Part shown: positions 1-64,000 of the stretch, in pieces
Position numbering within the stretch: position 1 is the first letter of the stretch
How the letters are laid out: each line of letters starts with the position of its first letter
DNA from: Barnesiella sp. An55
Lineage (GTDB): Bacteria; Bacteroidota; Bacteroidia; Bacteroidales; Barnesiellaceae
Direction: 5' to 3'
Length of the DNA stretch: 64,000 bases
NCBI RefSeq assembly: GCF_002161555.1
Contig: NZ_NFHZ01000011.1
Span: 62,001-126,000 of the forward strand
Notes under the pieces: model-generated
Databases searched by the model: none
Told to the model about the DNA's origin: nothing
Seen by the model: the letters and a program-made list of their open reading frames with translations, nothing else
Translations under genes and position numbers: made by a program

Positions 1-1678
1 GAACTCCCTCTTGATACTCGTCAGAGGGGAATACATTTACTGTCTTACCACTGGCAAAGGCCATCCATCCGCCCTCGTTCACGACGGGTTCGCCATAGAG
101 TTCCTGACCTTTCACGACTGTCACTTCGGGGAATTGTTGCAGAAGCGAGATGTTGTCGGCAAAGGTAATCTCGAGCGTGCCGAGCGTTTCGAGCTCCGAG
201 TCGTTGGCGGGGAGTACGCTTTCGTAAGTGAGGACTCCGGTTGCCGATTCTACGATGTTGTCGAACTGGTAACCCCACTCACTGTTTTCATAGTCGCTCT
301 TGCAGCCTTTGGGCACATACACGGTCACTTGTGAGGCTTCAAGGTTGCCGAAGGGGTGGTCGAAGCCCTCGTAATAATTCAAGACGGCAGGAGTGGCACC
401 CAGACAGAAAACCTCGGTGAGAGCCGTACAACCGTTAAACGCATATGCTTCGATAGATCGGATGCCCGAGGGAATCGTGATTGATTTCAATGTAGTGCAT
501 TGGGCAAAGGTCCCTTCATACACGTTGGTCATGTTTTCGGGGAGTATGAGTGTAGTCAGTTGGGTCTTGGCAAAAGCCTGGTTGCCTATCAGCACAAGCG
601 ATGTCGGGAAGTTGATTTCGGCCAGTGCCGACTGGGAGAAGGCGTTGTCGTCGAAGGCGCGCATCCCCTCGGGTACGACCACCTTTTGCAGGTTGGAGTG
701 GGCAAATGCCCCTTCGCCTACACCCAGACAGCCGTTGGCAATGGTATATTTGGTAGCTTCGGCTTTTGTAGGATAGGCCATGAGCACTTTACCGTCGGCC
801 GAGTAGAGCACCCCGTTTATGGCTTGGCACACGGTGTTGCCGGACTCTACTTCAAAGGCGGTGACGCCATTGTATGAGAAGGCGGCATCTCCAATTTCCG
901 ATACACCGGCCGGAATGTTTACCGAGGCGAGCGACGAGTTATCGAGAAAAGCATATTCGCCTATCGACTTGAGACTGGCCGGAAGGTTGATTTCGGAGAG
1001 TTTGCTACATTCACGGAAAGCCCCTTCGTTCAACGTCTCTACACCTTCGCCCAAGGTTACCCGAGTGAGGTTGGGACAGAGCTGGAAGGCATTGTCGCCA
1101 ATCGTTTTGCAGCTGCCGGGAATATTGATTTCGGTAAGGGCGGTCTTGTAGAAAGCTCCGCTGCCTATCGAAGTGTAGTCGCTGGCGAAGGTGATTGAGG
1201 TGAGCGCCTGGTCGTTAAAGAAACAGCTTTGGGGAATTTCGGTCACTCCGGCAGGAATAGAGAGTGAGGTCAGTTTGCTGTTCGAAGCCAGGGCATAAGC
1301 TCCCAGTGAGGTAAGGTTTTCAGACAGGACTACCTCTTCCAAATCGTAGTTGTAGTAGATGGCATTGTCTTTTAAGGAGGTTACGGTATTGGGCATCTCG
1401 ATTTTGCGAATGTCCGACAGCCATTGGAAAGCATACTGCTCGAGTGAGGTTACTGTGTAGTCTTTCCCTTCATAAGCAACGGTTGCAGGAATGACGACTT
1501 CGGTTACCGGGGATTCGTTCTGTTCGTAATTTTCATTGAATCCCGATACTCCTACCGTATTCTCACTGGTAACAGTGTATTGGATTCTGTTTGCCTCGAA
1601 TGTTGTAGATTCTGCGGCTTGGGCCTGAAACGTGCAAAGTGCCGTAATGGCAGCAAAAAAGGTAACAAATTTCTTCAT
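1..1678 (-). CDS. BspA-like leucine-rich-repeat surface protein (3' end cut by window)
   Basis: The reading frame is open from an ATG at 1678 to the left edge, giving at least 559 residues with the C-terminus missing. It begins with a Sec signal peptide (MKKFVTFFAAITALC, ending near AQA). About a dozen LRR_5 repeats of roughly 23 residues follow, with the pattern IP..V..IG..AF..C..L, as in Bacteroides BspA and Treponema LrrA proteins. The visible C-terminal part leaves the repeats (VYVPKG motif, then an Ig-like stretch). Such proteins are exported and often bind host or bacterial surfaces; the partner here is unknown. A type IX-like C-terminal sorting domain may lie outside the window. The gene is divergent from obgE. 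A second protein with the same repeat type lies at 41763-45431. The family call is firm; the function is open. Confidence 0.85.
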   Translation of the reverse strand, partial: MKKFVTFFAAITALCTFQAQAAESTTFEANRIQYTVTSENTVGVSGFNENYEQNESPVTEVVIPATVAYEGKDYTVTSLEQYAFQWLSDIRKIEMPNTVTSLKDNAIYYNYDLEEVVLSENLTSLGAYALASNSKLTSLSIPAGVTEIPQSCFFNDQALTSITFASDYTSIGSGAFYKTALTEINIPGSCKTIGDNAFQLCPNLTRVTLGEGVETLNEGAFRECSKLSEINLPASLKSIGEYAFLDNSSLASVNIPAGVSEIGDAAFSYNGVTAFEVESGNTVCQAINGVLYSADGKVLMAYPTKAEATKYTIANGCLGVGEGAFAHSNLQKVVVPEGMRAFDDNAFSQSALAEINFPTSLVLIGNQAFAKTQLTTLILPENMTNVYEGTFAQCTTLKSITIPSGIRSIEAYAFNGCTALTEVFCLGATPAVLNYYEGFDHPFGNLEASQVTVYVPKGCKSDYENSEWGYQFDNIVESATGVLTYESVLPANDSELETLGTLEITFADNISLLQQFPEVTVVKGQELYGEPVVNEGGWMAFASGKTVNVFPSDEYQEGV

Positions 1679-1705
1679 AGTTATTTTGTTTTGGTGTTAT
1701 TTATG

Positions 1706-1713
1706 CAAAGGTA
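1706..1713 (-). promoter_or_regulatory. Possible -7 box of the LRR protein gene
   Basis: On the minus strand this reads TACCTTTG, matching the Bacteroidetes -7 consensus TAnnTTTG, 28 bases before the ATG at 1678. No clear TTTG -33 box is seen at the expected distance. Confidence 0.45.
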
Positions 1714-1828
1714 TATGTTTTTATGAGATATGAAAATGTATGCATAAAATCTTTATTAAAAAGCGTTACTGTGAATTTTTATTTATTTTTTTTATTGTTG
1801 TAGCTGCTTGTCGCATGGGAAAGCTTCA

Positions 1829-1949
1829 TCTCGTTTGCCTCTGCACTCACCTTTCACTATCTTTTCAGAAGACAGGATTCGGTTCGGTATAGCCAAACTT
1901 GAAAAACAAGTTTTCTCGTTTGCCTCTGCACTCACCTTTCACTATCTTT
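1829..1949 (+). repeat. Duplicated 36-base promoter segment before obgE
   Basis: An identical 36-base segment occurs at 1829-1864 and 1914-1949, start to start 85 bases. Each copy holds TTTG, a 20-base spacer and a -7 box. Copy 2 has the perfect box TATCTTTG (1943-1950). Copy 1 ends in TATCTTTT (1858-1865), lacking the final G. The second copy is well placed to transcribe obgE (ATG 1992). Copy 1 is either a weaker upstream promoter or a decayed one. The rest of the 1679-1991 gap is AT-rich with no gene. Confidence 0.75.
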
Positions 1950-1991
1950 GCAACGTGATATATGGATGAAAATAAAAAACAGAGATAAAAT

Positions 1992-3128
1992 ATGGCAGAG
2001 TCGAATTTTGTAGATTATGTGAAGATACTTTGTCGTTCGGGCAAAGGAGGCGCCGGAGCCATGCACTTGTATCGGGCCAAGTATGTACCCAAGGGCGGAC
2101 CCGATGGGGGTGACGGAGGTCGTGGCGGAAACATCTATTTGCGGGCCAACCGCAATTTGTGGACTCTGCTGCACTTGAAATACTCGCGTCACGTCTTTGC
2201 CGGCAACGGTGCGCCCGGCGGGGCCAACCGCAGTTTTGGCAAGGATGGCGAGGATAAAACCATCGAGGTGCCTTGCGGTACGGCGGTGTTCGATGCCGAC
2301 ACGGGCGAGTATTTGTGCGAGGTGACTCAAGACGGCGAGGAGCTTGTGCTCTTGAAAGGCGGTCGGGGCGGATTGGGCAACTGGCATTTCAAGTCGGCGA
2401 CCAACCAGACTCCCCGGTATGCCCAGCCTGGCGAACCGGCTATCGAGCGCACGGTGATTCTCGAATTGAAACTCTTGGCCGATGTGGGTCTGGTGGGTTT
2501 TCCCAACGCCGGTAAATCGACTCTGCTCTCTACCATATCGGCAGCCCGTCCCAAGATTGCCGACTATCCCTTTACGACGCTCGAGCCCAACTTGGGAATT
2601 GTCTCTTATCGCGACAACCGTTCGTTTGTGATGGCCGATATTCCCGGTATTATCGAGGGGGCCAGCGAGGGGAAAGGTTTGGGCCTGCGCTTCCTCCGCC
2701 ATGTCGAGCGTAATGCCGTGTTGCTGTTCATGGTACCGGCCGATGCCGACAGTATTCGGGGTGAATATGAAATTTTGTTGCGCGAGCTGACTGCTTTTAA
2801 TCCCGACTTGCAGGACAAGCAACGGGTGTTGGCCGTGACCAAATGCGATATGCTCGACGATGAATTGATCGAGGCGTTGAAGAGTGACCTGCCCGATATT
2901 CCCACCGTCTTTATCTCGTCGGTGACGGGGCAGGGTATCACCGAGTTGAAAGACCTCTTGTGGAGCCAACTCAACGACGAGGCCAACCGGGTGATGACCA
3001 TGACTCACCGCAACCTCGATGCCCGTCACCGGGTAGCCGAGGAGGACAATTTCGATACGAGTGTCGGGCTCGACGATGAGGCCGACGACTTGGCTGATGG
3101 CGATAACTTCGACGAAGAGGATTGGTAA
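1992..3128 (+). CDS. obgE: GTPase ObgE/CgtA
   Basis: 378 residues. The N-terminal glycine-rich Obg fold (about 1-160; [17 protein letters not shown]) is followed by the GTPase domain: G1 GFPNAGKST near residues 168-176, G3 DIPGIIEG, G4 TKCD and G5 SSVTGQG. Obg is an essential ribosome-associated GTPase in large-subunit assembly and the stringent response. The C-terminal tail (from about 340) is short and very acidic (many D and E), in place of the Obg C-terminal domain of Bacillus. The stop overlaps the start of pgeF (TAATG), so the two are translated as a pair. Transcription likely starts from the promoter at 1919-1950, about 35 bases upstream. Start chosen at the ATG giving the standard [11 protein letters not shown]-terminus. 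Confidence 0.97.
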
Positions 3129-3940
3129 TGATTCTGCACGAGACCGATACATTCAGGTGGTACTCCTTCGCCTTGTTCGATGCGCTGCCGGGGGTGGTTT
3201 CCTTTGTGACTACGCGCGGTGCTGCGGTGGCGGGTAATCCTTTCTCGGCCGATAACCTGGGCGAATATACCGACGATGACCCCGGCCGGGTAGCGGCCAA
3301 CCGACAGCGTTTGCACCTGGCCTTGGGCTTTGATCGACTGGCGGCACCCCATCAGGTGCATGGCACCGGGGTGGCTGTCGTTACCGACGACTGGTTGGAT
3401 GCTCCCGCAGCCGTATGGCACGAGCGTCTCGAGGGCGTTGATGCTGTTGCGACCCACTGTCCCGGGGTGGCCGTAGCTGTCTCTACGGCCGATTGTGTCC
3501 CCGTTTTGCTGTTCGATCCCGAGAGCCGCGCCTGCGCTGCTGTCCATGCCGGATGGCGGGGTATGGCTGCTCACATCATTCGAGCCTCGGTCGAGGCCAT
3601 GCAGGCTCGTTATGGCACACAACCCGCTCGGTTGTATGCCGCCGTGGGACCGTCGATAGGTCCCGACCGTTTCGAGGTGGGCGATGAGGTTGTTGAGACA
3701 TTCCTTGCGGCCGGATTCGACGAGTCGGCCGTTGTTCGGCGCTATCCGTCGCAACGGCCCCATATCGACCTGTGGGCTGCAGCTGTCGAAGAGCTCACCG
3801 CCTGTGGCGTGGAGCTGGAACATATCGAGGTGGCCGGACTCTGCACCCGGGAGCACAGCGACGAGTTTTTCTCGGCACGGGCCTTGGGCGTTCGTTCGGG
3901 CCGTTTTCTCACGGGAGTGTATTGTCGTCCTCTTGACTAA
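3128..3940 (+). CDS. pgeF: Peptidoglycan editing factor / laccase-domain protein (YfiH family)
   Basis: 270 residues from the ATG at 3128, whose A is the last base of the obgE stop. Two upstream in-frame codons (TTG GTA) inside obgE are not needed. Family residues are present: HQVHG near residue 78, the metal cysteine in STADCVPVL, and the histidine in VHAGWRGM. The YfiH/PgeF fold binds metal between His-Cys-His. Members are reported as multicopper polyphenol oxidase-like, as purine nucleoside phosphorylase/adenosine deaminase (FAMIN relatives), and in E. coli as preventing mis-incorporation of serine into peptidoglycan precursors. Which activity applies here is not decided by sequence. Cytoplasmic; no signal peptide. 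Translational coupling with obgE is inferred from the overlap. Confidence 0.93.
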   Translation: MILHETDTFRWYSFALFDALPGVVSFVTTRGAAVAGNPFSADNLGEYTDDDPGRVAANRQRLHLALGFDRLAAPHQVHGTGVAVVTDDWLDAPAAVWHERLEGVDAVATHCPGVAVAVSTADCVPVLLFDPESRACAAVHAGWRGMAAHIIRASVEAMQARYGTQPARLYAAVGPSIGPDRFEVGDEVVETFLAAGFDESAVVRRYPSQRPHIDLWAAAVEELTACGVELEHIEVAGLCTREHSDEFFSARALGVRSGRFLTGVYCRPLD

Positions 3941-4005
3941 GCCATGCACTCTCATCCCTTTATTCTAATGTATTAGTAGGTAAACTTTTCTATACGCAGT
4001 TGTGT

Positions 4006-4052
4006 AGAAAAAGAAAAAGACTGTGCCAAAACTTATCGTCCTGGACACAGCC
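4006..4052 (-). terminator. Rho-independent terminator of the nuclease gene
   Basis: CTGTG (4021-4025) pairs with CACAG (4046-4050), extended by CC/GG around one bulged A. On the minus strand the stem is followed by a T-rich tract (tctttttcttttt). It lies just past the minus-strand gene ending at 4126. The rest of 3941-4125 holds nothing recognisable. Confidence 0.6.
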
Positions 4053-4125
4053 TTTAATCGGCCGCGTGAATAAGTGTCTTTGCGGTCGGTCCCCTTTTTA
4101 AGCTGTCAGTCTCAGCGGGGGTATT

Positions 4126-5865
4126 TTAGAGAGCCCACTCTGAGGGAGTACATTGTTGCTTTACCTCGTTGTCAACAGTCGGGAAGAAGGTAAAGCCGGT
4201 CTGTTGTTCGATATATTCAACCGATTTGCAATAGTCGGTGCTGAAGGTCTCGGGGTAATCGTTGCGATGCTCGAGCCAGAACCCGATAGCTTTCAATTCG
4301 CTGGCTTCGCACTGGCCAATGGCTTTGCCGGTATTGCCCGTGCGAGTGCGTAAAATCACCTTGAAGTAGTGCGTGGGCACGGCACACAGTTTGGCCGCAG
4401 GGTCGTAGCTGTCGTTATAGTTACCGTCGTAGGTCGAGATGTATCCATCACCAAAATAGCAGCCGGTTACTACGTAGAGCGTATCGGTGCACATATTGTT
4501 GCGAATCTTGCTCTCGAGCGATTCCCATATGCCGCTGTTGAAGCTGCTGTTTTGGGGAGTCATGTTCGAGGCATAGAAGGTGTGGCTGTTCAGTTCGTCG
4601 TTTACGGTGCGGTCGCCCGAAGGAATCTGGTGCCCGCGCGAGTAGTCCTGGTAATAGCAATAGGGGTTGCCATACAGCAGTGCCTGGAAGCTGGCATCGA
4701 TGAGGGGGTCGGCCGCCCAAGCTTCGGTGCGGCCACTGTAGCCCCGGTAACAGGCGTGCAGCGGATAGGCTACCCACAAGGCCGCATGTTTATCCCGGTC
4801 GAAGAGCAGCGTATAGTTTCTCACCCGCTGCCCGTTTATCGAGCCATAATGAGTCACAACCAGGTCGTTGGTGCCGTAAACGGGCAACTCGGCGGGCGGA
4901 TAGGCGATGGTGGAGCCGAAGTCAATGACCTGACTCGACGGGTCGCCATTGGTCAACCGCACATCGTCGATGCGCATCATATTGGCCCCGCTTGTGGTCC
5001 TGAACCGTATGCTGAGGGTACCGTTGCTCGAGCTCTCTTGCAGAGAAAATTCGCTGGTCGTCAGCTCCCAGTTGTTGTTCAACGGGCGGGTGTAGTCGAG
5101 CGAGACCCACGACGAGCCATTGCCTACCTCGACTGTCAGGTCGGTATAGTCGAACATCTTGTTTTCCGAGCTGCCGAATTGCAGCACGAAGTTACGCTCT
5201 TGGCCCACCTCAATACCGTTGATGGCGATGAAGCTACCGCTTTTGTTGAAATAGAGGTTGTTTTTTCCCGAGGCATAAGGCTTGTAATCGGCCGACGGGT
5301 TATAGTCTGAGTTCCAATCGCTTCGTACCGACACACTCATCTGGTCGTAGGTTTCGTTGCCCTGTCCCGTGCCCGAGCCGTTTTTCCAGCCGTCGAACTG
5401 GTCGAGGTAGGGCCAGTAGGTGTTTTTCACGGCAATCTCGCGGTCGAAATCGTTGTTGTAGATAACCGTGCGGTCGGGGACGACTACGGCCGCCTCGCGC
5501 GACACCGTCACTTCGCGGGTGATTACTTTTTCTCCGTCGCTTTGCGGCACGGTCGAGATGGTGAGCTTGCAGCTTTCTCCCACGGGTGCATCGCTGATGG
5601 CGATCGAGCTTTCGCCGCTCGAGCCTTTACTGCGGTCTATGACCAGGGCGGGGGTGCTTGTCGTAGCCTCCCACGAAGTATTTGAACTGACGGTCACGAC
5701 GTTTTTCGAAGCGTCGTTTTCATCGAACGTCAGTGATTCGGGCGATACGGTAAGGATAATCTCTTCGGGGGTTGTTCCAGGTACTTCGGGCTCCTGTTGC
5801 TTCTCTTCGCTACAAGATCCAAGTGTGAGCAGTAACCCCACGATGTAAATGAAAGACTTTTTCAT
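4126..5865 (-). CDS. Secreted BACON-domain DNA/RNA non-specific endonuclease lipoprotein
   Basis: 579 residues. Lipoprotein signal with lipobox LGSC (Cys about 18) followed by SEEKQ, an acidic start that in Bacteroidetes favours surface exposure. Residues about 36-130 form a BACON domain (LTVSPESLTFD, NTSWEATTS, VTVSRE), a module common in gut Bacteroidetes polysaccharide and mucin proteins. Residues about 135-310 look like a jelly-roll, carbohydrate-binding-like domain. The C-terminal part (about 330-579) is a DNA/RNA non-specific nuclease of the NucA/EndA type: SRGH with catalytic His412 in the place of DRGH, then ASNMTPQN (434-439) supplying the metal-binding Asn. It probably degrades extracellular DNA or RNA at the cell surface. 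The first residue of the DRGH motif is Ser, a substitution also seen in active bacterial relatives. No operon partner. Confidence 0.85.
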   Translation of the reverse strand: MKKSFIYIVGLLLTLGSCSEEKQQEPEVPGTTPEEIILTVSPESLTFDENDASKNVVTVSSNTSWEATTSTPALVIDRSKGSSGESSIAISDAPVGESCKLTISTVPQSDGEKVITREVTVSREAAVVVPDRTVIYNNDFDREIAVKNTYWPYLDQFDGWKNGSGTGQGNETYDQMSVSVRSDWNSDYNPSADYKPYASGKNNLYFNKSGSFIAINGIEVGQERNFVLQFGSSENKMFDYTDLTVEVGNGSSWVSLDYTRPLNNNWELTTSEFSLQESSSNGTLSIRFRTTSGANMMRIDDVRLTNGDPSSQVIDFGSTIAYPPAELPVYGTNDLVVTHYGSINGQRVRNYTLLFDRDKHAALWVAYPLHACYRGYSGRTEAWAADPLIDASFQALLYGNPYCYYQDYSRGHQIPSGDRTVNDELNSHTFYASNMTPQNSSFNSGIWESLESKIRNNMCTDTLYVVTGCYFGDGYISTYDGNYNDSYDPAAKLCAVPTHYFKVILRTRTGNTGKAIGQCEASELKAIGFWLEHRNDYPETFSTDYCKSVEYIEQQTGFTFFPTVDNEVKQQCTPSEWAL

Positions 5866-5893
5866 GGATGAAATTAAAGCATAAATTTAAGGG

Positions 5894-5923
5894 CAAAAGT
5901 AGTCGGGATGAGGAAAAAACAAA
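5894..5923 (-). promoter_or_regulatory. Promoter of the nuclease gene
   Basis: Minus strand: TTTG (5920-5923), an 18-base spacer and TACTTTTG (5894-5901), matching TTTG...TAnnTTTG with a slightly short spacer, 29 bases before the ATG at 5865. No reading frame in 5866-6039 looks real. Confidence 0.6.
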
Positions 5924-6039
5924 GAGCAATGCGTCAAAAATTCAAGTCAAATTGTCAAAAATATAGACGGGAAGAACTCCTCGGATATCTTTTATGTAAC
6001 CTGGTATATATGAGGAATTGGTCTGTAAATGACTTTTGC

Positions 6040-6939
6040 TCAGTGTCTTTGGTTACGAAACTCAGAAGGTGTTATCCCCTCTTTCCTGCGGAAAAAGGTT
6101 GAGAACTGTCCCACGCACTCAAAATTGAGTTCGAAAGCAATTTCGGCAATCGAAAGAGACGAAGAGGTGAGTAATTCTTTTGCTCGAGCCAGTTTCACCT
6201 GTTGTTGGTACTGGCCGGGAGAAATGCCGCTGTATCGTTTGAACTCGCGGCGGAATAGAGAATATCCTACATTCAGTCTTTCGGCAATACGTTGTGGCGA
6301 CAAATTTCCACTGCGATCTTCCTTCATCATGATTCGGGCCCGGTTGATTACATCGACCATGACGCTGTCGTTGAACGAGCGGTTCAGTTCTTTATAATAG
6401 ACGCTTCCCAACAGATGTAGTACGATGCTCGATATGATTTGTTGGAATCCGGCTTTTTCCCGTTCGGCCTTTTCCATGATTTCGTGATACAGGTCGATGA
6501 TTTTGTCGTCGGTTCCTATTTTGAACAGGCAATGGTCGGGGGTGAAGAAGTGACTCTTGACCCGGTTGTCGATGTGGCATCCGCGGAATCCTACCCAATG
6601 TTCGTCCCATCCGGTCTGTGGGTTGGGATAGTATTTGTGCCACTCTCCAGGAAAGAGTAGCAGCATGGTGCCGGCTTCGATGTGCGTCATTGGGCAAGAA
6701 CGGCTGGTAAAGAATCCTTCGCCTCGGGTGATATAGACCAGTTGGTATTCGTTGAGGGTGCGTTTCCCTTCGCTCTTGAAGTTGTAGCTGTCGGGGTGTT
6801 TCGACAGGGGATAGCTCTCGTGAGGGGCGACATACTGGTAGCCTACCGTCGTAATAACGATACCCCACTCTTCGTCGCGAGCATTGACTCGCAGATATTT
6901 CAGTTCGTCGCTTTGCTGTCGTACCATATCTATTCTCAC
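6040..6939 (-). CDS. rhaR: AraC-family regulator of the rhamnose operon (RhaR-like)
   Basis: 299 residues. The N-terminal half (about 25-170) is an AraC cupin sugar-binding domain (GEGFFTSRSCPMTHIEAG, WVGFRG). The C-terminal 100 residues carry the two helix-turn-helix motifs of AraC/XylS proteins (IAERLNVGYSLFRREFKRYSG and SIAEIAFELNFECVGQFSTFFRRKEGITPSEFR). It is divergent from rhaB across 130 bases, the arrangement of the B. thetaiotaomicron rhamnose cluster, where an AraC-type RhaR activates the genes with rhamnose. The paired 11-base repeats at 6971-7002 are its probable binding site. An internal ATG at 6927 is an alternative start. Assignment of the sugar is by context and not shown by residues. 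Confidence 0.87.
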   Translation of the reverse strand: MRIDMVRQQSDELKYLRVNARDEEWGIVITTVGYQYVAPHESYPLSKHPDSYNFKSEGKRTLNEYQLVYITRGEGFFTSRSCPMTHIEAGTMLLLFPGEWHKYYPNPQTGWDEHWVGFRGCHIDNRVKSHFFTPDHCLFKIGTDDKIIDLYHEIMEKAEREKAGFQQIISSIVLHLLGSVYYKELNRSFNDSVMVDVINRARIMMKEDRSGNLSPQRIAERLNVGYSLFRREFKRYSGISPGQYQQQVKLARAKELLTSSSLSIAEIAFELNFECVGQFSTFFRRKEGITPSEFRNQRH

Positions 6940-6970
6940 TCTAACGGGTCAAATATAGATATTCTTTGGG

Positions 6971-7002
6971 TTATATCAAAATAGAAAGTTTTTATATCAA
7001 AA
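6971..7002 (+). promoter_or_regulatory. Tandem 11-base direct repeat, probable RhaR operator
   Basis: TTATATCAAAA occurs at 6971-6981 and 6992-7002, start to start 21 bases, that is two helical turns on one face. This is the geometry of AraC-type half-sites. It ends about 28 bases before the -7 box at 7031, so a bound activator would sit at the -33 region, which has no TTTG of its own. Confidence 0.65.
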
Positions 7003-7030
7003 ACATCAGCCGATTATATATGTATGATTC

Positions 7031-7038
7031 TACTTTTG
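7031..7038 (+). promoter_or_regulatory. -7 box of the rhamnose operon promoter
   Basis: TACTTTTG fits TAnnTTTG, 32 bases upstream of the rhaB ATG at 7070. No TTTG is found at -33, as expected for an activator-dependent promoter. Confidence 0.6.
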
Positions 7039-7069
7039 CCGCATAAACTATAAATTATCTTGTATTTAC

Positions 7070-8551
7070 ATGGAAAACACAGCCTGTATTGCCATAGACT
7101 TGGGAGCGACCAGTGGTCGTGTCATTTTTGCAAATATGTCGCAGGGAAAACTCGATATGGAAATCCTTTGCCGGTTTCCCAACGAGATAAAAGTAATCGA
7201 GGGTCGTTATTATTGGGACATCTATTCTCTTTTCGATTCGATTAAAACCGGTTTACGGATAGCTGCTTCCCGTGGGTTGCCCGTCGCTTCGATAGGTGTC
7301 GATACGTGGGGAGTCGATTTTGTAGGTGTTCGGCCTGACGGGTCGTTCGCCTCGTTGCCCCGTTCCTATCGCGATCCCTATACCGACGGGGTCCCCGAAA
7401 AATACTTTGAGCATATTGATCGGGAGGAGGTCTATCGCCTCACGGGAATACAGTTCATGAATTTCAATTCGCTGTTTCAACTCTATGCCGTCCGGCTCGA
7501 AGGTAGTCTTGAACCCGAGTCGATACGGCGTATCCTGTTTATGCCCGATGCCATCTCCTATCTGCTCACGGGGCGAGAGGTATGTGAATATACCATATTA
7601 TCGACCTCTCAATTGATGAATCCCCGTAAGAGGCAGATCGAGAGCCGGTTATTGGAGCCGCTGGGATTGTCGGTCGAGAAATTTGCTCCGGTCGTCTGGC
7701 CAGGGCAGGTGATAGGCCCTCTCTCCGATCGGGTGAGAACCGAAACCGGTTTGCCTCCTCTCTCTGTGATCGCGGTGGCCGGTCATGACACGGCATCGGC
7801 CGTGGCAGCCGTGCCGGCAGTAGGTCGAAACTTTGCCTACCTCAGTTCGGGTACCTGGTCGCTTATGGGGATTGAGACCGATTCGCCGGTGGTGACCGAC
7901 GAGGCCTATCGCATGAACTTTACCAACGAAGGCGGCATCGATGGAACTACCCGATTCTTGAAAAACATTACCGGGTTGTGGCTGTTGGAGCAGTGCCTCA
8001 AGCGATGGAAAGATGAGTCGGGTACGGTCTATACGTATCCGCAGCTTGTGGCCATGGCACAGACTGTGGAGGAGAACGACAGTTATGTCGATCCCGACGA
8101 TGTGGCCTTTGCCAATCCCCGGTCGATGCCCGAAGCCGTAGCCGACTATTGTCGTGCACACGGCATGAATATACCACAAACCCATGCCGAGTATGTGAGA
8201 TGTATCTTGGAGAGTTTGGCTCTCAAGTATCGTTATGTACTGTCGCGCCTGCAGCAGATAGCGCCGTTTCGCATCGAATGTGTGCATGTGATTGGTGGCG
8301 GGTCGCAAAACGAATTGTTGAACCGTTTTACGGCAGCCGCCACGGGAGTGCCTGTTGTAGCCGGTCCGGCCGAGGCTACGGCGTTGGGCAATGTGCTGGT
8401 ACAGTTGAGAGCACTGGGGGTGGTATCTGATCGCGATTCGATGCGTCGGTTGTCGGCCGCATCGGTGTCGTTGAAACGTTACGAGCCCGATAATAGCGCT
8501 TTGTGGAACAAGAAGTACGAGGTGTTCAAAAGGAATTGTAATCTGTTATAA
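7070..8551 (+). CDS. rhaB: L-rhamnulokinase (FGGY family)
   Basis: 493 residues, close to E. coli RhaB (489). The ATP-binding N-terminus CIAIDLGATSGRVIF (about 4-18) is that of FGGY sugar kinases. Other family stretches are VDTWGVDFVG, VAGHDTASAVAAVP with the catalytic Asp, SSGTWSLMG, and the C-terminal adenosine site VIGGGSQNELLNR. It phosphorylates L-rhamnulose to L-rhamnulose 1-phosphate in the cytoplasm. First gene of a four-gene operon; rhaA begins 15 bases after its stop. In Bacteroides literature this gene is called rhaK. Confidence 0.96.
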   Translation: MENTACIAIDLGATSGRVIFANMSQGKLDMEILCRFPNEIKVIEGRYYWDIYSLFDSIKTGLRIAASRGLPVASIGVDTWGVDFVGVRPDGSFASLPRSYRDPYTDGVPEKYFEHIDREEVYRLTGIQFMNFNSLFQLYAVRLEGSLEPESIRRILFMPDAISYLLTGREVCEYTILSTSQLMNPRKRQIESRLLEPLGLSVEKFAPVVWPGQVIGPLSDRVRTETGLPPLSVIAVAGHDTASAVAAVPAVGRNFAYLSSGTWSLMGIETDSPVVTDEAYRMNFTNEGGIDGTTRFLKNITGLWLLEQCLKRWKDESGTVYTYPQLVAMAQTVEENDSYVDPDDVAFANPRSMPEAVADYCRAHGMNIPQTHAEYVRCILESLALKYRYVLSRLQQIAPFRIECVHVIGGGSQNELLNRFTAAATGVPVVAGPAEATALGNVLVQLRALGVVSDRDSMRRLSAASVSLKRYEPDNSALWNKKYEVFKRNCNLL

Positions 8552-8566
8552 AATAGGAGAAGTATC

Positions 8567-9826
8567 ATGAAGAACGAACAAGCTGTAAGGGCAGCCTTTG
8601 AATATGCTGCCGAACGTTATGCCGCCTTGGGGGTGGATGTGAATGAGGTATTGAAAAAGATGCAAGGTATATCCTTGTCGTTGCACTGTTGGCAAACCGA
8701 CGATGTCTCGGGGTTTGAAAATCCCGACGGGCAGTTGACCGGTGGAATTCAAGCCACAGGTAACTATCCGGGCAAAGCCCGTAATATTGATGAGGTTCGG
8801 GCCGATCTGCTCGAGGTGAAATCGCTGCTTCCCGGGTCGCATCGCATTAACTTGCACGAGATATATGGCGATTTCGGGGGAAAGAGAGTCGATCGTGACG
8901 AAGTGACTCCCGACCATTTTGCCAGTTGGATGCAGTGGGCTCGGGAAAATGGGCTTAAGCTCGACTTTAACTCCACTTCGTTTTCGCATCCCAAAAGCGG
9001 TATGCTCACCCTCGCCAACCCCGATGAGGCGGTGCGTGACTTTTGGGTCGAGCACACTCGCCGATGCCGGTGGATAGCCGACGAAATGGGCCGATATCAA
9101 GGTGATCCCTGCATCATGAACTTGTGGATTCACGATGGGTCCAAAGACTTGACGGTCAATAGGCTCTACTATCGCCAGTTGTTGGAACAATCGCTCGATC
9201 GCATTTTTGCTACCGAGTATGCTCACATGAAAGATTGTATTGAGGCCAAACTCTTTGGTATCGGAGCCGAAAGTTATACGGTAGGTTCGTATGATTTTTA
9301 TCTGGGATATGGAGTGAAGCATCACAAGATTGTGACTCTTGACACCGGTCATTTCCATCTGACCGAAAGTATTGCCGATAAGATTTCGTCGCTGTTGCTG
9401 TTTACGCCCGAGATCATGTTGCATGTGAGCCGACCCATCCGCTGGGATTCGGATCATGTAACCATCATGAACGACGATACCCTCGACCTGGCTCATGAGG
9501 TGGTGCGGTGCGATGCGCTGTCGCGGGTCCATATCGGGCTCGACTATTTCGACGCTTCGATCAATCGCATAGGAGCCTATGTAATAGGTGCTCGGGCTAC
9601 TCAGAAGTGTTTCTTGCAGGCATTGCTCGAGCCGCTCGAACAGTTGCGCAGGTATGAGGCCGAGGGCCGATTCTTCGAGCGTCTTGCATTGCTCGAGGAG
9701 TGTAAGAGCCTGCCGTGGAATGCCGTGTGGGACTATTTCTGCCTGATAAACCAGGTGCCTGTGGGTGAGGATTATGTGGCCGAAATCGAGGCCTATGAAA
9801 AGAAGATAACTTCCAAACGGAGATAA
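8567..9826 (+). CDS. rhaA: L-rhamnose isomerase
   Basis: 419 residues, the same length as E. coli RhaA. Family stretches include LSLHCWQTDDVSGFE (about 35-49), the metal-site region SFSHPKSGMLTLANPD, NLWIHDGSKD, VGSYDFYLGYGVKH and LDTGHFHLTE. These belong to the Mn2+-dependent isomerase that converts L-rhamnose to L-rhamnulose. It is preceded by AGGAGA and lies 15 bases after rhaB. In Bacteroides it is known as rhaI; the symbol rhaA there denotes the aldolase, so names must be read with care. Confidence 0.97.
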   Translation: MKNEQAVRAAFEYAAERYAALGVDVNEVLKKMQGISLSLHCWQTDDVSGFENPDGQLTGGIQATGNYPGKARNIDEVRADLLEVKSLLPGSHRINLHEIYGDFGGKRVDRDEVTPDHFASWMQWARENGLKLDFNSTSFSHPKSGMLTLANPDEAVRDFWVEHTRRCRWIADEMGRYQGDPCIMNLWIHDGSKDLTVNRLYYRQLLEQSLDRIFATEYAHMKDCIEAKLFGIGAESYTVGSYDFYLGYGVKHHKIVTLDTGHFHLTESIADKISSLLLFTPEIMLHVSRPIRWDSDHVTIMNDDTLDLAHEVVRCDALSRVHIGLDYFDASINRIGAYVIGARATQKCFLQALLEPLEQLRRYEAEGRFFERLALLEECKSLPWNAVWDYFCLINQVPVGEDYVAEIEAYEKKITSKRR

Positions 9827-9832
9827 CGCGCC

Positions 9833-10867
9833 ATGGATATTCTTGTAGGTTTGCTCATTATTGCTGTGGGAAGTTTTGGCCAATCGAGTTCCTATGTTCC
9901 CATCAACAAAGTGAAGTCGTGGAGCTGGGAGAGCTTTTGGCTGGTCCAGGGAATATTTGCCTGGCTGCTGTTCCCGCTTTTGGGGGCTTTTCTGGCAGTG
10001 CCTCGGGGTAGTACACTTGCCGAGTTGTATGCCGGAGGGGTGCCCTGGCTCTCGGTTCTGTATGGTGTGCTGTGGGGGATTGGAGGTCTCACCTTTGGGT
10101 TGAGCATGCGATACCTGGGTGTAGCGTTGGGGCAGTCGGTTTCTTTGGGAACTTGTGCCGCCTTCGGGACACTATTGCCGGCTCTGTTTGGCGGGACCAA
10201 TTTGTTCAGAGGCGAAGGCCTTGTCTTGCTGATTGGGGTGTGCATCACGTTGGCGGGAATCGCGGTTATCGGCTATGCCGGCAGCCTTAAGGCCCGTCAC
10301 ATGAGCGATGAAGCCAAACAGAAAGCCGTTCGAGACTTTGCTTTTACCAAGGGAATTCTGGTAGCTCTGCTTGCCGGTGTCATGAGTGCCTGTTTCAGTC
10401 TTGGGCTCGAAGCCGGCGGAGAGGTGCAGCAAACGGCCCGCTCTTTGGGTGCGCTCGATTTGTTTGCCTTGAATCCGGTTATCTTACTGGTGACTCTGGG
10501 TGGATTTATTACCAATGCCGCCTATTGCCTATGGCAAAATGTCAAGAACCACACCGGGAAAGAGTATTTTTCGGTACCAATATCGATAGGTTTCAACAAT
10601 CTGTTTTACTGTGCTTTGGCCGGTTTGCTCTGGTATTCTCAGTTCTTCGGGTTGGGTATGGGGAAGAGTTTCTTTAATGATTCGCCGGTGATGCTTTCGT
10701 TCTCGTGGAGTATTTTGATGTCGCTCAATGTCCTATTCAGCAATGTGTGGGGTATTGTGCTGAACGAGTGGAAAGGTGTAGATCGCCGCACGATTGTGGT
10801 ACTGATAGTCGGTTTGCTGATTTTGGTTTTCTCGACTCTCTTCCCCAACTTGATTCATATAGGATAA
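9833..10867 (+). CDS. rhaT: L-rhamnose/H+ symporter
   Basis: 344 residues, matching E. coli RhaT (344). About ten hydrophobic segments span the protein, beginning with ILVGLLIIAVGSFGQSSSYVPI. Family stretches are KSWSWESFWLVQGIFAWL, GLTFGLSMRYLGVALGQSVSLG, and the end region SNVWGIVLNEWKGVDRRT. It imports L-rhamnose across the inner membrane with protons. It lies 6 bases after rhaA, so the two are transcribed and probably translated together. Confidence 0.96.
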   Translation: MDILVGLLIIAVGSFGQSSSYVPINKVKSWSWESFWLVQGIFAWLLFPLLGAFLAVPRGSTLAELYAGGVPWLSVLYGVLWGIGGLTFGLSMRYLGVALGQSVSLGTCAAFGTLLPALFGGTNLFRGEGLVLLIGVCITLAGIAVIGYAGSLKARHMSDEAKQKAVRDFAFTKGILVALLAGVMSACFSLGLEAGGEVQQTARSLGALDLFALNPVILLVTLGGFITNAAYCLWQNVKNHTGKEYFSVPISIGFNNLFYCALAGLLWYSQFFGLGMGKSFFNDSPVMLSFSWSILMSLNVLFSNVWGIVLNEWKGVDRRTIVVLIVGLLILVFSTLFPNLIHIG

Positions 10868-10898
10868 CACATTATTAAATAATAAACTTCGAAAAGAG

Positions 10899-11699
10899 AT
10901 GAAACGAATGAAAAACGATAGACTCGAAAGTCAGATCGCTCAGGTAGCCGAGGTCGCCGGCTATCTGTGGCAAAGGGGGTGGGCCGAGCGAAACGGTGGC
11001 AACATCTCGGTCAATGTGACCGATCTGCTTACCGAAAGCGAAAAAGCACTGCCGGCTATTTCGGAGTCTTATGCTCTGCCTAAAACCATGAAGTGGTTGA
11101 AGGGTAACTGTTTTTTGGTAACCGGGACCAACCGGCGTATGCGGTATGTGGCTTCGCAGCCTATGGAGAATATGGCCATTATTCGTATAGACAATGCGGG
11201 TGATACCTATGAAATTATTGCCGATAACCCGGTGCGACCCACGTCGGAACTGCCGTCGCACCTGTCGATGCACGACTACCTTAAGGGACAGGGTATCGAC
11301 AACAAGGTGGTGTTGCATACACACCCTACCGATTTGGTTGCCATGACCCATTATCGTCCGTTTTTGCAACCCGATGTATTGGGTAAGCTGCTGTGGTCGA
11401 TGATTCCCGAGACTCGGGTGATAGTGCCCAAAGGCCTGGGTATCGTACCCTATGAACTGCCGGGGTCGATGGCTTTGGCCGATGCAACTATCCAGTTGCT
11501 CGATCGTTACGATGTGGTCATGTGGGAAAAGCATGGTGCATTGGCCGTGGGGAGCGATGTGATCGAGTGCTTCGATATGATCGATACCCTCTCCAAATCG
11601 GCTCAGATCTATTTGCAGGCCCGGGCTATGGGCTTCGAACCCGAAGGAATGACCGAGGCTCAGTCCGAGGAATTGCGCAAGGCTTTTCACCTGTGTTAG
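10899..11699 (+). CDS. rhaD: Rhamnulose-1-phosphate aldolase
   Basis: 266 residues of the class II aldolase/adducin family. The phosphate-binding N-terminal part NGGNISVN is visible near residue 30. The zinc histidines are in LHTHPTDLVAMTH (about 141-153) and in the EKHGALAVG stretch (about 207-215), with the catalytic Glu earlier (SELPSHLSMH). It splits L-rhamnulose 1-phosphate to DHAP and L-lactaldehyde. Last gene of the operon, closed by the terminator at 11735. A lactaldehyde reductase gene, which follows in B. thetaiotaomicron, is absent here. An alternative ATG lies 9 bases downstream. Confidence 0.95.
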   Translation: MKRMKNDRLESQIAQVAEVAGYLWQRGWAERNGGNISVNVTDLLTESEKALPAISESYALPKTMKWLKGNCFLVTGTNRRMRYVASQPMENMAIIRIDNAGDTYEIIADNPVRPTSELPSHLSMHDYLKGQGIDNKVVLHTHPTDLVAMTHYRPFLQPDVLGKLLWSMIPETRVIVPKGLGIVPYELPGSMALADATIQLLDRYDVVMWEKHGALAVGSDVIECFDMIDTLSKSAQIYLQARAMGFEPEGMTEAQSEELRKAFHLC

Positions 11700-11734
11700 G
11701 TCCGAGAACTGTATATCTAATATTTGCGATTTAT

Positions 11735-11765
11735 GGCCGCCCCTCATAAGGGCGGCCTATTTCTT
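11735..11765 (+). terminator. Rho-independent terminator of the rhamnose operon
   Basis: GGCCGCCC (11735-11742) pairs perfectly with GGGCGGCC (11750-11757) over a 7-base loop, followed by TATTTCTT. Confidence 0.85.
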
Positions 11766-12171
11766 GGTAGGGGACAAAAGACTTATGGAATAATTGGGGG
11801 CATATATTTTAAATAGAAACATCGATAGAAATCTATTTGTCGGCAATCTTTCACAGCAACTATGAATAAAGGGTTTTGGTGAGCTTTTTAGCAAAAATAT
11901 GAAAGTATAATATTAAGTATTTTCGTTAAATATGAACTTTTTTGAGGTATTATTGTTGTAACAAATACTAATTTGTTGTAATTTTAAGGCGAGGTTTAAA
12001 CCAGAATAAGGGTACTGGTCCTAATTTAATAATCTAAATTAAAGGGGACTTTGATAGGTATGTATGGATTGTAATTAAAAATAATGAATTTAGTAATATA
12101 AAAAATAAAAGGGGAAAATAATCTTTTTATTCATAGAACTATATACTTCATAATAACACATAATAAATTGT
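11764..12171 (+). promoter_or_regulatory. AT-rich leader region of the fimbrial operon
   Basis: About 400 bases without a gene and much richer in A+T than the flanking genes. It holds AACAAAT/ATTTGTT inverted arms (11960-11977), TTGTTGTAA repeated 20 bases apart (11953, 11973), and the 10-base palindrome GGTTTAAACC (11993-12002). These could be operator or promoter elements of the fimbrial operon. No perfect TTTG/TAnnTTTG pair was found, and no pair of long inverted repeats that would mark an invertible promoter. Confidence 0.4.
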
Positions 12172-12753
12172 ATGAATAGAGGTATAAATCTAAATATTAT
12201 TATAACCGTGTTGTTTATGGCGGTTTGCCTGTTGGCTCCGGCGCAAAAGGTGGCCCTCAAGAGCAACTTGTTGAGCTGGGCGACGGCTACTCCTACCCTG
12301 GGTGTGGAAGTGGGGTTGGCCGACCGCTGGACACTGAATACACATGTATATTATAATCCGTTTACGTTCAAGGACAACCGCAAGTGGAAGCACATTCGTG
12401 TACAACCCGAGGTGCGTTACTGGCTTTGCCAGAAGTTCAACGGGCACTTTTTCGGGTTGCACCTGTTATATACCCACTTCAATGCGGGGCAGGTACCTTT
12501 TTTGTTTGGTGCGTTTCCCGATGTTGATAAGTATCGTTACCAGGGTAACACCTACGGTGCCGGTTTGTCGTATGGCTATCAGTGGATTTTGAGTCCCCGG
12601 TGGAGTATCGAGGCCTCTGTGGGTGTAGGTTATAAATACAATACCTATGATTATTACGAGTGTCGCACCTGTGGCAACAAGGTGGGCGATGGCCATAAAG
12701 GCTATTTGGCTCCCACCGAAGCCGCTATTTCCATAATCTATATACTGAAGTGA
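12172..12753 (+). CDS. DUF3575 outer-membrane protein (fimbrial operon)
   Basis: 193 residues. Signal peptide at 1-25 (ending PAQ) followed by KVALKSNLLSWATATPTLGVEVGL, the hallmark opening of DUF3575. Alternating aromatic and polar residues to the C-terminus (YGAGLSYGYQWIL, WSIEASVGVGYKY, AISIIYILK) indicate a small outer-membrane beta-barrel. DUF3575 genes often head Bacteroidales fimbrial loci. The stop overlaps the Shine-Dalgarno zone of the next gene (ATG 2 bases later). A paralog sits at 51209 in the same position before another OmpA-like gene. Likely role: outer-membrane part of pilus assembly or anchoring, inferred from context only. Confidence 0.85.
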   Translation: MNRGINLNIIITVLFMAVCLLAPAQKVALKSNLLSWATATPTLGVEVGLADRWTLNTHVYYNPFTFKDNRKWKHIRVQPEVRYWLCQKFNGHFFGLHLLYTHFNAGQVPFLFGAFPDVDKYRYQGNTYGAGLSYGYQWILSPRWSIEASVGVGYKYNTYDYYECRTCGNKVGDGHKGYLAPTEAAISIIYILK

Positions 12754-12755
12754 CC

Positions 12756-14087
12756 ATGAAGAGATATATCATATTCCTGCCGATATTCCTGTGGGCAACC
12801 TCTATGGCTGGAGCCGAGGTGAAGATCGACGATGCGTCGGTGCATCGCTCGGGCGACAGTGTGCGTGTAGATTTCAAGATGACGATTCCTTCCCGCACCG
12901 TAGGGTCGGACTATGTGCAACGGTTTACCCCCGTAATCAAGAACGGGAGCGACTCGGTGGCACTCGACGAAATCGAGATTGTGGGAAAACGCATGCAGAA
13001 GTTGCGCCGCCGGGAAGAGGTGCTCACCGGGAAAAAGTATGAGGTGACTCCCTACCAGGCTGTCAACGGGAGCGAATTGCAATATGAGGTGGTTGTGCCG
13101 TATGAGTCGTGGATGGGCGATTCGCCCGTTGCACTCACTCTGGCCTGTGAACGCGAGGGATGCTGTCGGGTGTCGCCGATGCCCGGTATTGCCGTGTGCC
13201 GCGATGTGAGGTTGCGCCCGCCCTACGAGCCGGTGGTTGCTCCGGTAGCCGTCGAGCCCAGTGTGGCCGAGCGGTTGGCCGAGGTCGAGCAGGTGCTGTT
13301 TCCCATGACTCAGTATGAACCCTATTCCGAGTCGATGCAGGTTTGGCGCGACAAGGGAGCTTTGAAGGTATATTTCCCGCTCGACAAGTCTGATTTGAGT
13401 CGCGATTATCGGGATAATGGCAAGACACTCGACAAGATAGTCGATATCTTGAAACAGATTTATGCCGACGACCGGTCGGATGTGGGCAAGATTCTGATTG
13501 TGGGTTTTGCCTCGCCCGAGGGTCCCACCCGCCGCAACGAGCGGTTGGCCGGTGCCCGTGCCCAGGTGCTGAAGGAGTATGTGAACCAGTATCTCAATTT
13601 GCCCGACAGCCTCTACGAGGTAGCCAACGGTGGCGAGGCTTGGGGAGAGTTGCGCGATATGGTCGAGGCCAGCTCGTTTGACTGCAAAGACAAGATGCTG
13701 CACATTATAGATAATACGGCCGACTTGGGTCGCCGTGAATGGTTGCTGCGCCAGCTCGAGGGAGGCAAGCCCTTTGGCGAGTTGTTGCGTTCGGTATTCT
13801 CCGACCAACGTAACTCGGGATATATGCGGGTATATTATACCTCGGAGCCCGATTCCAACGCGATAACAATCAACGAGGCCCAGCGGCTTATTGCGGCCGG
13901 GGATTATGATGGAGCCATAGCTCGGCTCGAGCCTATCCAGGACGATACCCGCAGCCTCAATACTTTGGCTACGGCCTATTATCGCAAAGGCGACAAAGAG
14001 CATGCGCTCACCTTGTTTAAGAAGGCAGCCGAGGCTGGCGACGAAACTGCAAAACAGAATATAAAAAATATAGAAAACGATTATTAA
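12756..14087 (+). CDS. DUF3868/OmpA-like periplasmic protein with C-terminal TPR
   Basis: 443 residues from the ATG at 12756; the in-frame GTG at 12750 overlaps the previous stop and would spoil the signal peptide (MKRYIIFLPIFLW...MAGA). Residues about 20-125 match the DUF3868-like beta domain found in fimbrial loci. Residues about 200-350 are an OmpA-like domain: LKVYFPLDKSDLSRDYRDN, then ILIVGFASPEGPTRRNERLAGARAQVL, the peptidoglycan-binding signature. The last 60 residues (EAQRLIAAGDYDGAIARLEP, ATAYYRKGDKEHALTLFKKAAEAG) form a TPR/Sel1-type pair. It probably links the fimbrial machinery to the cell wall. It is followed after 25 bases by the major fimbrillin. Confidence 0.83.
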   Translation: MKRYIIFLPIFLWATSMAGAEVKIDDASVHRSGDSVRVDFKMTIPSRTVGSDYVQRFTPVIKNGSDSVALDEIEIVGKRMQKLRRREEVLTGKKYEVTPYQAVNGSELQYEVVVPYESWMGDSPVALTLACEREGCCRVSPMPGIAVCRDVRLRPPYEPVVAPVAVEPSVAERLAEVEQVLFPMTQYEPYSESMQVWRDKGALKVYFPLDKSDLSRDYRDNGKTLDKIVDILKQIYADDRSDVGKILIVGFASPEGPTRRNERLAGARAQVLKEYVNQYLNLPDSLYEVANGGEAWGELRDMVEASSFDCKDKMLHIIDNTADLGRREWLLRQLEGGKPFGELLRSVFSDQRNSGYMRVYYTSEPDSNAITINEAQRLIAAGDYDGAIARLEPIQDDTRSLNTLATAYYRKGDKEHALTLFKKAAEAGDETAKQNIKNIENDY

Positions 14088-14112
14088 TCACTTAACAAAA
14101 ACAGTTACAGAG

Positions 14113-15840
14113 ATGAAAACGATGAAGACCAAATGGGTAAAAGCCGGGACTGTGATGTTCGCGACTGCCCTGATTCTGTCGTCTTGCTCCAATGAAGAGG
14201 TAACCCCCAGCGGGGCAACTCCTATTGGCGACCGAGACGCTGTAAAAACCAGTTTCTCCTTTGCAATCCCTTCGCCGGTATCTCGTGCCACGGGCTCTGA
14301 TGTTCAGGCCGACGGTGCTTTCCAGGGTATGAAAAACCTGCGGTTGATGCCTTTCACTGACCTGGAGGGCGATTATGTAGGAGCCAATTCGGTATTGGCC
14401 GGCCTCACGCAATTGACCGATCGCTCGATTGCTGGCGGGCAGACCGATATCGTCGAGACCTTTAACGATGTAGCCATTCCTGCAGGCAATATCGCATTCC
14501 TGTTCTATGGCGAGGCCAATCACAATGCCGACTTCAACGGTGCGCTGGTGATGACTCCCGATGCTTCGGTTACGGCAATGAAGCCTACCGACATTGCTTT
14601 CTCGCTCAAGAATATTGAGGAGGAAGAATACACCGGTGGTCAATATGCGAATACTGACGAATTGGCTGATGCCTGGAAGGCCAACGTAACCGATGCCCTG
14701 AACACCTGGATTGAGGGGTTGAGTGGGGCTGACAAGGATGCCGCCACCGAAGTGCGCGACAACTACTACCTGTTCAACAGTGCATCGCTCAAGAATCTGC
14801 AAATGGCTCTGCAATACCTCACGAATCAACTGGGTACCAAGCTGAGCACGATTGCAGGTGCCGATGCTGTGAAGGCTTCGGTTGACGCTATGGCTACCGA
14901 GCTGGCTTTGCCGGCCTATGCCAACTTCCCCACCAACTTGCCGAAAGGTACTTACAAACTGTCGAACGGCGAGATTGTGTTCGACGAGAACGGCCCTTCG
15001 GGTTCGGGTATCGTGGCTGCTGCTTCGCAAGCCTATAACTATCCTGCTTCGCTCTACTACTGGGCCAACGCTTATCCTGTAGCCTATACGGCAACTCCGA
15101 CATTTGGTCAATGGACCGGCGGCATTTATAGCGGTGCACGTGAGGTGATTACCCCCAGCACGACCAAGATTGCCCTCAACAAGACCATTAACTATGGTGT
15201 AGCTCGTCTCGATGTGAAAGCCGCTTTCAAATCGGCCGACGGTACTGTACCGGCTGGTGAGGTGAGCGGAGCTCCTACTCATGTTACTTTGGCCAACCAC
15301 AACTTCGTAGTAAAAGGTGTATTGGTAGGCGGTCTGCCCGACCAACTCGACTGGCAAATGCATCCCTCGACGGGCGACACCTATTCGAAGGTGGTTTATG
15401 ATACCCGCATGGAGAGCGAATACTCGCTTACTTCGGCTGCTACTCCCGACTTTGCCGGCATGACTCCCTTCATGTACAGCCTGTTGCCCGAGACGGCCGA
15501 CTGCTCGACTGGTACCACCAATCCCGGACAGACTCCCAACATCGCTTTGGAGATCTACAACGACGGTCCTCAATTCTACGGTCTGGATGGCAACGTGATA
15601 CCCGAGGGAGGCACGTTCTACCTGGTAGGTAAACTCACCTATGTGAAAGATAACAACAAGACTGAGGTTGTGCGTGTATTCCAACAAGACTACAACACGA
15701 CGGCCAACTTGACCATCAGCTCTTTGGCTAACGCCTACAACACGGTTCCCGACCTGATCAACCCGCGTCTGGAACTCTCTCTGGCTGTCGATATCGACTG
15801 GCAGGCCGGTCTCGTACTCGATGTGCCTCTGGGCGATTAA
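14113..15840 (+). CDS. Major fimbrial subunit, Mfa1/FimA-type fimbrillin lipoprotein
   Basis: 575 residues. Lipobox LSSC near residue 22 followed by SNEE. The N-terminal domain carries VKTSFSFAIPSPVSRATG and GMKNLRLMPF, typical of FimA/Mfa fimbrillins, whose precursors are lipoproteins cut by an Arg-specific protease before polymerisation. The Arg in SPVSRATG (about residue 58) is a candidate cleavage point. The C-terminus ends in LSLAVDIDWQAGLVLDVPLG, the usual terminal strand region that acts in donor-strand exchange. Position after the OmpA-like gene and before an Mfa2-like anchor fits the major shaft subunit. A strong hairpin after the stop may stabilise this part of the mRNA. Confidence 0.87.
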   Translation: MKTMKTKWVKAGTVMFATALILSSCSNEEVTPSGATPIGDRDAVKTSFSFAIPSPVSRATGSDVQADGAFQGMKNLRLMPFTDLEGDYVGANSVLAGLTQLTDRSIAGGQTDIVETFNDVAIPAGNIAFLFYGEANHNADFNGALVMTPDASVTAMKPTDIAFSLKNIEEEEYTGGQYANTDELADAWKANVTDALNTWIEGLSGADKDAATEVRDNYYLFNSASLKNLQMALQYLTNQLGTKLSTIAGADAVKASVDAMATELALPAYANFPTNLPKGTYKLSNGEIVFDENGPSGSGIVAAASQAYNYPASLYYWANAYPVAYTATPTFGQWTGGIYSGAREVITPSTTKIALNKTINYGVARLDVKAAFKSADGTVPAGEVSGAPTHVTLANHNFVVKGVLVGGLPDQLDWQMHPSTGDTYSKVVYDTRMESEYSLTSAATPDFAGMTPFMYSLLPETADCSTGTTNPGQTPNIALEIYNDGPQFYGLDGNVIPEGGTFYLVGKLTYVKDNNKTEVVRVFQQDYNTTANLTISSLANAYNTVPDLINPRLELSLAVDIDWQAGLVLDVPLGD

Positions 15841-15884
15841 TCGCTTGAGAATAAAAGACAAAGACTAAAAAAATTTTTTATCAC

Positions 15885-15920
15885 TCTCCGGCAAATGGGT
15901 GAAAGCCCATTTGCCGGGGA
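15885..15920 (+). other. Strong intercistronic hairpin between fimbrillin and anchor genes
   Basis: A 12-base perfect stem (CCGGCAAATGGG 15888-15899 with CCCATTTGCCGG 15906-15917), extendable to 15 pairs, with a 6-base loop TGAAAG. No T-run follows (GGATATTC), so it is not a normal intrinsic terminator. Likely an mRNA 3'-end stabiliser or partial attenuator giving more fimbrillin than anchor. Confidence 0.7.
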
Positions 15921-15943
15921 TATTCTCTCAAAAAATTGGAAAG

Positions 15944-16909
15944 ATGAAAACAGGTGATTTGCAGCGTTGGATTGTAAGAGGAATTCTGTTTGCTCTACTG
16001 CCGTTGTCGAGCAGTTGTATCGACGACAACATGTCCGATTGTAACAATTTCACCGTGCGATATAGAATAGAACTTTCTACCCAGTCGCAAGGATTTTCGG
16101 GTAGGATGGACAACCTGAACATGCATTTTTACGATAGTGACAGCAAGTCGCTCACCTATCACAAGCATGTAGAGCGGGAAGAGATGCCGGCAGATAATGT
16201 CTATGCGATAAGCCTGCCGATGAACGATTATCACCACTTTGCCATAGCCAATATTTCGGGAGCCAGCAGTGTGAAGAACTCGGATCTCGTGGTTGAGTCG
16301 GGCAGTTACAAGTTGGCCTATGAGTCGGCTGCCGATACGGTATCGTCGCATGGGTCGGAGCTTTATGTGGGTCGCAAACAGTTTACGATAGCCGACCGCA
16401 ACCAGTATGTCGAGGTGGTTTTAACCCCCTGTATCTCAAAAACCAGATTACACCTTAGTTATGGGACCAACCCTGTCGTGGCCGTGGATCACGTCGAAGG
16501 GTATGTCAATAAAACCGCAACCGGCTTTTTGTGCCGCGACAGCGTGTATGAGTACGATCGTCCCGTGGTCGTGCAGATGAATGAAACGGGGAAAGATGAA
16601 AATGGTCTGGCGCTTTTCGAAGCCATGTCGTTCCCGTCGAAAGACAAGCCCGATAGTCAGGCCTCTATTTGGGAACAAAGTGAATCGGATGAAAATTCCA
16701 TCTGGAATACCGATGTCTATATAACCATAGGAAATAAGATAACACGAAATACAATCAATCTGTCCGAGCCGCTCCCCGCCGGCGAGTGTGTCGATATATA
16801 CGGCGTGGTGCGTGACGATGGCAGTATTGATATTGGCCACAACTTGCAGGCAACCGTGGCGGTGACCATCGACTGGAAACCGGGTGGCAGCATCGATGTG
16901 GAGATGTGA
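15944..16909 (+). CDS. Mfa2/FimB-like fimbrial anchor lipoprotein
   Basis: 321 residues from the ATG at 15944. An upstream GTG at 15899 lies inside the hairpin and is unlikely. Lipobox SSSC near residue 25, then IDDNMSDCNNFTVRY, the C-DD-DC pattern typical of FimB/Mfa2 proteins. The middle region (LNMHFYDSD, VYAISLPMNDYHHFAIANISGAS) and the C-terminal VAVTIDWKPGGSIDVEM match the two-domain fimbrillin fold. Mfa2-type subunits sit at the base of the fimbria, end polymerisation and hold it to the outer membrane. The next gene follows after 55 bases. Confidence 0.82.
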   Translation: MKTGDLQRWIVRGILFALLPLSSSCIDDNMSDCNNFTVRYRIELSTQSQGFSGRMDNLNMHFYDSDSKSLTYHKHVEREEMPADNVYAISLPMNDYHHFAIANISGASSVKNSDLVVESGSYKLAYESAADTVSSHGSELYVGRKQFTIADRNQYVEVVLTPCISKTRLHLSYGTNPVVAVDHVEGYVNKTATGFLCRDSVYEYDRPVVVQMNETGKDENGLALFEAMSFPSKDKPDSQASIWEQSESDENSIWNTDVYITIGNKITRNTINLSEPLPAGECVDIYGVVRDDGSIDIGHNLQATVAVTIDWKPGGSIDVEM

Positions 16910-16964
16910 TATGATCACAAAAGGAGAGTGAATCTGTTTTGTTGAACGCAAAAAGAGTAATGTT

Positions 16965-17942
16965 TTGAAACGGAGATATACGATAGTAATTCTTTTGTCG
17001 CTCGTGGGGCTGTTGGTTGGCTGCGATGGCGACAACTCGTTGCAGTCTGAAGCCGCTTTGCCCGGGCCTCAAAAGACAGCGAGCATGACATTGAGTATAT
17101 ACACCGGCTCAAATGTCTCGAGGACCGTCGATTTGCCGGGAGACCCGGGCACTTCGCCCGAGATGCCGGGGACAATCAGGAATATCCATCTGTTCATGTG
17201 GATCGAGCCCTTGAACGGTGACCCCGCCTACATGGATCACCTCTATATCGAGGTGCCCGACAGTACGGTGTACTATGTGTTCCAGGGAATTGTCATGCCC
17301 GAGAGCACAGCGTCGTTCTATGCCATTGTCAATGCCGGAGTCCACAACGAATGGGATGCACTCACAACCGTGGGTGAGGTGCTGGCCTTGACCACTATAG
17401 CCACCCCCTCGCGCGACCTGTTTGCCGGGCAGCTGCTCAATCTCGCGGTTACCAAGGAGCAACACTCGGGCCTCATCGAGGCCGGGCTGGTAGCGGCCAA
17501 GGTCGATGTCTTGTACAACATAGGCACGGCAATTACCAATTACAATGCCAAGCCAGGGGCTCAGAAACCCAATGGCGACTGCGTGTCGGCCAAGGTCGTG
17601 TCGCTGCAACTGAAGAATGTGCCCAGGGAGGGCTATTTCTTCGATGTGCGGTCCAACACGCCCGATCCCAGCCACACTATCAATCTCTCCGGCAATTCAG
17701 CTCCGGGACAGGCTGCGTGGATAAACGGGCGCTACGACTGCTACCTCTACGACAGCGGTTCGCTCGATCTTTCACTGGTGGTGCAGAGTACCTATGCCGA
17801 CGGGTACGAAAAGAACACCACCTACAATGTACATATAGATACGCCACAAGACTTGACCGTAGCTCCCTATTACTTGCTGCGCTTCGATGTGGTGGGTTTT
17901 TCACAAACAGAGTATAATTATCGGTGGACGACATCGATATAA
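16965..17942 (+). CDS. Accessory/tip fimbrillin-like lipoprotein (TTG start)
   Basis: 325 residues. Signal and lipobox VGCD near residue 20, then DGDN. The part LPGDPGTSPEMPGTIRNIHLFMW (about 53-75) resembles the first strands of FimA/Mfa proteins, and the C-terminus (APYYLLRFDVVGF...YNYRWT) is fimbrillin-like. The only in-frame start is TTG at 16965, because a stop lies at 16929. Just upstream ATG TTT TGA (16960-16968) overlaps this TTG. One more T in that run would give an ordinary ATG start (MFLKRR), so either an unusual start or a homopolymer sequence error is possible. Position after the anchor gene suits an accessory or tip subunit. Confidence 0.72.
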   Translation: MKRRYTIVILLSLVGLLVGCDGDNSLQSEAALPGPQKTASMTLSIYTGSNVSRTVDLPGDPGTSPEMPGTIRNIHLFMWIEPLNGDPAYMDHLYIEVPDSTVYYVFQGIVMPESTASFYAIVNAGVHNEWDALTTVGEVLALTTIATPSRDLFAGQLLNLAVTKEQHSGLIEAGLVAAKVDVLYNIGTAITNYNAKPGAQKPNGDCVSAKVVSLQLKNVPREGYFFDVRSNTPDPSHTINLSGNSAPGQAAWINGRYDCYLYDSGSLDLSLVVQSTYADGYEKNTTYNVHIDTPQDLTVAPYYLLRFDVVGFSQTEYNYRWTTSI

Positions 17943-17950
17943 AAGGCATT

Positions 17951-20900
17951 ATGGATATGTTGAACGAAAAGAATATCGAATCCATGAACTGGTTCGCTCG
18001 GATTGCCGTCGCGATGAGGCATGCCGGACGATGGCCTCGGGTACTGTTGCTGCTGGTTGTATTGCTGGAGAGTATCTCGATGTATGGCCAACTTTCTATC
18101 AACCCGGCCCGGCCGGCCTATAACATAAGGCGCATATATGTCTCGCCCAGTGGTGCCGGTACCTTCGACGGTTCGTCGTGGGCCAATGCCGCCAAGGGGT
18201 CCGATTTGCAGGCAATACTCCGCTCGACCGATACGTGGAACAACATCAACTCTACGTTGCAGATTTGGGTGGCCGCCGGTACCTATATCCCCACCGAACC
18301 GTTGTCGCCTGGCGACGAACGCAGTGCTTCGTTTGTCTTGAAAGGCAACCAGGTAGTGGTTTATGGCGGTTTCCGGGGTCAGGTGTTCGACGACTTGGGA
18401 GCCTTGGTCTATGCCGGAGAAAACAGCCTTGAAGAGCGTGTATATGGCAATGTGCTCTCGGGTAACCGACAGGAACCGTGGGCTTTGGCCTACCAGACTG
18501 TTTTCTCGGGCGACCGACTCGGCAACGATAATATGGGCGAAAGCGAAACGACTATCGCTTCGCTCGACCCTTCGCATAATACAAGCCGTGCCGACAACCT
18601 CAATACGGTAGTCACTTTCGATCCTACGAGCTCCGATGTGGTCCTCGATGGAGTTACCATTACCGGTGGATCGGCCAATGGGACTTACGATGCCGCCTAT
18701 GGTGGCGGTGTGCAGTTGAGTGGTATGAGGTGCGGTTTGCAACGCTGTCTGCTCCTCTATAACTTTGCCGTGCGAGGAGGTGCTGTCTATATCAAGAAAA
18801 ACGGCGGAGCCGATGCTCAACGCTGTTTTGTCAATAACTCGGTGATGGTTTCCAACTCGGCCCTGGACCGTTATGGCTATGGCTATGGTGGCGGTATCTA
18901 CTCCGAGGCCGGCGTTATTTTCAATAACCTCATTTACAATAATAATGGTGGCGGTATCTGTGCCTACGATGCTACCTCGGTTGTCAACAATACGATTGTC
19001 AACAACCAGTTGTATGGGATAGGCCGTCCTTCCGATGCCAATGTACCGGGTTCGTCGATTACCGTATCCAATACGGTCGTGTGGAATATCGACCTGCTCA
19101 ATCATGCCGGGTTGAGAGACTTTGAGGCTCTCACCGACAAGGTGGCCAATTGTGCCATTGTCAACTGGAACGAATCGGATGGTACCGATAATATCTCGTT
19201 GCAACCCTATAACGACCAGGTGCAATCGACCCCCAACTTTGTGAATCCTACAACTCAGGTGGGAATCATTTTGGAGCCGGCCTATGCCGATTTGGCTCCG
19301 TCGTTCCTCCTGCAGCAAAACTCGGCGCTCCTCTCCAAAGCCGAGAGCTCGTGGATGACAAACCTGAATATCTACTACGGTACCGATATCTCATACGATA
19401 TCGCCGGTAAACCCCGGGTGGTGAGCCAGTCGCTCGATATAGGAGCCTATCAATATCAACCGGTAACCGGCCGTAATATTCTGTATGTGAGACAACTTTC
19501 GGCCGATGAGCCAGAGCTTGCTCCCGGCGAGGTGCGCGACGGCAGTTCGTGGCGTCTGGCCCTGCAGGATGTGCAGATGGCTATCGACCAACTCTATGCC
19601 CGCCAGGTAATAGGTGAGGTATGGGTTGCCGGGGGTACCTACTATCCTACTACGACCTTTACCGATGAAACCGGAGCAAAAGGAAATACCGAGCGCCATC
19701 GCTCGTTTGTGATGCGAAGCGGTATCTCGGTCTATGGTGGTTTCCGAGGGCAGACGGGCGACGAGGGAATCAACAACAGCACGACCCGTCCGCGCGACCC
19801 CAATCATCCCGATGCCAACTGGGCATTTGTCAACCGCACCATCTTCAGTGGCGATATCGATCGCAACGACGAGGCTCAGAAGGGATGGAGGTGGAATGCC
19901 AATAGCCAGAGTTGGGAACAATACTACGGCCGCAACTCCTACCATGTAGTGTGGTTTGCTTCGGAGGGCTTTTATGAGCGTACCACACAATACGAACCGG
20001 TTGCTGCCAAACCACTGGCCGTAGAGACCACCCTCGATGGCGTGATCATCACTGGCGGATGTGCCAACTATGGCGAGCGGGGCGAATCGACCCGCATGGG
20101 AGCCGGCGTCTATCTGGTGGAGAGAGGTGTAGTCTCCAACTGTATCATTTACCAAAACTATGCACTCACTCGAGGTGGCGGTGTGATGATGAACAACGGC
20201 GGTACGGTGCTGAACAGCCTGGTATTCCGCAATGCTTCGCCGGGTGTGCAGGTGCGCAACGGTGTAGGTGGCGGTATCTATATTTGGGGCGACGGTATTG
20301 TGTCGCGTACAACCGTTACCAATAATACGGCCCGCGTGGGTGCCGGTATCTATGTGGGCGAGGCTGAGTTTAACAACCCCAACTATGAAGAGTATCAGAG
20401 CGATATGTACCGGGGCGTCTTGAGTAATGTACTCGTGTCGAACAACACGGCTTCGTCCGACGCCGGAGCCATCTATTTCGATCGGGTGGGAGGGCTCACC
20501 TCTTCGACGGTGGTGAAGAACTACTGTTCGGCGGTAGCCTCAGACCAGGACGGAAACTCGGGCGGTATGGTGGTCGATGGATTCGGTATCGTCTATAACT
20601 CGGTACTGTGGGGTAATGCCACGATCGAACATACCCGCCAGTTCTTCGGCGAGAACGGTCGTTTGGCCAGTGCCTCGGCACCCGCTTCGATACAGGTTTA
20701 CAACACGGCGTTGCAAAACTTGTCCAATACCATTTGGGGCGTAAATACCGTTACACAAAAGACTTATGCGCTGGCCGACCAGAATAGCTCCGATGGTTCG
20801 TCGTCGTCATACACCTCCAATTATCCCGACTTTACCAATCCGGTGGTCGATGAGCTCGATGTGACCAATGCTCCGGCAGGTGTTTATCAAACGTCGGCCG

Positions 20901-23900
20901 ACGATGTGGCCGGGTCTCAGACGCTCGACGGTGCTCTGCACACGATTTATGATGCCCAGCTGTGGATTCCGTCGGAATATTCGGCCCTGCAACGAAAAGG
21001 TGGCACCTCGTCCGATGCACCGTATGTGCAATATACACCGGTACACATGCAGTTTTATGTACCGGCTACCGGTATTTTGAGCAAAGCCTATGTCGAGCCT
21101 CGTGTGTTGGGAGCCTTTGCTTCCGACCGTCCGGCCATACAATATAGTGTAATCGAAGATGATGGCGTGGAGAAACTGGTTGTTTTCGTCGATCCCGCTA
21201 CCGACCGCGACCTCTCGGGAGCCTCGTGGGATTCGCCCATGATATCGGGTAACCAGGCTCTTGAGTATCTGGCCTCTCTCCCCGCCACCGAACATCCCGG
21301 AGCCTCCCGCGAAGTGTGGGTGAAAGCCGGTACGATTAACCCCGTATGGAGGGCCGTGGGTAGCGACCGTCGCACCTCTTCGGTAGTGTTGCGGGGCGGT
21401 GTCTCGCTCTATGGTGGCTTCAATACCAAACTGACGGGTACCGAAGGTTCCACAACCGAGGGCAAAACCTTTGTCCCGGCTGGAGGCAGCGAGGCCGAGC
21501 CTGTGCGCAACCCGGTCAATTACCGCACGGTATTCGATGGCTCGCTGGCCGGTGGAAATCTGTATCACGTGGTCACTATGTCCGACGAAGGTACGGCCGT
21601 TATCGACGGTTTCCACATTGTCAATGGCAATGCCTCCGATGGTTTCTCGGTATTCAAGTCGGGTGGTGGTATTCTGCATGAGAACGGTACGCTGTATGTG
21701 CGTAACTGTATGATCGAGAACAATATGGCTTCCAACGGCTCTGGTATTGCCATGCTGGCTACCGCCGATAAAATGGTTATGACCAATACGGTGGTCAACA
21801 ACAATACCAATACCGGTTTGGTGAGCGATCCTCTTCATGCTGCGGTAGCTCTCCAAAACGATGCCCGCATAAACCACTGCACTTTTATTCACAACAACGC
21901 TCCGGCCATTTGTGCCATCAGCGGGCAGTTGATGCTCTACAACTCGGTGCTGTGGGGAAACACTACAACCGGGACTATTGCTGCCAACGATTTGCAAATC
22001 ACGGGAATGGCTACCAGTCTGGATATCCGTAACAATGCCATACAGTATGCTCCCGACGACTGGGCTCTCTGGAGCGACAACATGCAGTTGAGTGTTGTGT
22101 CGGGCGACCCCATGTATCCCACCTTTGTCAATCCTACTCGCAGCATAGGAGCCGTTTCGTCTGGTTACGACACTCCGCTGGGAGGTCCTGCCCGGTTTGA
22201 ACCCAATTGCGAATCGCCGCTGGTCATTGCCGGTGACGAGAGTGTGGTGGGCGACCCAGACCTCTTTCTCGAGGCCGATATCACGGGTCATAACTATGTA
22301 GTGGGTGGTGCCCCCGATATAGGTGCCTACGAGGCAACCTGTTTGAACCCCATCGGGTCGGTTCTCTATGTGCGCAGTGGCCCGGCCGGTACGGCCGCCT
22401 CGCCCCAAACGACCTACTTCGGTACGGGCGACGGTTCGTCGTGGTCGAATGCCATCAACGGTAATGCCTGGTATGGTTTCGACGACGGTCTGCCCTACGA
22501 CCAAATCGAGTATGACAGCAGCGATGCTACCGACTATATCACCGGTTTGCAGTATGCCGTGAATATGGCTTATAAAGCTTCGTTGAAAAAGGAAGCCGAT
22601 GGATCCATTGCCTACACGCCGTTGAATTATTACGAATTGGCTTGGTGGACTGATCAACAACAGACTTCCATCAATATCCCTGCGGTCGATACCACGGCTC
22701 TGGTCGAGGTGTGGGTAGCCGAGGGCGAATATACCAGCCGTCGCGGATTCTTCATGCGCGATGCCGTGCAGGTATATGGAGGATTCCCCGCTACCGGTAC
22801 ACCCGGTAAGGAGGAGCGTAATCCCCGGGTATATAATACGATTATTCAAACCATGACCACTGCCGAAGCTGCTCAAGTCGATGCTGCCGGTGAGAATCAT
22901 TCGCTTTATGGCCCTATTTGCGGATTCAGTACACAGAACTCTTATGATTTGAACTCGGGTTATGCAAGTTCCAATAAAACCCGTCGGGTACTTACACAAC
23001 CCTTCCCTTATTATGAACGTACGAAACAAGGGAATTTCAGCGATTTGTCGAGTACCGAGTTGGCCAATCGTCCGCTCAATCCCTTTGTTATGGAGACTAT
23101 TTGGGATGGCTTTACCATACAGAATGGACGTACCCGCATCAACCACGGTAAGGATGGTGGTGCCGGTGTGGCCCTGCGCAAGAATGGTCGTCTCGAGAAT
23201 TGTGTGATTCGCAACAATATCAATTATGTTCCTAATTCGACAGGAGCAGGTCCCAATGACAATCGTAATGCTGTTCAAGGACGTGGTGGTGCCGCTTTTT
23301 GTAATGATGGTGTCTTCTCCAACTGCTCGTTCTTCAATAACAAATTGGGCCCTCGTTATTGCGAAAACTATGGTGGTGCCATATATATGCGTGCCGGTAC
23401 GGCCTATAACTGTGTGTTTGTGGGTAATGTGGCCAACACGGGTACAGCTCGAGGCTCGGCCGTTTATCTCGAAGTAGGTAGCTTCTATAACAATACGGTA
23501 TCCGATAACTCGGGATCGGAAGGTGCTATCTATGGAGGTAACTGGTTCCTGGAAAATGGGGGTGGTGCCAGTGAGATGAATATCTATAACACGATTGTCT
23601 ATCACAACAATTCGACATATCAAATTTATAAAGCTGCTGGCTGTGTCATGACTTTGAGCCGTTGCTGTGTACCTTCTTATAACGGGTATCTCAATAACGG
23701 TAATCTCACGGTCGAGGGGCTTATCAATGCCGATCCACAGTTTGTCGATCGCACGCCGACCAACAAGGAGAATGCCAACTATCGTCTGCAGGGTACGTCG
23801 CCCTGTATCAATGCGGGTAACAACAACCCCGAGGGGATTACGTTGCCCGAGACCGATATGGACTATACCGATCGCTTCAAAGACTGTTCGATCGATATCG

Positions 23901-26900
23901 GTGCCTATGAGATAGACCAGAGCGAGCCTATCATGCCGGCTACCAAGACGATCAATGGCGAAGTGGTGGGTATCATCTATGTGACCAAAGCGGCCAACGG
24001 TACGGTCGATGGTTCGTCGTGGGCCAACGCCGCCTGTGAAGCCAAGTTGCAAAAGGCACTCAACTGGGCCGGATACATTATCCATAACAAAGAGACCTAT
24101 GCCTCGGGCAAATATCGCGATATCACCCGCATACAGGTGCGTATTGCCGCTGGGACCTATTATCCCACCGATGCCGTGTTGCCCGACCAGCCGCGAACGA
24201 CTACCTTTATCATCCCGGCCGGCGTCGAGGTATATGGCGGTTTTGCCGGAACCAACGACGACGAGACTATCGAAGATCGCAATATCCAGGTGAACCAAAC
24301 GATTTTCAGTGGTATGATAGGCAGCTCGGCCGAAGAGAATTCGTATCATGTGGTAACCTTTGGTATGAAACAGAACCAGGACAATGCTTCGGTACCGGCC
24401 GAAGGGGCTACCTATTACGAAGATACCAACCCCGAGATTGCTTTGCTCGACGGTATCTATCTCACCGACGGTAATGCCAATCACCCCTCCGATGCCGACT
24501 GGCAGTCGGGTGGAGGTGCCAAGGTCACGGTCAATGGGCTGTTGCAAAACTGTTTTGTTTACAACTGCGCTGCTTCCGATAAGGGTGGTGGTGTCTATTT
24601 GGCACCGGGTGGACGGGTTACCGGTTCGGTCATCTATGCCAACGAGAGTGCCAACGGTGGTGGCATTTATGCCGGCGACAACTCGATGGTGGTGAACTGT
24701 ACGGTTGTCGATAACAAGACTACGACCAATGGTGTAGGCGGTGGTATCTCGTTGGGCAACAAACCCATTATCCTCAACTCGGTATTCTGGATGAACGACT
24801 CGGGCAACGGTAAAAACATCTATGGCAATATGTCGCAACAGGTCGATACCACCTTTGCCGGCACACACTACGAGAGCTATATCTTCAGCCACTGTGCCGT
24901 CGAGGGGCTCAAGGTGGTGGGCTATGGCAACATGGCTTTGACCAGTTTCAACGAAAATAATACCACGGTTGTAGGTCAGAATACTCCCGGGTTTACCGAC
25001 CCCGACAATAATGACTTTACACTCAAACGCATCTCGTCGCTCATTCGCTCGGGCATACAGGTCGAGCAACCCGATGCCGACTTGATGGAAGCTCTGCACC
25101 TGTCGCAACTCGACATGTTGGGAACCAGTCGCTACTATGAGAGTGATGGTTCTACTCTGCGCGACTACTTCGACATAGGAGCACTCACTTATGATGGTAC
25201 CTTGTTTATCGACCCGGATATCGATGCCGTACAGGGTGAGGGTGGAGTGTATCGTCTGTATGTGTCGCAAACGGCACAAGGCTTGGCTTCCGGTCACAGC
25301 TGGCGCAACGCTTTGGGCGATATCCAGGAGGCACTCGACTATTTTGCCAACGATGCCAACTTTGTCAATGATCCCCAGGCCGCCAATCGTCAGTGTGAGA
25401 TTTGGGTATCGAAGGGTACCTACAATCCCAAGAAAGCTGTGCAGGAGGCCAATAAGGGAGCTTCGTATGTGCTCAACCGCTATACTTCGATATACGGAGG
25501 TTTCAGAGGTAGCAACCTGCCCTATTACGAGGGTTGGATCGAGACGTTCAAGACCAATCCGTCCAATCGGGTGACCGCTACCGGTACCTGGAATGAAGCC
25601 GATTACAGTTACACGCTGGGCGGTGATGGTGCAATTACCTTCAAGCCCAACGTAAAAGCGTTGGCCAACGAGCCCTCTTCGTGGTTCCTCCACTTCACGA
25701 CCAACCAGACTTCGGCAACGAAGCCGACCGTTACGGTCAATGGCATGACTCTTCCCGACAAATTGGTTTTACCGGTAGTCTCGACCGATTCGACCACCGA
25801 GTATATATATGACCTGCGTTATCTGGCTATTGGTAATACCGATTGGGAGACGGCTCCTGTTATCGAGACCGTGCAGATTGCGAATCTGCCTGCCGGGACT
25901 ACGCTATACAGCGCTACCATCGACAACCGCAAGTCGGCTACGACAACGGCTACCGCAATTGTTTCGACCAGTCCCGTGTATGATTTTGGCTCGGGCCAGT
26001 ATATCGATATCGTGCTCGAAGACAAGACCGAGAGCTTTACCATGTCCGATCAATACTATGCCGGAGAGTCGTTCTTGAGCGAGCGTCCCCGTCAGGACTG
26101 GAACGGAAACGGTTTGCTCGAAGACTTTGAGTATGCCAACGAGTCGATTCTCTCGGGCGATGTCGGCGGTGGCTCGGGTACGGCCCATGTGGCCTATTAT
26201 GGCGATGCCGATGCTACGCGTCGGATTGTACTCGACGGCTTGAAACTGATCAAAGGTAATACCTTGTGTGCCGACCACGGCGGAGGTGCCTTGTGTGCCT
26301 TGGGTCCTGTGACCCTGCGCAACTGCCAGTTGCTGCTCAACGAGTCGAGCTTTGGCGGTGGTGCCGTGTATGCCAGCGACATTGAGATTTATGGCTCTAT
26401 CTTGGGCGGTAATGCGGCTACCGGCAAGTCGGGCGGCGCCGTTTACCTGCGCGAGGGCGGCCGGTCGCATATCGTCAACAGTGTGATTTACAACAATACG
26501 GCAGCGACAGGCTCGGCCTATTATGCCGAGTCGGGCACTGAGTCGCAACTGGTCAACAATACGATAGCGCGCAACTCGAGCGACGAAAGCGGGTCGGGCA
26601 GTGCCTCCACGGGTTGTACCGTCTATGCCGCCTCGGCCTCGGGCAACACGCTCACCAATACCGTGCTGTGGGGTAACGACGATGCCGACTGCATCAATAC
26701 CGGCAACTGGGAGGTAGTGACCTCGGCTGCCGATGTCGATGAGTCGGTGGGTAACTTCGAGGTATTCCTCGACCGAGCCAATGCTGCGGTGATGGGCCCG
26801 CGCTTCGGATTCCCCAGCGACTATGCCGGAGCCGAGAACTACTTTGCCATGGCCGACTTCTCGTTGCCTTCGCTGTCAACCCTCGTCAACCGGGGAACCA

Positions 26901-29900
26901 ACGGCGGTACGCGTAAACTGAATACGACCATCCAGATGAACCCCGACGGGTCGGTACAAAGCACGACCATCACTGCCGATCCTGTGGTACTCGACGGCTC
27001 GGGCAAGGGCTACTATGCCGCACAAAATCAGTGGGGCCGGGAGAATGTGCCCGATACCCTCAACAGTAAATGGCGTATTACCAAGGAGCCCGATACCTAC
27101 CACATTATTAAACAGAATGGTGTCGATATGATTGACGTGAAGGAGTGGAAAGAGGGTATTATCGATATCGGAGCCTATGAGTACGAATCGGTATCGCTCA
27201 CACCTTTCGGTGGTAACATTCTGTATGTGAAGAGCACCGAAGCTGTCTCGGACCAAGAGAATAATGGCGAGACCTGGGAGCAGGCTACCTCGAATATCTA
27301 TCAAGCCATACAGGTATTGTTGCTCAGCCCCAACACGAAAGACAAATATATTAAGATTGCTGCGGGTGAGTATATGCCTTATCTGAAGGACGACGAAGGC
27401 GGTTATTCGTTTGTGGTGTCGAAACCCTATGTCGAGAACCTCGGCAACATGACCAAGAGCCTCACCTTCCGCGGTGGGTATCCCGACAACATTACGGGTA
27501 CCGATGTCGCTATGGATAACCTGCGCGACCCTGTTCTGTACCCGACCTACATCCGGGGCAACAGCGACGATTCGAAACACCTTTTCTATATCGATAAGTC
27601 CATGGATACGGCTGGTGAAAACGGTACGTTGTCGCCGGTTTATATCGAGGGTCTCACCTTCCTCGACGGTAACGCCTCCGACGCTACGGGCGAGGGCTCG
27701 ACCGGTGCGGCCATCTATGGGGCTAACGCGAGCACTACGGTGCGCAACAGCGTGTTCGTGTCGAACCGCGCTGCCGGTGCAAACGGTGCCGCTGTCTATC
27801 TGAACAAGGGTAATATCTACAACTCGGTATTCCATACCAACGAGGCTTGGGGTATTGCCATGGGTGGCTCGGGCAATATCATCAGCAACACGATTGCCGA
27901 CAATACCCGGGGCGGACTCTATGGCCGTGGTGCTACGGCCGGTGATCCGTTGCAGGTCTATAACAACATCATCTGGCGCAACTATGCCGGGCAGACTCCG
28001 TCGGCCGACGATTTGAATCATCAAATCGACGTAAACAACGCCACCTTGTACAGCAACGCCATCCAAATCGACGACCAGGTGGCCGAGCAGCCCAATGCGG
28101 TTTATACCTATTGGAACTCGTCGGCTCAGGTAACGCTGGGTGACTTGGCTGCCAACGTGAACAAGACCTTGAGTTCCGACAACGAGAACATGTCGTATGG
28201 CCCCCGCTTCGAAGCTCCCGACGAGACCGAGCCGCTGAACAAGAAGTTTGGCATACGTCCCGGGCGCAAGCTCATCAACACAGGCTATCGCTACATGACC
28301 GGTGGCGTTTACAATAAGGAAGAGAACGACAAGTGGTATGCCGATTTGTTTGCCTACTATCCCTTCGGTTCGGTCGAAGAGCCCGTAGCCGCAGGCGATT
28401 CGCTGGCCCGCGTGATGTTTGTCGATGCCGGTGGCAGCCGTCGTATTGCCGGTAACAGCATCGATATTGGTGCCTATGAGTACCAGCGGTTGTTCTATCC
28501 CAACCTCTATGTGAAACCCGACGGATTTGGTCTGGGCTCGAGTTGGGACGATGCCATGGGCGACCTTCAGGAGGCTGTTTACTCGGCCTACTATTCGGGC
28601 GATCCCGACGAGAGTGGAACCTACGGTACCGTGTGGGTAGCCGGTGGTGACTATGTGTTGCCCACTACCTTGCAGTGGATGGCCAATGTGAAGGTGTATG
28701 GCGGTTTCAGAGGTACCAACGAGACCGAGATTACCCAGCGTCAGGGTCTGTTGGAGGAGAACGCTCCCAACAGTATCCTCTCGGTCGAGGCCGAGGGCGT
28801 GCCGGTTGTCCGCTCGGACAACGACCACCTGGCCGGAACCATTGTGGAGAACTGGGCCGAACTGAACGGATTCCATATCAAGGGTGGCAAGAACAGCCCG
28901 GCAGTCATCTTGGCCGACTCGTTTGCCATTACGAACAGTGTGATATATGACAATGTGAACCCCGACGGGGCTACGGTCGATAGCGACGGTTTGCTCTATA
29001 ATGTGCTGCTGCACGACAACGAAACCGCCGGTGCCCAAATCAGTCAGGGCGATCATGCGGCAGCCGTGCATGTAACGGCTGTGGGCGACCAGGCTCAAAT
29101 CGTGGGAACCGGTAAGGTAATCAACTCGATCAACGGTACCGCAACCCAACTGGGCGGTGTCTCTTATGCTCCCCAGTATGTGGGCGACTATCTCCCCGAT
29201 GAGGCCCATCTGCGCTACCAGCTTTCCGACCGGGCCGATACGCTGCTCTTCTGCGTTGGGGAGTTGCAGGAACCGGGCCAGGATGGCACAACCCAGATTG
29301 GCAACTATACCGTTCCCAAAATCAGAAATGGCAGCAGCTACGACGATATCATCAACCTCTCGACCGATTGCGACGTCTTGGGCAACAAGCGTATTCAATC
29401 GCATAAACCGGTGGGCGACGACCATATGATACGTCCCGACTATGGTTGCTTCGAGACCTGGAATACCGATAACGATCAGGTAGTGAATATCAGCGATAGC
29501 GATTATCCGCGTGCCGGTAGCGTGGTCTATGTGGGCAAGCGGGGTGAGTTGCGGCTCTCTACCGCTTTGACCAAGGAGTTCGCTCCCTCGTATCTGTTGC
29601 TGCGCCATGCTGCCGGAGTGCGAGCCGGCAACCATGCCTTGTCGCTCTACAACCTGGCCATCGAGCGAGACCTCAATCCGCTCATCGATGCCTCTACGGC
29701 CGACTGGAATATGGTGAGCCTGCCCTTCTCTCTCCAGGTGGGTGAGGGTACGTTGCAGAACGGTATTACCATCGACGGGCATGCCATAGAGGCTATCCAG
29801 GCTGCCGACGAGACGACCGGCAATGCATCGAGCCTCTACCTGTATGGATACGACGGAGCCAAGCGTGCCGAGGATCTGTATAGCAAGGCCGCTCCCCAAA

Positions 29901-31012
29901 ACAGCAAATACTGGACCTTTGAGAACAATCAGATAGGAGCCAACGTGGGTTACCTCGTGGCTACCCCCTCGGCTTCGAGCGGAGTGACCGTGCGCTTCTC
30001 GAAATCTTCGACGGCACAGCCTGTCTATGAAGAGGCCGCCACGGGCACGAAGAGCTTGTTCCTTGTGCAGCACAACCTGAAGAATGTGGTCAACGGACGG
30101 CCTCAGTTTACCTACAAGGAGAACATGGGTTGGAATCTCTTCGGTATTCCCTACCTCTGCTCCTATACCAGTGAGCAGATGAGCATCGACCACATACTCT
30201 ATGGCTACGATGCGACTGCCCGTAGCTTTGTGACGATGAATTCGTGGGAAGGCAACACGATAACGCCCTTCTCGGCTGTGTTCACCCAGACGGCTACGAT
30301 TGCCGAGTCGGAAGAACTGAAATTCGGCAAGCCCGCTATTCCGCTCGATACCTCGCCTGCGCCTCAAGGCATACGGTTGAGAATTGCCGGCAGCAACCTT
30401 TCGGGTGGTAGCGATTGCGTGTCGCTGGTAGCCGATGTGGTAGAGGACAAGCCCATGACCTTCGACATGAGCAGCGATGCATTGAAGATGATGAGCTTCG
30501 ATCCCAGAGTGCCTCAGATGTATGTGTATAATGAGGATGGCGTGCGGTTTGCCCACACGCAGAGTGCCGATATCGAGGGCGAGACTCCGCTGGGAGTTTA
30601 TACCGGTGAATCGGGTATCTACGAAATAGCCTTGACCGACGACTCGGACTACGACCGCTACGAGGCCGTGATCCTGACCGACCGGGCAACCGGCAACAAG
30701 GTCGATTTGAAACAGGCTTCGTATAGCTTCTCGGTCGATGACCGGGCTGCCGACAACGGTCGTTTTGTCCTGTCGTTTGGCCGACTCTCCGACGAGATGC
30801 TGGCGCCCACGTTCTATTCTCCCGCCAAGCGCCTCTTGCGGGTAGTCAATCTGCAAGGCAACGAGACTATTTATATCTACGATTCATTGGGCCGGCAGAG
30901 TGCGGTTCGTAAAGCATCGGGAGCCGTCGAAGAGATTACACTCGAATCGGGCATCTATGTGGTACGGATCGGCAAGAAGAGCCCGGTTCAAGGGAAAGTG
31001 GTAGTGAAATAA
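17951..31012 (+). CDS. Giant eight-module beta-helix surface protein (about 4350 residues)
   Basis: 4353 residues from the ATG at 17951, 8 bases after the preceding pilin gene; ATGs at 17984 and 18014 are alternatives, the last giving the most usual signal peptide (MRHAGRWPRVLLLLVVLLE). The body holds eight modules, each opening with a YV....GSSW..A....LQ.A motif, then VWVA.GTY.P, VYGGF.G, LDG..I..G.A, several GGG-Y/NC..NN right-handed beta-helix coils, and closing with DIGAYEY. Module starts lie near 18130, 19476, 21170, 22355, 23970, 25245, 27212 and 28498. This is the choice-of-anchor Q / parallel beta-helix type. From about 29517 a different domain begins, ending in a type IX-like sorting domain (LRVVNLQGNETIYIYDSLGRQ...GIYVVRIGKKS). 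Last gene of the fimbrial operon; probably an adhesin or fimbria-associated surface fibre. Confidence 0.85.
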   Translation: MDMLNEKNIESMNWFARIAVAMRHAGRWPRVLLLLVVLLESISMYGQLSINPARPAYNIRRIYVSPSGAGTFDGSSWANAAKGSDLQAILRSTDTWNNINSTLQIWVAAGTYIPTEPLSPGDERSASFVLKGNQVVVYGGFRGQVFDDLGALVYAGENSLEERVYGNVLSGNRQEPWALAYQTVFSGDRLGNDNMGESETTIASLDPSHNTSRADNLNTVVTFDPTSSDVVLDGVTITGGSANGTYDAAYGGGVQLSGMRCGLQRCLLLYNFAVRGGAVYIKKNGGADAQRCFVNNSVMVSNSALDRYGYGYGGGIYSEAGVIFNNLIYNNNGGGICAYDATSVVNNTIVNNQLYGIGRPSDANVPGSSITVSNTVVWNIDLLNHAGLRDFEALTDKVANCAIVNWNESDGTDNISLQPYNDQVQSTPNFVNPTTQVGIILEPAYADLAPSFLLQQNSALLSKAESSWMTNLNIYYGTDISYDIAGKPRVVSQSLDIGAYQYQPVTGRNILYVRQLSADEPELAPGEVRDGSSWRLALQDVQMAIDQLYARQVIGEVWVAGGTYYPTTTFTDETGAKGNTERHRSFVMRSGISVYGGFRGQTGDEGINNSTTRPRDPNHPDANWAFVNRTIFSGDIDRNDEAQKGWRWNANSQSWEQYYGRNSYHVVWFASEGFYERTTQYEPVAAKPLAVETTLDGVIITGGCANYGERGESTRMGAGVYLVERGVVSNCIIYQNYALTRGGGVMMNNGGTVLNSLVFRNASPGVQVRNGVGGGIYIWGDGIVSRTTVTNNTARVGAGIYVGEAEFNNPNYEEYQSDMYRGVLSNVLVSNNTASSDAGAIYFDRVGGLTSSTVVKNYCSAVASDQDGNSGGMVVDGFGIVYNSVLWGNATIEHTRQFFGENGRLASASAPASIQVYNTALQNLSNTIWGVNTVTQKTYALADQNSSDGSSSSYTSNYPDFTNPVVDELDVTNAPAGVYQTSADDVAGSQTLDGALHTIYDAQLWIPSEYSALQRKGGTSSDAPYVQYTPVHMQFYVPATGILSKAYVEPRVLGAFASDRPAIQYSVIEDDGVEKLVVFVDPATDRDLSGASWDSPMISGNQALEYLASLPATEHPGASREVWVKAGTINPVWRAVGSDRRTSSVVLRGGVSLYGGFNTKLTGTEGSTTEGKTFVPAGGSEAEPVRNPVNYRTVFDGSLAGGNLYHVVTMSDEGTAVIDGFHIVNGNASDGFSVFKSGGGILHENGTLYVRNCMIENNMASNGSGIAMLATADKMVMTNTVVNNNTNTGLVSDPLHAAVALQNDARINHCTFIHNNAPAICAISGQLMLYNSVLWGNTTTGTIAANDLQITGMATSLDIRNNAIQYAPDDWALWSDNMQLSVVSGDPMYPTFVNPTRSIGAVSSGYDTPLGGPARFEPNCESPLVIAGDESVVGDPDLFLEADITGHNYVVGGAPDIGAYEATCLNPIGSVLYVRSGPAGTAASPQTTYFGTGDGSSWSNAINGNAWYGFDDGLPYDQIEYDSSDATDYITGLQYAVNMAYKASLKKEADGSIAYTPLNYYELAWWTDQQQTSINIPAVDTTALVEVWVAEGEYTSRRGFFMRDAVQVYGGFPATGTPGKEERNPRVYNTIIQTMTTAEAAQVDAAGENHSLYGPICGFSTQNSYDLNSGYASSNKTRRVLTQPFPYYERTKQGNFSDLSSTELANRPLNPFVMETIWDGFTIQNGRTRINHGKDGGAGVALRKNGRLENCVIRNNINYVPNSTGAGPNDNRNAVQGRGGAAFCNDGVFSNCSFFNNKLGPRYCENYGGAIYMRAGTAYNCVFVGNVANTGTARGSAVYLEVGSFYNNTVSDNSGSEGAIYGGNWFLENGGGASEMNIYNTIVYHNNSTYQIYKAAGCVMTLSRCCVPSYNGYLNNGNLTVEGLINADPQFVDRTPTNKENANYRLQGTSPCINAGNNNPEGITLPETDMDYTDRFKDCSIDIGAYEIDQSEPIMPATKTINGEVVGIIYVTKAANGTVDGSSWANAACEAKLQKALNWAGYIIHNKETYASGKYRDITRIQVRIAAGTYYPTDAVLPDQPRTTTFIIPAGVEVYGGFAGTNDDETIEDRNIQVNQTIFSGMIGSSAEENSYHVVTFGMKQNQDNASVPAEGATYYEDTNPEIALLDGIYLTDGNANHPSDADWQSGGGAKVTVNGLLQNCFVYNCAASDKGGGVYLAPGGRVTGSVIYANESANGGGIYAGDNSMVVNCTVVDNKTTTNGVGGGISLGNKPIILNSVFWMNDSGNGKNIYGNMSQQVDTTFAGTHYESYIFSHCAVEGLKVVGYGNMALTSFNENNTTVVGQNTPGFTDPDNNDFTLKRISSLIRSGIQVEQPDADLMEALHLSQLDMLGTSRYYESDGSTLRDYFDIGALTYDGTLFIDPDIDAVQGEGGVYRLYVSQTAQGLASGHSWRNALGDIQEALDYFANDANFVNDPQAANRQCEIWVSKGTYNPKKAVQEANKGASYVLNRYTSIYGGFRGSNLPYYEGWIETFKTNPSNRVTATGTWNEADYSYTLGGDGAITFKPNVKALANEPSSWFLHFTTNQTSATKPTVTVNGMTLPDKLVLPVVSTDSTTEYIYDLRYLAIGNTDWETAPVIETVQIANLPAGTTLYSATIDNRKSATTTATAIVSTSPVYDFGSGQYIDIVLEDKTESFTMSDQYYAGESFLSERPRQDWNGNGLLEDFEYANESILSGDVGGGSGTAHVAYYGDADATRRIVLDGLKLIKGNTLCADHGGGALCALGPVTLRNCQLLLNESSFGGGAVYASDIEIYGSILGGNAATGKSGGAVYLREGGRSHIVNSVIYNNTAATGSAYYAESGTESQLVNNTIARNSSDESGSGSASTGCTVYAASASGNTLTNTVLWGNDDADCINTGNWEVVTSAADVDESVGNFEVFLDRANAAVMGPRFGFPSDYAGAENYFAMADFSLPSLSTLVNRGTNGGTRKLNTTIQMNPDGSVQSTTITADPVVLDGSGKGYYAAQNQWGRENVPDTLNSKWRITKEPDTYHIIKQNGVDMIDVKEWKEGIIDIGAYEYESVSLTPFGGNILYVKSTEAVSDQENNGETWEQATSNIYQAIQVLLLSPNTKDKYIKIAAGEYMPYLKDDEGGYSFVVSKPYVENLGNMTKSLTFRGGYPDNITGTDVAMDNLRDPVLYPTYIRGNSDDSKHLFYIDKSMDTAGENGTLSPVYIEGLTFLDGNASDATGEGSTGAAIYGANASTTVRNSVFVSNRAAGANGAAVYLNKGNIYNSVFHTNEAWGIAMGGSGNIISNTIADNTRGGLYGRGATAGDPLQVYNNIIWRNYAGQTPSADDLNHQIDVNNATLYSNAIQIDDQVAEQPNAVYTYWNSSAQVTLGDLAANVNKTLSSDNENMSYGPRFEAPDETEPLNKKFGIRPGRKLINTGYRYMTGGVYNKEENDKWYADLFAYYPFGSVEEPVAAGDSLARVMFVDAGGSRRIAGNSIDIGAYEYQRLFYPNLYVKPDGFGLGSSWDDAMGDLQEAVYSAYYSGDPDESGTYGTVWVAGGDYVLPTTLQWMANVKVYGGFRGTNETEITQRQGLLEENAPNSILSVEAEGVPVVRSDNDHLAGTIVENWAELNGFHIKGGKNSPAVILADSFAITNSVIYDNVNPDGATVDSDGLLYNVLLHDNETAGAQISQGDHAAAVHVTAVGDQAQIVGTGKVINSINGTATQLGGVSYAPQYVGDYLPDEAHLRYQLSDRADTLLFCVGELQEPGQDGTTQIGNYTVPKIRNGSSYDDIINLSTDCDVLGNKRIQSHKPVGDDHMIRPDYGCFETWNTDNDQVVNISDSDYPRAGSVVYVGKRGELRLSTALTKEFAPSYLLLRHAAGVRAGNHALSLYNLAIERDLNPLIDASTADWNMVSLPFSLQVGEGTLQNGITIDGHAIEAIQAADETTGNASSLYLYGYDGAKRAEDLYSKAAPQNSKYWTFENNQIGANVGYLVATPSASSGVTVRFSKSSTAQPVYEEAATGTKSLFLVQHNLKNVVNGRPQFTYKENMGWNLFGIPYLCSYTSEQMSIDHILYGYDATARSFVTMNSWEGNTITPFSAVFTQTATIAESEELKFGKPAIPLDTSPAPQGIRLRIAGSNLSGGSDCVSLVADVVEDKPMTFDMSSDALKMMSFDPRVPQMYVYNEDGVRFAHTQSADIEGETPLGVYTGESGIYEIALTDDSDYDRYEAVILTDRATGNKVDLKQASYSFSVDDRAADNGRFVLSFGRLSDEMLAPTFYSPAKRLLRVVNLQGNETIYIYDSLGRQSAVRKASGAVEEITLESGIYVVRIGKKSPVQGKVVVK

Positions 31013-31017
31013 TTTTG

Positions 31018-31068
31018 AAGAGTGAGGCAAGGGGGCTTTGACGAGCCACATCCAGCCTCACTCTTTTG
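31018..31068 (+). terminator. Terminator of the fimbrial/giant-protein operon
   Basis: AAGAGTGAGGC (31018-31028) pairs with GCCTCACTCTT (31055-31065), 11 pairs, with a smaller GGCT/AGCC hairpin in the loop, ending in TTTT. Confidence 0.75.
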
Positions 31069-31080
31069 AAAAAGAAAAAG

Positions 31081-31147
31081 ATTCGCATTGTGTCGGTGTA
31101 AGGTGCCCGTTATGGGCCGGCTTTACCGAATGTAAGCAATAGCGAAT
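31081..31147. other. Long stepwise inverted-repeat element
   Basis: Three nested stems: ATTCGC-ATTG (31081-31090) with CAAT-A-GCGAAT (31137-31147); CGGTGTAAG (31094-31102) with CTTTACCG (31121-31128); GCCC (31105-31108) with GGGC (31114-31117). It would fold as one 67-base rod with small bulges. It lies between two terminator-like hairpins, outside any gene, and could be a structured RNA or a palindromic mobile repeat. Confidence 0.5.
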
Positions 31148-31167
31148 TTTCCTTGCCAAAAACGGAA

Positions 31168-31206
31168 AGAGTCCTGTCTCTCCTTGTGAGTCGGGGCTCT
31201 TTTTAT
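31168..31206 (+). terminator. Second terminator-like hairpin
   Basis: AGAGTCC (31168-31174) pairs with GGGCTCT (31194-31200, one G-U pair), followed by TTTTATT. It is 100 bases past the first terminator with no reading frame between, so it might end a short RNA containing the 31081-31147 rod, or be a backup terminator. Confidence 0.45.
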
Positions 31207-31316
31207 TATGGGCCGACAGAAGCTGGTAAATCCGTTTTCTCCCGCATGATGGGGCAGGGTATTCGCTTGCTATTCTTGAGAGATGGCGGTGAGGAGGGGC
31301 AAAAATCTCGGGCGAG

Positions 31317-31349
31317 TTTGGCTTTTGCCTTTGACTTGCACTATCTTTG
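31317..31349 (+). promoter_or_regulatory. Promoter of the YjjG-like gene
   Basis: TTTG (31317-31320), a 21-base spacer and TATCTTTG (31342-31349), a full Bacteroidetes promoter 22 bases before the ATG at 31371. Confidence 0.75.
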
Positions 31350-31370
31350 CTTGGTAAAAACAGGAGAGGT

Positions 31371-32084
31371 ATGAACGATTTGATATGCAAGGCACTGTTT
31401 ATCGACTTGGACGATACGATATGGGATTTCAGGGCCAACTCCAAATTGTCGTTGCGACAGATTTACGACGAGTTCTCGCTCGAGCGGGTATTCACCGGGT
31501 ATGAGCAGTTCCAGTCGTTGTATATGACGGCCAACCACGAGCTGTGGGAGGCCTATCATCACAACCGGGTGACGAAAGATTTCCTGATTGTGGAACGTTT
31601 TGCCCGGCCATTCAGGCAGGTGGGCAGTGCCTTGAGCGACGACCTAGAGTTTATCATGTCGATCAACCACCGCTATCTCGACGTGCTGGCCCAGCAGAAG
31701 ACACTGGTGCCGGGGGCTATCGACCTGCTCGACTACCTCACGGCCAAGGGGTATCCGTTGTACATCTTGAGCAACGGTTTTGCCGAGGTACAGGCGCGTA
31801 AATTACAGTCGGGTGGCATAGACCGTTACTTCAAACGGTTGATTCTCTCCGACGAGATAGGCATCACCAAGCCCGATCGCCGGCTCTTCGACTATGCCTT
31901 GCAGGTGGTGGGGGCCGATGCCGCCGATACTGTAATCGTGGGCGACAACTATGATGCCGATATCTTGGGGGCGATGAACGCCGGGTGGCGGGCCATCTAT
32001 TTCAACCGCGACAACCTGCCCGTGCCAGGGCCCCAACCCCACTATATGGTTACCGAGCTGGTTCAGCTGAAAACGATTCTGTAG
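31371..32084 (+). CDS. HAD hydrolase, YjjG-type pyrimidine nucleotidase
   Basis: 237 residues from the ATG at 31371, which follows AGGAGAGGT; an upstream in-frame start at 31347 lies on the promoter. HAD motif I is FIDLDDTIWD (about 9-18), motif II ILSNGF, motif III with Lys in GITKPDRRLFDYAL, motif IV VIVGDNYDADILGAMNAGW. The double Asp-Thr pattern and alpha-helical cap match the YjjG/YfnB branch, which removes phosphate from noncanonical pyrimidine nucleotides and dUMP. Cytoplasmic. Substrate is by family and not certain. Monocistronic; it converges on the acetyltransferase gene. Confidence 0.85.
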   Translation: MNDLICKALFIDLDDTIWDFRANSKLSLRQIYDEFSLERVFTGYEQFQSLYMTANHELWEAYHHNRVTKDFLIVERFARPFRQVGSALSDDLEFIMSINHRYLDVLAQQKTLVPGAIDLLDYLTAKGYPLYILSNGFAEVQARKLQSGGIDRYFKRLILSDEIGITKPDRRLFDYALQVVGADAADTVIVGDNYDADILGAMNAGWRAIYFNRDNLPVPGPQPHYMVTELVQLKTIL

Positions 32085-32160
32085 GGGCGGGTGCTGCCAT
32101 TGCAAGTCGGCCTGGAGTTCGGACGCTTGCCTGTGAGAACAGACTCCGTTCGGGTGTGAT

Positions 32161-32799
32161 TTATTCCTTGGTGCGCAGCTTCTTTTGGGCGCGTCGGGCC
32201 TGCTCCTCTTCCCAACTGTATGTGCGTTGGCGGTCGGCCTCGGTAACGGGGCGAATGACGTGACACGGGTTGCCGCCGGCAATGACGTTGGCCGGGATGT
32301 CGGTAGTCACCACGCTGCCGGCTGCGATGATGCTGTTGTCGCCGATGGTCACACCCGGGGCTATGGTCACCCCGCCACAAATCCACACATTGTTGCCGAT
32401 GGTGATGGGCCAGGCATATTCGAGCCACTCGTTGCGACGCTCCACATCGGTGGGGTGCCCGGCGGTATAGAGCCCCACGTTGGGAGCAATGAGCACATTG
32501 TCGCCGATGGTAATGGGTGCCTCGTCGAGCATCACGCAGTTGTAGTTGGCAAAGAAGTTTTCGCCCAGGTGAATGTTGTGCCCATAGTCGCACAAGAAGG
32601 GCGACACGAAGGTAAATCGCTTGGGTGCCGTGCCCAGAATGGAGCGGAGCAGTTGCTCGCGTTCTTCGGTCTGTGAGGGAAGCAGGCGATAGTTGAGTTC
32701 GAAAATCTTGTTGCGGGTGGCTTGCAGCTTCACCAGTAGTTCGGGGGCCGAGGCGTCGTAGAGCAGCCCCTTTTCCATCTTTTCTTGTTCGGTCATCAT
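32161..32799 (-). CDS. Maltose/galactoside O-acetyltransferase family protein
   Basis: 212 residues. N-terminal Mac domain (MEKGLLYDASAPELLVKLQATRNKIFELN, about 8-36), followed by left-handed beta-helix hexapeptide repeats (ITIGDNVLIAPNV, ITIGNNVWICGGVTIAPGVTIGDNSIIAAGSVV). The catalytic His lies in YTAGHP (about residue 115). It transfers acetyl from acetyl-CoA to a sugar hydroxyl, as in Maa, LacA and NodL; the sugar acceptor cannot be told from sequence. It begins 4 bases after the stop of yigZ on the same strand, so the two form an operon. The ATG at 32796 is an equal alternative. Confidence 0.9.
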   Translation of the reverse strand: MMTEQEKMEKGLLYDASAPELLVKLQATRNKIFELNYRLLPSQTEEREQLLRSILGTAPKRFTFVSPFLCDYGHNIHLGENFFANYNCVMLDEAPITIGDNVLIAPNVGLYTAGHPTDVERRNEWLEYAWPITIGNNVWICGGVTIAPGVTIGDNSIIAAGSVVTTDIPANVIAGGNPCHVIRPVTEADRQRTYSWEEEQARRAQKKLRTKE

Positions 32800-32803
32800 C
32801 GGG

Positions 32804-33406
32804 TCAAGGTTTATTGAAAAAGTGCAGACCGTCGATTTTCGACAGCCGGTTTTTGAGGTTCTCCATGCGCGAGCGGCGTATGCGCAGAGTCATCTCGCAG
32901 TCCATGTCGAAGAGTTGCGAAATGATGGCCGGCCCCTCCTCCTTGACGACACGCATCACCTCGTTCATGAGAGGGTATTCGAAGCCAAACCGCACCTCGT
33001 CTTCGACCTGTCGCTCCACGATTTCGTTGGCGGCGATGGCCTCGGCAGCCGCTTCGCGGTAGGCGACAATCAGTCCGCTCGTGCCCAGTTTGATACCGCC
33101 GAAGTAGCGCACGACGACGATGAGGATATCGGTGAGGTTGGCCGAGTTGATTTGCCCCAGTATGGGTTTCCCGGCCGTGCCCGAAGGCTCGCCATTATCG
33201 TTCGATCGGAACTGGGTACGCTCGGGCCCCAGCATGAAGGCCCAGCACACATGGCGGGCATCGTAATACTCCTTTTGGTACTTCTCGAGCTGTTGCTTCA
33301 CTTCGTCGAGCGTGGTGACGGGGATGGCAAAGGCAAGGAACTTACTCATCTTCTCCTTGTAAATTCCCTCCGAAGTGCGCGATATGGTCAGGTAGGTGTC
33401 GTCCAT
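32804..33406 (-). CDS. YigZ/IMPACT family protein
   Basis: 200 residues from the ATG at 33406; an upstream in-frame start at 33463 would run through the cydB terminator and is rejected. The N-terminal IMPACT domain (UPF0029) shows SKFLAFAIPV, DARHVCWAF, SNDNGEPSGTAGKPIL and VVRYFGGIKLGTSGLI, all diagnostic, followed by a smaller ferredoxin-like domain (about 130-200). Eukaryotic IMPACT regulates Gcn2; bacterial YigZ function is unknown. The start codon lies only 5 bases past the T-run of a terminator hairpin, and its promoter seems embedded in that hairpin, so its leader would be very short and structured. Confidence 0.9.
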   Translation of the reverse strand: MDDTYLTISRTSEGIYKEKMSKFLAFAIPVTTLDEVKQQLEKYQKEYYDARHVCWAFMLGPERTQFRSNDNGEPSGTAGKPILGQINSANLTDILIVVVRYFGGIKLGTSGLIVAYREAAAEAIAANEIVERQVEDEVRFGFEYPLMNEVMRVVKEEGPAIISQLFDMDCEMTLRIRRSRMENLKNRLSKIDGLHFFNKP

Positions 33407-33411
33407 GTAGC

Positions 33412-33464
33412 AAAAAAAAGAGCTTACCTCTGCAAAAGTAAGCTCTTTTTGGGGAATACACAAG
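33412..33464 (-). promoter_or_regulatory. Composite cydB terminator and yigZ promoter
   Basis: Minus strand: -33-like CTTG (33461-33464), a 20-base spacer, and the perfect -7 box TACTTTTG (33433-33440) that forms the loop and inner arm of a 13-pair hairpin (33415-33427 with 33438-33450). The hairpin is followed by T8 (33412-33419) on the minus strand and T5 on the plus strand, so it can terminate in both directions. Confidence 0.65.
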
Positions 33465-33466
33465 TA

Positions 33467-34618
33467 TCAATATTTGTGATCGTTGTTCTCCATCTCGCCG
33501 GCGGTGATGGGTTTCTTGTCCATGGCCCGCCACACATAGAAGATGTAGGCCAGTACAAAGGGGATGAGCAGCGAGACTATGCTCATGGTTTTGAGGGTGA
33601 AGAGGCTCGACGAGCTGTTGTAGATGGTGAGCGAGCTCTGCATGTCGGCGGCCGAGGGGTAGTAGGGGGTATTGTTGTAGCCGGCGATGAAGAAGAGGCT
33701 CAGCACTACCAGCACGGTGCCGACGCCCGAGAACCAGATGCCTCGGGTGAAGTGCTGCCCGAATACCGAGCGGATGAGGGCATAGAGTACCAGCACCACT
33801 CCCACGAGGAACATGAAGGCTACCCACGGCATCTCGATGAGGTTGTGGAAATACTTGTAGGGACGGGTAAACACTTCGCCGGTGAGTGGGTTGGTCTCGT
33901 AGCCGGTGGCCAGCAGGGTGGCTGCGACGAACGAGAGGAAAAGCAGCACGAACAGGATGCCGTTGAACAGTACCTGCCGACGCGAGCGTTCAAAGAGGGT
34001 GTCGTCCTTGATATTGTTCATGAAATAGAGAGCCCCTTGTGTGCGAGCCAGGAAGAGTACGGTGAAGCCCAGCAGCAGGTTGCGCACGTCGAACAGAGCC
34101 TCCAGACCGTTACAGTTGTTGGTCCAGCTGCTGATGACCGGCGAGCCGGGAGTTGTGAGGTTGCCTTTCTCGACCACGAAGTCGGCCCCGGTGAAGAAGG
34201 TTCCCACGGCTACACCCAGCAGCACGGGGCCCACCACACCGTTGACAAAGAGGAAGGCGTCGTAGGTCTTCTTGCCCAGGAAGTTGCCGCTCTTTGAGCG
34301 GTATTCATACGACACGGCCTGTATGATAAAGCTGAACAGGATGGCCATCCACAGCCAGTAGGCCCCACCGAAACTGGTGGAGTAGAAGAGCGGGAAGGAG
34401 GCAAAGAAGGCGCCACCGAATACCACGAGGGTGGTGAAGGTGAATTCCCACTTGCGGCCCAGCGAGTTGACCATCATGCTCTTTTCGATTTCGGTTTTAC
34501 CCATGGTCGCCAGCAGCGACTGTCCGCCCTGCACAAAGAGCAGGAATACCAGTATTGAGCCCAGCAGCGAGATGAGAAACCACCAGTAGTGCTGGTAGAA
34601 TAGTTCGTTCAGTTCCAT
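33467..34618 (-). CDS. cydB: Cytochrome bd ubiquinol oxidase subunit II
   Basis: 383 residues with about eight membrane helices. The start ELNELFYQHYWWFLISLLGSILVFLLFVQGGQS matches CydB, including the Q-GGQ stretch near residue 30. Other stretches are WEFTFTTLVVFGGAFFASFPLFYSTSFGGAYWLW and, near the end, TLKTMSIVSLLIPFVLAYIFYVWRAMD. CydB pairs with CydA in the inner membrane; together they oxidise quinol and reduce oxygen at low levels, which lets Bacteroidales respire at nanomolar oxygen. It starts 9 bases after cydA. The following hairpin ends the operon. Confidence 0.95.
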   Translation of the reverse strand: MELNELFYQHYWWFLISLLGSILVFLLFVQGGQSLLATMGKTEIEKSMMVNSLGRKWEFTFTTLVVFGGAFFASFPLFYSTSFGGAYWLWMAILFSFIIQAVSYEYRSKSGNFLGKKTYDAFLFVNGVVGPVLLGVAVGTFFTGADFVVEKGNLTTPGSPVISSWTNNCNGLEALFDVRNLLLGFTVLFLARTQGALYFMNNIKDDTLFERSRRQVLFNGILFVLLFLSFVAATLLATGYETNPLTGEVFTRPYKYFHNLIEMPWVAFMFLVGVVLVLYALIRSVFGQHFTRGIWFSGVGTVLVVLSLFFIAGYNNTPYYPSAADMQSSLTIYNSSSSLFTLKTMSIVSLLIPFVLAYIFYVWRAMDKKPITAGEMENNDHKY

Positions 34619-34627
34619 AGTATGTCT

Positions 34628-36181
34628 TTATTTTTTTTCGGTTCCTTTTTTAATTTGTTTCAGCATGATACCCACCTCGGCGATGAGCAGGATGGTAAAG
34701 AGGGAGGCAAACAGCCAGAAGGTGGTTTGCACCGAGGCTACCTCGATTTTCGAGATGGCGGCAAAGGTAGGCATGATATCCTGGATTACCCACGGCTGGC
34801 GTCCCATCTCGGCTACCACCCAACCGGCTTCGAGGCAGACGTAGCCCAGCGGAATGGTGAGTATGGCCACCCACAACATCCATTTGAGGCGAGGCAGTTT
34901 CTCTTTGTAGGAGAGGAAGAGCACGAGGGCAAAGAAGAGGATGAAGTAGCCACCCAGTATGATCATGATGTGGAACGAGTAGAAGACAAACGGTACATGG
35001 GGTATGAGTTGCTCGACCGAGTCGATATAGCCGTAGCCGAAGTACTCGTAGTTGGCGTCGAGTCGGGCCCGGGCCTCGTTCATGGCCGTGGTGTCGTTGT
35101 TTTGCCGGGCCGTATTAAAGTCGGCCAGGGCCGCGATGGCCAGGCGTCCGCGCTCCATCTTCTCCTGAGCCGAGAGGGCGATAATCTCTTCGCCCTTGAG
35201 ATTCTTGTCGGGGTAACCGCCGTCGATGATGTCGTTGATACCCGGCACGAACCCGTTCACCTCGCGGGTAGCCAGGATAGAGAGCAGCTTGGGAATGGGG
35301 ATGTCGAAGATGAATTCCTTCTCGTTGTTGTTGAACTCCTTGGCCGGATTGAGGATACCGAAGGCGATGAGCTCCTGCCCCTCTTTGCCGTGATAGACAC
35401 CCTCCATGGCAGCCAGCTTCATGGGCTGCTTGTCGGCCACCTGGTAGGCCGATCCGTCACCGGTATAGGCTACGACGAGAGCCCCCACCAAACCTACCCA
35501 GGCACCCACGCGGATACTCTGCTTGGCCAGGAAGTTCTCCCGGTTCTTGAGCAGATACCACGAGCTTACGCCCACGACAAAGATACCGCCCAGCACCCAG
35601 CCGGCCGAGATGGAGTGGAAAAACTTGTTGATGGCTACCGGCGAGAGCACCAGAGCCCAGAAGTCGTCCATGACGTTGCGGGCAGTTTCGGGGTCGAATT
35701 TCATGCCCACGGGATACTGCATCCACGAGTTGGCCACCAGAATCCACAGGGCCGAAATCGAGGCACCTATGGCGGTGAGCCAGGTCGAGGCCAGGTGGAA
35801 CCGTTTGCTCACTTTGTTCCACCCGAAGAACATCACGGCAATGAAGGTCGCCTCCATGAAGAAGGCCATGATACCCTCGATGGCAAGCGGTGCCCCGAAG
35901 ATATCGCCCACGAACCAACTGTAATTCGACCAGTTGGTGCCGAACTGAAACTCGAGAATGATACCGGTAGCCACCCCGATGGCAAAGTTGATGCCGAAGA
36001 GAGTCATCCAGTATTTGGTAATGGTTTTCCAGCGTTCGTCGCCGGTGCGGTAATAGATGGTTTCCATGATACCGACGATTACGCCCAGCCCCAGAGTGAG
36101 GGGGACGAACAGCCAGTGATAAAAGGCGGTGAGGGCAAACTGTGCCCTCGACCAGTCAACGAGCGTAAATAGATCGTTCAT
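34628..36181 (-). CDS. cydA: Cytochrome bd ubiquinol oxidase subunit I
   Basis: 517 residues. VDWSRAQFALTAFYHWLFVPLTLGL carries the axial His for heme b595 near residue 22. Further family stretches are TGIILEFQFGTNWSNYSWFVGDIFGAPLAIEG, MEATFIAVMFFGWNKVSKRFH, and EAGWVVAEMGRQPWVIQDIMPT toward the C-terminus. About nine membrane helices are visible. The periplasmic quinol (Q) loop between about 240 and 370 is charged and long. Its ATG overlaps the stop of DUF4492 (ATGA), and cydB follows at once. Quinol oxidase of the inner membrane. Confidence 0.96.
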   Translation of the reverse strand: MNDLFTLVDWSRAQFALTAFYHWLFVPLTLGLGVIVGIMETIYYRTGDERWKTITKYWMTLFGINFAIGVATGIILEFQFGTNWSNYSWFVGDIFGAPLAIEGIMAFFMEATFIAVMFFGWNKVSKRFHLASTWLTAIGASISALWILVANSWMQYPVGMKFDPETARNVMDDFWALVLSPVAINKFFHSISAGWVLGGIFVVGVSSWYLLKNRENFLAKQSIRVGAWVGLVGALVVAYTGDGSAYQVADKQPMKLAAMEGVYHGKEGQELIAFGILNPAKEFNNNEKEFIFDIPIPKLLSILATREVNGFVPGINDIIDGGYPDKNLKGEEIIALSAQEKMERGRLAIAALADFNTARQNNDTTAMNEARARLDANYEYFGYGYIDSVEQLIPHVPFVFYSFHIMIILGGYFILFFALVLFLSYKEKLPRLKWMLWVAILTIPLGYVCLEAGWVVAEMGRQPWVIQDIMPTFAAISKIEVASVQTTFWLFASLFTILLIAEVGIMLKQIKKGTEKK

Positions 36182-36447
36182 AACTCTTGTGATTGTTGTG
36201 GTTGAGAATTATAGGGATTGGTTAGATTTTCGATTACGGCATTGGCCCGTTCTTCGTCGGTGTCGAAATCCTTTTGCAAGATGTTGGGGAAAAAGAAGAG
36301 CTTGAGGATGAAAAACATGATGAACAGTTTGATGAGAATAATCGCCCAAAGTGTTTTTCCCAAGGTCATTGACCGGAACCCTTCGAGGTAGAATCGCCAT
36401 ACCCGCAGCAGGACGTTGTCGTTTTTCAAGGTCTTGTATTCTTCCAT
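36178..36447 (-). CDS. DUF4492 small membrane protein, cytochrome bd partner
   Basis: 89 residues from the ATG at 36447; a longer frame reaches 36522 but includes the promoter. MEEYKTLKNDNVLLRVWRFYLEGFRSMTLG followed by one hydrophobic helix (TLWAIILIKLFIMFFILKLFFF, about 33-54) and a charged tail. DUF4492 genes are regularly found just upstream of cydAB in Bacteroidetes and Campylobacterota. The role is unproven, but a small accessory subunit like CydX is a reasonable inference. Its last 4 bases overlap the cydA start, so the genes are translationally coupled. Confidence 0.85.
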   Translation of the reverse strand: MEEYKTLKNDNVLLRVWRFYLEGFRSMTLGKTLWAIILIKLFIMFFILKLFFFPNILQKDFDTDEERANAVIENLTNPYNSQPQQSQEL

Positions 36448-36507
36448 AGACAGGAGGTAATAGGTGAAGAAAGTTTTCGCAATATTCGGTAAAATTTGTG
36501 ATTGATA

Positions 36508-36515
36508 CAAATTTA
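36508..36515 (-). promoter_or_regulatory. -7 box of the cyd operon
   Basis: Minus strand TAAATTTG fits TAnnTTTG, 61 bases before the DUF4492 ATG. No clear -33 box. Confidence 0.4.
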
Positions 36516-36626
36516 TAACCATTATTTTTATGAGACATGAGTCGTTTTTTATCAGTAACGACTGGGGTGGAGATTTGGTTTGGAATAATTTCCAGAAAAA
36601 AATGGAACAGTATCAATAAATTGTGT

Positions 36627-36634
36627 TACCTTTG
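36627..36634 (+). promoter_or_regulatory. -7 box before cobalamin riboswitch 1
   Basis: TACCTTTG fits TAnnTTTG and lies about 10 bases before the riboswitch starts, so transcription would begin close to its 5' edge. Confidence 0.5.
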
Positions 36635-36639
36635 TGGCG

Positions 36640-36815
36640 CATTGGTTTCGAAACCCCGTTCGGGGTGTAGAATGAAAAGGGAATCGGGTGCAAGTCCCGA
36701 ACAGTCCCGCTGCTGTAAGCTCCCATAGAGGTGCCGAGAATACTTGAAAGCCACTGATTATGACGATTGGGAAGGCCTCGGTTACCGGAGTAAGTCAGAA
36801 GACCTGCCATGCTTT
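36640..36815 (+). ncRNA. Cobalamin riboswitch 1 (btuB leader)
   Basis: The conserved core is complete: GGGAATCGGGTGCAAGTCCC, then AACAGTCCCGCTGCTGTAAG (B12 box region), GCCACTG, GGGAAGGC, and AGTCAGAAGACCTGCC at the 3' side. It is followed by about 125 bases of expression platform before the btuB ATG at 36941. High adenosylcobalamin is expected to lower expression of the downstream transporter operon. Confidence 0.95.
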
Positions 36816-36940
36816 GTGTCATTAGCTTTCGGGGGGTAGAGCTTGTGAATCTGCAGAGGGGGATGACAATACCCGCATCTGCCTGTTTACATTGAACTTT
36901 TTGGGAAAGAACCCGCCCGAGGCTGTAAAAGAATAGTCCG

Positions 36941-38956
36941 ATGGAAAGACTTTGTCGTTGGGTATCGTTTGGTTGTATAATCGTGGCGCTGGCACTTGTG
37001 CCGGGGCGGGCGTGGGCCGGTGCGCCTTCGTCGCCCGACTCGATACAGACCCAGAGCCTGGGCGAGGTGATGGTTACCGCCAACCGGTACAGCGAGGTGA
37101 TTCCCTCCCAGAAACTCGCGGGGAAGGAGTTGCAGGCGCTCAACAGCTTTTCGGTAGCCGATGCCATACGCTATTTCTCGGGGATACAAATCAAGGACTA
37201 TGGCGGAGTGGGCGGTTTGAAAACCGTCAACATCCGTAGCATGGGTACCAACCACATGGGGGTCTATTACAACGGCATCCAGTTGGGCAATGCCCAGAAC
37301 GGACAGGTCGATTTGGGCAAATTCTCGCTCGAGAATATCGAGGAGATTTCGCTCTATAACGGGCAGAAGAGCGAGATATTCCAGTCGGCTCGCGAGTTCG
37401 GTTCGGCCGGTTCCATCTATCTTACGACCCGCCGGCCCAAGTTCAAACCGGGCGAGAAATCGCACCTGAAAGCCTCGCTGAAGGCCGGTTCGTTCGATCT
37501 CATCAACCCCTCGGTACTCTTCGAATACAAGCTCAGCGAGAGTGTGAGCATGACTTTCAACAGCGAGTGGACCAACTCGAGCGGCAAGTATAAGTTCCGT
37601 TACAAGCGGGTTACCCCTTCGGGCGAGGTGGCCTACGACACCACGGCTACCCGGCAAAACGGCGATATTGATGCCGTGCGCTTCGAGGGCGGGTTGCAGG
37701 GCTATCTCTCCAACGGTTTCTGGAAAGCCTATGTCTATCATTACAGTTCCGAGCGAGGAATCCCCGGCGCCATTGTCAACAACGTGTGGCGCAACGGCGA
37801 GCGGTTGTGGGACCGCAACTCCTTCGTGCAGGGCGTTTATCAGCAGGATATCACACGCAAATACAGCCTCAAGGTCAATGCCAAATATGCCTTTGACTAC
37901 ACCCACTATGTGAACAACGACGACAAGCTGATGCGGGTCGATAACCAATACAAGCAGCGTGAGGTCTATGTGTCGGTGGCCAACAAGTACTCGATACTTC
38001 GCAACTGGGACATGTCGGTGGCCTATGACATGCAGTGGAACGGCTTGTCGGAGTATCTCTCGGCCAGCCGCTACACGCACTGGATTTCGGCGGCTACCGC
38101 CTTTTCGCTGGCCGACCGTCTCAAGATGCAGGCCAGCGTGCTGGCCACCCTCGTCGATGAGACTACCGAGGGGCAGGCCAAGGCTCCCAACAAGAGCAAG
38201 GTGACCCCGGCCCTCTTCCTTTCGTACCAGCCGCTCAAGCGATACAACTGGGTGTTGCGTGCCTTCTATAAACAGATATATCGCATGCCCACCTTCAACG
38301 ACCTCTATTATACCGATATGGGTAATGCGGCCTTGAAACCCGAGAGTGCCACCCAGTACAACGTGGGGTTCACCTATGCCGTGGCTCCCAAAACGGGATT
38401 CCTCTCGGGATTCCACACCGGGGTCGATGCCTACTATAATCTGGTGAAAGACAAGATTGTAGCCTATCCCAAGGGGCAGCAGTTTCGCTGGACCATGCTC
38501 AACCTGGGAAAGGTCGATATACGGGGCATCGACGTGCAGGCAACGGCAACCTTCCGTCTGCCTCTCGAGATGGGGCTGATGACCAAGGTACAATATACCT
38601 ACCAGGAGGCTATCGATATTACCAGTCCCAGCGACAACTACTACCGCGACCAGATACCCTACATCCCCTGGCACAGTGGTTCGGCCATTCTGGGACTCAC
38701 CTACAAGGATTGGGGGCTCAACTACAGTTTTGTCTATGTGGGCGAGCGTTACAACCAGCAGGAGAATATCGAGTACAACTATGTGCAGCCGTGGTACACG
38801 AGCGACATATCGCTGGTGAAGTCGTTCAAAATCAAAGCCGTGTCGCTGAAGGTGACGGCCGAGGTCAACAATCTTTTCGACCAGGCCTACGATGTGGTGC
38901 TCAACTACCCCATGCCCATGCGTAACTATCGGTTTGGCATAGCTATCGAATTATGA
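36941..38956 (+). CDS. btuB: TonB-dependent cobalamin receptor, BtuB-like
   Basis: 671 residues. Signal peptide to about 26 (ending WAGA). The sequence LGEVMVTANRYSEVIPSQKL (about 38-58) has the TonB box/plug entry, followed by a plug domain (DAIRYFSGIQIKDYGGVGGLKTVNIRSMG) and a 22-strand barrel ending in the outer-membrane signature YRFGIAIEL with terminal hydrophobic strand. Control by a cobalamin riboswitch and the following btuG-like gene make B12 the probable substrate. It imports cobamides across the outer membrane with energy from TonB-ExbBD. Its stop overlaps the next start (ATGATG). Confidence 0.93.
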   Translation: MERLCRWVSFGCIIVALALVPGRAWAGAPSSPDSIQTQSLGEVMVTANRYSEVIPSQKLAGKELQALNSFSVADAIRYFSGIQIKDYGGVGGLKTVNIRSMGTNHMGVYYNGIQLGNAQNGQVDLGKFSLENIEEISLYNGQKSEIFQSAREFGSAGSIYLTTRRPKFKPGEKSHLKASLKAGSFDLINPSVLFEYKLSESVSMTFNSEWTNSSGKYKFRYKRVTPSGEVAYDTTATRQNGDIDAVRFEGGLQGYLSNGFWKAYVYHYSSERGIPGAIVNNVWRNGERLWDRNSFVQGVYQQDITRKYSLKVNAKYAFDYTHYVNNDDKLMRVDNQYKQREVYVSVANKYSILRNWDMSVAYDMQWNGLSEYLSASRYTHWISAATAFSLADRLKMQASVLATLVDETTEGQAKAPNKSKVTPALFLSYQPLKRYNWVLRAFYKQIYRMPTFNDLYYTDMGNAALKPESATQYNVGFTYAVAPKTGFLSGFHTGVDAYYNLVKDKIVAYPKGQQFRWTMLNLGKVDIRGIDVQATATFRLPLEMGLMTKVQYTYQEAIDITSPSDNYYRDQIPYIPWHSGSAILGLTYKDWGLNYSFVYVGERYNQQENIEYNYVQPWYTSDISLVKSFKIKAVSLKVTAEVNNLFDQAYDVVLNYPMPMRNYRFGIAIEL

Positions 38957-40125
38957 TGAGAGGCAGTTTTTTACATATAATCACCGGAGTGGTGTTGGCG
39001 ATGCTGGCGACGATGACCTCGTGTCGCGAGGACGATGTAATCATCCTCACCGAGTATGAGCCCTATCCCGGCATGCTCGATACCTCGTCGCCCTACGCCG
39101 GGCTTTACCTGCTCAACGAGGGGAATATGGGGTCGAACAAATGTACGCTCGACTTTGTCGATTTCGAACAGGGCGAGTATGCCCGCAACCTCTATGCCGA
39201 GCGTAATCCAAACGTGGTCAAGGAGTTGGGTGATGTGGGCAACGATATACAGATTTACGGCTCCAAACTCTATGCCGTCATCAACTGCTCGCACAAGGTC
39301 GAGGTGCTCGATGCCCGCACCTGCAAGCGCATCGGGCAGGTCGATATCCCCAACTGTCGCTATGTAACCTTCGACGGGGGGTATGCCTATGTGTCGGCCT
39401 ATGTGGGGCCGGTGGGGATTGACCCCAACGCCCAGCTGGGAGCTGTGTTCCAGGTCGATACGGCTACTCTCGAGGTGACTGCCGAGGTGACGGTGGGCTA
39501 TCAGCCCGACGAACTGGTTGTGCAGGACGGGCTCATCTATGTAGCCAACTCGGGCGGGTATCGCAAACCCAACTACGACTATACGGTATCGGTGGTCGAT
39601 ATCGCCACGATGACCCAGATACGCAAGATTCCCGTGGGGATAAACCTGCATCGCATCCGGGCCGACCGCTACGGCAAGCTGTGGGTGTCGTCGCGTGGCG
39701 ATTACAACACGGTGCCCTCGCGCCTCTTTGTCCTGGAGAAGGATGGGCGCACCGGCCGCATGGAGGTGAGCGACACGCTCGATATCCCGTGCAGCGAGAT
39801 GGAAATCTGTGGCGACTCGCTCTACCTGTACAGTGTGTCGTGGAGCGATGTGTCGCAGGAGAATAGCGTGACCTATGGCATTGTCGATGTGCGCACCGGC
39901 AAACTGGTCTCCGACAACTTTATCAAGGACGGTACCGATGCCGACATCGATATCCCCTATGGGTTGAAGGTGAACCCCTACAACGGCGACATCTATGTGA
40001 CCGATGCCAAGAACTATGTCTCGAGCGGGAATCTGCTCTGTTACGGCCGCGACGGGAAATTGAAGTGGAAAGTACGCACTGGCGATATCCCTGCGCACAT
40101 GGCTTTTTTGAAAAAAACTAACTGA
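38953..40125 (+). CDS. btuG: BtuG-like surface cobalamin-binding beta-propeller lipoprotein
   Basis: 390 residues. Lipobox MTSC near residue 24 followed by REDD, which fits the surface lipoprotein export signal. From about 45 the sequence is a YncE/DUF5074-type propeller: GLYLLNEGNMGSNKCTLDFVDF, DVGNDIQIYGSKLYAVINCSHKVEVLDA, YQPDELVVQDGLIYVANSGGY, SVVDIATMTQIRKIPVGINLHRIRAD. In Bacteroides thetaiotaomicron BtuG proteins of this architecture bind B12 with extreme affinity and pass it to BtuB. Overlap with btuB by 4 bases and riboswitch control support the same role. Residue-level B12 contacts were not checked. Confidence 0.88.
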   Translation: MMRGSFLHIITGVVLAMLATMTSCREDDVIILTEYEPYPGMLDTSSPYAGLYLLNEGNMGSNKCTLDFVDFEQGEYARNLYAERNPNVVKELGDVGNDIQIYGSKLYAVINCSHKVEVLDARTCKRIGQVDIPNCRYVTFDGGYAYVSAYVGPVGIDPNAQLGAVFQVDTATLEVTAEVTVGYQPDELVVQDGLIYVANSGGYRKPNYDYTVSVVDIATMTQIRKIPVGINLHRIRADRYGKLWVSSRGDYNTVPSRLFVLEKDGRTGRMEVSDTLDIPCSEMEICGDSLYLYSVSWSDVSQENSVTYGIVDVRTGKLVSDNFIKDGTDADIDIPYGLKVNPYNGDIYVTDAKNYVSSGNLLCYGRDGKLKWKVRTGDIPAHMAFLKKTN

Positions 40126-41333
40126 TGGATATGAAACGAATCTTGTACCTTTTTCCGATGCTTTGGCTTCTCTTTTTGACCGCTTGCCAAAGCGATACCC
40201 CGGCCATGATTTCGCTGGGACTCGACGATGCCTATGTGGTGGAACGCATGAAGAGCCTCTCCCTTCACCCCCAGTTCTCGGGCGAGCGGTATGAGTGGCA
40301 CCTCTCTTACGAATCGACAGCCGTCGATTCGCTGGTGGCGACTACCCGCGACTATACCTTTGTCGCTCCCAAGACCGGGACTTATTGGTTGAAGCTGAAC
40401 ATCTACGATGCGGTTAATCCTGTGGAACATCTCATGCAGATTGTCGTACACGATGAGGAGGTTGCCTATAGTCCCTACATTACCCGGGTCCTCGAATATC
40501 GTCCGGCACCGGGACAGTTTGTCAACGAGTTGCCGCAATATAACGAGGGAGATACCGAGGAGACCATGCGGCAAAAGGCCGAGGATTGTCTGGCCTATAA
40601 TGCCGGTACCCTGGTGACACTGGGCGGTTATGGCGGTTACATTGTCGTAGGGTTCGACCACACGATAGTCAATCACCCGGGCGAATACGACTTCAAGATT
40701 TTGGGCAATGCCTTTTACTCTTCGTCAGCCCAGGGGGCCTCGGGGGGAAGCAGCGAGCCCGGTATCGTGATGGTATCGGTCGATGTCAACGGCAACGGTA
40801 TTGCCGACGATGCGTGGTACGAGCTGGCTGGCAGCGAATATGGCAAGGAATCGACGGTGAAGAACTACCAGATTACCTACTATCGCCCCGACGAAGGCAA
40901 GACTCCGGAGCCCGGTACCGATCCCAGTGTAACCGATGCAACTTATGTGCGCTGGACCGATAATCAGGGGAGCACGGGATATATCTCGAAGCTGACCTAT
41001 CACAAGCAAGCATACTATCCCCAATGGCTTGCGAGCGAAACCCTTTCGTTCGAGGGTACCCGCCTGGCCGATAATGCTGTCGATGAGAGTGGCAACGGTT
41101 CCTACTATGTGCTCTATGCCTATGACTGGGGCTATGCCGACAATCATCCCAACGACAGCGAAAAGTCGAATTTCAAGATCGATTGGGCCGTCGATGCCCA
41201 GGGTAATCCCGTGACGTTGCCGGGTATCGATTTCGTCAAGATATATACCGGGGTCAACCAGTTCAACGGTTGGTTGGGCGAGTGCTCGACCGAGGTGGCC
41301 GGAGTAACCGATCTCCATGTCGATGCTCATTGA
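40125..41333 (+). CDS. Riboswitch-controlled surface lipoprotein with PKD-like N-terminus
   Basis: 402 residues. Lipobox LTAC near residue 21 (QSD follows). Residues about 35-110 form a PKD/Ig-like beta domain (SGERYEWHLSYESTAVDSLVATTRDYTFVAPKTGTYWLKLNIYD shows the W..DG.....PGTY pattern in weak form). The rest (about 150-400) is a single domain of unknown fold with LVTLGGYGGYIVVGFDHTIVN, DFKILGNAFYSSSA, SEPGIVMVSVDVNGNG and DFVKIYTGVNQFNGWLGE. Proteins of this kind are annotated only as cell surface proteins in Bacteroidales B12 loci. The ATG shares a base with the btuG stop, making a three-gene transport operon. A cobamide-binding or receptor-lid role is inference. Confidence 0.75.
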   Translation: MDMKRILYLFPMLWLLFLTACQSDTPAMISLGLDDAYVVERMKSLSLHPQFSGERYEWHLSYESTAVDSLVATTRDYTFVAPKTGTYWLKLNIYDAVNPVEHLMQIVVHDEEVAYSPYITRVLEYRPAPGQFVNELPQYNEGDTEETMRQKAEDCLAYNAGTLVTLGGYGGYIVVGFDHTIVNHPGEYDFKILGNAFYSSSAQGASGGSSEPGIVMVSVDVNGNGIADDAWYELAGSEYGKESTVKNYQITYYRPDEGKTPEPGTDPSVTDATYVRWTDNQGSTGYISKLTYHKQAYYPQWLASETLSFEGTRLADNAVDESGNGSYYVLYAYDWGYADNHPNDSEKSNFKIDWAVDAQGNPVTLPGIDFVKIYTGVNQFNGWLGECSTEVAGVTDLHVDAH

Positions 41334-41401
41334 AAAACACACGATAGAGACTGAAAACAAAATAGAAACAGAATAGAGAACCAGACGAGAATAGAAAGAT
41401 A

Positions 41402-41437
41402 AAGAAAAAGAAAAAGAAAAAGAAAAAGAAAAAGAAA
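41402..41437 (+). repeat. (GAAAAA)n hexanucleotide tract before riboswitch 2
   Basis: Five full GAAAAA units (41404-41433) plus partial units at both ends, purine-only on the plus strand, ending about 15 bases before the second riboswitch. A tract of this kind can change length by slippage. It lies where the promoter of the second B12 operon would be expected; no TAnnTTTG box is present there. Confidence 0.8.
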
Positions 41438-41451
41438 TAGTGTAGTGCGCA

Positions 41452-41612
41452 CAGGTTCGGCTGGTAAAGCCGATTAAAAGGGAATCGGGTGCAAGTCCCG
41501 AACAGTCCCGCTGCTGTGAACTCCAAACAAAAGGTGCCGGGAAGGACGTCACTGATTTTGATAATCGGGAAGGCCTCGGTAGCCGGAGTAAGTCAGAAGA
41601 CCTGCCGTGCGT
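41452..41612 (+). ncRNA. Cobalamin riboswitch 2
   Basis: Same core as riboswitch 1: GGGAATCGGGTGCAAGTCCC, GAACAGTCCCGCTGCTGTGA, CACTG, GGGAAGGC and AGTCAGAAGACCTGCC. About 150 bases of platform follow (with a CCCG/CGGG hairpin near 41655-41668) before the ATG at 41763. It implies the genes from 41763 onward are also repressed by B12. Confidence 0.95.
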
Positions 41613-41762
41613 ATTGTCTCAAAAGCTTGCGAGGTATGAGCTGCGACAAAAATGACTCCCGGTGTATCGGGCGGGTTCTATGGGGCATGAGTAAACCATA
41701 TCTTGCAAGTATTGAAATGGAAACGCGATTGTTTAATTTTAATACTTAAAGATTTAACCGAA

Positions 41763-44700
41763 ATGAAAAAATTTTATCTTTTCATGTTTTTGCTGCTTGC
41801 GGTAGTGCAGTTGCCAGCACAAGTTCTTGTGCAGGGATGTCCGCACCCCACAGCCATGCAATTGGTATTGCCCCAGGCAATTGCCGATGGAACCTTTACT
41901 ATGGATATGATTGAAAACTGGACCGGCGAGGGCTCCAATCGAGCAGCCTTGGCGGTGCAGTGGAATGTCGATGGCGAGGAGAGCGCCCTCGTGTGGGGCT
42001 TTCGCTGGGATGGCGAAGCTACCGGAGCTACCATGATTATGGCCATTGCTGCGGCCGATCCCCGGTTTGTCATTGCTTCGGAGTCGGGCACGGCTTTTGG
42101 CAGCACGGTATCGGGCTTGGGTTACGATGTCAACAAGAGCGGCGATTTTGCCATCTCCAAAGATGGCGAGGTGTTGCATGCCAATGAGATAGGACTTATT
42201 CCCATGTCGGGCTATACCTACGACGGATGGAGTTGTACCGATCCCGAGGATTACTGGCAGTCGGGGTGGTATCAGGGCTATTGGTCATACTGGACCAAAT
42301 CGAGCGATAGCGAGCCCTGGGGATACAGCAATATGGGTATCTCGGGCCGCAAGCTCACCAACGGCTGTTGGGACGGTTGGAGTTTTGCCGCCGGCATGCA
42401 GTCGTATGCCTGGAAACCGTTGGCCGCTGCTTCCAAAAACGGATTGACGGCCCCCTCGGTAAAAACTCAACCCGAGAGCCTGGTCGTATCGCCGGGCGAA
42501 CCCGTGACCTTTGCTCCTGTATTTGGAGGCGACAGCCTCACTTTCCAGTGGTATAAAGACAAGACGGTGATTCGAGATGCTGTCTCGGCTACCTATTCGA
42601 TTGCGTCGGCTACGACAGGCGATGCCGGCAGTTACTATTGCTTGGCCAGCAACCGCCTGGGCACGGTTTCAACCGAAACGGTTACCCTTACCGTGGGTGA
42701 GAAACCGGTAGTGGCCATGCCGGGCGAGGTTCCTGGTACGGCCGTCGTCATGTATGACGATTCCTATGCTACGTTCTCGGGAACCCTGACCATTCCTTCG
42801 ACCGTCGAACTCGACGGGAAACCCTGTACGGTGACGGGGATTGGCGACATGGCCTTCATGGGTTGTGTCAAACTCACGGCTGTGGTTCTCCCCGAGACGG
42901 TGCAGACGATAGGCGAGGGAGCTTTCTATGGGTGTTCTCGTTTGGCGTCAATCACTTTGCCTGCCGCCATCACCGCGATTGGAGCCGAAGCCTTCGGCGA
43001 TTGTGTGTCACTGGCTACGCTCACGACCAACGAAAATCTTAAAACCATAGGCCGTTCGGCTTTTGCCGGTTGTGCGGCTTTGACTTCTGTGACTTTACCC
43101 GAGGGGGTAACTTCGCTGGGAGCCCTGGCTTTCAAAGATTGTGTCAAACTGACCTCGACAACGTTGGGCAACTCGCTCACACAGGTGGGCGATTCGGCCT
43201 TCTATGGCTGTGCCGCACTGGCTGCCGTGGCTCTGCCCGCTACGGTCAATCGGGTAGGCAACCATGCGTTCTATGGTTGCAACTCTTTGCGTACGATGAC
43301 ACTTGCCGAGCAATCGGCCTTGCGCGAAATAGGGGCGTATGCCTTTGCCGAAACGGCTGTCGAGTCGGTAGCTTTGCCCGACGGCCTCACCTCGCTGGGC
43401 AACTATGCCTTCAACAAGTGTACTTCGCTCACGACCGTATCGCTGGGCAATGGACTCACCGCCATCGGCGACTATACTTTTGCCGATTGTAAGGCGCTCA
43501 CCTCGGTCGAACTGGGCAAGGCGCTCACTACGATTGGCAGCCGTGCCTTCAACAATGCCGCTCTCACCTCGCTGGTGTTGCCCGAGACGATGCAGACGAT
43601 AGGCGAATGGGCCTTCTATTACTGTCCTCTCACGACACTCACACTTAACAACAGGTTGCAGTCGATAGGCAGTCGGGCTTTCTATGGTGCTGCAATACAG
43701 TCGCTCGATATTCCCAACAGCGTGACAGAGCTGGGTACCTATGCCTTCAGCAGCTGCAAGAAACTCGAGAGTCTCACCGTGGGTACCGGTATTACCCAGA
43801 TAAGCGACTATGCCTTCAATGGCTGTTCGGCTCTCTCGCAAGTCTCTTCTCCCGCTGTGACCGAGATAGGAGCCAGTGCCTTCAAAGGATGTACGGCCTT
43901 GAAGTCGTTGCCCCTGAACGACCGTATTGTGACATTGGGCGGTTCGGCCTTCTCGGGCTGTACGGGTATTACCGAAGTGACGGTTCCCAACAGCGTTACT
44001 TCAATGGGTTCTTCGGTCTTTGAGAAGTGTACGGCCTTGACTGCGGCAACGCTTGGCACGGGTCTCGCATCGGTCCCCGATTATACCTTCAACGGTTGTA
44101 CGGCCCTCACGGCGGTGACTCTGCCTGCCAATATCACTGCGATAGGCAAGTATGCTTTCCAAAGCACTGGATTGACGACTTTGCCTTTGACCGAACAGAT
44201 AACCGAAATCAAGGACTATGCCTTCAAAGGGTGTACGAAATTGACCGAGGTCGATGTGCCCGACCGGGTGACTGCCCTGGGCGGCTATGTCTTCAGAGAG
44301 TGTACCGGCTTGCGCACGGTCCGCATGGGCGGTGGGATAACCGCTGTGCCCACCTACGCCTTCTACGGCTGTACGGTACTCGAATCGGTTGTGCTCTCCG
44401 ACAAGATTGTCGAGATAGGCGACTATGCCTTCTACAACTGCAAGGGTTTGAAAAAACTGCCCGAGGCTCCCGGGGTGACTACTTTCGGCAAGTCGGCCTT
44501 CTATGGCTGCACGGGGCTGGAATCGGCTCAATTTTCCGATAAGGTGACGACCCTGGGTTCGGCCATCTTCTCGGGATGTACCTCGCTAACCTCGATTGTA
44601 GTACCCGATGGGGTGACTTCGCTGGGCGCTTCGGCCTTCTATGGCTGCTCTTCCCTGGAGTCGGCCGTGTTGGGTGCCGGGGTGAAGAAACTCGATTCGA

Positions 44701-45431
44701 ACCTCTTCAAGAACAATACTTCGCTCACCCGGGTGGTGGCCAACGGTGCCATAGCTTCGGTATCGAACTATACCTTTGGCGGCTGCACCGCTCTCGAGCG
44801 TATCTATATCAACAGCGCACTCCCCTCGGGAGCAAGTTCCAATACCTTCGACAAGGTGCCCGAGAGCTGCAAGATCTATGTTCCGGCCGAGGCCTGCGAC
44901 GACTATGTCGGAGCCAACTACTGGAACAAGTTTGAGATTCTGCCCTGGCTCACCGAACTCTCCATCGTATCTACCACTCCCGAGATGACCTTCGACGGTG
45001 GTACTGCCCTCGAAATTGACGGACAGACAACGACCTTCACCGTTACCTTTAACCGTAATCTGGTAGAGGCCGACGCCGTTACGGCCGTGTTGAAACAGGG
45101 TGATGCCGAACTTGAAGGGCAGACCTTCAAACTCTCGAGCGAAGGAGCCGTGCTCACACTCATGCGCGAGGGTGAAGTTCTTGCCGCCGGCGACTATACG
45201 CTGGTGGTGACCACCGCAACCGCTACCTTCCAAATCTCTTTCCGGGTGGCTACGCCCACCGGCATCGAGGGTATCGGAGCCGACAAGGAGGTGTTGATGT
45301 GCGAATACTATTCGGTCGATGGCAAGCGTTTGCCGGCTCTCGCACCGGGTATAAACCTGGTGAAAGTCGTGTATGACGACCATTCGGTCGAGGTGTTGAA
45401 GGTCTTTGTCAACCCCGACCTGCGTCGCTGA
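41763..45431 (+). CDS. B12-regulated LRR surface protein with novel N-terminal domain and Ig domain
   Basis: 1222 residues from the ATG at 41763; the frame is open to 41703 but the signal peptide (MKKFYLFMFLLLAVVQLPAQ) fixes the start. Residues about 40-220 form a domain shared with the next gene: NWTGEG, ALAVQWN, ALVWGFRWDG, ADPRF, GLGYDVN, WSCTDPEDYW. An Ig-like domain follows (about 235-315; QPESLVVSPGEPVTFAP...DAGSYYCLASN). Then about thirty BspA-type LRR_5 repeats of 23 residues run to about 1045 (IG..AF.GC..L..V.LP), a cap (IYVPAEACDDYV), a further beta domain and a sorting-like C-terminus (YYSVDGKRLPALAPGINLVKVVY). It sits directly under riboswitch 2. It may bind cobamides, B12 carrier proteins or other surface partners. 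Confidence 0.85.
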   Translation: MKKFYLFMFLLLAVVQLPAQVLVQGCPHPTAMQLVLPQAIADGTFTMDMIENWTGEGSNRAALAVQWNVDGEESALVWGFRWDGEATGATMIMAIAAADPRFVIASESGTAFGSTVSGLGYDVNKSGDFAISKDGEVLHANEIGLIPMSGYTYDGWSCTDPEDYWQSGWYQGYWSYWTKSSDSEPWGYSNMGISGRKLTNGCWDGWSFAAGMQSYAWKPLAAASKNGLTAPSVKTQPESLVVSPGEPVTFAPVFGGDSLTFQWYKDKTVIRDAVSATYSIASATTGDAGSYYCLASNRLGTVSTETVTLTVGEKPVVAMPGEVPGTAVVMYDDSYATFSGTLTIPSTVELDGKPCTVTGIGDMAFMGCVKLTAVVLPETVQTIGEGAFYGCSRLASITLPAAITAIGAEAFGDCVSLATLTTNENLKTIGRSAFAGCAALTSVTLPEGVTSLGALAFKDCVKLTSTTLGNSLTQVGDSAFYGCAALAAVALPATVNRVGNHAFYGCNSLRTMTLAEQSALREIGAYAFAETAVESVALPDGLTSLGNYAFNKCTSLTTVSLGNGLTAIGDYTFADCKALTSVELGKALTTIGSRAFNNAALTSLVLPETMQTIGEWAFYYCPLTTLTLNNRLQSIGSRAFYGAAIQSLDIPNSVTELGTYAFSSCKKLESLTVGTGITQISDYAFNGCSALSQVSSPAVTEIGASAFKGCTALKSLPLNDRIVTLGGSAFSGCTGITEVTVPNSVTSMGSSVFEKCTALTAATLGTGLASVPDYTFNGCTALTAVTLPANITAIGKYAFQSTGLTTLPLTEQITEIKDYAFKGCTKLTEVDVPDRVTALGGYVFRECTGLRTVRMGGGITAVPTYAFYGCTVLESVVLSDKIVEIGDYAFYNCKGLKKLPEAPGVTTFGKSAFYGCTGLESAQFSDKVTTLGSAIFSGCTSLTSIVVPDGVTSLGASAFYGCSSLESAVLGAGVKKLDSNLFKNNTSLTRVVANGAIASVSNYTFGGCTALERIYINSALPSGASSNTFDKVPESCKIYVPAEACDDYVGANYWNKFEILPWLTELSIVSTTPEMTFDGGTALEIDGQTTTFTVTFNRNLVEADAVTAVLKQGDAELEGQTFKLSSEGAVLTLMREGEVLAAGDYTLVVTTATATFQISFRVATPTGIEGIGADKEVLMCEYYSVDGKRLPALAPGINLVKVVYDDHSVEVLKVFVNPDLRR

Positions 45432-45461
45432 TCGACCGGGATACAACAAATCACGGGTGTT

Positions 45462-45484
45462 CTCCCGGGGCTGAGCTCCGGGAG
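45462..45484 (+). other. Intercistronic hairpin
   Basis: CTCCCGGGGCT pairs with AGCTCCGGGAG (one G-U pair) as an almost perfect palindrome between the LRR and propeller genes. No T-run follows, so it is more likely an mRNA processing or stability element than a terminator. Confidence 0.5.
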
Positions 45485-45513
45485 GCTCCCTTAAAAAAGA
45501 GAAACAGAGCAAG

Positions 45514-47694
45514 ATGAAACGATATATACTCCTTTTGACCGCCTGGATGAGCAGTATGCTTGCGCTCGTCGGGGCCTATCCGCTCTCCGATATCACCTAT
45601 TGGACGGGCGAGGGAGAGGTCGAGGTAGCCTTGGTGATAGCCTGGAACGACGGTCGTTTGCCCGAAGCGTTGGCCTGGGGCTACCGGGGCACTGGCGAGA
45701 CTACCGTGGTGACCATGCTCAACGAGGTGGTGAAGGCCGATCCCCGGCTCTTTTCGCTCACCCGTCGTCAAGGGGGTTATACGGTCGATGGACTTGGTTT
45801 CGACCTGAATGGCGAGAATACCATAGCTTTGGTGGTGGGGGGCGATACCACCTATCCCAAGTATCAGCCATCGGGGCTGTTCACTTCGACTCCCAACAAC
45901 TACAACCGCTGGAGTTGTACCGACGCAGAGGACCACTGGAATTCGCCTACCGAGGCCGAACCCGGTGTGTGGCGTTGTCTCGAGCTGAGTCCCGACGGCG
46001 CAACTGTCGAGGCCGATGTGAATACCACCCGCCTGCAACCGGGTGCTACCTATCTGTTCTGTTACGAGATGCCCGACGGCAGCCGCCCCGACCACACCGG
46101 GGCCGTGGCTGTGGAACCCTATGAACTGGCACCGGTCGATTACACGCAAGGCATCTTCCTGGTCAACGAGGATTGGTATGGCTGGGACAATGGTACGGTC
46201 AATTTCCTCACGAGCGACGGCCATTGGGTCTATCGGGCTTTCCGGCGGGAGAACCCCGGAGAAACGCTGGGCGTGACCACTCAGTATGGTGCCATCTATG
46301 GCGACCGTTTTTTCTTCGTGTCGAAACAGGCCAACGGCTCGACCGACTCCTCGACAGGAGGCCGGTTGGTGGTGGCCGATGCACACACTTTGAAAAAGAT
46401 TGCCGCCTTCGACGAGCTGGGAGGCGATGGACGTGCCTTTGTAGGGGTCGATGAGAAGACCGCCTACATAAGTACCTCGGCCGGTATCACGCGCCTCGAT
46501 TTGGAGTCGATACGTGTGGGCGAGACGATTGCCGGTACTGCCGGAGACGGAGGCCTTTATAGCGGGCAGGTAGGAGCTATGGTGCGAGCCGGCCGCTATG
46601 TGTTTGCCGCCAAGCAGTCGGTAGGAGTGCTGGTCATCGATGCCGCCTCCCACACGTTATATACGACGCTCGAGTTACCCACCATATCGACCCTTACTCT
46701 GGGACGCGATGGTTGTGTATGGGCGGCCGATGCCACTTCGCTCATTCGCATCGATGTGGCTACCCTCGAGATGTGGAATCGCCCGTTGCCCGAAGATTGT
46801 CGGGTATCCAGTAGCTGGGGTGCGTGGAATGCTGGCAGTTTATGTGCGGCATATCGAAAAAATTTTCTTTATTTTGCAAATGAAAAAGGAAAACAAATAG
46901 CCCGTTACCATATCGATACCGACGAATTGGATGCGGCATTTTTTACCTTGCCCGACCAGGACAAGGAATATGTACAGCAGTTTCAAGGAGCCGGCTTGCG
47001 GGTAGAGCCGCAGAACGACCGCCTGTTCGTGACCACGACCCAGAGCGGTTACCTGTCGCATTACATGCACAATTGGGTGTATGTGGTCGATGGCCTCTCG
47101 GGCGAACGGTTGAATACGGTAGAACTCGAACCCTATTACTGGTTCCCGGCCATGCCGGTCTTTCCCGACAACGAGGCTCCGGTTATCGCAATAGCCGACG
47201 AGCTGACGGTAGCCGACGAACCGATGAAACTCTCGTTGCTCGAGGCTGTGACCGATGCCGATAATCTGTCGGCTGCCATTGTATCGACCGTCGCTGTCGA
47301 GGATAGTACGGTAGCTGCTGCCCGGGTGTCGGGGTATGACCTCACGTTGACGGCCGTGAAACCAGGCGATACCTGGTTGACCCTCACGGCCAATTCGAAT
47401 GGCCGACTTGCCACAAAGCGTGTCGCGTTGCATGTGACCGGTGTGAGTGCGGCGGCGCGGATAGAGACCAGATGCATAGAGGCTTGGCCCAATCCGGTAC
47501 ATGATTGGCTCACGTTGCGCGCTCCTGCGGGTTCGACCTTCAGGGTGACCGACTTGCGGGGAGTGGTTGTGTGCCAAGGTCGGGTAACCGATGTGCCGGC
47601 TGGCATAGACCTCTCGGGTGTTTCGCCTGGCGTCTATCTGCTTGCGGTACAACGGGGCGATGAAATAGAGAATATACGACTTATAAAGCAATAA
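45514..47694 (+). CDS. B12-regulated beta-propeller surface protein with shared N-terminal domain
   Basis: 726 residues. Signal peptide to about 21 (ending GAYP). Residues about 25-205 repeat the N-terminal domain of the LRR protein upstream (YWTGEG, ALVIAWN, ALAWGYRGTGE, ADPRL, GLGFDLN, WSCTDAEDHW). From about 215 a DUF5074/YncE-like propeller follows (GIFLVNEDWYGWDNGTVNFLTSDGHWVYRAF; GRLVVADAHTLKKIAAFDELGGDGRAFVGVD; GRYVFAAKQSVGVLVIDA), related in type to BtuG. Then comes an Ig-like segment (about 545-640) and a type IX-like sorting domain (EAWPNPVHDWLTLRAP...GVYLLAVQRGDEIENI). Its propeller and riboswitch control suggest a secreted or surface relative of BtuG that is anchored by a different route. 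Confidence 0.83.
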   Translation: MKRYILLLTAWMSSMLALVGAYPLSDITYWTGEGEVEVALVIAWNDGRLPEALAWGYRGTGETTVVTMLNEVVKADPRLFSLTRRQGGYTVDGLGFDLNGENTIALVVGGDTTYPKYQPSGLFTSTPNNYNRWSCTDAEDHWNSPTEAEPGVWRCLELSPDGATVEADVNTTRLQPGATYLFCYEMPDGSRPDHTGAVAVEPYELAPVDYTQGIFLVNEDWYGWDNGTVNFLTSDGHWVYRAFRRENPGETLGVTTQYGAIYGDRFFFVSKQANGSTDSSTGGRLVVADAHTLKKIAAFDELGGDGRAFVGVDEKTAYISTSAGITRLDLESIRVGETIAGTAGDGGLYSGQVGAMVRAGRYVFAAKQSVGVLVIDAASHTLYTTLELPTISTLTLGRDGCVWAADATSLIRIDVATLEMWNRPLPEDCRVSSSWGAWNAGSLCAAYRKNFLYFANEKGKQIARYHIDTDELDAAFFTLPDQDKEYVQQFQGAGLRVEPQNDRLFVTTTQSGYLSHYMHNWVYVVDGLSGERLNTVELEPYYWFPAMPVFPDNEAPVIAIADELTVADEPMKLSLLEAVTDADNLSAAIVSTVAVEDSTVAAARVSGYDLTLTAVKPGDTWLTLTANSNGRLATKRVALHVTGVSAAARIETRCIEAWPNPVHDWLTLRAPAGSTFRVTDLRGVVVCQGRVTDVPAGIDLSGVSPGVYLLAVQRGDEIENIRLIKQ

Positions 47695-47721
47695 TTATTA
47701 ACCTTTTAAAATTGTCAGACA

Positions 47722-48687
47722 ATGAAAAAATTTTTACTTGCAATGGCCTTGTGCGTGTGTGGCGCCGTTTCGGCCGAGGAGATTGTGTTGGATCTTGCCA
47801 ATCCCAATAACCCCGTCAATTATGACGAAAGTGGGGTGTGGACCAATGTGTATAAAGACGATATGATTTCTTCGCAACAGTTCGTATTCTCTCATGGCGT
47901 AACATCGCCCACTTCTTTCTATGGTTTTGTCCCCAGCAAATCGACTACGATTACCGCTTCGGCCGGTATGGACGACCAGTTTGGCTGCATGGCCAAGGGT
48001 GGTTATGCCGGTGAAGGCACTCCTTTCTTTGTATCGTATTGGGATTCCTATACCGAGTCAACGCAAGACATGTACAGCTGTGAGGCATTTACACCCAACT
48101 CCTATTATGCCGTGGGTTGCTATGTGTGCAACAGCCCCTATGTCTATTATACGATTCAGCAAGGTAATACCTACTCCAAGAAATTCGAGCAGGGCGACTG
48201 GTTCAAGCTGGTAGTTCACGGGGTCGATGAGTTTGATTCAGAGGTGGGTACGGTAGAATATTATTTAGCCGACTACCGCTCGCAGAACCCTGAGGAGTGG
48301 AAACTCAACAACTCGTGGGAATGGATTGACCTGAGCTCGCTGGGTCGGGTGCTGACCATCTATTTCACCCTTGAGTCGAGCGACACGGGCGAGTGGGGTA
48401 TGAATACTCCGGCCTATTTCTGTCTCGACCGGCTTACGGTTTCGACCGATAAACCTTCGTCAATCGAGGAGGCTGCAGTTGCTACGGTAAAAGCCTATTA
48501 CGATCGTGCCAACGGTTTGATTCGTGTAGAGTCGGCCAACCCGGTAGAGGCTGCTGTTTACAACATGAATGGAGCTTTGGTAATGAACCAGTATGTAGAT
48601 GGCACGGCTTCGATCGATATGAGCGCTTATCCCTCGGGCGTATATGTAGTGCGCTGCGGTGGGTATAGCGTGAAGATTGTCAAGTAA
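47722..48687 (+). CDS. DUF4465 secreted protein with sorting C-terminus
   Basis: 321 residues. Signal peptide to about 18 (ending VSA). The DUF4465 core spans about 25-240: CMAKGGYAGEGTPFFVSYWD, CYVCNSPYVYYTIQQG, KKFEQGDWFKLVVHGVD, GTVEYYLADYRSQ, WEWIDLSSLGRVLTIYFTLESSD and NTPAYFCLDRL. The last 75 residues form a type IX-like sorting domain (VEAAVYNMNGALVMNQYVDG...PSGVYVVRCGGY). DUF4465 proteins recur in Bacteroidales B12 loci; I know no proven biochemical role for this one. It follows the propeller gene after 27 bases, so it belongs to the riboswitch-2 operon, and it is closed by a terminator. Confidence 0.88.
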   Translation: MKKFLLAMALCVCGAVSAEEIVLDLANPNNPVNYDESGVWTNVYKDDMISSQQFVFSHGVTSPTSFYGFVPSKSTTITASAGMDDQFGCMAKGGYAGEGTPFFVSYWDSYTESTQDMYSCEAFTPNSYYAVGCYVCNSPYVYYTIQQGNTYSKKFEQGDWFKLVVHGVDEFDSEVGTVEYYLADYRSQNPEEWKLNNSWEWIDLSSLGRVLTIYFTLESSDTGEWGMNTPAYFCLDRLTVSTDKPSSIEEAAVATVKAYYDRANGLIRVESANPVEAAVYNMNGALVMNQYVDGTASIDMSAYPSGVYVVRCGGYSVKIVK

Positions 48688-48742
48688 CTGATATAAGTGT
48701 ATGATAATTTATTAGTTAAGTCCCTACTGCCATAGGGTATGG

Positions 48743-48783
48743 TGCCTCCGGCGAAGTGATTCGACGGGGGCATCTCTTTTTTC
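48743..48783 (+). terminator. Terminator after first DUF4465 gene
   Basis: TGCCTCCG (48743-48750) pairs with CGGGGGCA (48765-48772), with inner CGAA/TTCG around a GTGA loop, followed by TCTCTTTTTT. The second DUF4465 copy has a near-identical terminator at 49991. Confidence 0.85.
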
Positions 48784-48946
48784 TCCTTTCCCGTTTTGCT
48801 GTTTGGTTGCATCCGATCTGTTTTTCCCCTTAGGTTGAAAAAGAATGAAATTTTTTCTTTCTCCGATAGGGGTAAAACCCGGGGTGTGCGTTATCCTATC
48901 GACACCGCACATTTTCCGATGGCAGGTGTGATGCGAAAAGAATAGT

Positions 48947-49933
48947 ATGAACGTATTAAAACTTAAGATGCGAATGAGAATAATGTTACTTGCTTTGGCA
49001 GTTTGTCTTTATGGTACAGTTTCGGCCGAAGTCATTGTGTTGGATTTGTCGAAGCCGATAGAAGCAATTGAATATAACGAGAAAGGAGTATGGACCGACG
49101 TCTATAAGGATGGGAGTATCATACGCTCGCAAGAGTTTACCTTCTCGCATGTTTCGTCATCGCCAACTTACTACAACGGCTTTTTTGCCAGCCAGTCAAG
49201 CACGATATTCGAGAGTGCCAGATCCAACGACCAGTGGGGCTGTATGGCTCGTGGAGGCTATGCCGGTGAGGGTTCCCCTTATCTGGTTGCCTACTGGGAT
49301 TCCGAACTTTTATCGGTGGAGAATAGTTGCCAGGTAACCATGTCGTCTCCCTATTATGCTGCCGGGTTTTATGTGTGCAACAGCCCCTATACCTACTATG
49401 CGATACAAAAAGGGAACATACTGGCCAAGAAGTTTGAACAAGGAGACTGGCTCAAACTGATTGCTCACGGGGTCGATGCCTCTGGTACCGAAACAGGAAC
49501 GGTAGAGTACTTTCTGGCCGATTATCGGGCCGAGAAACCGGAATAGTGGACTTTGAACAAGTCGTGGGAGTGGGTTGACCTGAGTTCCCTGGGTAAAGTC
49601 TCGTCGATCTATTTTACCCTCGATTCGAGCGATAAGGGCGAGTATGGCATGAAGACACCATCCTACTTTTGCCTCGACCGCCTCACGGTATTGACCGTCC
49701 CTTCGTCGGTCGAAAATACTGCGCTTCCTACGGTTAAGGCCTACTACGACCGGGCCCAAGGTGTAGTGCGGGTAGAGTCGGTCGAGCCGGTAGAAGCAGC
49801 CCTATATAATATGCACGGCATGCTGATGATGAAACAACAGGTGGATGGGATATCCACTTTCGATATGACGGCTTGTCCGTCGGGTATTTATGTAATACGC
49901 TGTGGAGAATATCAAGTGAAGATTGTAAAATGA
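48947..49933 (+). pseudogene. Second DUF4465 gene, broken by an in-frame amber codon
   Basis: One frame of 328 codons interrupted at TAG 49544-49546. Before it lies signal peptide plus DUF4465 (CMARGGYAGEGSPYLVAYWD, KKFEQGDWLKLIAHGVD, GTVEYFLADYRAEKPE). After it the same frame continues with WTLNKSWEWVDLSSLGKVSSIYFTLDSSD through the sorting domain to the stop at 49933. In the upstream paralog the aligned codon is GAG (Glu, in NPEEW), so a single G-to-T change explains the break. Two separate genes are unlikely: the downstream part would start at TTG without a signal peptide. The rest of the sequence is undamaged, so the mutation is recent, or the stop is read through at some level. Truncated secreted product would lose the C-terminal sorting domain. 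Confidence 0.85.
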
Positions 49934-49990
49934 CTACTATAGAAAGTGTGTGATGATTATTAGCTAAGTCCCTATTTCCACAGTGTTTGG

Positions 49991-50030
49991 CGTCTCCGGC
50001 GAAGTGATTCGACGGGGGCGTTTCTTTTTT
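49991..50030 (+). terminator. Terminator after second DUF4465 copy
   Basis: CGTCTCCG (49991-49998) pairs with CGGGGGCG (50013-50020), inner CGAA/TTCG with GTGA loop, then TTTCTTTTTT. Its core GCGAAGTGATTCGACGGGGGC is identical to the terminator at 48743. The remaining bases to 50220 show no gene. Confidence 0.85.
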
Positions 50031-50220
50031 GGGGGGAGGCGGAGGGGATGATTGTCTCTTGACTCTTGGCTCCGTGTGGTTGAATATTGCTATCGGTTGG
50101 CTATTCCCTCTTATCTCCAGTCCTGTTCTCTAAGTCGGAATCGCTGCTCATTAACTCCGATTTAACACAATTTGGTTATCGAGCACTGTCCATTAACATA
50201 TATGATACCTGAAATTCTGT

Positions 50221-50228
50221 TATCTTTG
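50221..50228 (+). promoter_or_regulatory. -7 box of the metallopeptidase gene
   Basis: TATCTTTG, perfect -7 consensus, 68 bases before the ATG at 50296; -33 element not clear. Confidence 0.55.
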
Positions 50229-50295
50229 CCGCCAAGCAGGATGCCATTTTTATGACATCGAGCTTGATAACCAATTTATAAAAAAGGGAAAGACT

Positions 50296-50976
50296 ATGAT
50301 TTATGTATTGTTTATACTCATTGCGTTGGTAAGCTTTGCTGTACAGCGTACCCTGCAGAGCAAGTTTGAACGTTATTCGCAGATTCCCATCCCCTATGGG
50401 CTTACGGGGCGCGATATCGCCATGCGCATGTTGCAGGAGAATGGCATCAACGACGTGAAGGTGACCCAGATCGACGGTCGCCTCACCGACCACTACAACC
50501 CTGCGACCCATACCGTCAACCTCAGCCGTGACGTGTATTACGGCAACAGCGTGGCTGCTGCCGCCGTTGCCGCTCACGAGTGTGGACATGCCGTGCAGCA
50601 TGCCCGGGCCTACTCGTTCCTGACGTTGCGGTCGGCGTTGGTGCCTTTTGTGAGTTTCGCTTCGAATTGGGTACAGTGGATTTTGCTGATAGGAATCTTT
50701 ACCATCCAAACTGTGCCTCAGATCATGTTTGTAGGCATCATCCTGTTTGCCGCCACGACGCTGTTCAGTTTCGTTACACTGCCGGTTGAAATCAATGCCA
50801 GCCAGAGGGCTTTGGCCTGGCTGAACCAGGCTGGAGTAACCGACTCTACCACGCACGACAAGGCACAGGATGCCCTCAAGTGGGCCGCCTACACCTATGT
50901 GGTAGCCGCTTTGGGTTCGCTGGCTACACTGGTATATTACATCCTCATCTTTGTGGGTGGCCGTCGCGACGAATAA
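50296..50976 (+). CDS. Membrane zinc metallopeptidase, YugP family
   Basis: 226 residues. N-terminal membrane helix (IYVLFILIALVSFAV, about 2-16), then GLTGRDIAMRMLQENGI and the zinc-binding motif HECGHAVQH (about 94-102) preceded by YYGNSVAAAAVAA. Two or three more helices (about 122-162 and 199-221) and the family stretch LPVEINASQRALAWL, which carries the third metal-ligand region. YugP-type proteins are found in most bacteria; their substrates are unknown. Monocistronic between two terminators. The family call is firm. Confidence 0.92.
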   Translation: MIYVLFILIALVSFAVQRTLQSKFERYSQIPIPYGLTGRDIAMRMLQENGINDVKVTQIDGRLTDHYNPATHTVNLSRDVYYGNSVAAAAVAAHECGHAVQHARAYSFLTLRSALVPFVSFASNWVQWILLIGIFTIQTVPQIMFVGIILFAATTLFSFVTLPVEINASQRALAWLNQAGVTDSTTHDKAQDALKWAAYTYVVAALGSLATLVYYILIFVGGRRDE

Positions 50977-51008
50977 GAGCCGTTACCGCAGTTTAACAAA
51001 ATAGGTCG

Positions 51009-51043
51009 AAAACCGTTGCTTTAGGTTTGGCAACGGTTTTTTT
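51009..51043 (+). terminator. Terminator of the metallopeptidase gene
   Basis: AACCGTTGC (51011-51019) pairs with GCAACGGTT (51030-51038), 9 pairs, flanked by A-run and T7; can work in both directions. Confidence 0.85.
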
Positions 51044-51071
51044 ATGAAAAGAAAACAAAAATATTTTCTTG

Positions 51072-51103
51072 CTTGGTAAGTATAAGCAATTTGCTTATTT
51101 TTG
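51072..51103 (+). promoter_or_regulatory. Promoter of the second DUF3575 operon
   Basis: CTTG (51072-51075), a 20-base spacer and TATTTTTG (51096-51103). The leader to the ATG at 51209 is about 100 bases. Confidence 0.5.
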
Positions 51104-51208
51104 TTCCGTTTTTTGAGCAAGGTTTAATTTTTTGAATAAGATTTGTCGATTGGCGTTTCAGGTGAAGCCTCTCGATAAAGTGGATCGGTTATCGATCTGG
51201 ATGAATGT

Positions 51209-51757
51209 ATGAAGAAGTTTCTGTTTAGGCTCTTGTGTGTGGTTACGGCCATCTTGAGTACGCAATTTGTCAATGCACAGCGGGTCGCTTTAAAAAGTAA
51301 TTTGATCGATTGGGCCACATTATCGCCCAACTTGGCTTTAGAAATGAGGCTCAACGGGAGGTTGACGCTCGATATCAGTGCGACTACGCATCCGTTTTCG
51401 TTTACCATTGCCGATATAAAGGCCACTCATGCCCGATTGCAGCCCGAGTTGCGCTACTGGTTCAACCGGCCTATGGCGCGTCATTTCGTGGGGCTCAGTT
51501 TCTTGGGTGCCCTGTACAACGTGAGGTTTAAGGAACACTGGTATGAAGGCGATATGTGGGGCGCAGGCCTCTCGTATGGCTATGCGTTTGTGTTGAGCAA
51601 GCACTGGAATATGGAGGCTACGCTCGGGGTGGGTATGGCCCGGTTGCGAGCTTTTGACTATCGCGAGGGCGAGGAGAAACCCGATACGCCCAACTTGCGC
51701 AAGTGGTCGCCGGTTCCCATTCGGCTGGGCCTCTCGTTTTCCTATATATTCAAGTGA
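51209..51757 (+). CDS. DUF3575 outer-membrane protein (second copy)
   Basis: 182 residues. Signal peptide to about 23 (ending NAQ), then RVALKSNLIDWATLSPNLALEMRLNGRLTLDISATTHPF, the DUF3575 opening seen also at 12172. The remaining strands (ARLQPELRYWFNRPMARHFVGLSFLG, WGAGLSYGYAFVLSKHWNMEATLGVGM) and a terminal aromatic strand (LGLSFSYIFK) point to a small outer-membrane barrel. It precedes an OmpA-like gene by 16 bases, the same pairing as in the fimbrial operon, but here no fimbrillin follows. Confidence 0.86.
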   Translation: MKKFLFRLLCVVTAILSTQFVNAQRVALKSNLIDWATLSPNLALEMRLNGRLTLDISATTHPFSFTIADIKATHARLQPELRYWFNRPMARHFVGLSFLGALYNVRFKEHWYEGDMWGAGLSYGYAFVLSKHWNMEATLGVGMARLRAFDYREGEEKPDTPNLRKWSPVPIRLGLSFSYIFK

Positions 51758-51773
51758 TTATAATCTGTGACGT

Positions 51774-53813
51774 ATGTTGAGTTTCAATAAATTTCGCTCC
51801 TGCTGTGTGGCAGGTGCACTGCTTTGGTTCGTAACCCTGCCGCTCTCGGCACGCGATATCAATGTGCGGGGTACGGTCACCAATGTCGAAGACGAGCCGC
51901 TTTACCGGGTGAGTATTTATAATGCCACGACCAATAAACTGATAGGTACCACCAACGAAGATGGCAAGTATCTGGTAAAAATCGATGCAGAGGGCGAACT
52001 GCTCTTCTCTTCGCTGGGATATGAAGAGAAGCGTGTAGCCGTGCGTGGCGAACTGACGGTCGATGTCGAACTTGCTCCCTCGGCCGTGGCGCTCGAAGAG
52101 GTGGTGGTCTCGGCCAAACGTATTACCGACAACGTCGTGCCCGAGCCTACCGATATCGAGGTGAAGGGGAACTATTTCCACATCAAGACCCGGGTGAAGA
52201 TTCCCAAGGAGCTTTTCTCGACCGATGCCCGCATGATCATTCAGCCGGGCATTTACAATGTCACCCGCGGGCAGATGATTTTTCTCGAGCCTCTGGTTTT
52301 CGACGGTAAGGAGTATGCCATCACCCAGGAGCGCATGTACGACTACGATACCCGGCAAGACCCCTTGTCGCGTTATGTGCAGATCAAGAGCACCTCGTCT
52401 CGCCGCGACGATCTGGTGGGGTATAACGACTCGACCTATGTCGAGAATCCCAAAGACGATTTCCGCTGCGACATGATGGTGGCGATGGAGAATTACAACC
52501 GGGTGCTTTACCGCGATACCTTCGTGATTGCCAGGGGGGTGGTCAACCCGTTGCGTTTTCTCGAGTATGAGATTCCCGGCAGTGCGGTAAAGAACGAGCG
52601 TTTTTTCCCGCAGCCCGAGATGCAGTTGCGCGATACGCGGGGCGATGTAAACTTGACCTTTCGGGTAAACCAGAGCCGGCTCAACCTCGACGATGGTGAC
52701 AACCGCGAGGAGCTGCAGCGACTGGTCTCCCGCCTGCACGAGGTGGAGAACGATCCCAACTCCCGGCTCAAGAGCTTCTCCATTGCGGGAACGGCGTCGC
52801 CCGATGGTAACTATGAAAAGAACCTTCAGTTGGCCGAGCGTCGTATGGAATCGGCAATGGAACTTGTACTCAAGGAGGTGAGCGAATCGACTCGCCGACA
52901 GATCGAGATAGGTACCGAGGCTTCGGTCGAACCCTGGAGCCAGGTGGTCGCCCTGCTGCGGGCCGACGGCAAGAACCAGGAGGCCGACGCCATACAGGCC
53001 ATCATCGACAAATATCCCGACAACCCCAACCGCCAGTGGCGCAATGTGGTATCGTTGCCTTTCTATCGGCCCATGATTACCGGCGAGTATCTGCCACGGT
53101 TGCGTAGGGTAAGCTACGAATTGCTTTTCTCGCAGTATCGCTACCTCACCGACGATGAAATAAAGAGTCTTTACCAGACTCGCAGCTCGGAACTCAACCG
53201 CAACGAGTTCTGGCGTCTGTACAATCTGGCTGCGACGCCGGCCGAGCGCAAGGCCATATGCCAGCGGGCTCTCGAGGTCTATCCTAAATTTCTGGTGGCT
53301 GCAACCGACTTGGCCGCCATCCTCATTGACGAGGGAAAGCCCGATGCCGAGCTGCTCGTGCCCTATCTCGACCAGCCCGAGGTGCCCGACGAGACCCGTC
53401 TCAACCAGGTAGTGGCCTGGATGTCGGTAGGCAAGTATGCCAAAGCCGATTCGCTGGCCGCCGAGCTGCCCGACAGCGGTAGTTATCACAAAGCCAAAAT
53501 CTATGCGGCGGCCATGAACGGGCGCTACGACGAGGTGATTCAGGAGATATCGGCCGAGTCGCCTTTCAACGAGGTGCTCATGTTGCTGGCTATCAAGGCT
53601 AATGACCAGGCTTGGGCCAAAGCCAAGTTGCTGGGAAATTCGGCTCGAGAGAATTATATCAAGGCCGTGGCGGCCAATCGTGTCGATGAGGTAGTGCTTG
53701 CGCTCTCCTATCTGGAGACGGCGTTTAAGAAAGACCCGTCGCTGCGCGATGTGGCCAGTGTCGATGGCGATGTGCTCGATTTGTTGCAACAAAACGAAGA
53801 CGAAGAGGAGTAA
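51774..53813 (+). CDS. CarboxypepD_reg/OmpA-like protein with TPR-type C-terminus
   Basis: 679 residues. Signal peptide to about 26 (ending LSA). Residues about 28-110 are a carboxypeptidase regulatory-like beta domain (INVRGTVTNVEDEPLYRVSIYNATTNKLIGTTNEDGKY...VVSAKRI), the kind found at the N-terminus of SusC proteins. The region about 300-370 contains an OmpA-like motif (LKSFSIAGTASPDGNYEKNLQLAERRMESAMELV) expected to touch peptidoglycan. The last 200 residues are helical repeats (AAILIDEGKPDAELL, VVAWMSVGKYAKADSLAAEL). It resembles the DUF3868/OmpA protein at 12756 in order of parts. It probably spans periplasm to cell wall in a surface-assembly system with its neighbours. The next gene starts 3 bases after its stop. 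Confidence 0.8.
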   Translation: MLSFNKFRSCCVAGALLWFVTLPLSARDINVRGTVTNVEDEPLYRVSIYNATTNKLIGTTNEDGKYLVKIDAEGELLFSSLGYEEKRVAVRGELTVDVELAPSAVALEEVVVSAKRITDNVVPEPTDIEVKGNYFHIKTRVKIPKELFSTDARMIIQPGIYNVTRGQMIFLEPLVFDGKEYAITQERMYDYDTRQDPLSRYVQIKSTSSRRDDLVGYNDSTYVENPKDDFRCDMMVAMENYNRVLYRDTFVIARGVVNPLRFLEYEIPGSAVKNERFFPQPEMQLRDTRGDVNLTFRVNQSRLNLDDGDNREELQRLVSRLHEVENDPNSRLKSFSIAGTASPDGNYEKNLQLAERRMESAMELVLKEVSESTRRQIEIGTEASVEPWSQVVALLRADGKNQEADAIQAIIDKYPDNPNRQWRNVVSLPFYRPMITGEYLPRLRRVSYELLFSQYRYLTDDEIKSLYQTRSSELNRNEFWRLYNLAATPAERKAICQRALEVYPKFLVAATDLAAILIDEGKPDAELLVPYLDQPEVPDETRLNQVVAWMSVGKYAKADSLAAELPDSGSYHKAKIYAAAMNGRYDEVIQEISAESPFNEVLMLLAIKANDQAWAKAKLLGNSARENYIKAVAANRVDEVVLALSYLETAFKKDPSLRDVASVDGDVLDLLQQNEDEEE

Positions 53814-53816
53814 GGT

Positions 53817-56800
53817 ATGAAAATGAAATATAACATGTGCGGTTTTAGAAGGGTGGTTCGATATCTCTGGCTGCTGGGGCTCTTGTGCACGTGGAGTGCC
53901 GTAGCCCAGGAGCAGGCTCCGGCTCGGGAACAAGAGTCGGAACGGGAGCAAGAGCCGGCTACCGGGCAAGAGCAGCAAGTGGCCACCCAGTTCAACGGTT
54001 TGGACTACATGTTGCAGAAACCGGCCAAGAACGAACGGTTTGCAAAGAAGAAGTTTGGCGACCATCTTTTCGTTTCGGGAGAGGCTGGCGTTACGATGAA
54101 TCGTTCGGCGGGCTCTCTGTTTGCCACGCCGGGGTTGGGACTTCGTTCGGGAATCACCGTGGGCGACTGGTTCACCCCCGTGCACGGTGCGCGGTTGGGT
54201 CTGAATGTTGGTCTGCACAACGGGTTGGGTAATGTGAATCCCTATTTTTCCGGGGTGTCGATCGATTATCTCATGAACCTCTCGGCCTTGCTGCACAAGG
54301 ACAATCCCGCACGAATGTTCGAACTGATAGGCGTTGCCGGTGGTGAATACCAATTGCTTTACCGGCGGGGCAACTGGACTCATGCGGGCGGTTTCCGCCT
54401 GGGTATGCAGACCCGCTTCAACTTTTCGCCGCTCACTTTCTTCTACCTCGAGCCTCGGGTAGGACTCTATTCCGACGGTATCGACGGGATAAAGACCTGG
54501 ATGCGTTACGACTGGGATGCCTCGCTCATGGCCGGTGTAGGGTATCGCCTGCTTTCGGCACCGGTGCGTCGCCACGAACCTTTCTGGGGTGCCCAGCAAG
54601 GGCTGTTCTTCTCCTTGGCCGGAGGCTTTTCTTCGACATTGACGAGCCGGGTAAACCCGCTGCTCGATCCCGGATGTACGACCATGCTGTCGATAGGCGA
54701 GCAGTTCACGCCGGTATCGGCATTGCGATTGTCGGGGGTAATGCGCTATTTGGAAACCGGCGAAGCTTTCAACAAGGCGTCGTTTGGGGCTCAGCTCGAT
54801 TACCTCTTCAACATGCACTCGCTTTTTGGCGGATATGATCCCAGCCGCGTATTCGAGATGTCGGGACTGCTGGGTGTCGGTTACCATTCGGTGGCCGTCG
54901 ATGACCGGCTCAATGGCCGGTGGGGCGTGGGCGCCGGTCTGCACGGGGCTTTCCGCCTGTCGAGTCATATAGGTCTGTTCATCGAACCTCGGGTCGATTT
55001 CTTTTCCAATGGGGCCTGGGGCGATGGACTGAGCGCTGTCGATCCTCTGCCCTCTCTATTGGCCGGTATTACCTATCGACCTATTGCCGCCCATTTCGAC
55101 CGTTCGGCGATGAAGGAAGACAAGTTCGATTTGCCCCGGGGCATCGGTGACCTCTATCTGACGATGGGAGCCGGTTTTGTGGGAGCGATGAAGTCGTCGA
55201 TTTCCAACCCCTTCCCCAACAAGGGATACCGCATCTTTGGCGGTGTGGGCACCTGGTGGAACTCGGTTTCGGGTACCCGCCTGCTGTTCAACTTCTCGTC
55301 GCTCGATGCCCAATATTCGTCGCATCGCACGCTGGGCGTGGGGGCTCAACTCGATTATTTGCTCAACTTTACCAATCTCTTCTATGGTTATGACCGCGAC
55401 CGCGTCTTCTCGTTGAGTGGGGTGGGAGGTCTCAATTACGATTACGTTTCGTCCGAAGGCCACTTCGAGCACGGCTTGGGCGTAGGCGTAGGATTGAATG
55501 GCGCTTTCCGTCTCAACGACATGTTTGGTCTCTTTATCGAGCCCCGACTGAATGTAGGTCAGGATAACCGTTGGGAGCACGGGCTCTTTTCCGATATCGA
55601 CGTGGTACCCACCGTAACGGCCGGTCTCACCTATTATCTCTATGGATATGGCATGCGACACGGCACACTGGATAAGGCTCAGGAGTTCCGCAACGAGAAT
55701 TTTGCCGACCACATGTTCTATGGTATCAGTGTAGGTGCCGCTGGAATTTTGCATCACGACCTGTTCACCCGGCCCCTCGACCGCATGGGCCCCATGGCTT
55801 CGCTCTATTTGGGCAAATGGTTTACGGCTGCATCGGGTGTAAGACTGTCGGCCGGTGGTGGCGTGTATGGCGACTCCGAACCCGGCTATCGCAAATTCGG
55901 TCTCGTGCAGCTCGACTATCTGTGGAATATCAACTCGACGCTATATGGCTATAACCCCTCGCGGGTATTCGAGGCCAACCTGGGGGTAGGAGCCGTGCTC
56001 TCCTATGCAACCAGCTATCACACCGCTTTCTATCCCGGTGCGGCATTGAGCCTGCAGGGGTTGTGGAATGTGGGCTCGGGGGTAGGCCTGTTTATCGAAC
56101 CGCAGTTGCGGGCCTTCGGGAAGAATTACTCGCGCGAGAGCTTTGGCGAAACTCCGTTCGACCTGCATGCTTCGGTCAATGTGGGCCTTCAGTATCGGCT
56201 CGACCGGTATGACTACCAGGCCAACCATGCAGCCTACGACAACTCCGACAAATATTTCCTCTCGGTAGGTTATACGGGTCGTTGGCTCCGGGAGAGTGGT
56301 TTCAACTTTACCAAAGGGTATGGCGTATTCGCTTCGCTGGGCAAGTGGTACACCCCGCTGTCGGCCTGGCGGTTGGGCTTGGATTATGGCTATTATACTA
56401 CCCGGTCGCAATATATGGCCCTGTCGCTTTCGGCCGATTATCTCTTCAACCTGTCGGCCTTTACGGCCGGGTATAACCCCGACCGCATATTTGACCTGCT
56501 GGCCTTGGTAGGTGTGTATGGTGGAGCGGGTAATTATCAGAAGAAGAACGAGTTTGTCTATGGCGCGCGGGCCGGTCTCCAGGGACGCTTCAACCTTTCG
56601 TCCGATATCGACCTCTTCATCGAGCCGCAACTTGTAGCGTCGCACATGCCTCACAGTTATAATAATTTCGATCCCGAGGGGCGTGTGCTGGTAGGTCTCA
56701 ATTACAAGCTGGGCGGCGGTGCCGTGGCTGCGGGACGTCGAGCTCCCGACCGTCGAAATTTCGTGTCGGTATCGGTGGGTCCGTCGCTCTTCAGCGAGAC

Positions 56801-57245
56801 CATCATGATGGACCAGTACCGCAAGGTGTCGGTAGGTGCCGACCTCTCTTTGGGCCGTTGGCTCACGGGGGTATCGGGCATATCGGTAGGGCTTGGCTAC
56901 GACTTTATCGCGCCGCACTCTTCGCGCACCCTCAATGTAGGTACACTCCATGCCGACTATCTGCTTAATCTCTCGTCGCTCTTCGAGCCCGACCCCGATC
57001 GCCGTTTCCATCTGATAGCTTCGTTGGGTACCGGTTTGGGCTGGAGCAACTACAACAGCGAGGGGGGTATAGGCTGGGTAGCCCGGGGTGGCGTGCAGAT
57101 GCGTTGGAATGTGTCGCGCTCGGTTGATCTGTTTGTAGAGCCGTCGATGACTCTTTGGGACGACAAGTTGTATGACGGAGTACTTAACACCCACCACTTC
57201 ATTGGGGTAGGACGGGTTTCGTTGGGTACGGCCTATCGGTTCTGA
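53817..57245 (+). CDS. Six-module outer-membrane barrel repeat protein
   Basis: 1142 residues. Signal peptide to about 31 (ending AVAQ), then an E/Q-rich linker (about 32-58; EQAPAREQESEREQEPATGQ). Six repeats of about 180 residues start near residues 82, 262, 445, 632, 811 and 980. Each has a first strand (FVSGEAGVTMN / FFSLAGGFSST / LYLTMGAGFVG / MFYGISVGAAG / YFLSVGYTG / FVSVSVGPSL), then LGKWFTP.SG.RL, L.YL.NL..L..GY...R.F.L.G..G, and G.G.GLQ.RFN.S....FIEP.L. This is the pattern of one small outer-membrane barrel, repeated. The chain ends in the aromatic signature SLGTAYRF. I know no family name for this tandem. It could be a chain of barrels or one very large barrel. It is co-transcribed with the DUF3575 and OmpA-like genes and closed by a terminator. 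Confidence 0.8.
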   Translation: MKMKYNMCGFRRVVRYLWLLGLLCTWSAVAQEQAPAREQESEREQEPATGQEQQVATQFNGLDYMLQKPAKNERFAKKKFGDHLFVSGEAGVTMNRSAGSLFATPGLGLRSGITVGDWFTPVHGARLGLNVGLHNGLGNVNPYFSGVSIDYLMNLSALLHKDNPARMFELIGVAGGEYQLLYRRGNWTHAGGFRLGMQTRFNFSPLTFFYLEPRVGLYSDGIDGIKTWMRYDWDASLMAGVGYRLLSAPVRRHEPFWGAQQGLFFSLAGGFSSTLTSRVNPLLDPGCTTMLSIGEQFTPVSALRLSGVMRYLETGEAFNKASFGAQLDYLFNMHSLFGGYDPSRVFEMSGLLGVGYHSVAVDDRLNGRWGVGAGLHGAFRLSSHIGLFIEPRVDFFSNGAWGDGLSAVDPLPSLLAGITYRPIAAHFDRSAMKEDKFDLPRGIGDLYLTMGAGFVGAMKSSISNPFPNKGYRIFGGVGTWWNSVSGTRLLFNFSSLDAQYSSHRTLGVGAQLDYLLNFTNLFYGYDRDRVFSLSGVGGLNYDYVSSEGHFEHGLGVGVGLNGAFRLNDMFGLFIEPRLNVGQDNRWEHGLFSDIDVVPTVTAGLTYYLYGYGMRHGTLDKAQEFRNENFADHMFYGISVGAAGILHHDLFTRPLDRMGPMASLYLGKWFTAASGVRLSAGGGVYGDSEPGYRKFGLVQLDYLWNINSTLYGYNPSRVFEANLGVGAVLSYATSYHTAFYPGAALSLQGLWNVGSGVGLFIEPQLRAFGKNYSRESFGETPFDLHASVNVGLQYRLDRYDYQANHAAYDNSDKYFLSVGYTGRWLRESGFNFTKGYGVFASLGKWYTPLSAWRLGLDYGYYTTRSQYMALSLSADYLFNLSAFTAGYNPDRIFDLLALVGVYGGAGNYQKKNEFVYGARAGLQGRFNLSSDIDLFIEPQLVASHMPHSYNNFDPEGRVLVGLNYKLGGGAVAAGRRAPDRRNFVSVSVGPSLFSETIMMDQYRKVSVGADLSLGRWLTGVSGISVGLGYDFIAPHSSRTLNVGTLHADYLLNLSSLFEPDPDRRFHLIASLGTGLGWSNYNSEGGIGWVARGGVQMRWNVSRSVDLFVEPSMTLWDDKLYDGVLNTHHFIGVGRVSLGTAYRF

Positions 57246-57270
57246 TACGTGACTATAATACAATCTCGGG

Positions 57271-57308
57271 TGCCTCATTCCACAAATGGGATGAGGCATC
57301 TGTTTTTT
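57271..57308 (+). terminator. Terminator of the six-barrel operon
   Basis: TGCCTCAT (57271-57278) pairs with ATGAGGCA (57291-57298), inner CC/GG, followed by TCTGTTTTTT. Confidence 0.85.
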
Positions 57309-57356
57309 CTACCCCGATTGGACTTGCGGGTTACCCGGTAACTATATTCCGGTGGA

Positions 57357-57389
57357 TGTGCACTATCTCACATTTTTGCATTATCTTTG
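57357..57389 (+). promoter_or_regulatory. Promoter of hisS
   Basis: TATCTTTG (57382-57389) is a perfect -7 box; TGTG (57357-57360) with a 21-base spacer may be a weak -33. The leader to the ATG at 57518 is about 120 bases without a recognised riboswitch. Confidence 0.55.
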
Positions 57390-57517
57390 CGAGGAAAAGT
57401 AAAGTGCACAACCGATTATCCCCGGTCAAACGGCAACTGTGCAATGCCGGGTGAGGCTTTTCCTTGAGAACGGATCATGACGGGGATCTCTTGTTGGAAA
57501 ATAAAACAGATGAATAT

Positions 57518-58879
57518 ATGACGGCAAAACCTTCCATACCCAAAGGTACGCGCGACTTCTCGGTCGATGAGATGGCCAAGCGCAATTACATTTTCGATAC
57601 GATAAAACAAGTCTTTGCTCTTTATGGCTTCCGCCAAATCGAGACTCCGGCCATGGAGACCCTGCAAACGCTCATGGGCAAATATGGCGAAGAGGGTGAC
57701 AAACTTTTGTTCAAGGTGCTCAACTCGGGCGATTTCCTCTCCGATGTGACCGAGGCCGATTTGGCCGAGCGAAACCTCAACCGGTTGGCTGCCCGCTTGT
57801 GCGAAAAGGGGTTGCGTTATGACCTCACGGTGCCATTTGCCCGCTTCGTGGTGATGCACCGTAACGAACTCACCTTCCCCTTCAAGCGTTATCAGATACA
57901 ACCCGTTTGGCGAGCCGACCGTCCGCAAAAGGGCCGTTACCGCGAGTTCTACCAGTGCGATGCCGATGTGGTGGGTTCCGACTCGCTGTTGAACGAGGTA
58001 GAGCTCATCGAGATGATCGACGAGGTATTTTCCCGCCTGGGCATACGGGTGGCCATCAAGCTCAACAACCGCAAGATATTGAGCGGTATTGCCGAGTGGA
58101 TAGGGGCTCCCGAGAAGATTGTCGATATTACCGTAGCCATCGATAAGCTCGACAAGATGGGGCTCGACAAGGTCAATGCCGAACTGTTGGAGAAGGGGCT
58201 GTCCGAGGAGGCTGTGGCCCGCCTGCAACCCATTATCCAACTGCAAGGCAGCAATGAGGAGAAGTTGCAGGTGCTGCGTCGCGAACTGGCCGGTTCGGAA
58301 ACAGGAGTGAAGGGTATCGACGAACTGGAGTATATCTTGCAGAAACTCTCGGCTTCGCCTTTGCGCTCGACTCTCGAAATAGACTTGACCCTGGCCCGCG
58401 GCCTCAACTACTATACGGGAGCCATTCTCGAGGTAAAGGCGCTCGACGTGCAGATTGGCAGCATTACGGGCGGTGGCCGTTACGACAACCTGACGGGTGT
58501 ATTCGGCCTGCCGGGTGTATCGGGCGTGGGAATCTCGTTTGGTGCCGACCGCATCTTCGACGTGCTCAATCAGCTCGATCTCTATCCCAAGGAGTCGATG
58601 CAATCGACCCAGGTGCTTTTCGTCAACTTCGGGGAGAAAGAGAGTGCCGTTTGCTTGAGCCATTTGGCCCGGTTACGGGCTGCCGGCATCCGGGCCGAAA
58701 TCTATCCCGAGTCGGCCAAGATGAAAAAACAGATGGGATATGCCGATTCAATCGGAGCCCAATATGTGGCCCTGGTGGGCGAGACCGAAATCGCAGCCGG
58801 GAAAATTGCATTGAAAAACATGACAACCGGCGAGCAGTCGTTGCTCACTCTCGATGAGGTGATAGCCCTGTTTGCCTGA
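57518..58879 (+). CDS. hisS: Histidyl-tRNA synthetase
   Basis: 453 residues from the ATG at 57518 ([23 protein letters not shown]); an upstream in-frame ATG at 57464 would add a tail without homology. Class II motif 1 includes [15 protein letters not shown], motif 2 [31 protein letters not shown], the histidine loop [17 protein letters not shown], and motif 3 [13 protein letters not shown]...[15 protein letters not shown]. The C-terminal anticodon-binding domain (from about 360; [26 protein letters not shown]) is complete. It charges tRNA-His. Followed after 32 bases by the Ca2+ ATPase gene, possibly co-transcribed. Confidence 0.96.
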
Positions 58880-58911
58880 TGCAAAATGATAAATAATAGA
58901 CAATAGAACTG

Positions 58912-61635
58912 ATGAGCTCGAAATTGGAATACACCGGCCTGAGTGAGGCGGAGGTGCTGAAGAGTCGGGAAAAGTATGGCGAAAACGTGTTGACGCCCCC
59001 GGCAAGAACCCCTATGTGGAAACTGTTTTTGGAGAAGTTTTCCGACCCTATTATCCGTATTCTGCTGGTAGCCCTGCTCCTCTCGATAGCGGTGGCTGTC
59101 TATCATGTGGCAACGGGCGAGGCCGGGCTCTCGGCCCTGTTTGAGCCGGCGGGTATTGCCCTGGCCATTTTGCTGGCCACGGTGGTAGGCTTCCTGTTTG
59201 AAATGAGTGCCGCCCGCAAGTTCGATATCCTCAACCAGGTGAACGACGACCTTCCCGTGAAGGTGGTGCGTGGGGGGCACATCCTCGAGATTCCCAAACG
59301 GGATATTGTGGTGGGCGATATCGTCATGCTCAATGCCGGCGACGAAATACCGGCCGACGGTATTTTGTTGAGTGCCGTCTCGATGCAGGTCAATGAGTCG
59401 TCGCTTACCGGTGAGCCCATGGCTACCAAGACGACGGTCGAGGCCGACTTTGACAAGGAAGCTACCTATCCCTCCAATGCCGTGATGAACGGTTCGACCA
59501 TGTTGGGTGGTTACGGCGTGATGCGGGTTACCCAGGTGGGCGACGCTACCGAGTATGGCAAGGTCTATACCGGTTCGCAAATCGAAAACAATACCCAGAC
59601 ACCTCTCGACAAGCAGCTCAATACGCTGGCCGCCTTCATCACCAAGGCCAGTTATGTGATTGCCGCTATCATCTTCATAGCCCGCACGGTGATTTATCTC
59701 ACCGACCATCCGGAGCTCGACTGGCTCAACTTCGGTAGCTATCTGCTCTCGACCGCCATGATTGCCGTAACGGTGATTGTGGTGGCTGTACCCGAGGGGT
59801 TGCCCATGAGTGTGACTCTGAGTCTGGCCATGAGTATGAAACGCATGCTGGCCAACAATAACCTGGTGCGCAAGATGCACGCCTGCGAGACGATGGGGGC
59901 CGCAACGGTTATCTGTACCGACAAGACGGGTACCCTCACCCAAAACCAGATGCGGGTGAGTGAGGCCGCATTTGACTATGCCCCCGACTCGAATATCAAG
60001 GAGATTATCTTTGAAGGCATTGCCGCCAATTCTACGGCTCACCTCGACGAGGGAGCCAATGGCGTGAAGGTGCTGGGCAATCCCACCGAAGGTGCTTTGC
60101 TGCTGTGGATGGCCGATCAGGGTATCGACTATGCCGGGTTGCGCAACGAGGCTCATGTGGTGGAGCAACTCACCTTCTCGACCGAGCGCAAGTACATGGC
60201 TACGGTGGTCGATTCGCCCTTGCTCAACCATCGGGTGATTTATGTAAAGGGAGCTCCCGAGTATGTGATGAACTTCTGCTCTCAAATGGTTACGGCTCAG
60301 GGGTTGGTGCCCATGGACAGCCGCCGCCCGGCTGTGGAGGAGAAACTGTTGCAATACCAAAACCAGGCCATGCGTACACTGGGCTTTGCCTATGCGTTGG
60401 TGGACGACGACGGCCCCTATTTCTTGGCCGGACATCTGGCACCCCACATCCGCCTCACCTTCCTGGGGGTAACGGCGATTGCCGACCCCGTGCGCAAAGA
60501 GGTCCCCGCTGCCGTGGCCGACTGCTTGAAAGCGGGGATAAAAGTGAAAATCGTGACGGGCGATACCCCTGCGACGGCTCGCGAGATAGCCCGTCAGATT
60601 TCGTTGTGGCAACCCGAGGATGGCGATCGCAACATCATCACCGGCCCCGAGTTTGCCAATCTCGACGACAAGACGCTGCTCGAGCGTATCCCCGACCTGA
60701 AGGTTATTGCCCGGGCCCGTCCCATGGACAAGGAGCGGCTGGTGAAACTCTTGCAGTCGCAAGACGAGGTGGTGGCCGTGACCGGCGACGGCACCAACGA
60801 TGCCCCGGCTCTCAACGCGGCACAGGTGGGCCTTTCGATGGGCGACGGCACCTCGGTAGCCAAGGAGGCCAGCGACATTACCATCATCGACAATTCGTTT
60901 GGCAGCATCACCAAAGCCGTGCTGTGGGGGCGTTCGCTCTATCGCAATATCCAGAAGTTTATTCTTTTCCAGATGACCATCAACGTGGCTGCGTGTCTCA
61001 TTGTGCTCATCGGTGCTTTCCTGGGTACCGAGTCGCCCCTCACCGTCACGCAGATGTTGTGGGTGAACCTTATCATGGATACCTTTGCTGCTCTGGCCTT
61101 GGCCTCGCTGCCGCCCGACGAACGGGTGATGCGCGACAAACCCCGTCACCTCAACGACAACATTGTGACCCGCGCCATGGGCAAGGGTATCATCGGTACC
61201 GGTATCGCCTTCGTACTACTGCTGTTTGGGCTGCTGCAATACTTCAAGCATGTCGATGTGACCTCGATAGCCCAGTTTGACCTGCGGCTCTTCCTGGGTA
61301 ACTTCTTCAATTTTACGCCGGTGCCCGATGGCCTCACCCGTTATGAGCTCACGCTGTTCTTCTCGATATTCGTGTTTCTGCAGTTCTGGAACATGTTCAA
61401 TGCCAAGGCCTTTGGTAATGTACAGTCGGCCTTCAGTCGGTTGGCTTCGTGCAAAGGCTTCCTGTGGGTGACCCTTATTATCCTGGCCGGGCAGATACTC
61501 ATCGTGAGTGTGGGAGGTTCCTTGTTCGGTGTGACTCCCTTGCAGCCTATGGATTGGCTCTACATCTTTGCCGGTACCTCGATCGTGTTGTGGATAGGTG
61601 AGATCTATCGGCTCATACGCCGGTTGATGGCGTGA
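58912..61635 (+). CDS. Calcium-translocating P-type ATPase, PMCA type
   Basis: 907 residues. N-terminal cation-ATPase domain (YTGLSEAEVLKSREKYGENVL), two helices (about 45-65 and 73-95), actuator domain with NESSLTGEP near residue 162-170, two helices with the ion-site PEGLP motif (VAVPEGLPMSVTLSLAMS, near residue 292), the phosphorylation loop DKTGTLTQNQM with Asp about 337, the nucleotide domain KGAPEYVM, the hinge TGDGTNDAPALNAA, and six C-terminal helices with VNLIMDTFAALALAS. The layout matches bacterial PMCA-type Ca2+ pumps of the IIB group, which export calcium from the cytoplasm. Ion choice is by family. Confidence 0.93.
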   Translation: MSSKLEYTGLSEAEVLKSREKYGENVLTPPARTPMWKLFLEKFSDPIIRILLVALLLSIAVAVYHVATGEAGLSALFEPAGIALAILLATVVGFLFEMSAARKFDILNQVNDDLPVKVVRGGHILEIPKRDIVVGDIVMLNAGDEIPADGILLSAVSMQVNESSLTGEPMATKTTVEADFDKEATYPSNAVMNGSTMLGGYGVMRVTQVGDATEYGKVYTGSQIENNTQTPLDKQLNTLAAFITKASYVIAAIIFIARTVIYLTDHPELDWLNFGSYLLSTAMIAVTVIVVAVPEGLPMSVTLSLAMSMKRMLANNNLVRKMHACETMGAATVICTDKTGTLTQNQMRVSEAAFDYAPDSNIKEIIFEGIAANSTAHLDEGANGVKVLGNPTEGALLLWMADQGIDYAGLRNEAHVVEQLTFSTERKYMATVVDSPLLNHRVIYVKGAPEYVMNFCSQMVTAQGLVPMDSRRPAVEEKLLQYQNQAMRTLGFAYALVDDDGPYFLAGHLAPHIRLTFLGVTAIADPVRKEVPAAVADCLKAGIKVKIVTGDTPATAREIARQISLWQPEDGDRNIITGPEFANLDDKTLLERIPDLKVIARARPMDKERLVKLLQSQDEVVAVTGDGTNDAPALNAAQVGLSMGDGTSVAKEASDITIIDNSFGSITKAVLWGRSLYRNIQKFILFQMTINVAACLIVLIGAFLGTESPLTVTQMLWVNLIMDTFAALALASLPPDERVMRDKPRHLNDNIVTRAMGKGIIGTGIAFVLLLFGLLQYFKHVDVTSIAQFDLRLFLGNFFNFTPVPDGLTRYELTLFFSIFVFLQFWNMFNAKAFGNVQSAFSRLASCKGFLWVTLIILAGQILIVSVGGSLFGVTPLQPMDWLYIFAGTSIVLWIGEIYRLIRRLMA

Positions 61636-61690
61636 ATCGAAGTCTGTGGGGGCATGGTCTCTACCAAAAGAACCTGTAAATAGAAATAAC

Positions 61691-61728
61691 AAAACGCCCT
61701 GTCGTTACAGCGACGGGGCGTTTTGTTG
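61691..61728. terminator. Bidirectional terminator between the ATPase and lipoprotein genes
   Basis: AAAACGCCCTGTCG (61691-61704) pairs with CGACGGGGCGTTTT (61711-61724), with one G-U pair, and T-runs on both strands. It can end both the ATPase gene (+) and the lipoprotein gene (-). Confidence 0.85.
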
Positions 61729-61749
61729 TTAGAACATTGTCTTTGCGTT

Positions 61750-62178
61750 TTATTCGGGAATAAACGGACATTGGTATTGGGCGATGGTGTGTGTCTCGGT
61801 CTTTTCCACGATATATACCCGCGAATACCGCTGGAGGTCTTTGTTGTGAACCACATATCCATAACCCTCCTTAACCGGTAGCTCGTCGGCCCAGCCCCCT
61901 TCGGGGATGTAGGTGATATCATAGATGCTGCTCACGGGTCCTACCTCGGCTACTACATCGTCTGAGAATATGCCCAGTCGCATGAACTTGGGGTGGAATA
62001 TGAAAGATCCGTCTATCGAAGCTCCATAGGTCGAATCGAGCGTAATAATGTCGCTGTCCCCGTTGGCTTCGTCGTCTTTACTGCAAGAGGTTATTATCCC
62101 GGCAACACCTATATACAGCATTGCACACACAAATGTGAGAAAGAGATATCGTTTATCTCTCCAGTTTTTGCTTTTCAT
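61750..62178 (-). CDS. Small lipoprotein of unknown function
   Basis: 142 residues. Basic start (MKSKNWRDKR), hydrophobic stretch and lipobox ITSC near residue 32, followed by SKDDE, a surface-export-like acidic signal. The mature part of about 110 residues has a beta-rich look (GASIDGSFIFHPKFMRLGIFSDDVV, EGYGYVVHNKDLQRYSRVYIVEK). I do not recognise the family. It lies 57 bases after the outer-membrane protein gene on the same strand and may be co-transcribed with it. It shares the terminator at 61691. Confidence 0.8.
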   Translation of the reverse strand: MKSKNWRDKRYLFLTFVCAMLYIGVAGIITSCSKDDEANGDSDIITLDSTYGASIDGSFIFHPKFMRLGIFSDDVVAEVGPVSSIYDITYIPEGGWADELPVKEGYGYVVHNKDLQRYSRVYIVEKTETHTIAQYQCPFIPE

Positions 62179-62235
62179 GGTTCTATTCGTTTTTAGGATT
62201 TCTGTTTTAGTTAAAGATTCGGTTATGTACTTGTT

Positions 62236-63141
62236 TTAGTGGCTGTCGGCAAATAGCTTTACGGCTATACCCAAAGTTACGTCCCAAACAAACTTACCGG
62301 CGAAACGGTCTTGGGTTTGCATCTCGAAGATGTCTTTTATCCGACCTACACCTATACCGGCTCCTCCAATGAGGCCGAAACGGGTTGTATCGCCAAAGAA
62401 GTAGCTGTACGACAAGTCCAAACTTAGGGCATATCCCGGGCATACGGGTGTCTCGGAGAAGGTGATGCCCATGTCGAATTCATGTTCACTGTCGTAGCCC
62501 CAACTGCCATAATAGCCAAGGCCACAATGCCACGAGAGTTTTTCGTGATTCTCACCTTTGAAGATCCAGTCTTTGCCTACACCCCCATAGAGAATAAAGC
62601 CGCCGGCACCACCCAAGCAGGCTTTTAATCGAGCAAACTCGCCGAATAGATGCGAGGCTCCTAAGTTGAGCGTGAGGTTGGGGTATCCGGCTGCCGGCCA
62701 GTATGCCATGGACGAAGCAAAACGCCCCATGCTGCTGCCCACATGGGTGATAGTGTTTTCGATGACTCGTTGGGACGATTCTTGCGTATTGCTTGAATAT
62801 GAACTGCTGCCGGAACGGCTGCTTTCATATAGGGTCTTGAGAACATAGGTGCGCACGGTAGCCTGACCGCTGGCAGTAGATGTCGATCCCGAGGGATTGA
62901 CAATTTGGTTTCCTTGGCAATCATAGGCTTCGAACCAACTGATGTTGCCATGGATAGTAATGCTGGAGCGGAAGGTATAATCTCCTTTCGAGGTCTTCAG
63001 CGTGACGGGTTCACAGATGTCGCCGCCTACTTGAAAGATATTGACAACCTCTTGTGCCGACAGCGTGAGCGGCGATAACAGTAAGCATAGCAGGCATATT
63101 GCGCCTACGTTGCATAGATAAGATTTTAAGGCTTTTAGCAT
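62236..63141 (-). CDS. Putative outer-membrane protein of unknown function
   Basis: 301 residues. Signal peptide to about 30 (ending LSAQ). The first part (about 31-140) is a beta domain with a Ser-rich stretch (YESSRSGSSSYSSNTQESSQ). From about 150 alternating strands with glycine and aromatic residues (YPNLTLNLGASHLFGEF, GGFILYGGVGKDWIF, WHCGLGYYGSWGY, YALSLDLSYSYFFG, RFGLIGGAGIGVG) and the end FVWDVTLGIAVKLF indicate an eight- to ten-stranded outer-membrane barrel. I cannot assign a family. Upstream of the lipoprotein gene on the same strand; possibly a surface pair. Confidence 0.78.
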   Translation of the reverse strand: MLKALKSYLCNVGAICLLCLLLSPLTLSAQEVVNIFQVGGDICEPVTLKTSKGDYTFRSSITIHGNISWFEAYDCQGNQIVNPSGSTSTASGQATVRTYVLKTLYESSRSGSSSYSSNTQESSQRVIENTITHVGSSMGRFASSMAYWPAAGYPNLTLNLGASHLFGEFARLKACLGGAGGFILYGGVGKDWIFKGENHEKLSWHCGLGYYGSWGYDSEHEFDMGITFSETPVCPGYALSLDLSYSYFFGDTTRFGLIGGAGIGVGRIKDIFEMQTQDRFAGKFVWDVTLGIAVKLFADSH

Positions 63142-63247
63142 TTTGTATTAATCCTTGATTGTACAAATAACGTAAAAAAGAATTAAAAAAACGGTAGAAA
63201 TGTGTATCAAAAAGGATACGTTTTTGTGTGGTAATTGATACGGTCGC

Positions 63248-63454
63248 TTACTTTTGTAGCTCATTGGAGTATAGTTGGAAAAAGTCAAACTCGAGAGCCC
63301 GGGAAATTTGTAATAACAATCGGGTATCGATACTCTCTTTCTCGAAGACTCTGTAAAGATTGGATCGTTCGCATGAGAGAAGGCGGGCCAAGTGTGCAAC
63401 CGACATGCCTCTTTCCTTTAGTTTGGCTTTGATGAGTTGACCGATAGGTTCCAT
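63248..63454 (-). CDS. Small XRE-family helix-turn-helix regulator
   Basis: 68 residues from the ATG at 63454 (MEPIGQLIKAKLKERGMSVAHLARLLSCERSNLYRVFEKESIDTRLLLQISRALEFDFF...). The frame is open further upstream to 63619, but that part has no similarity to the family. The helix-turn-helix (about 18-50) is a Cro/C1 type with RSNLYRVFEKESIDTRLLLQIS. The short length and stand-alone position make it a DNA-binding regulator whose target is unknown; the neighbouring outer-membrane and lipoprotein genes (starting 106 bases away on the same strand) are candidates. Confidence 0.82.
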   Translation of the reverse strand: MEPIGQLIKAKLKERGMSVAHLARLLSCERSNLYRVFEKESIDTRLLLQISRALEFDFFQLYSNELQK

Positions 63455-63606
63455 AATTTTGTTGTTCCCCCTCTTGTGTACAGAATTTATGGTGCTTCTC
63501 TGTTTGTCGTTGATAACTACAAAGATATCTCTTTTTTTAGTATTCGCAAACTTTTTAACAGATTGCTTGAGTGGGGGACTCTCGATGAAAAAAGTACACC
63601 GATTTG

Positions 63607-63637
63607 TTGCGTAGTACAAAATAATCGTTTATCTTTG
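63607..63637 (+). promoter_or_regulatory. Promoter of the tRNA gene
   Basis: TTGC (63607-63610), a 19-base spacer and TATCTTTG (63630-63637), about 41 bases before the mature tRNA. Confidence 0.6.
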
Positions 63638-63678
63638 CACCGCATTTGACAAGTGGTCGATGCAAAAATAGACATGAT

Positions 63679-63752
63679 GGCGAGATAGCTCAGTTGGTTA
63701 GAGCGCATGATTCATAATCATGAGGTCCCGGGATCATACCCCGGTCTCGCTA
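63679..63752 (+). tRNA. tRNA-Met (CAU)
   Basis: A 74-base cloverleaf: acceptor GGCGAGA with TCTCGCT, D-arm GCTC/GAGC, anticodon stem CATGA/TCATG around TTCATAA (anticodon CAT), T-stem CCGGG/CCCGG. CCA is not encoded. Initiator features (three G-C pairs at the foot of the anticodon stem) are missing, so it is elongator Met, with tRNA-Ile2 (lysidine CAU) as a lesser option. The T-loop reads ATCATAC instead of the usual TTC.A.., with A at position 54. First pair of the acceptor is G-U. Confidence 0.92.
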
Positions 63753-63767
63753 CGAAAGCATTGAGGG

Positions 63768-63797
63768 AGCCTCACCATAGAGTGAGGCTTTTTTATT
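63768..63797 (+). terminator. Terminator of the tRNA transcript
   Basis: AGCCTCAC (63768-63775 region) pairs with GTGAGGCT (63782-63789), followed by TTTTTTATTT. Confidence 0.85.
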
Positions 63798-63912
63798 TCC
63801 GATGTATTACGTTTCACTGCTGTCCGGAGAAATTTTACCATAAAGTAGGTTGCTCGACAGAACCCGCCTCCGGAACACAAACGGGAGTTGTCGGCTGATT
63901 ATAAATTTCAGG

Positions 63913-63975
63913 CCTAGTCGACAAAATTCAGGATGAAACCAGTTGAAAAACTTCCTAGTCGACAAAATTCAGGAT
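63913..63975. repeat. Pair of 22-base direct repeats at the right edge
   Basis: CCTAGTCGACAAAATTCAGGAT is identical at 63913-63934 and 63954-63975, start to start 41 bases, containing the palindrome GTCGAC. It lies about 160 bases past the tRNA gene. It may be recombinase arm sites, the end of an insertion element, or the start of a longer array cut by the window. No gene is seen in 63798-64000. Confidence 0.6.
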
Positions 63976-64000
63976 AATCCTCAATAATGTCTTGATATAT

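Follow-up and report, generated by a model that had tools for sequence, protein, structure and literature searches.

A domain shared by two neighbouring proteins behind a cobalamin riboswitch in Barnesiella sp. An55: predicted transcobalamin-like fold and probable role in cobamide capture

What is the role of the N-terminal domain that opens two otherwise different proteins, A and B, encoded one after the other behind a cobalamin riboswitch in Barnesiella sp. An55? The window studied is a stretch of 64,000 nucleotides, and its features of interest are collected in Table 1. Upstream of A lie a BtuB-like receptor, which matched the NCBIfam TonB-B12 model at 1.2e-31 (110 bits, below the cut-off of 599.7), a BtuG-type propeller protein and a surface protein with no Pfam or NCBIfam family above cut-off, the BtuH-type name of which is a guess from its layout (a weak PKD-like stretch) and position. 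Downstream of B are two proteins of the DUF4465 family, a known B12 binder according to the accessible part of PMC12751083, where BtuJ is described as a jelly roll; the T9SS tail of the first scored 28.4 bits with TIGR04183 (cut-off 23), and the second is shortened by an in-frame stop, as seen by translation across the stop. BtuH and the DUF4465/BtuJ binders are similar to the shared domain in operon type and in the role proposed for it, as far as the available portions of PMC8941943, PMC12751083 and PMC13398666 go, but belong to other families.

Table 1. Coordinates of the features described in the window
Feature	Positions	Strand	Support
Cobalamin riboswitch (RF00174) before btuB	36626..36824	+	cmscan 99.9 bits
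BtuB-like TonB-dependent receptor	36941..38956	+	Pfam TonB barrel 3e-33 and plug
BtuG-type propeller protein (DUF5074)	38953..40125	+	Pfam 2.8e-17
Surface protein, provisionally BtuH-type	40125..41333	+	relatives in 28/80 loci
Cobalamin riboswitch (RF00174) before A and B	41435..41623	+	cmscan 113.5 bits
Protein A	41763..45431	+	signal peptide (by eye), shared domain, Ig, BspA-type LRR
Shared domain in protein A	41889..42464	+	AF2 model, fold matches
Ig domain of protein A, residues 231-311	42453..42695	+	Pfam Ig_3/I-set
Best-scoring LRR_5 stretch of protein A, residues 359-486	42837..43220	+	Pfam 5.9e-193
Protein B	45514..47694	+	shared domain, BtuK/BtuG-type propeller, T9SS tail
Shared domain in protein B	45571..46071	+	BLASTP to A; second half diverged
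DUF5074 propeller of protein B, residues 212-551	46147..47166	+	Pfam 6e-110
T9SS type A sorting domain of protein B, residues 658-726	47485..47691	+	TIGR04183
DUF4465 (BtuJ-family) protein with T9SS tail	47722..48687	+	Pfam DUF4465 4e-49
Second DUF4465 protein	48947..49546	+	Pfam 6e-24

The sequence-only reading had proposed an unnamed N-terminal domain common to A and B and recognisable by a set of motifs, and both points were borne out. BLASTP aligned the two copies with 38% identity over 128 residues (E 1e-24), and every motif was found in both proteins: WTGEG and ADPR are identical, ALxxxWN is ALAVQWN in A and ALVIAWN in B, ALxWGxR is ALVWGFR and ALAWGYR, GLG(Y/F)DxN is GLGYDVN and GLGFDLN, and WSCTDxEDxW is WSCTDPEDYW and WSCTDAEDHW. 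In its second half, the copy of A has the canonical sequence (YWSYW...LTNGCWDGWSF), whereas that of B has diverged and is without the YWSYW strand; the form found in A is also longer by a segment of some 50 residues (model 80-129) that short forms lack. A whole-genome search (E<=1) found only these two copies. The domain has no name in Pfam or NCBIfam: for 56 members the best Pfam match was no better than E 0.0066, and the sole repeated NCBIfam match was SCO2322_fam (17/56, best E 5.6e-6). No description of the domain was found in a literature search limited to titles and abstract starts, without subscription journals and preprints.

The domain of A was modelled with AlphaFold2 (pLDDT 94.2, pTM 0.90). 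Rows 1-17 of the Foldseek output were all intrinsic factor, transcobalamin or the bacterial structure 3u7z, the best match having E 0.011 and probability 1.00, row 18 was unrelated, and rows 19 and 20 were rat transcobalamin and haptocorrin; this support is modest (E 0.011 upward, query TM-scores of 0.36-0.42 in rows 1-17). VIA superposed 101-107 residues of the predicted model on the beta domains of intrinsic factor, transcobalamin and haptocorrin with Z 10.2-11.4 and rmsd 2.1-2.4, 3u7z reached Z 9.8 and the next unrelated fold Z 5.3. The structure titles matched include 5np4, the isolated human transcobalamin beta domain with cyanocobalamin. According to the accessible part of PMC1796856, a hairpin inserted directly after the helix is the mark of the transcobalamin-like clade of SLBB beta-grasp domains, and the model fulfils this, its helix (46-56) being followed straight by a hairpin (strands 60-68 and 71-79). 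The conserved glycine of the clade just after strand 2 (33-40) is likewise present as G42 (55 of 56 rows), and G71 (50/56) may correspond to the clade glycine in the turn leading into strand 3, by order of elements only and without superposition. Also conserved are W132 in strand 4 (55/56), the connector residues G150 (53/56), L156 (46/56) and G159 (49/56), and W161 (47/56). In the model of B, the domain has its secondary-structure elements in the same order as in A.

These matches indicate, at the level of a predicted model, that the shared domain has the beta-grasp fold of the transcobalamin and intrinsic factor beta domain, which gives a more specific content to the earlier proposal of a cobamide-related module; a common fold does not prove a common ligand. 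The similarity to the beta domains of animal B12 carriers consists of the fold, the hairpin after the helix, the glycine after strand 2 and the extracellular setting, whereas identity is only 9-13%, the long bacterial forms have the extra segment and, unlike the animal proteins, the bacterial domain stands alone or is combined with a propeller, LRR or Ig. Pfam listed no alpha/alpha toroid in the 12 full-length proteins scanned.

A relation by sequence to DUF4430 or transcobalamin was given by no method, which leaves fold similarity only. PF14478 (DUF4430) matched none of the 56 members at E<=1, so membership is not met; hhalign with planctomycete DUF4430, run on two alignments, gave probabilities below 1%, and with 33 insert-free copies, controlled by 30 column-shuffled alignments and one reversed, 4 of the 30 shuffled controls outscored the real pair. 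The family profile retrieved no PDB chain at E 10, a smaller first profile only the unrelated STIM2 (0.67), and the DUF4430 alignment itself likewise failed to reach transcobalamin. The likeness to DUF4430 lies in a strand-helix pattern, judged by eye, and in the fold match to 3u7z, which we take to be DUF4430-type; among 199 Planctomycetota genomes, PF14478 occurs in 12 and the shared-domain family in 9, with both in none. The SCO2322 family (NF040672), the genes of which lie near cobalt/B12-type transporters in actinobacteria, gave weak matches (E<=1) to the YWSYW...WDGWS half of 17 among the 56 members, but the listed scores of 17-21 bits (17-20 for the window domain, 20-21 for loci L048 and L089) stay far below the cut-off of 85 that membership requires; no paper using this family name was found in the literature search. 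PF14717 (DUF4465/BtuJ) was not listed for any of the 56 members at E<=1 either, and membership is again not met. A match to an already characterised family, which was to refute the proposal of a new module, thus exists for the fold only and not for the sequence models of Pfam or NCBIfam. What is new is a family without a sequence model, found in new architectures and with a known B12-binding fold, and it is probably a so far unrecognised B12-capture module of bacteria, a prediction for which there are no binding data. Bacterial members of the transcobalamin-like clade are predicted to scavenge B12, in the available part of PMC1796856.

The two architectures were as first described, with the domain followed by Ig and LRR in A (Pfam finds six BspA-type LRR_5 stretches) and by a propeller in B, but the label BtuG-type for this propeller has to be amended. 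Among solved structures, BtuK1 is the nearer one by sequence (E 2e-23, compared with E 0.008 for BtuG-type chains), and by fold VIA gave Z 35.1 for BtuK1 (9s6c), about 32.5 for BtuG2 and at most 28 for other propellers. The nearest structures to this DUF5074-type propeller are B12-binding, which places it with BtuK/BtuG, and cobalamin binding has been reported for BtuK1, its nearest relative. BtuK1 resembles the propeller of B in fold and sequence and differs in that its solved chain begins at the propeller, whereas that of BtuK2 (4r5o) is longer. The model of B aligned with 4r5o from residues 19..536 to 36..448 (Z 31, rmsd 4.7), which hints at an N-terminal domain in BtuK2; 4r5o was absent from the matches listed for the isolated domain, no sequence match was found, and the model of B has a pTM of 0.69, with its N-terminal domain hardly probed by the VIA comparison. 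The sorting domain of B scored 31 bits with TIGR04183 (cut-off 23) and 23.3 bits with PF18962, below the cut-off of 27.

The check proposed for the B12 link, to count how often relatives lie behind cobalamin riboswitches, was strongly positive. Of 53 loci, 47 have a cobalamin-class riboswitch upstream in the same orientation, and the association holds in 34 of 37 genomes, where chance would give 0.14; two whole-genome sets gave 22/24 genomes (0.09 expected) and 18/22 (0.035 expected). The chance figures assume random placement and take related genomes as independent. The riboswitch is missing from 6/53 loci and from 3/37, 2/24 and 4/22 genomes. Near the domain in 80 loci, we found relatives of BtuB in 44, of the BtuG-type protein in 42, of the BtuH-type protein in 28 and of DUF4465 in only 3 (phmmer, E<=1e-3); of 72 candidate proteins near loci that lack a BtuB relative, the 10 scanned, from six loci, included no B12 transport gene.

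By record titles, relatives occur in Bacteroidota, Planctomycetota, Armatimonadota, Verrucomicrobiota/Kiritimatiellia and Desulfobacterota. In four sampled phyla, 8/395, 9/199, 15/121 and 10/145 genomes carry the domain (about 2 to 12%), counts in which the genome of the window or others known beforehand are included, the first having been obtained with a smaller profile and a looser threshold than the other three. The description of the domain as mobile agrees with the several architectures seen: it is linked to LRR, Ig and Big_2 modules, fused to propellers, found alone (L048:8506-9219) or in tandem copies (L032:9932-11044).

With the riboswitch association and the predicted fold both in support of a new cobamide-related module, we consider it likely, in the absence of binding data, that the shared domain works as an exported beta-grasp module that binds cobamide and so captures B12 at the cell surface. 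When cobamide is scarce, the riboswitch would permit expression of A and B; both proteins would be exported and kept at the surface, for which B has its T9SS tail, and the domain would bind cobamide and then hand it over. The data show the shared domain, its predicted fold, the riboswitch link, the fusion to a BtuK/BtuG-type propeller in B and the position next to BtuB and BtuG genes; cobamide binding itself, the face used, the surface display of A and the hand-over are all inferred. Points that weigh against this reading are the missing sequence link to DUF4430 or transcobalamin, the modest Foldseek values, the extra segment in the form of A, the diverged second half in B, the loci and genomes lacking the riboswitch, the rarity of DUF4465 near the domain and the absence of B12 transport genes among the 10 neighbours scanned. 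More tentatively, and as a possibility to which we give clearly less weight, protein B and its relatives may be two-lobed B12 carriers, in which a cobamide sits on the propeller and is covered by the beta domain, the propeller takes the place of the alpha/alpha toroid of animal intrinsic factor and transcobalamin, and stand-alone and tandem copies are minimal carriers. If this were true, the family would form, next to DUF4430, a bacterial branch of the animal B12-carrier domain that has so far had no name. Cobamide binding by the domain, if confirmed, would add one more exported B12-binding family to BtuG, BtuH, BtuJ and BtuK; bacterial B12 scavenging would be tied to the fold on which intrinsic factor and transcobalamin rely in humans, and exported proteins of an anonymous class would gain a function.

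The domain might instead serve for docking: it would bind a partner at the surface, be it BtuB, BtuG/BtuK or some other protein, and keep B12 binders assembled, its ligand site being unused. The presence of BtuB and BtuG relatives in about half of the loci is in line with this, as is the copy of B, which is fused to a propeller itself resembling B12 binders and lacks the YWSYW strand, so that at least this copy might not bind a ligand. Docking nevertheless seems improbable to us, as there are stand-alone and tandem copies behind riboswitches for which the flanks searched showed neither a BtuB nor a BtuG relative (e.g. L033, L048, L053, L032), and the match in fold is specific to the beta domains of B12 carriers. 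The ligand could also be a B12-related molecule that is not a complete cobamide, for instance cobinamide, alpha-ribazole or the base of the lower ligand; regulation by a cobalamin riboswitch would suit any B12 precursor, and in the accessible text of PMC1796856 the transcobalamin hairpin of this domain stacks on the lower-ligand base, but the fusion in B and its relatives to propellers whose nearest PDB entries carry titles of B12-binding proteins or cobalamin complexes makes this very unlikely. Least credible, by a little, is a general beta-grasp adhesion or scaffold domain merely travelling with B12 operons, which the LRR, Ig and Big_2 partners and the multifunctionality of beta-grasp domains (PMC1949818, available portion) would allow, but against which stand a riboswitch link far above chance in samples from four phyla and the far lower VIA scores of other beta-grasp folds.

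Among the relatives, a propeller was seen by eye ahead of the domain in L019, L020 and L023, where for L019 Pfam listed a T9SS tail only and no propeller. A region resembling the protein ending upstream of the second riboswitch (40125..41333) was seen by eye in L013 and L047, to which phmmer with this protein gave no match at E 1e-3. As for sorting signals, none was found in L052, L062, L074 and L098, L048 gave SCO2322 alone, and L061 and L072 had PEP-CTERM-like matches below cut-off only, whereas L033 and L089 matched TIGR02595, and L060 VPLPA-CTERM, above cut-off. Transcobalamin is not mentioned in the available part of PMC10404256. In L060, a c-di-GMP-I riboswitch stands in place of the cobalamin riboswitch; in the accessible part of PMC12530212, PEP-CTERM genes follow c-di-GMP riboswitches, and the term cobalamin riboswitch also occurs in its text.

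Proteins A and B, encoded by adjacent genes of the window, had been described from the sequence alone as opening with a common unnamed domain, and this description holds: both are in place, their N-terminal domains share 38% identity over 128 residues (E 1e-24) and all the motifs by which the domain had been recognised (WTGEG, ALxxxWN, ALxWGxR, ADPR, GLG(Y/F)DxN and WSCTDxEDxW) occur in A and in B. A whole-genome search at E<=1 found no copy in this genome besides these two. The domain is followed in protein A by an Ig domain and then BspA-type LRR in six stretches, and in protein B by a DUF5074 propeller, with a T9SS tail behind it. Two cobalamin riboswitches precede the B12-related genes (see table); the "BtuH-type" label of the third surface protein rests on layout and position only. 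In the second DUF4465 gene, the frame stays open past an internal stop, with matching sequence up to the gene's end; either the gene is broken or the sequence is in error there.

Coordinates of the B12-related features of the window
Feature	Position	Strand	Remark
Cobalamin riboswitch 1	36626-36824		5' of the BtuB-like, BtuG-type and third surface protein genes
Cobalamin riboswitch 2	41435-41623		5' of A and B; two DUF4465 (BtuJ-family) genes come after B
Protein A	41763-45431	+	
Protein B	45514-47694	+	
Second DUF4465 gene	48947-49933		
Internal stop of this gene	49544-49546		

A search with B's copy of the domain hit 11 of 60 genomes among relatives, and one with a 13-sequence profile hit 8 of 395 genomes drawn evenly from the Bacteroidota; both counts include the window's own genome. 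When a single genome was scanned for each species, 225 stretches were confirmed, the best 80 of which were retained as loci; judged by their titles, these best 80 come from Bacteroidales, Flavobacteriales, Weeksellaceae, Porphyromonas and Parabacteroides, from Phycisphaerae, Fimbriimonadaceae and other Armatimonadetes, Verrucomicrobia and Kiritimatiellia, and from one Desulfobacterium and one deltaproteobacterium. Phylum samples drawn for three loci contained the domain in 9/199 genomes (L033, Phycisphaerae; 3 already known from the one-per-species scan), 15/121 (L061, Armatimonadetes; 2 known) and 10/145 (L074, Verrucomicrobia; 1 known).

The sequence-only reading had tied the domain to B12 regulation, and counting riboswitches upstream of its relatives bears this out. 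The Rfam scan covered 53 of the 80 loci (22 of the 27 left out are titled Chryseobacterium), and 47 of these 53 have a cobalamin-class riboswitch upstream on the same strand (46 RF00174, one RF01689), within 1.2 kb of the domain in 25 loci and at 1.2-6 kb in 22. No upstream cobalamin riboswitch was found in L021, L022, L057, L060, L061 and L082; the contig begins less than 320 bases from the domain in L021 and L082, and the sole cobalamin match of the L061 genome, 0.9 kb upstream of the domain, has 27 bits, under the gathering score. Genome-wide counts provided the background: in a first set of 37 genomes with 98 riboswitch matches, 34 of 37 loci have a riboswitch no more than 10 kb upstream, where random placement would give 0.14. 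A second set, picked solely by domain presence among relatives, Bacteroidota and Planctomycetota, includes the window's own genome and overlaps the first in five of its 24 genomes (G021, G031, G048, G053, G059); the link was seen in 22/24 genomes and 29/31 copies (0.09 expected), and not in G304 or in G673, whose genome has zero such riboswitches. In a third set of 22 previously unused genomes from the other two phyla (the Armatimonadetes and Verrucomicrobia samples), it was seen in 18 genomes and 22/26 copies (0.035 expected), two of the 18 (G797, G912) scoring slightly below the gathering score, and was missed in G738, G799, G853 and G939. A c-di-GMP-I riboswitch lies directly upstream of the domain gene in L060 (3786-3865), in place of a cobalamin riboswitch, and another beside the domain gene in L054 (4139-4588), after the cobalamin riboswitch; control of these genes by c-di-GMP besides B12 is possible.

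Searching the 80 loci with the window proteins (phmmer, E<=1e-3) recovered relatives of BtuB in 44, BtuG-type in 42, BtuH-type in 28 and DUF4465 in 3, and none of these in the examined flanks of the remaining loci. For six loci without a BtuB relative, 10 neighbours were scanned and no B12 transport gene was among them.

The AlphaFold2 model of the domain of A, built on 56 sequences (pLDDT 94.2, pTM 0.90), retrieved by Foldseek intrinsic factor, transcobalamin (human, bovine, rat) and Ruminococcus gnavus protein 3u7z in rows 1-17, an unrelated row 18, then rat transcobalamin and haptocorrin in rows 19 and 20. The strength is modest (best E 0.011, query TM-score 0.36-0.42). VIA alignment of these B12 carriers gave Z 10.2-11.4 (rmsd 2.1-2.4, 101-107 residues), with 3u7z at Z 9.8 and the next fold at Z 5.3. 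The aligned part of full-length carriers is C-terminal (residues about 289-427), and the isolated transcobalamin beta domain also matches, both apo and cyanocobalamin-bound (5no0, 5np4). W132 is kept in 55 of the 56 members, and W132, G150, L156, G159 and W161 are spread from strand 4 through the connector to the beginning of strand 5, as judged by element order, without superposed coordinates.

In the model of protein B (542 residues, pLDDT 81.8, pTM 0.69), residues 14-169 have the same element order. Its propeller is structurally closest to BtuK1 (Z 35.1) and BtuG2 (about 32.5), and by sequence matches BtuK1 (E 2e-23) versus 0.008 for BtuG-type chains; PMC12751083 reports that BtuK1 binds cobalamin and that binding by BtuK2 was not seen. 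As BtuK2 (PDB 4r5o) was aligned by VIA over 19-536 of the model and BtuK1 over 191-535, BtuK2 may have a domain comparable to the shared one at its N-terminus.

Control by riboswitches, genes for B12 uptake close to the domain in about half of the loci, fusion to B12-type propellers and the fold of the animal B12-carrier beta domain are together best explained if the domain is an exported cobamide-binding module, which we consider probable, binding itself being inferred. The YWSYW strand motif is missing from B's copy of the domain, which makes binding less certain for it than for A's. A docking role for the domain is unlikely beside this evidence, a B12-related fragment as its ligand is more doubtful still, and a merely passive scaffold is the least credible. 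In PMC1796856, transcobalamin-like domains of bacteria have already been proposed as B12 scavengers; Gram-positives, planctomycetes and some archaea are listed there, and fusions to Ig-like domains and, in Clostridium, to a propeller are mentioned. In the literature searched, we found no earlier description of the present family and its place in Bacteroidota cobamide operons, of its coupling to cobalamin riboswitches across several phyla, or of its fusion to BtuK/BtuG-type propellers.

The relation to transcobalamin remains a predicted-fold match without demonstrated homology, since PF14478 (DUF4430) matched none of the 56 members and hhalign against 14 planctomycete DUF4430 domains was not significant, 4 of 30 shuffled controls outscoring the real pair. 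SCO2322_fam weakly matched 17/56 members (best E 5.6e-6) in the C-terminal half of the domain (e.g. L048, 8587-9141); among the control genomes for this match, Haloferax volcanii alone matched, under the cut-off. Across 199 Planctomycetota genomes, the present family occurs in 9, DUF4430 in 12 and both in none, as if they replaced each other, numbers being too small to tell.

Several architectures recur. The arrangement of protein B is found again in L049 and L064; the domain is joined to DUF5074 and Big_2 in L050 and L070, and to Big_2 in L068. Two or three domains stand in tandem in L027-L032, L038 and L046 (T9SS tail tool-confirmed in L032), and L047 has two copies. A propeller N-terminal to the domain in L019, L020 and L023 was read by eye only, that of L019 being absent from the Pfam listing. 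Stand-alone domain proteins with a PEP-CTERM-like end, tool-supported for some only, occur in Planctomycetota, Armatimonadota and others. A Bacteroidales contig (L076) carries consecutive riboswitch-led genes with four copies (2493-8582, 2030 residues) and three copies (8963-10666).
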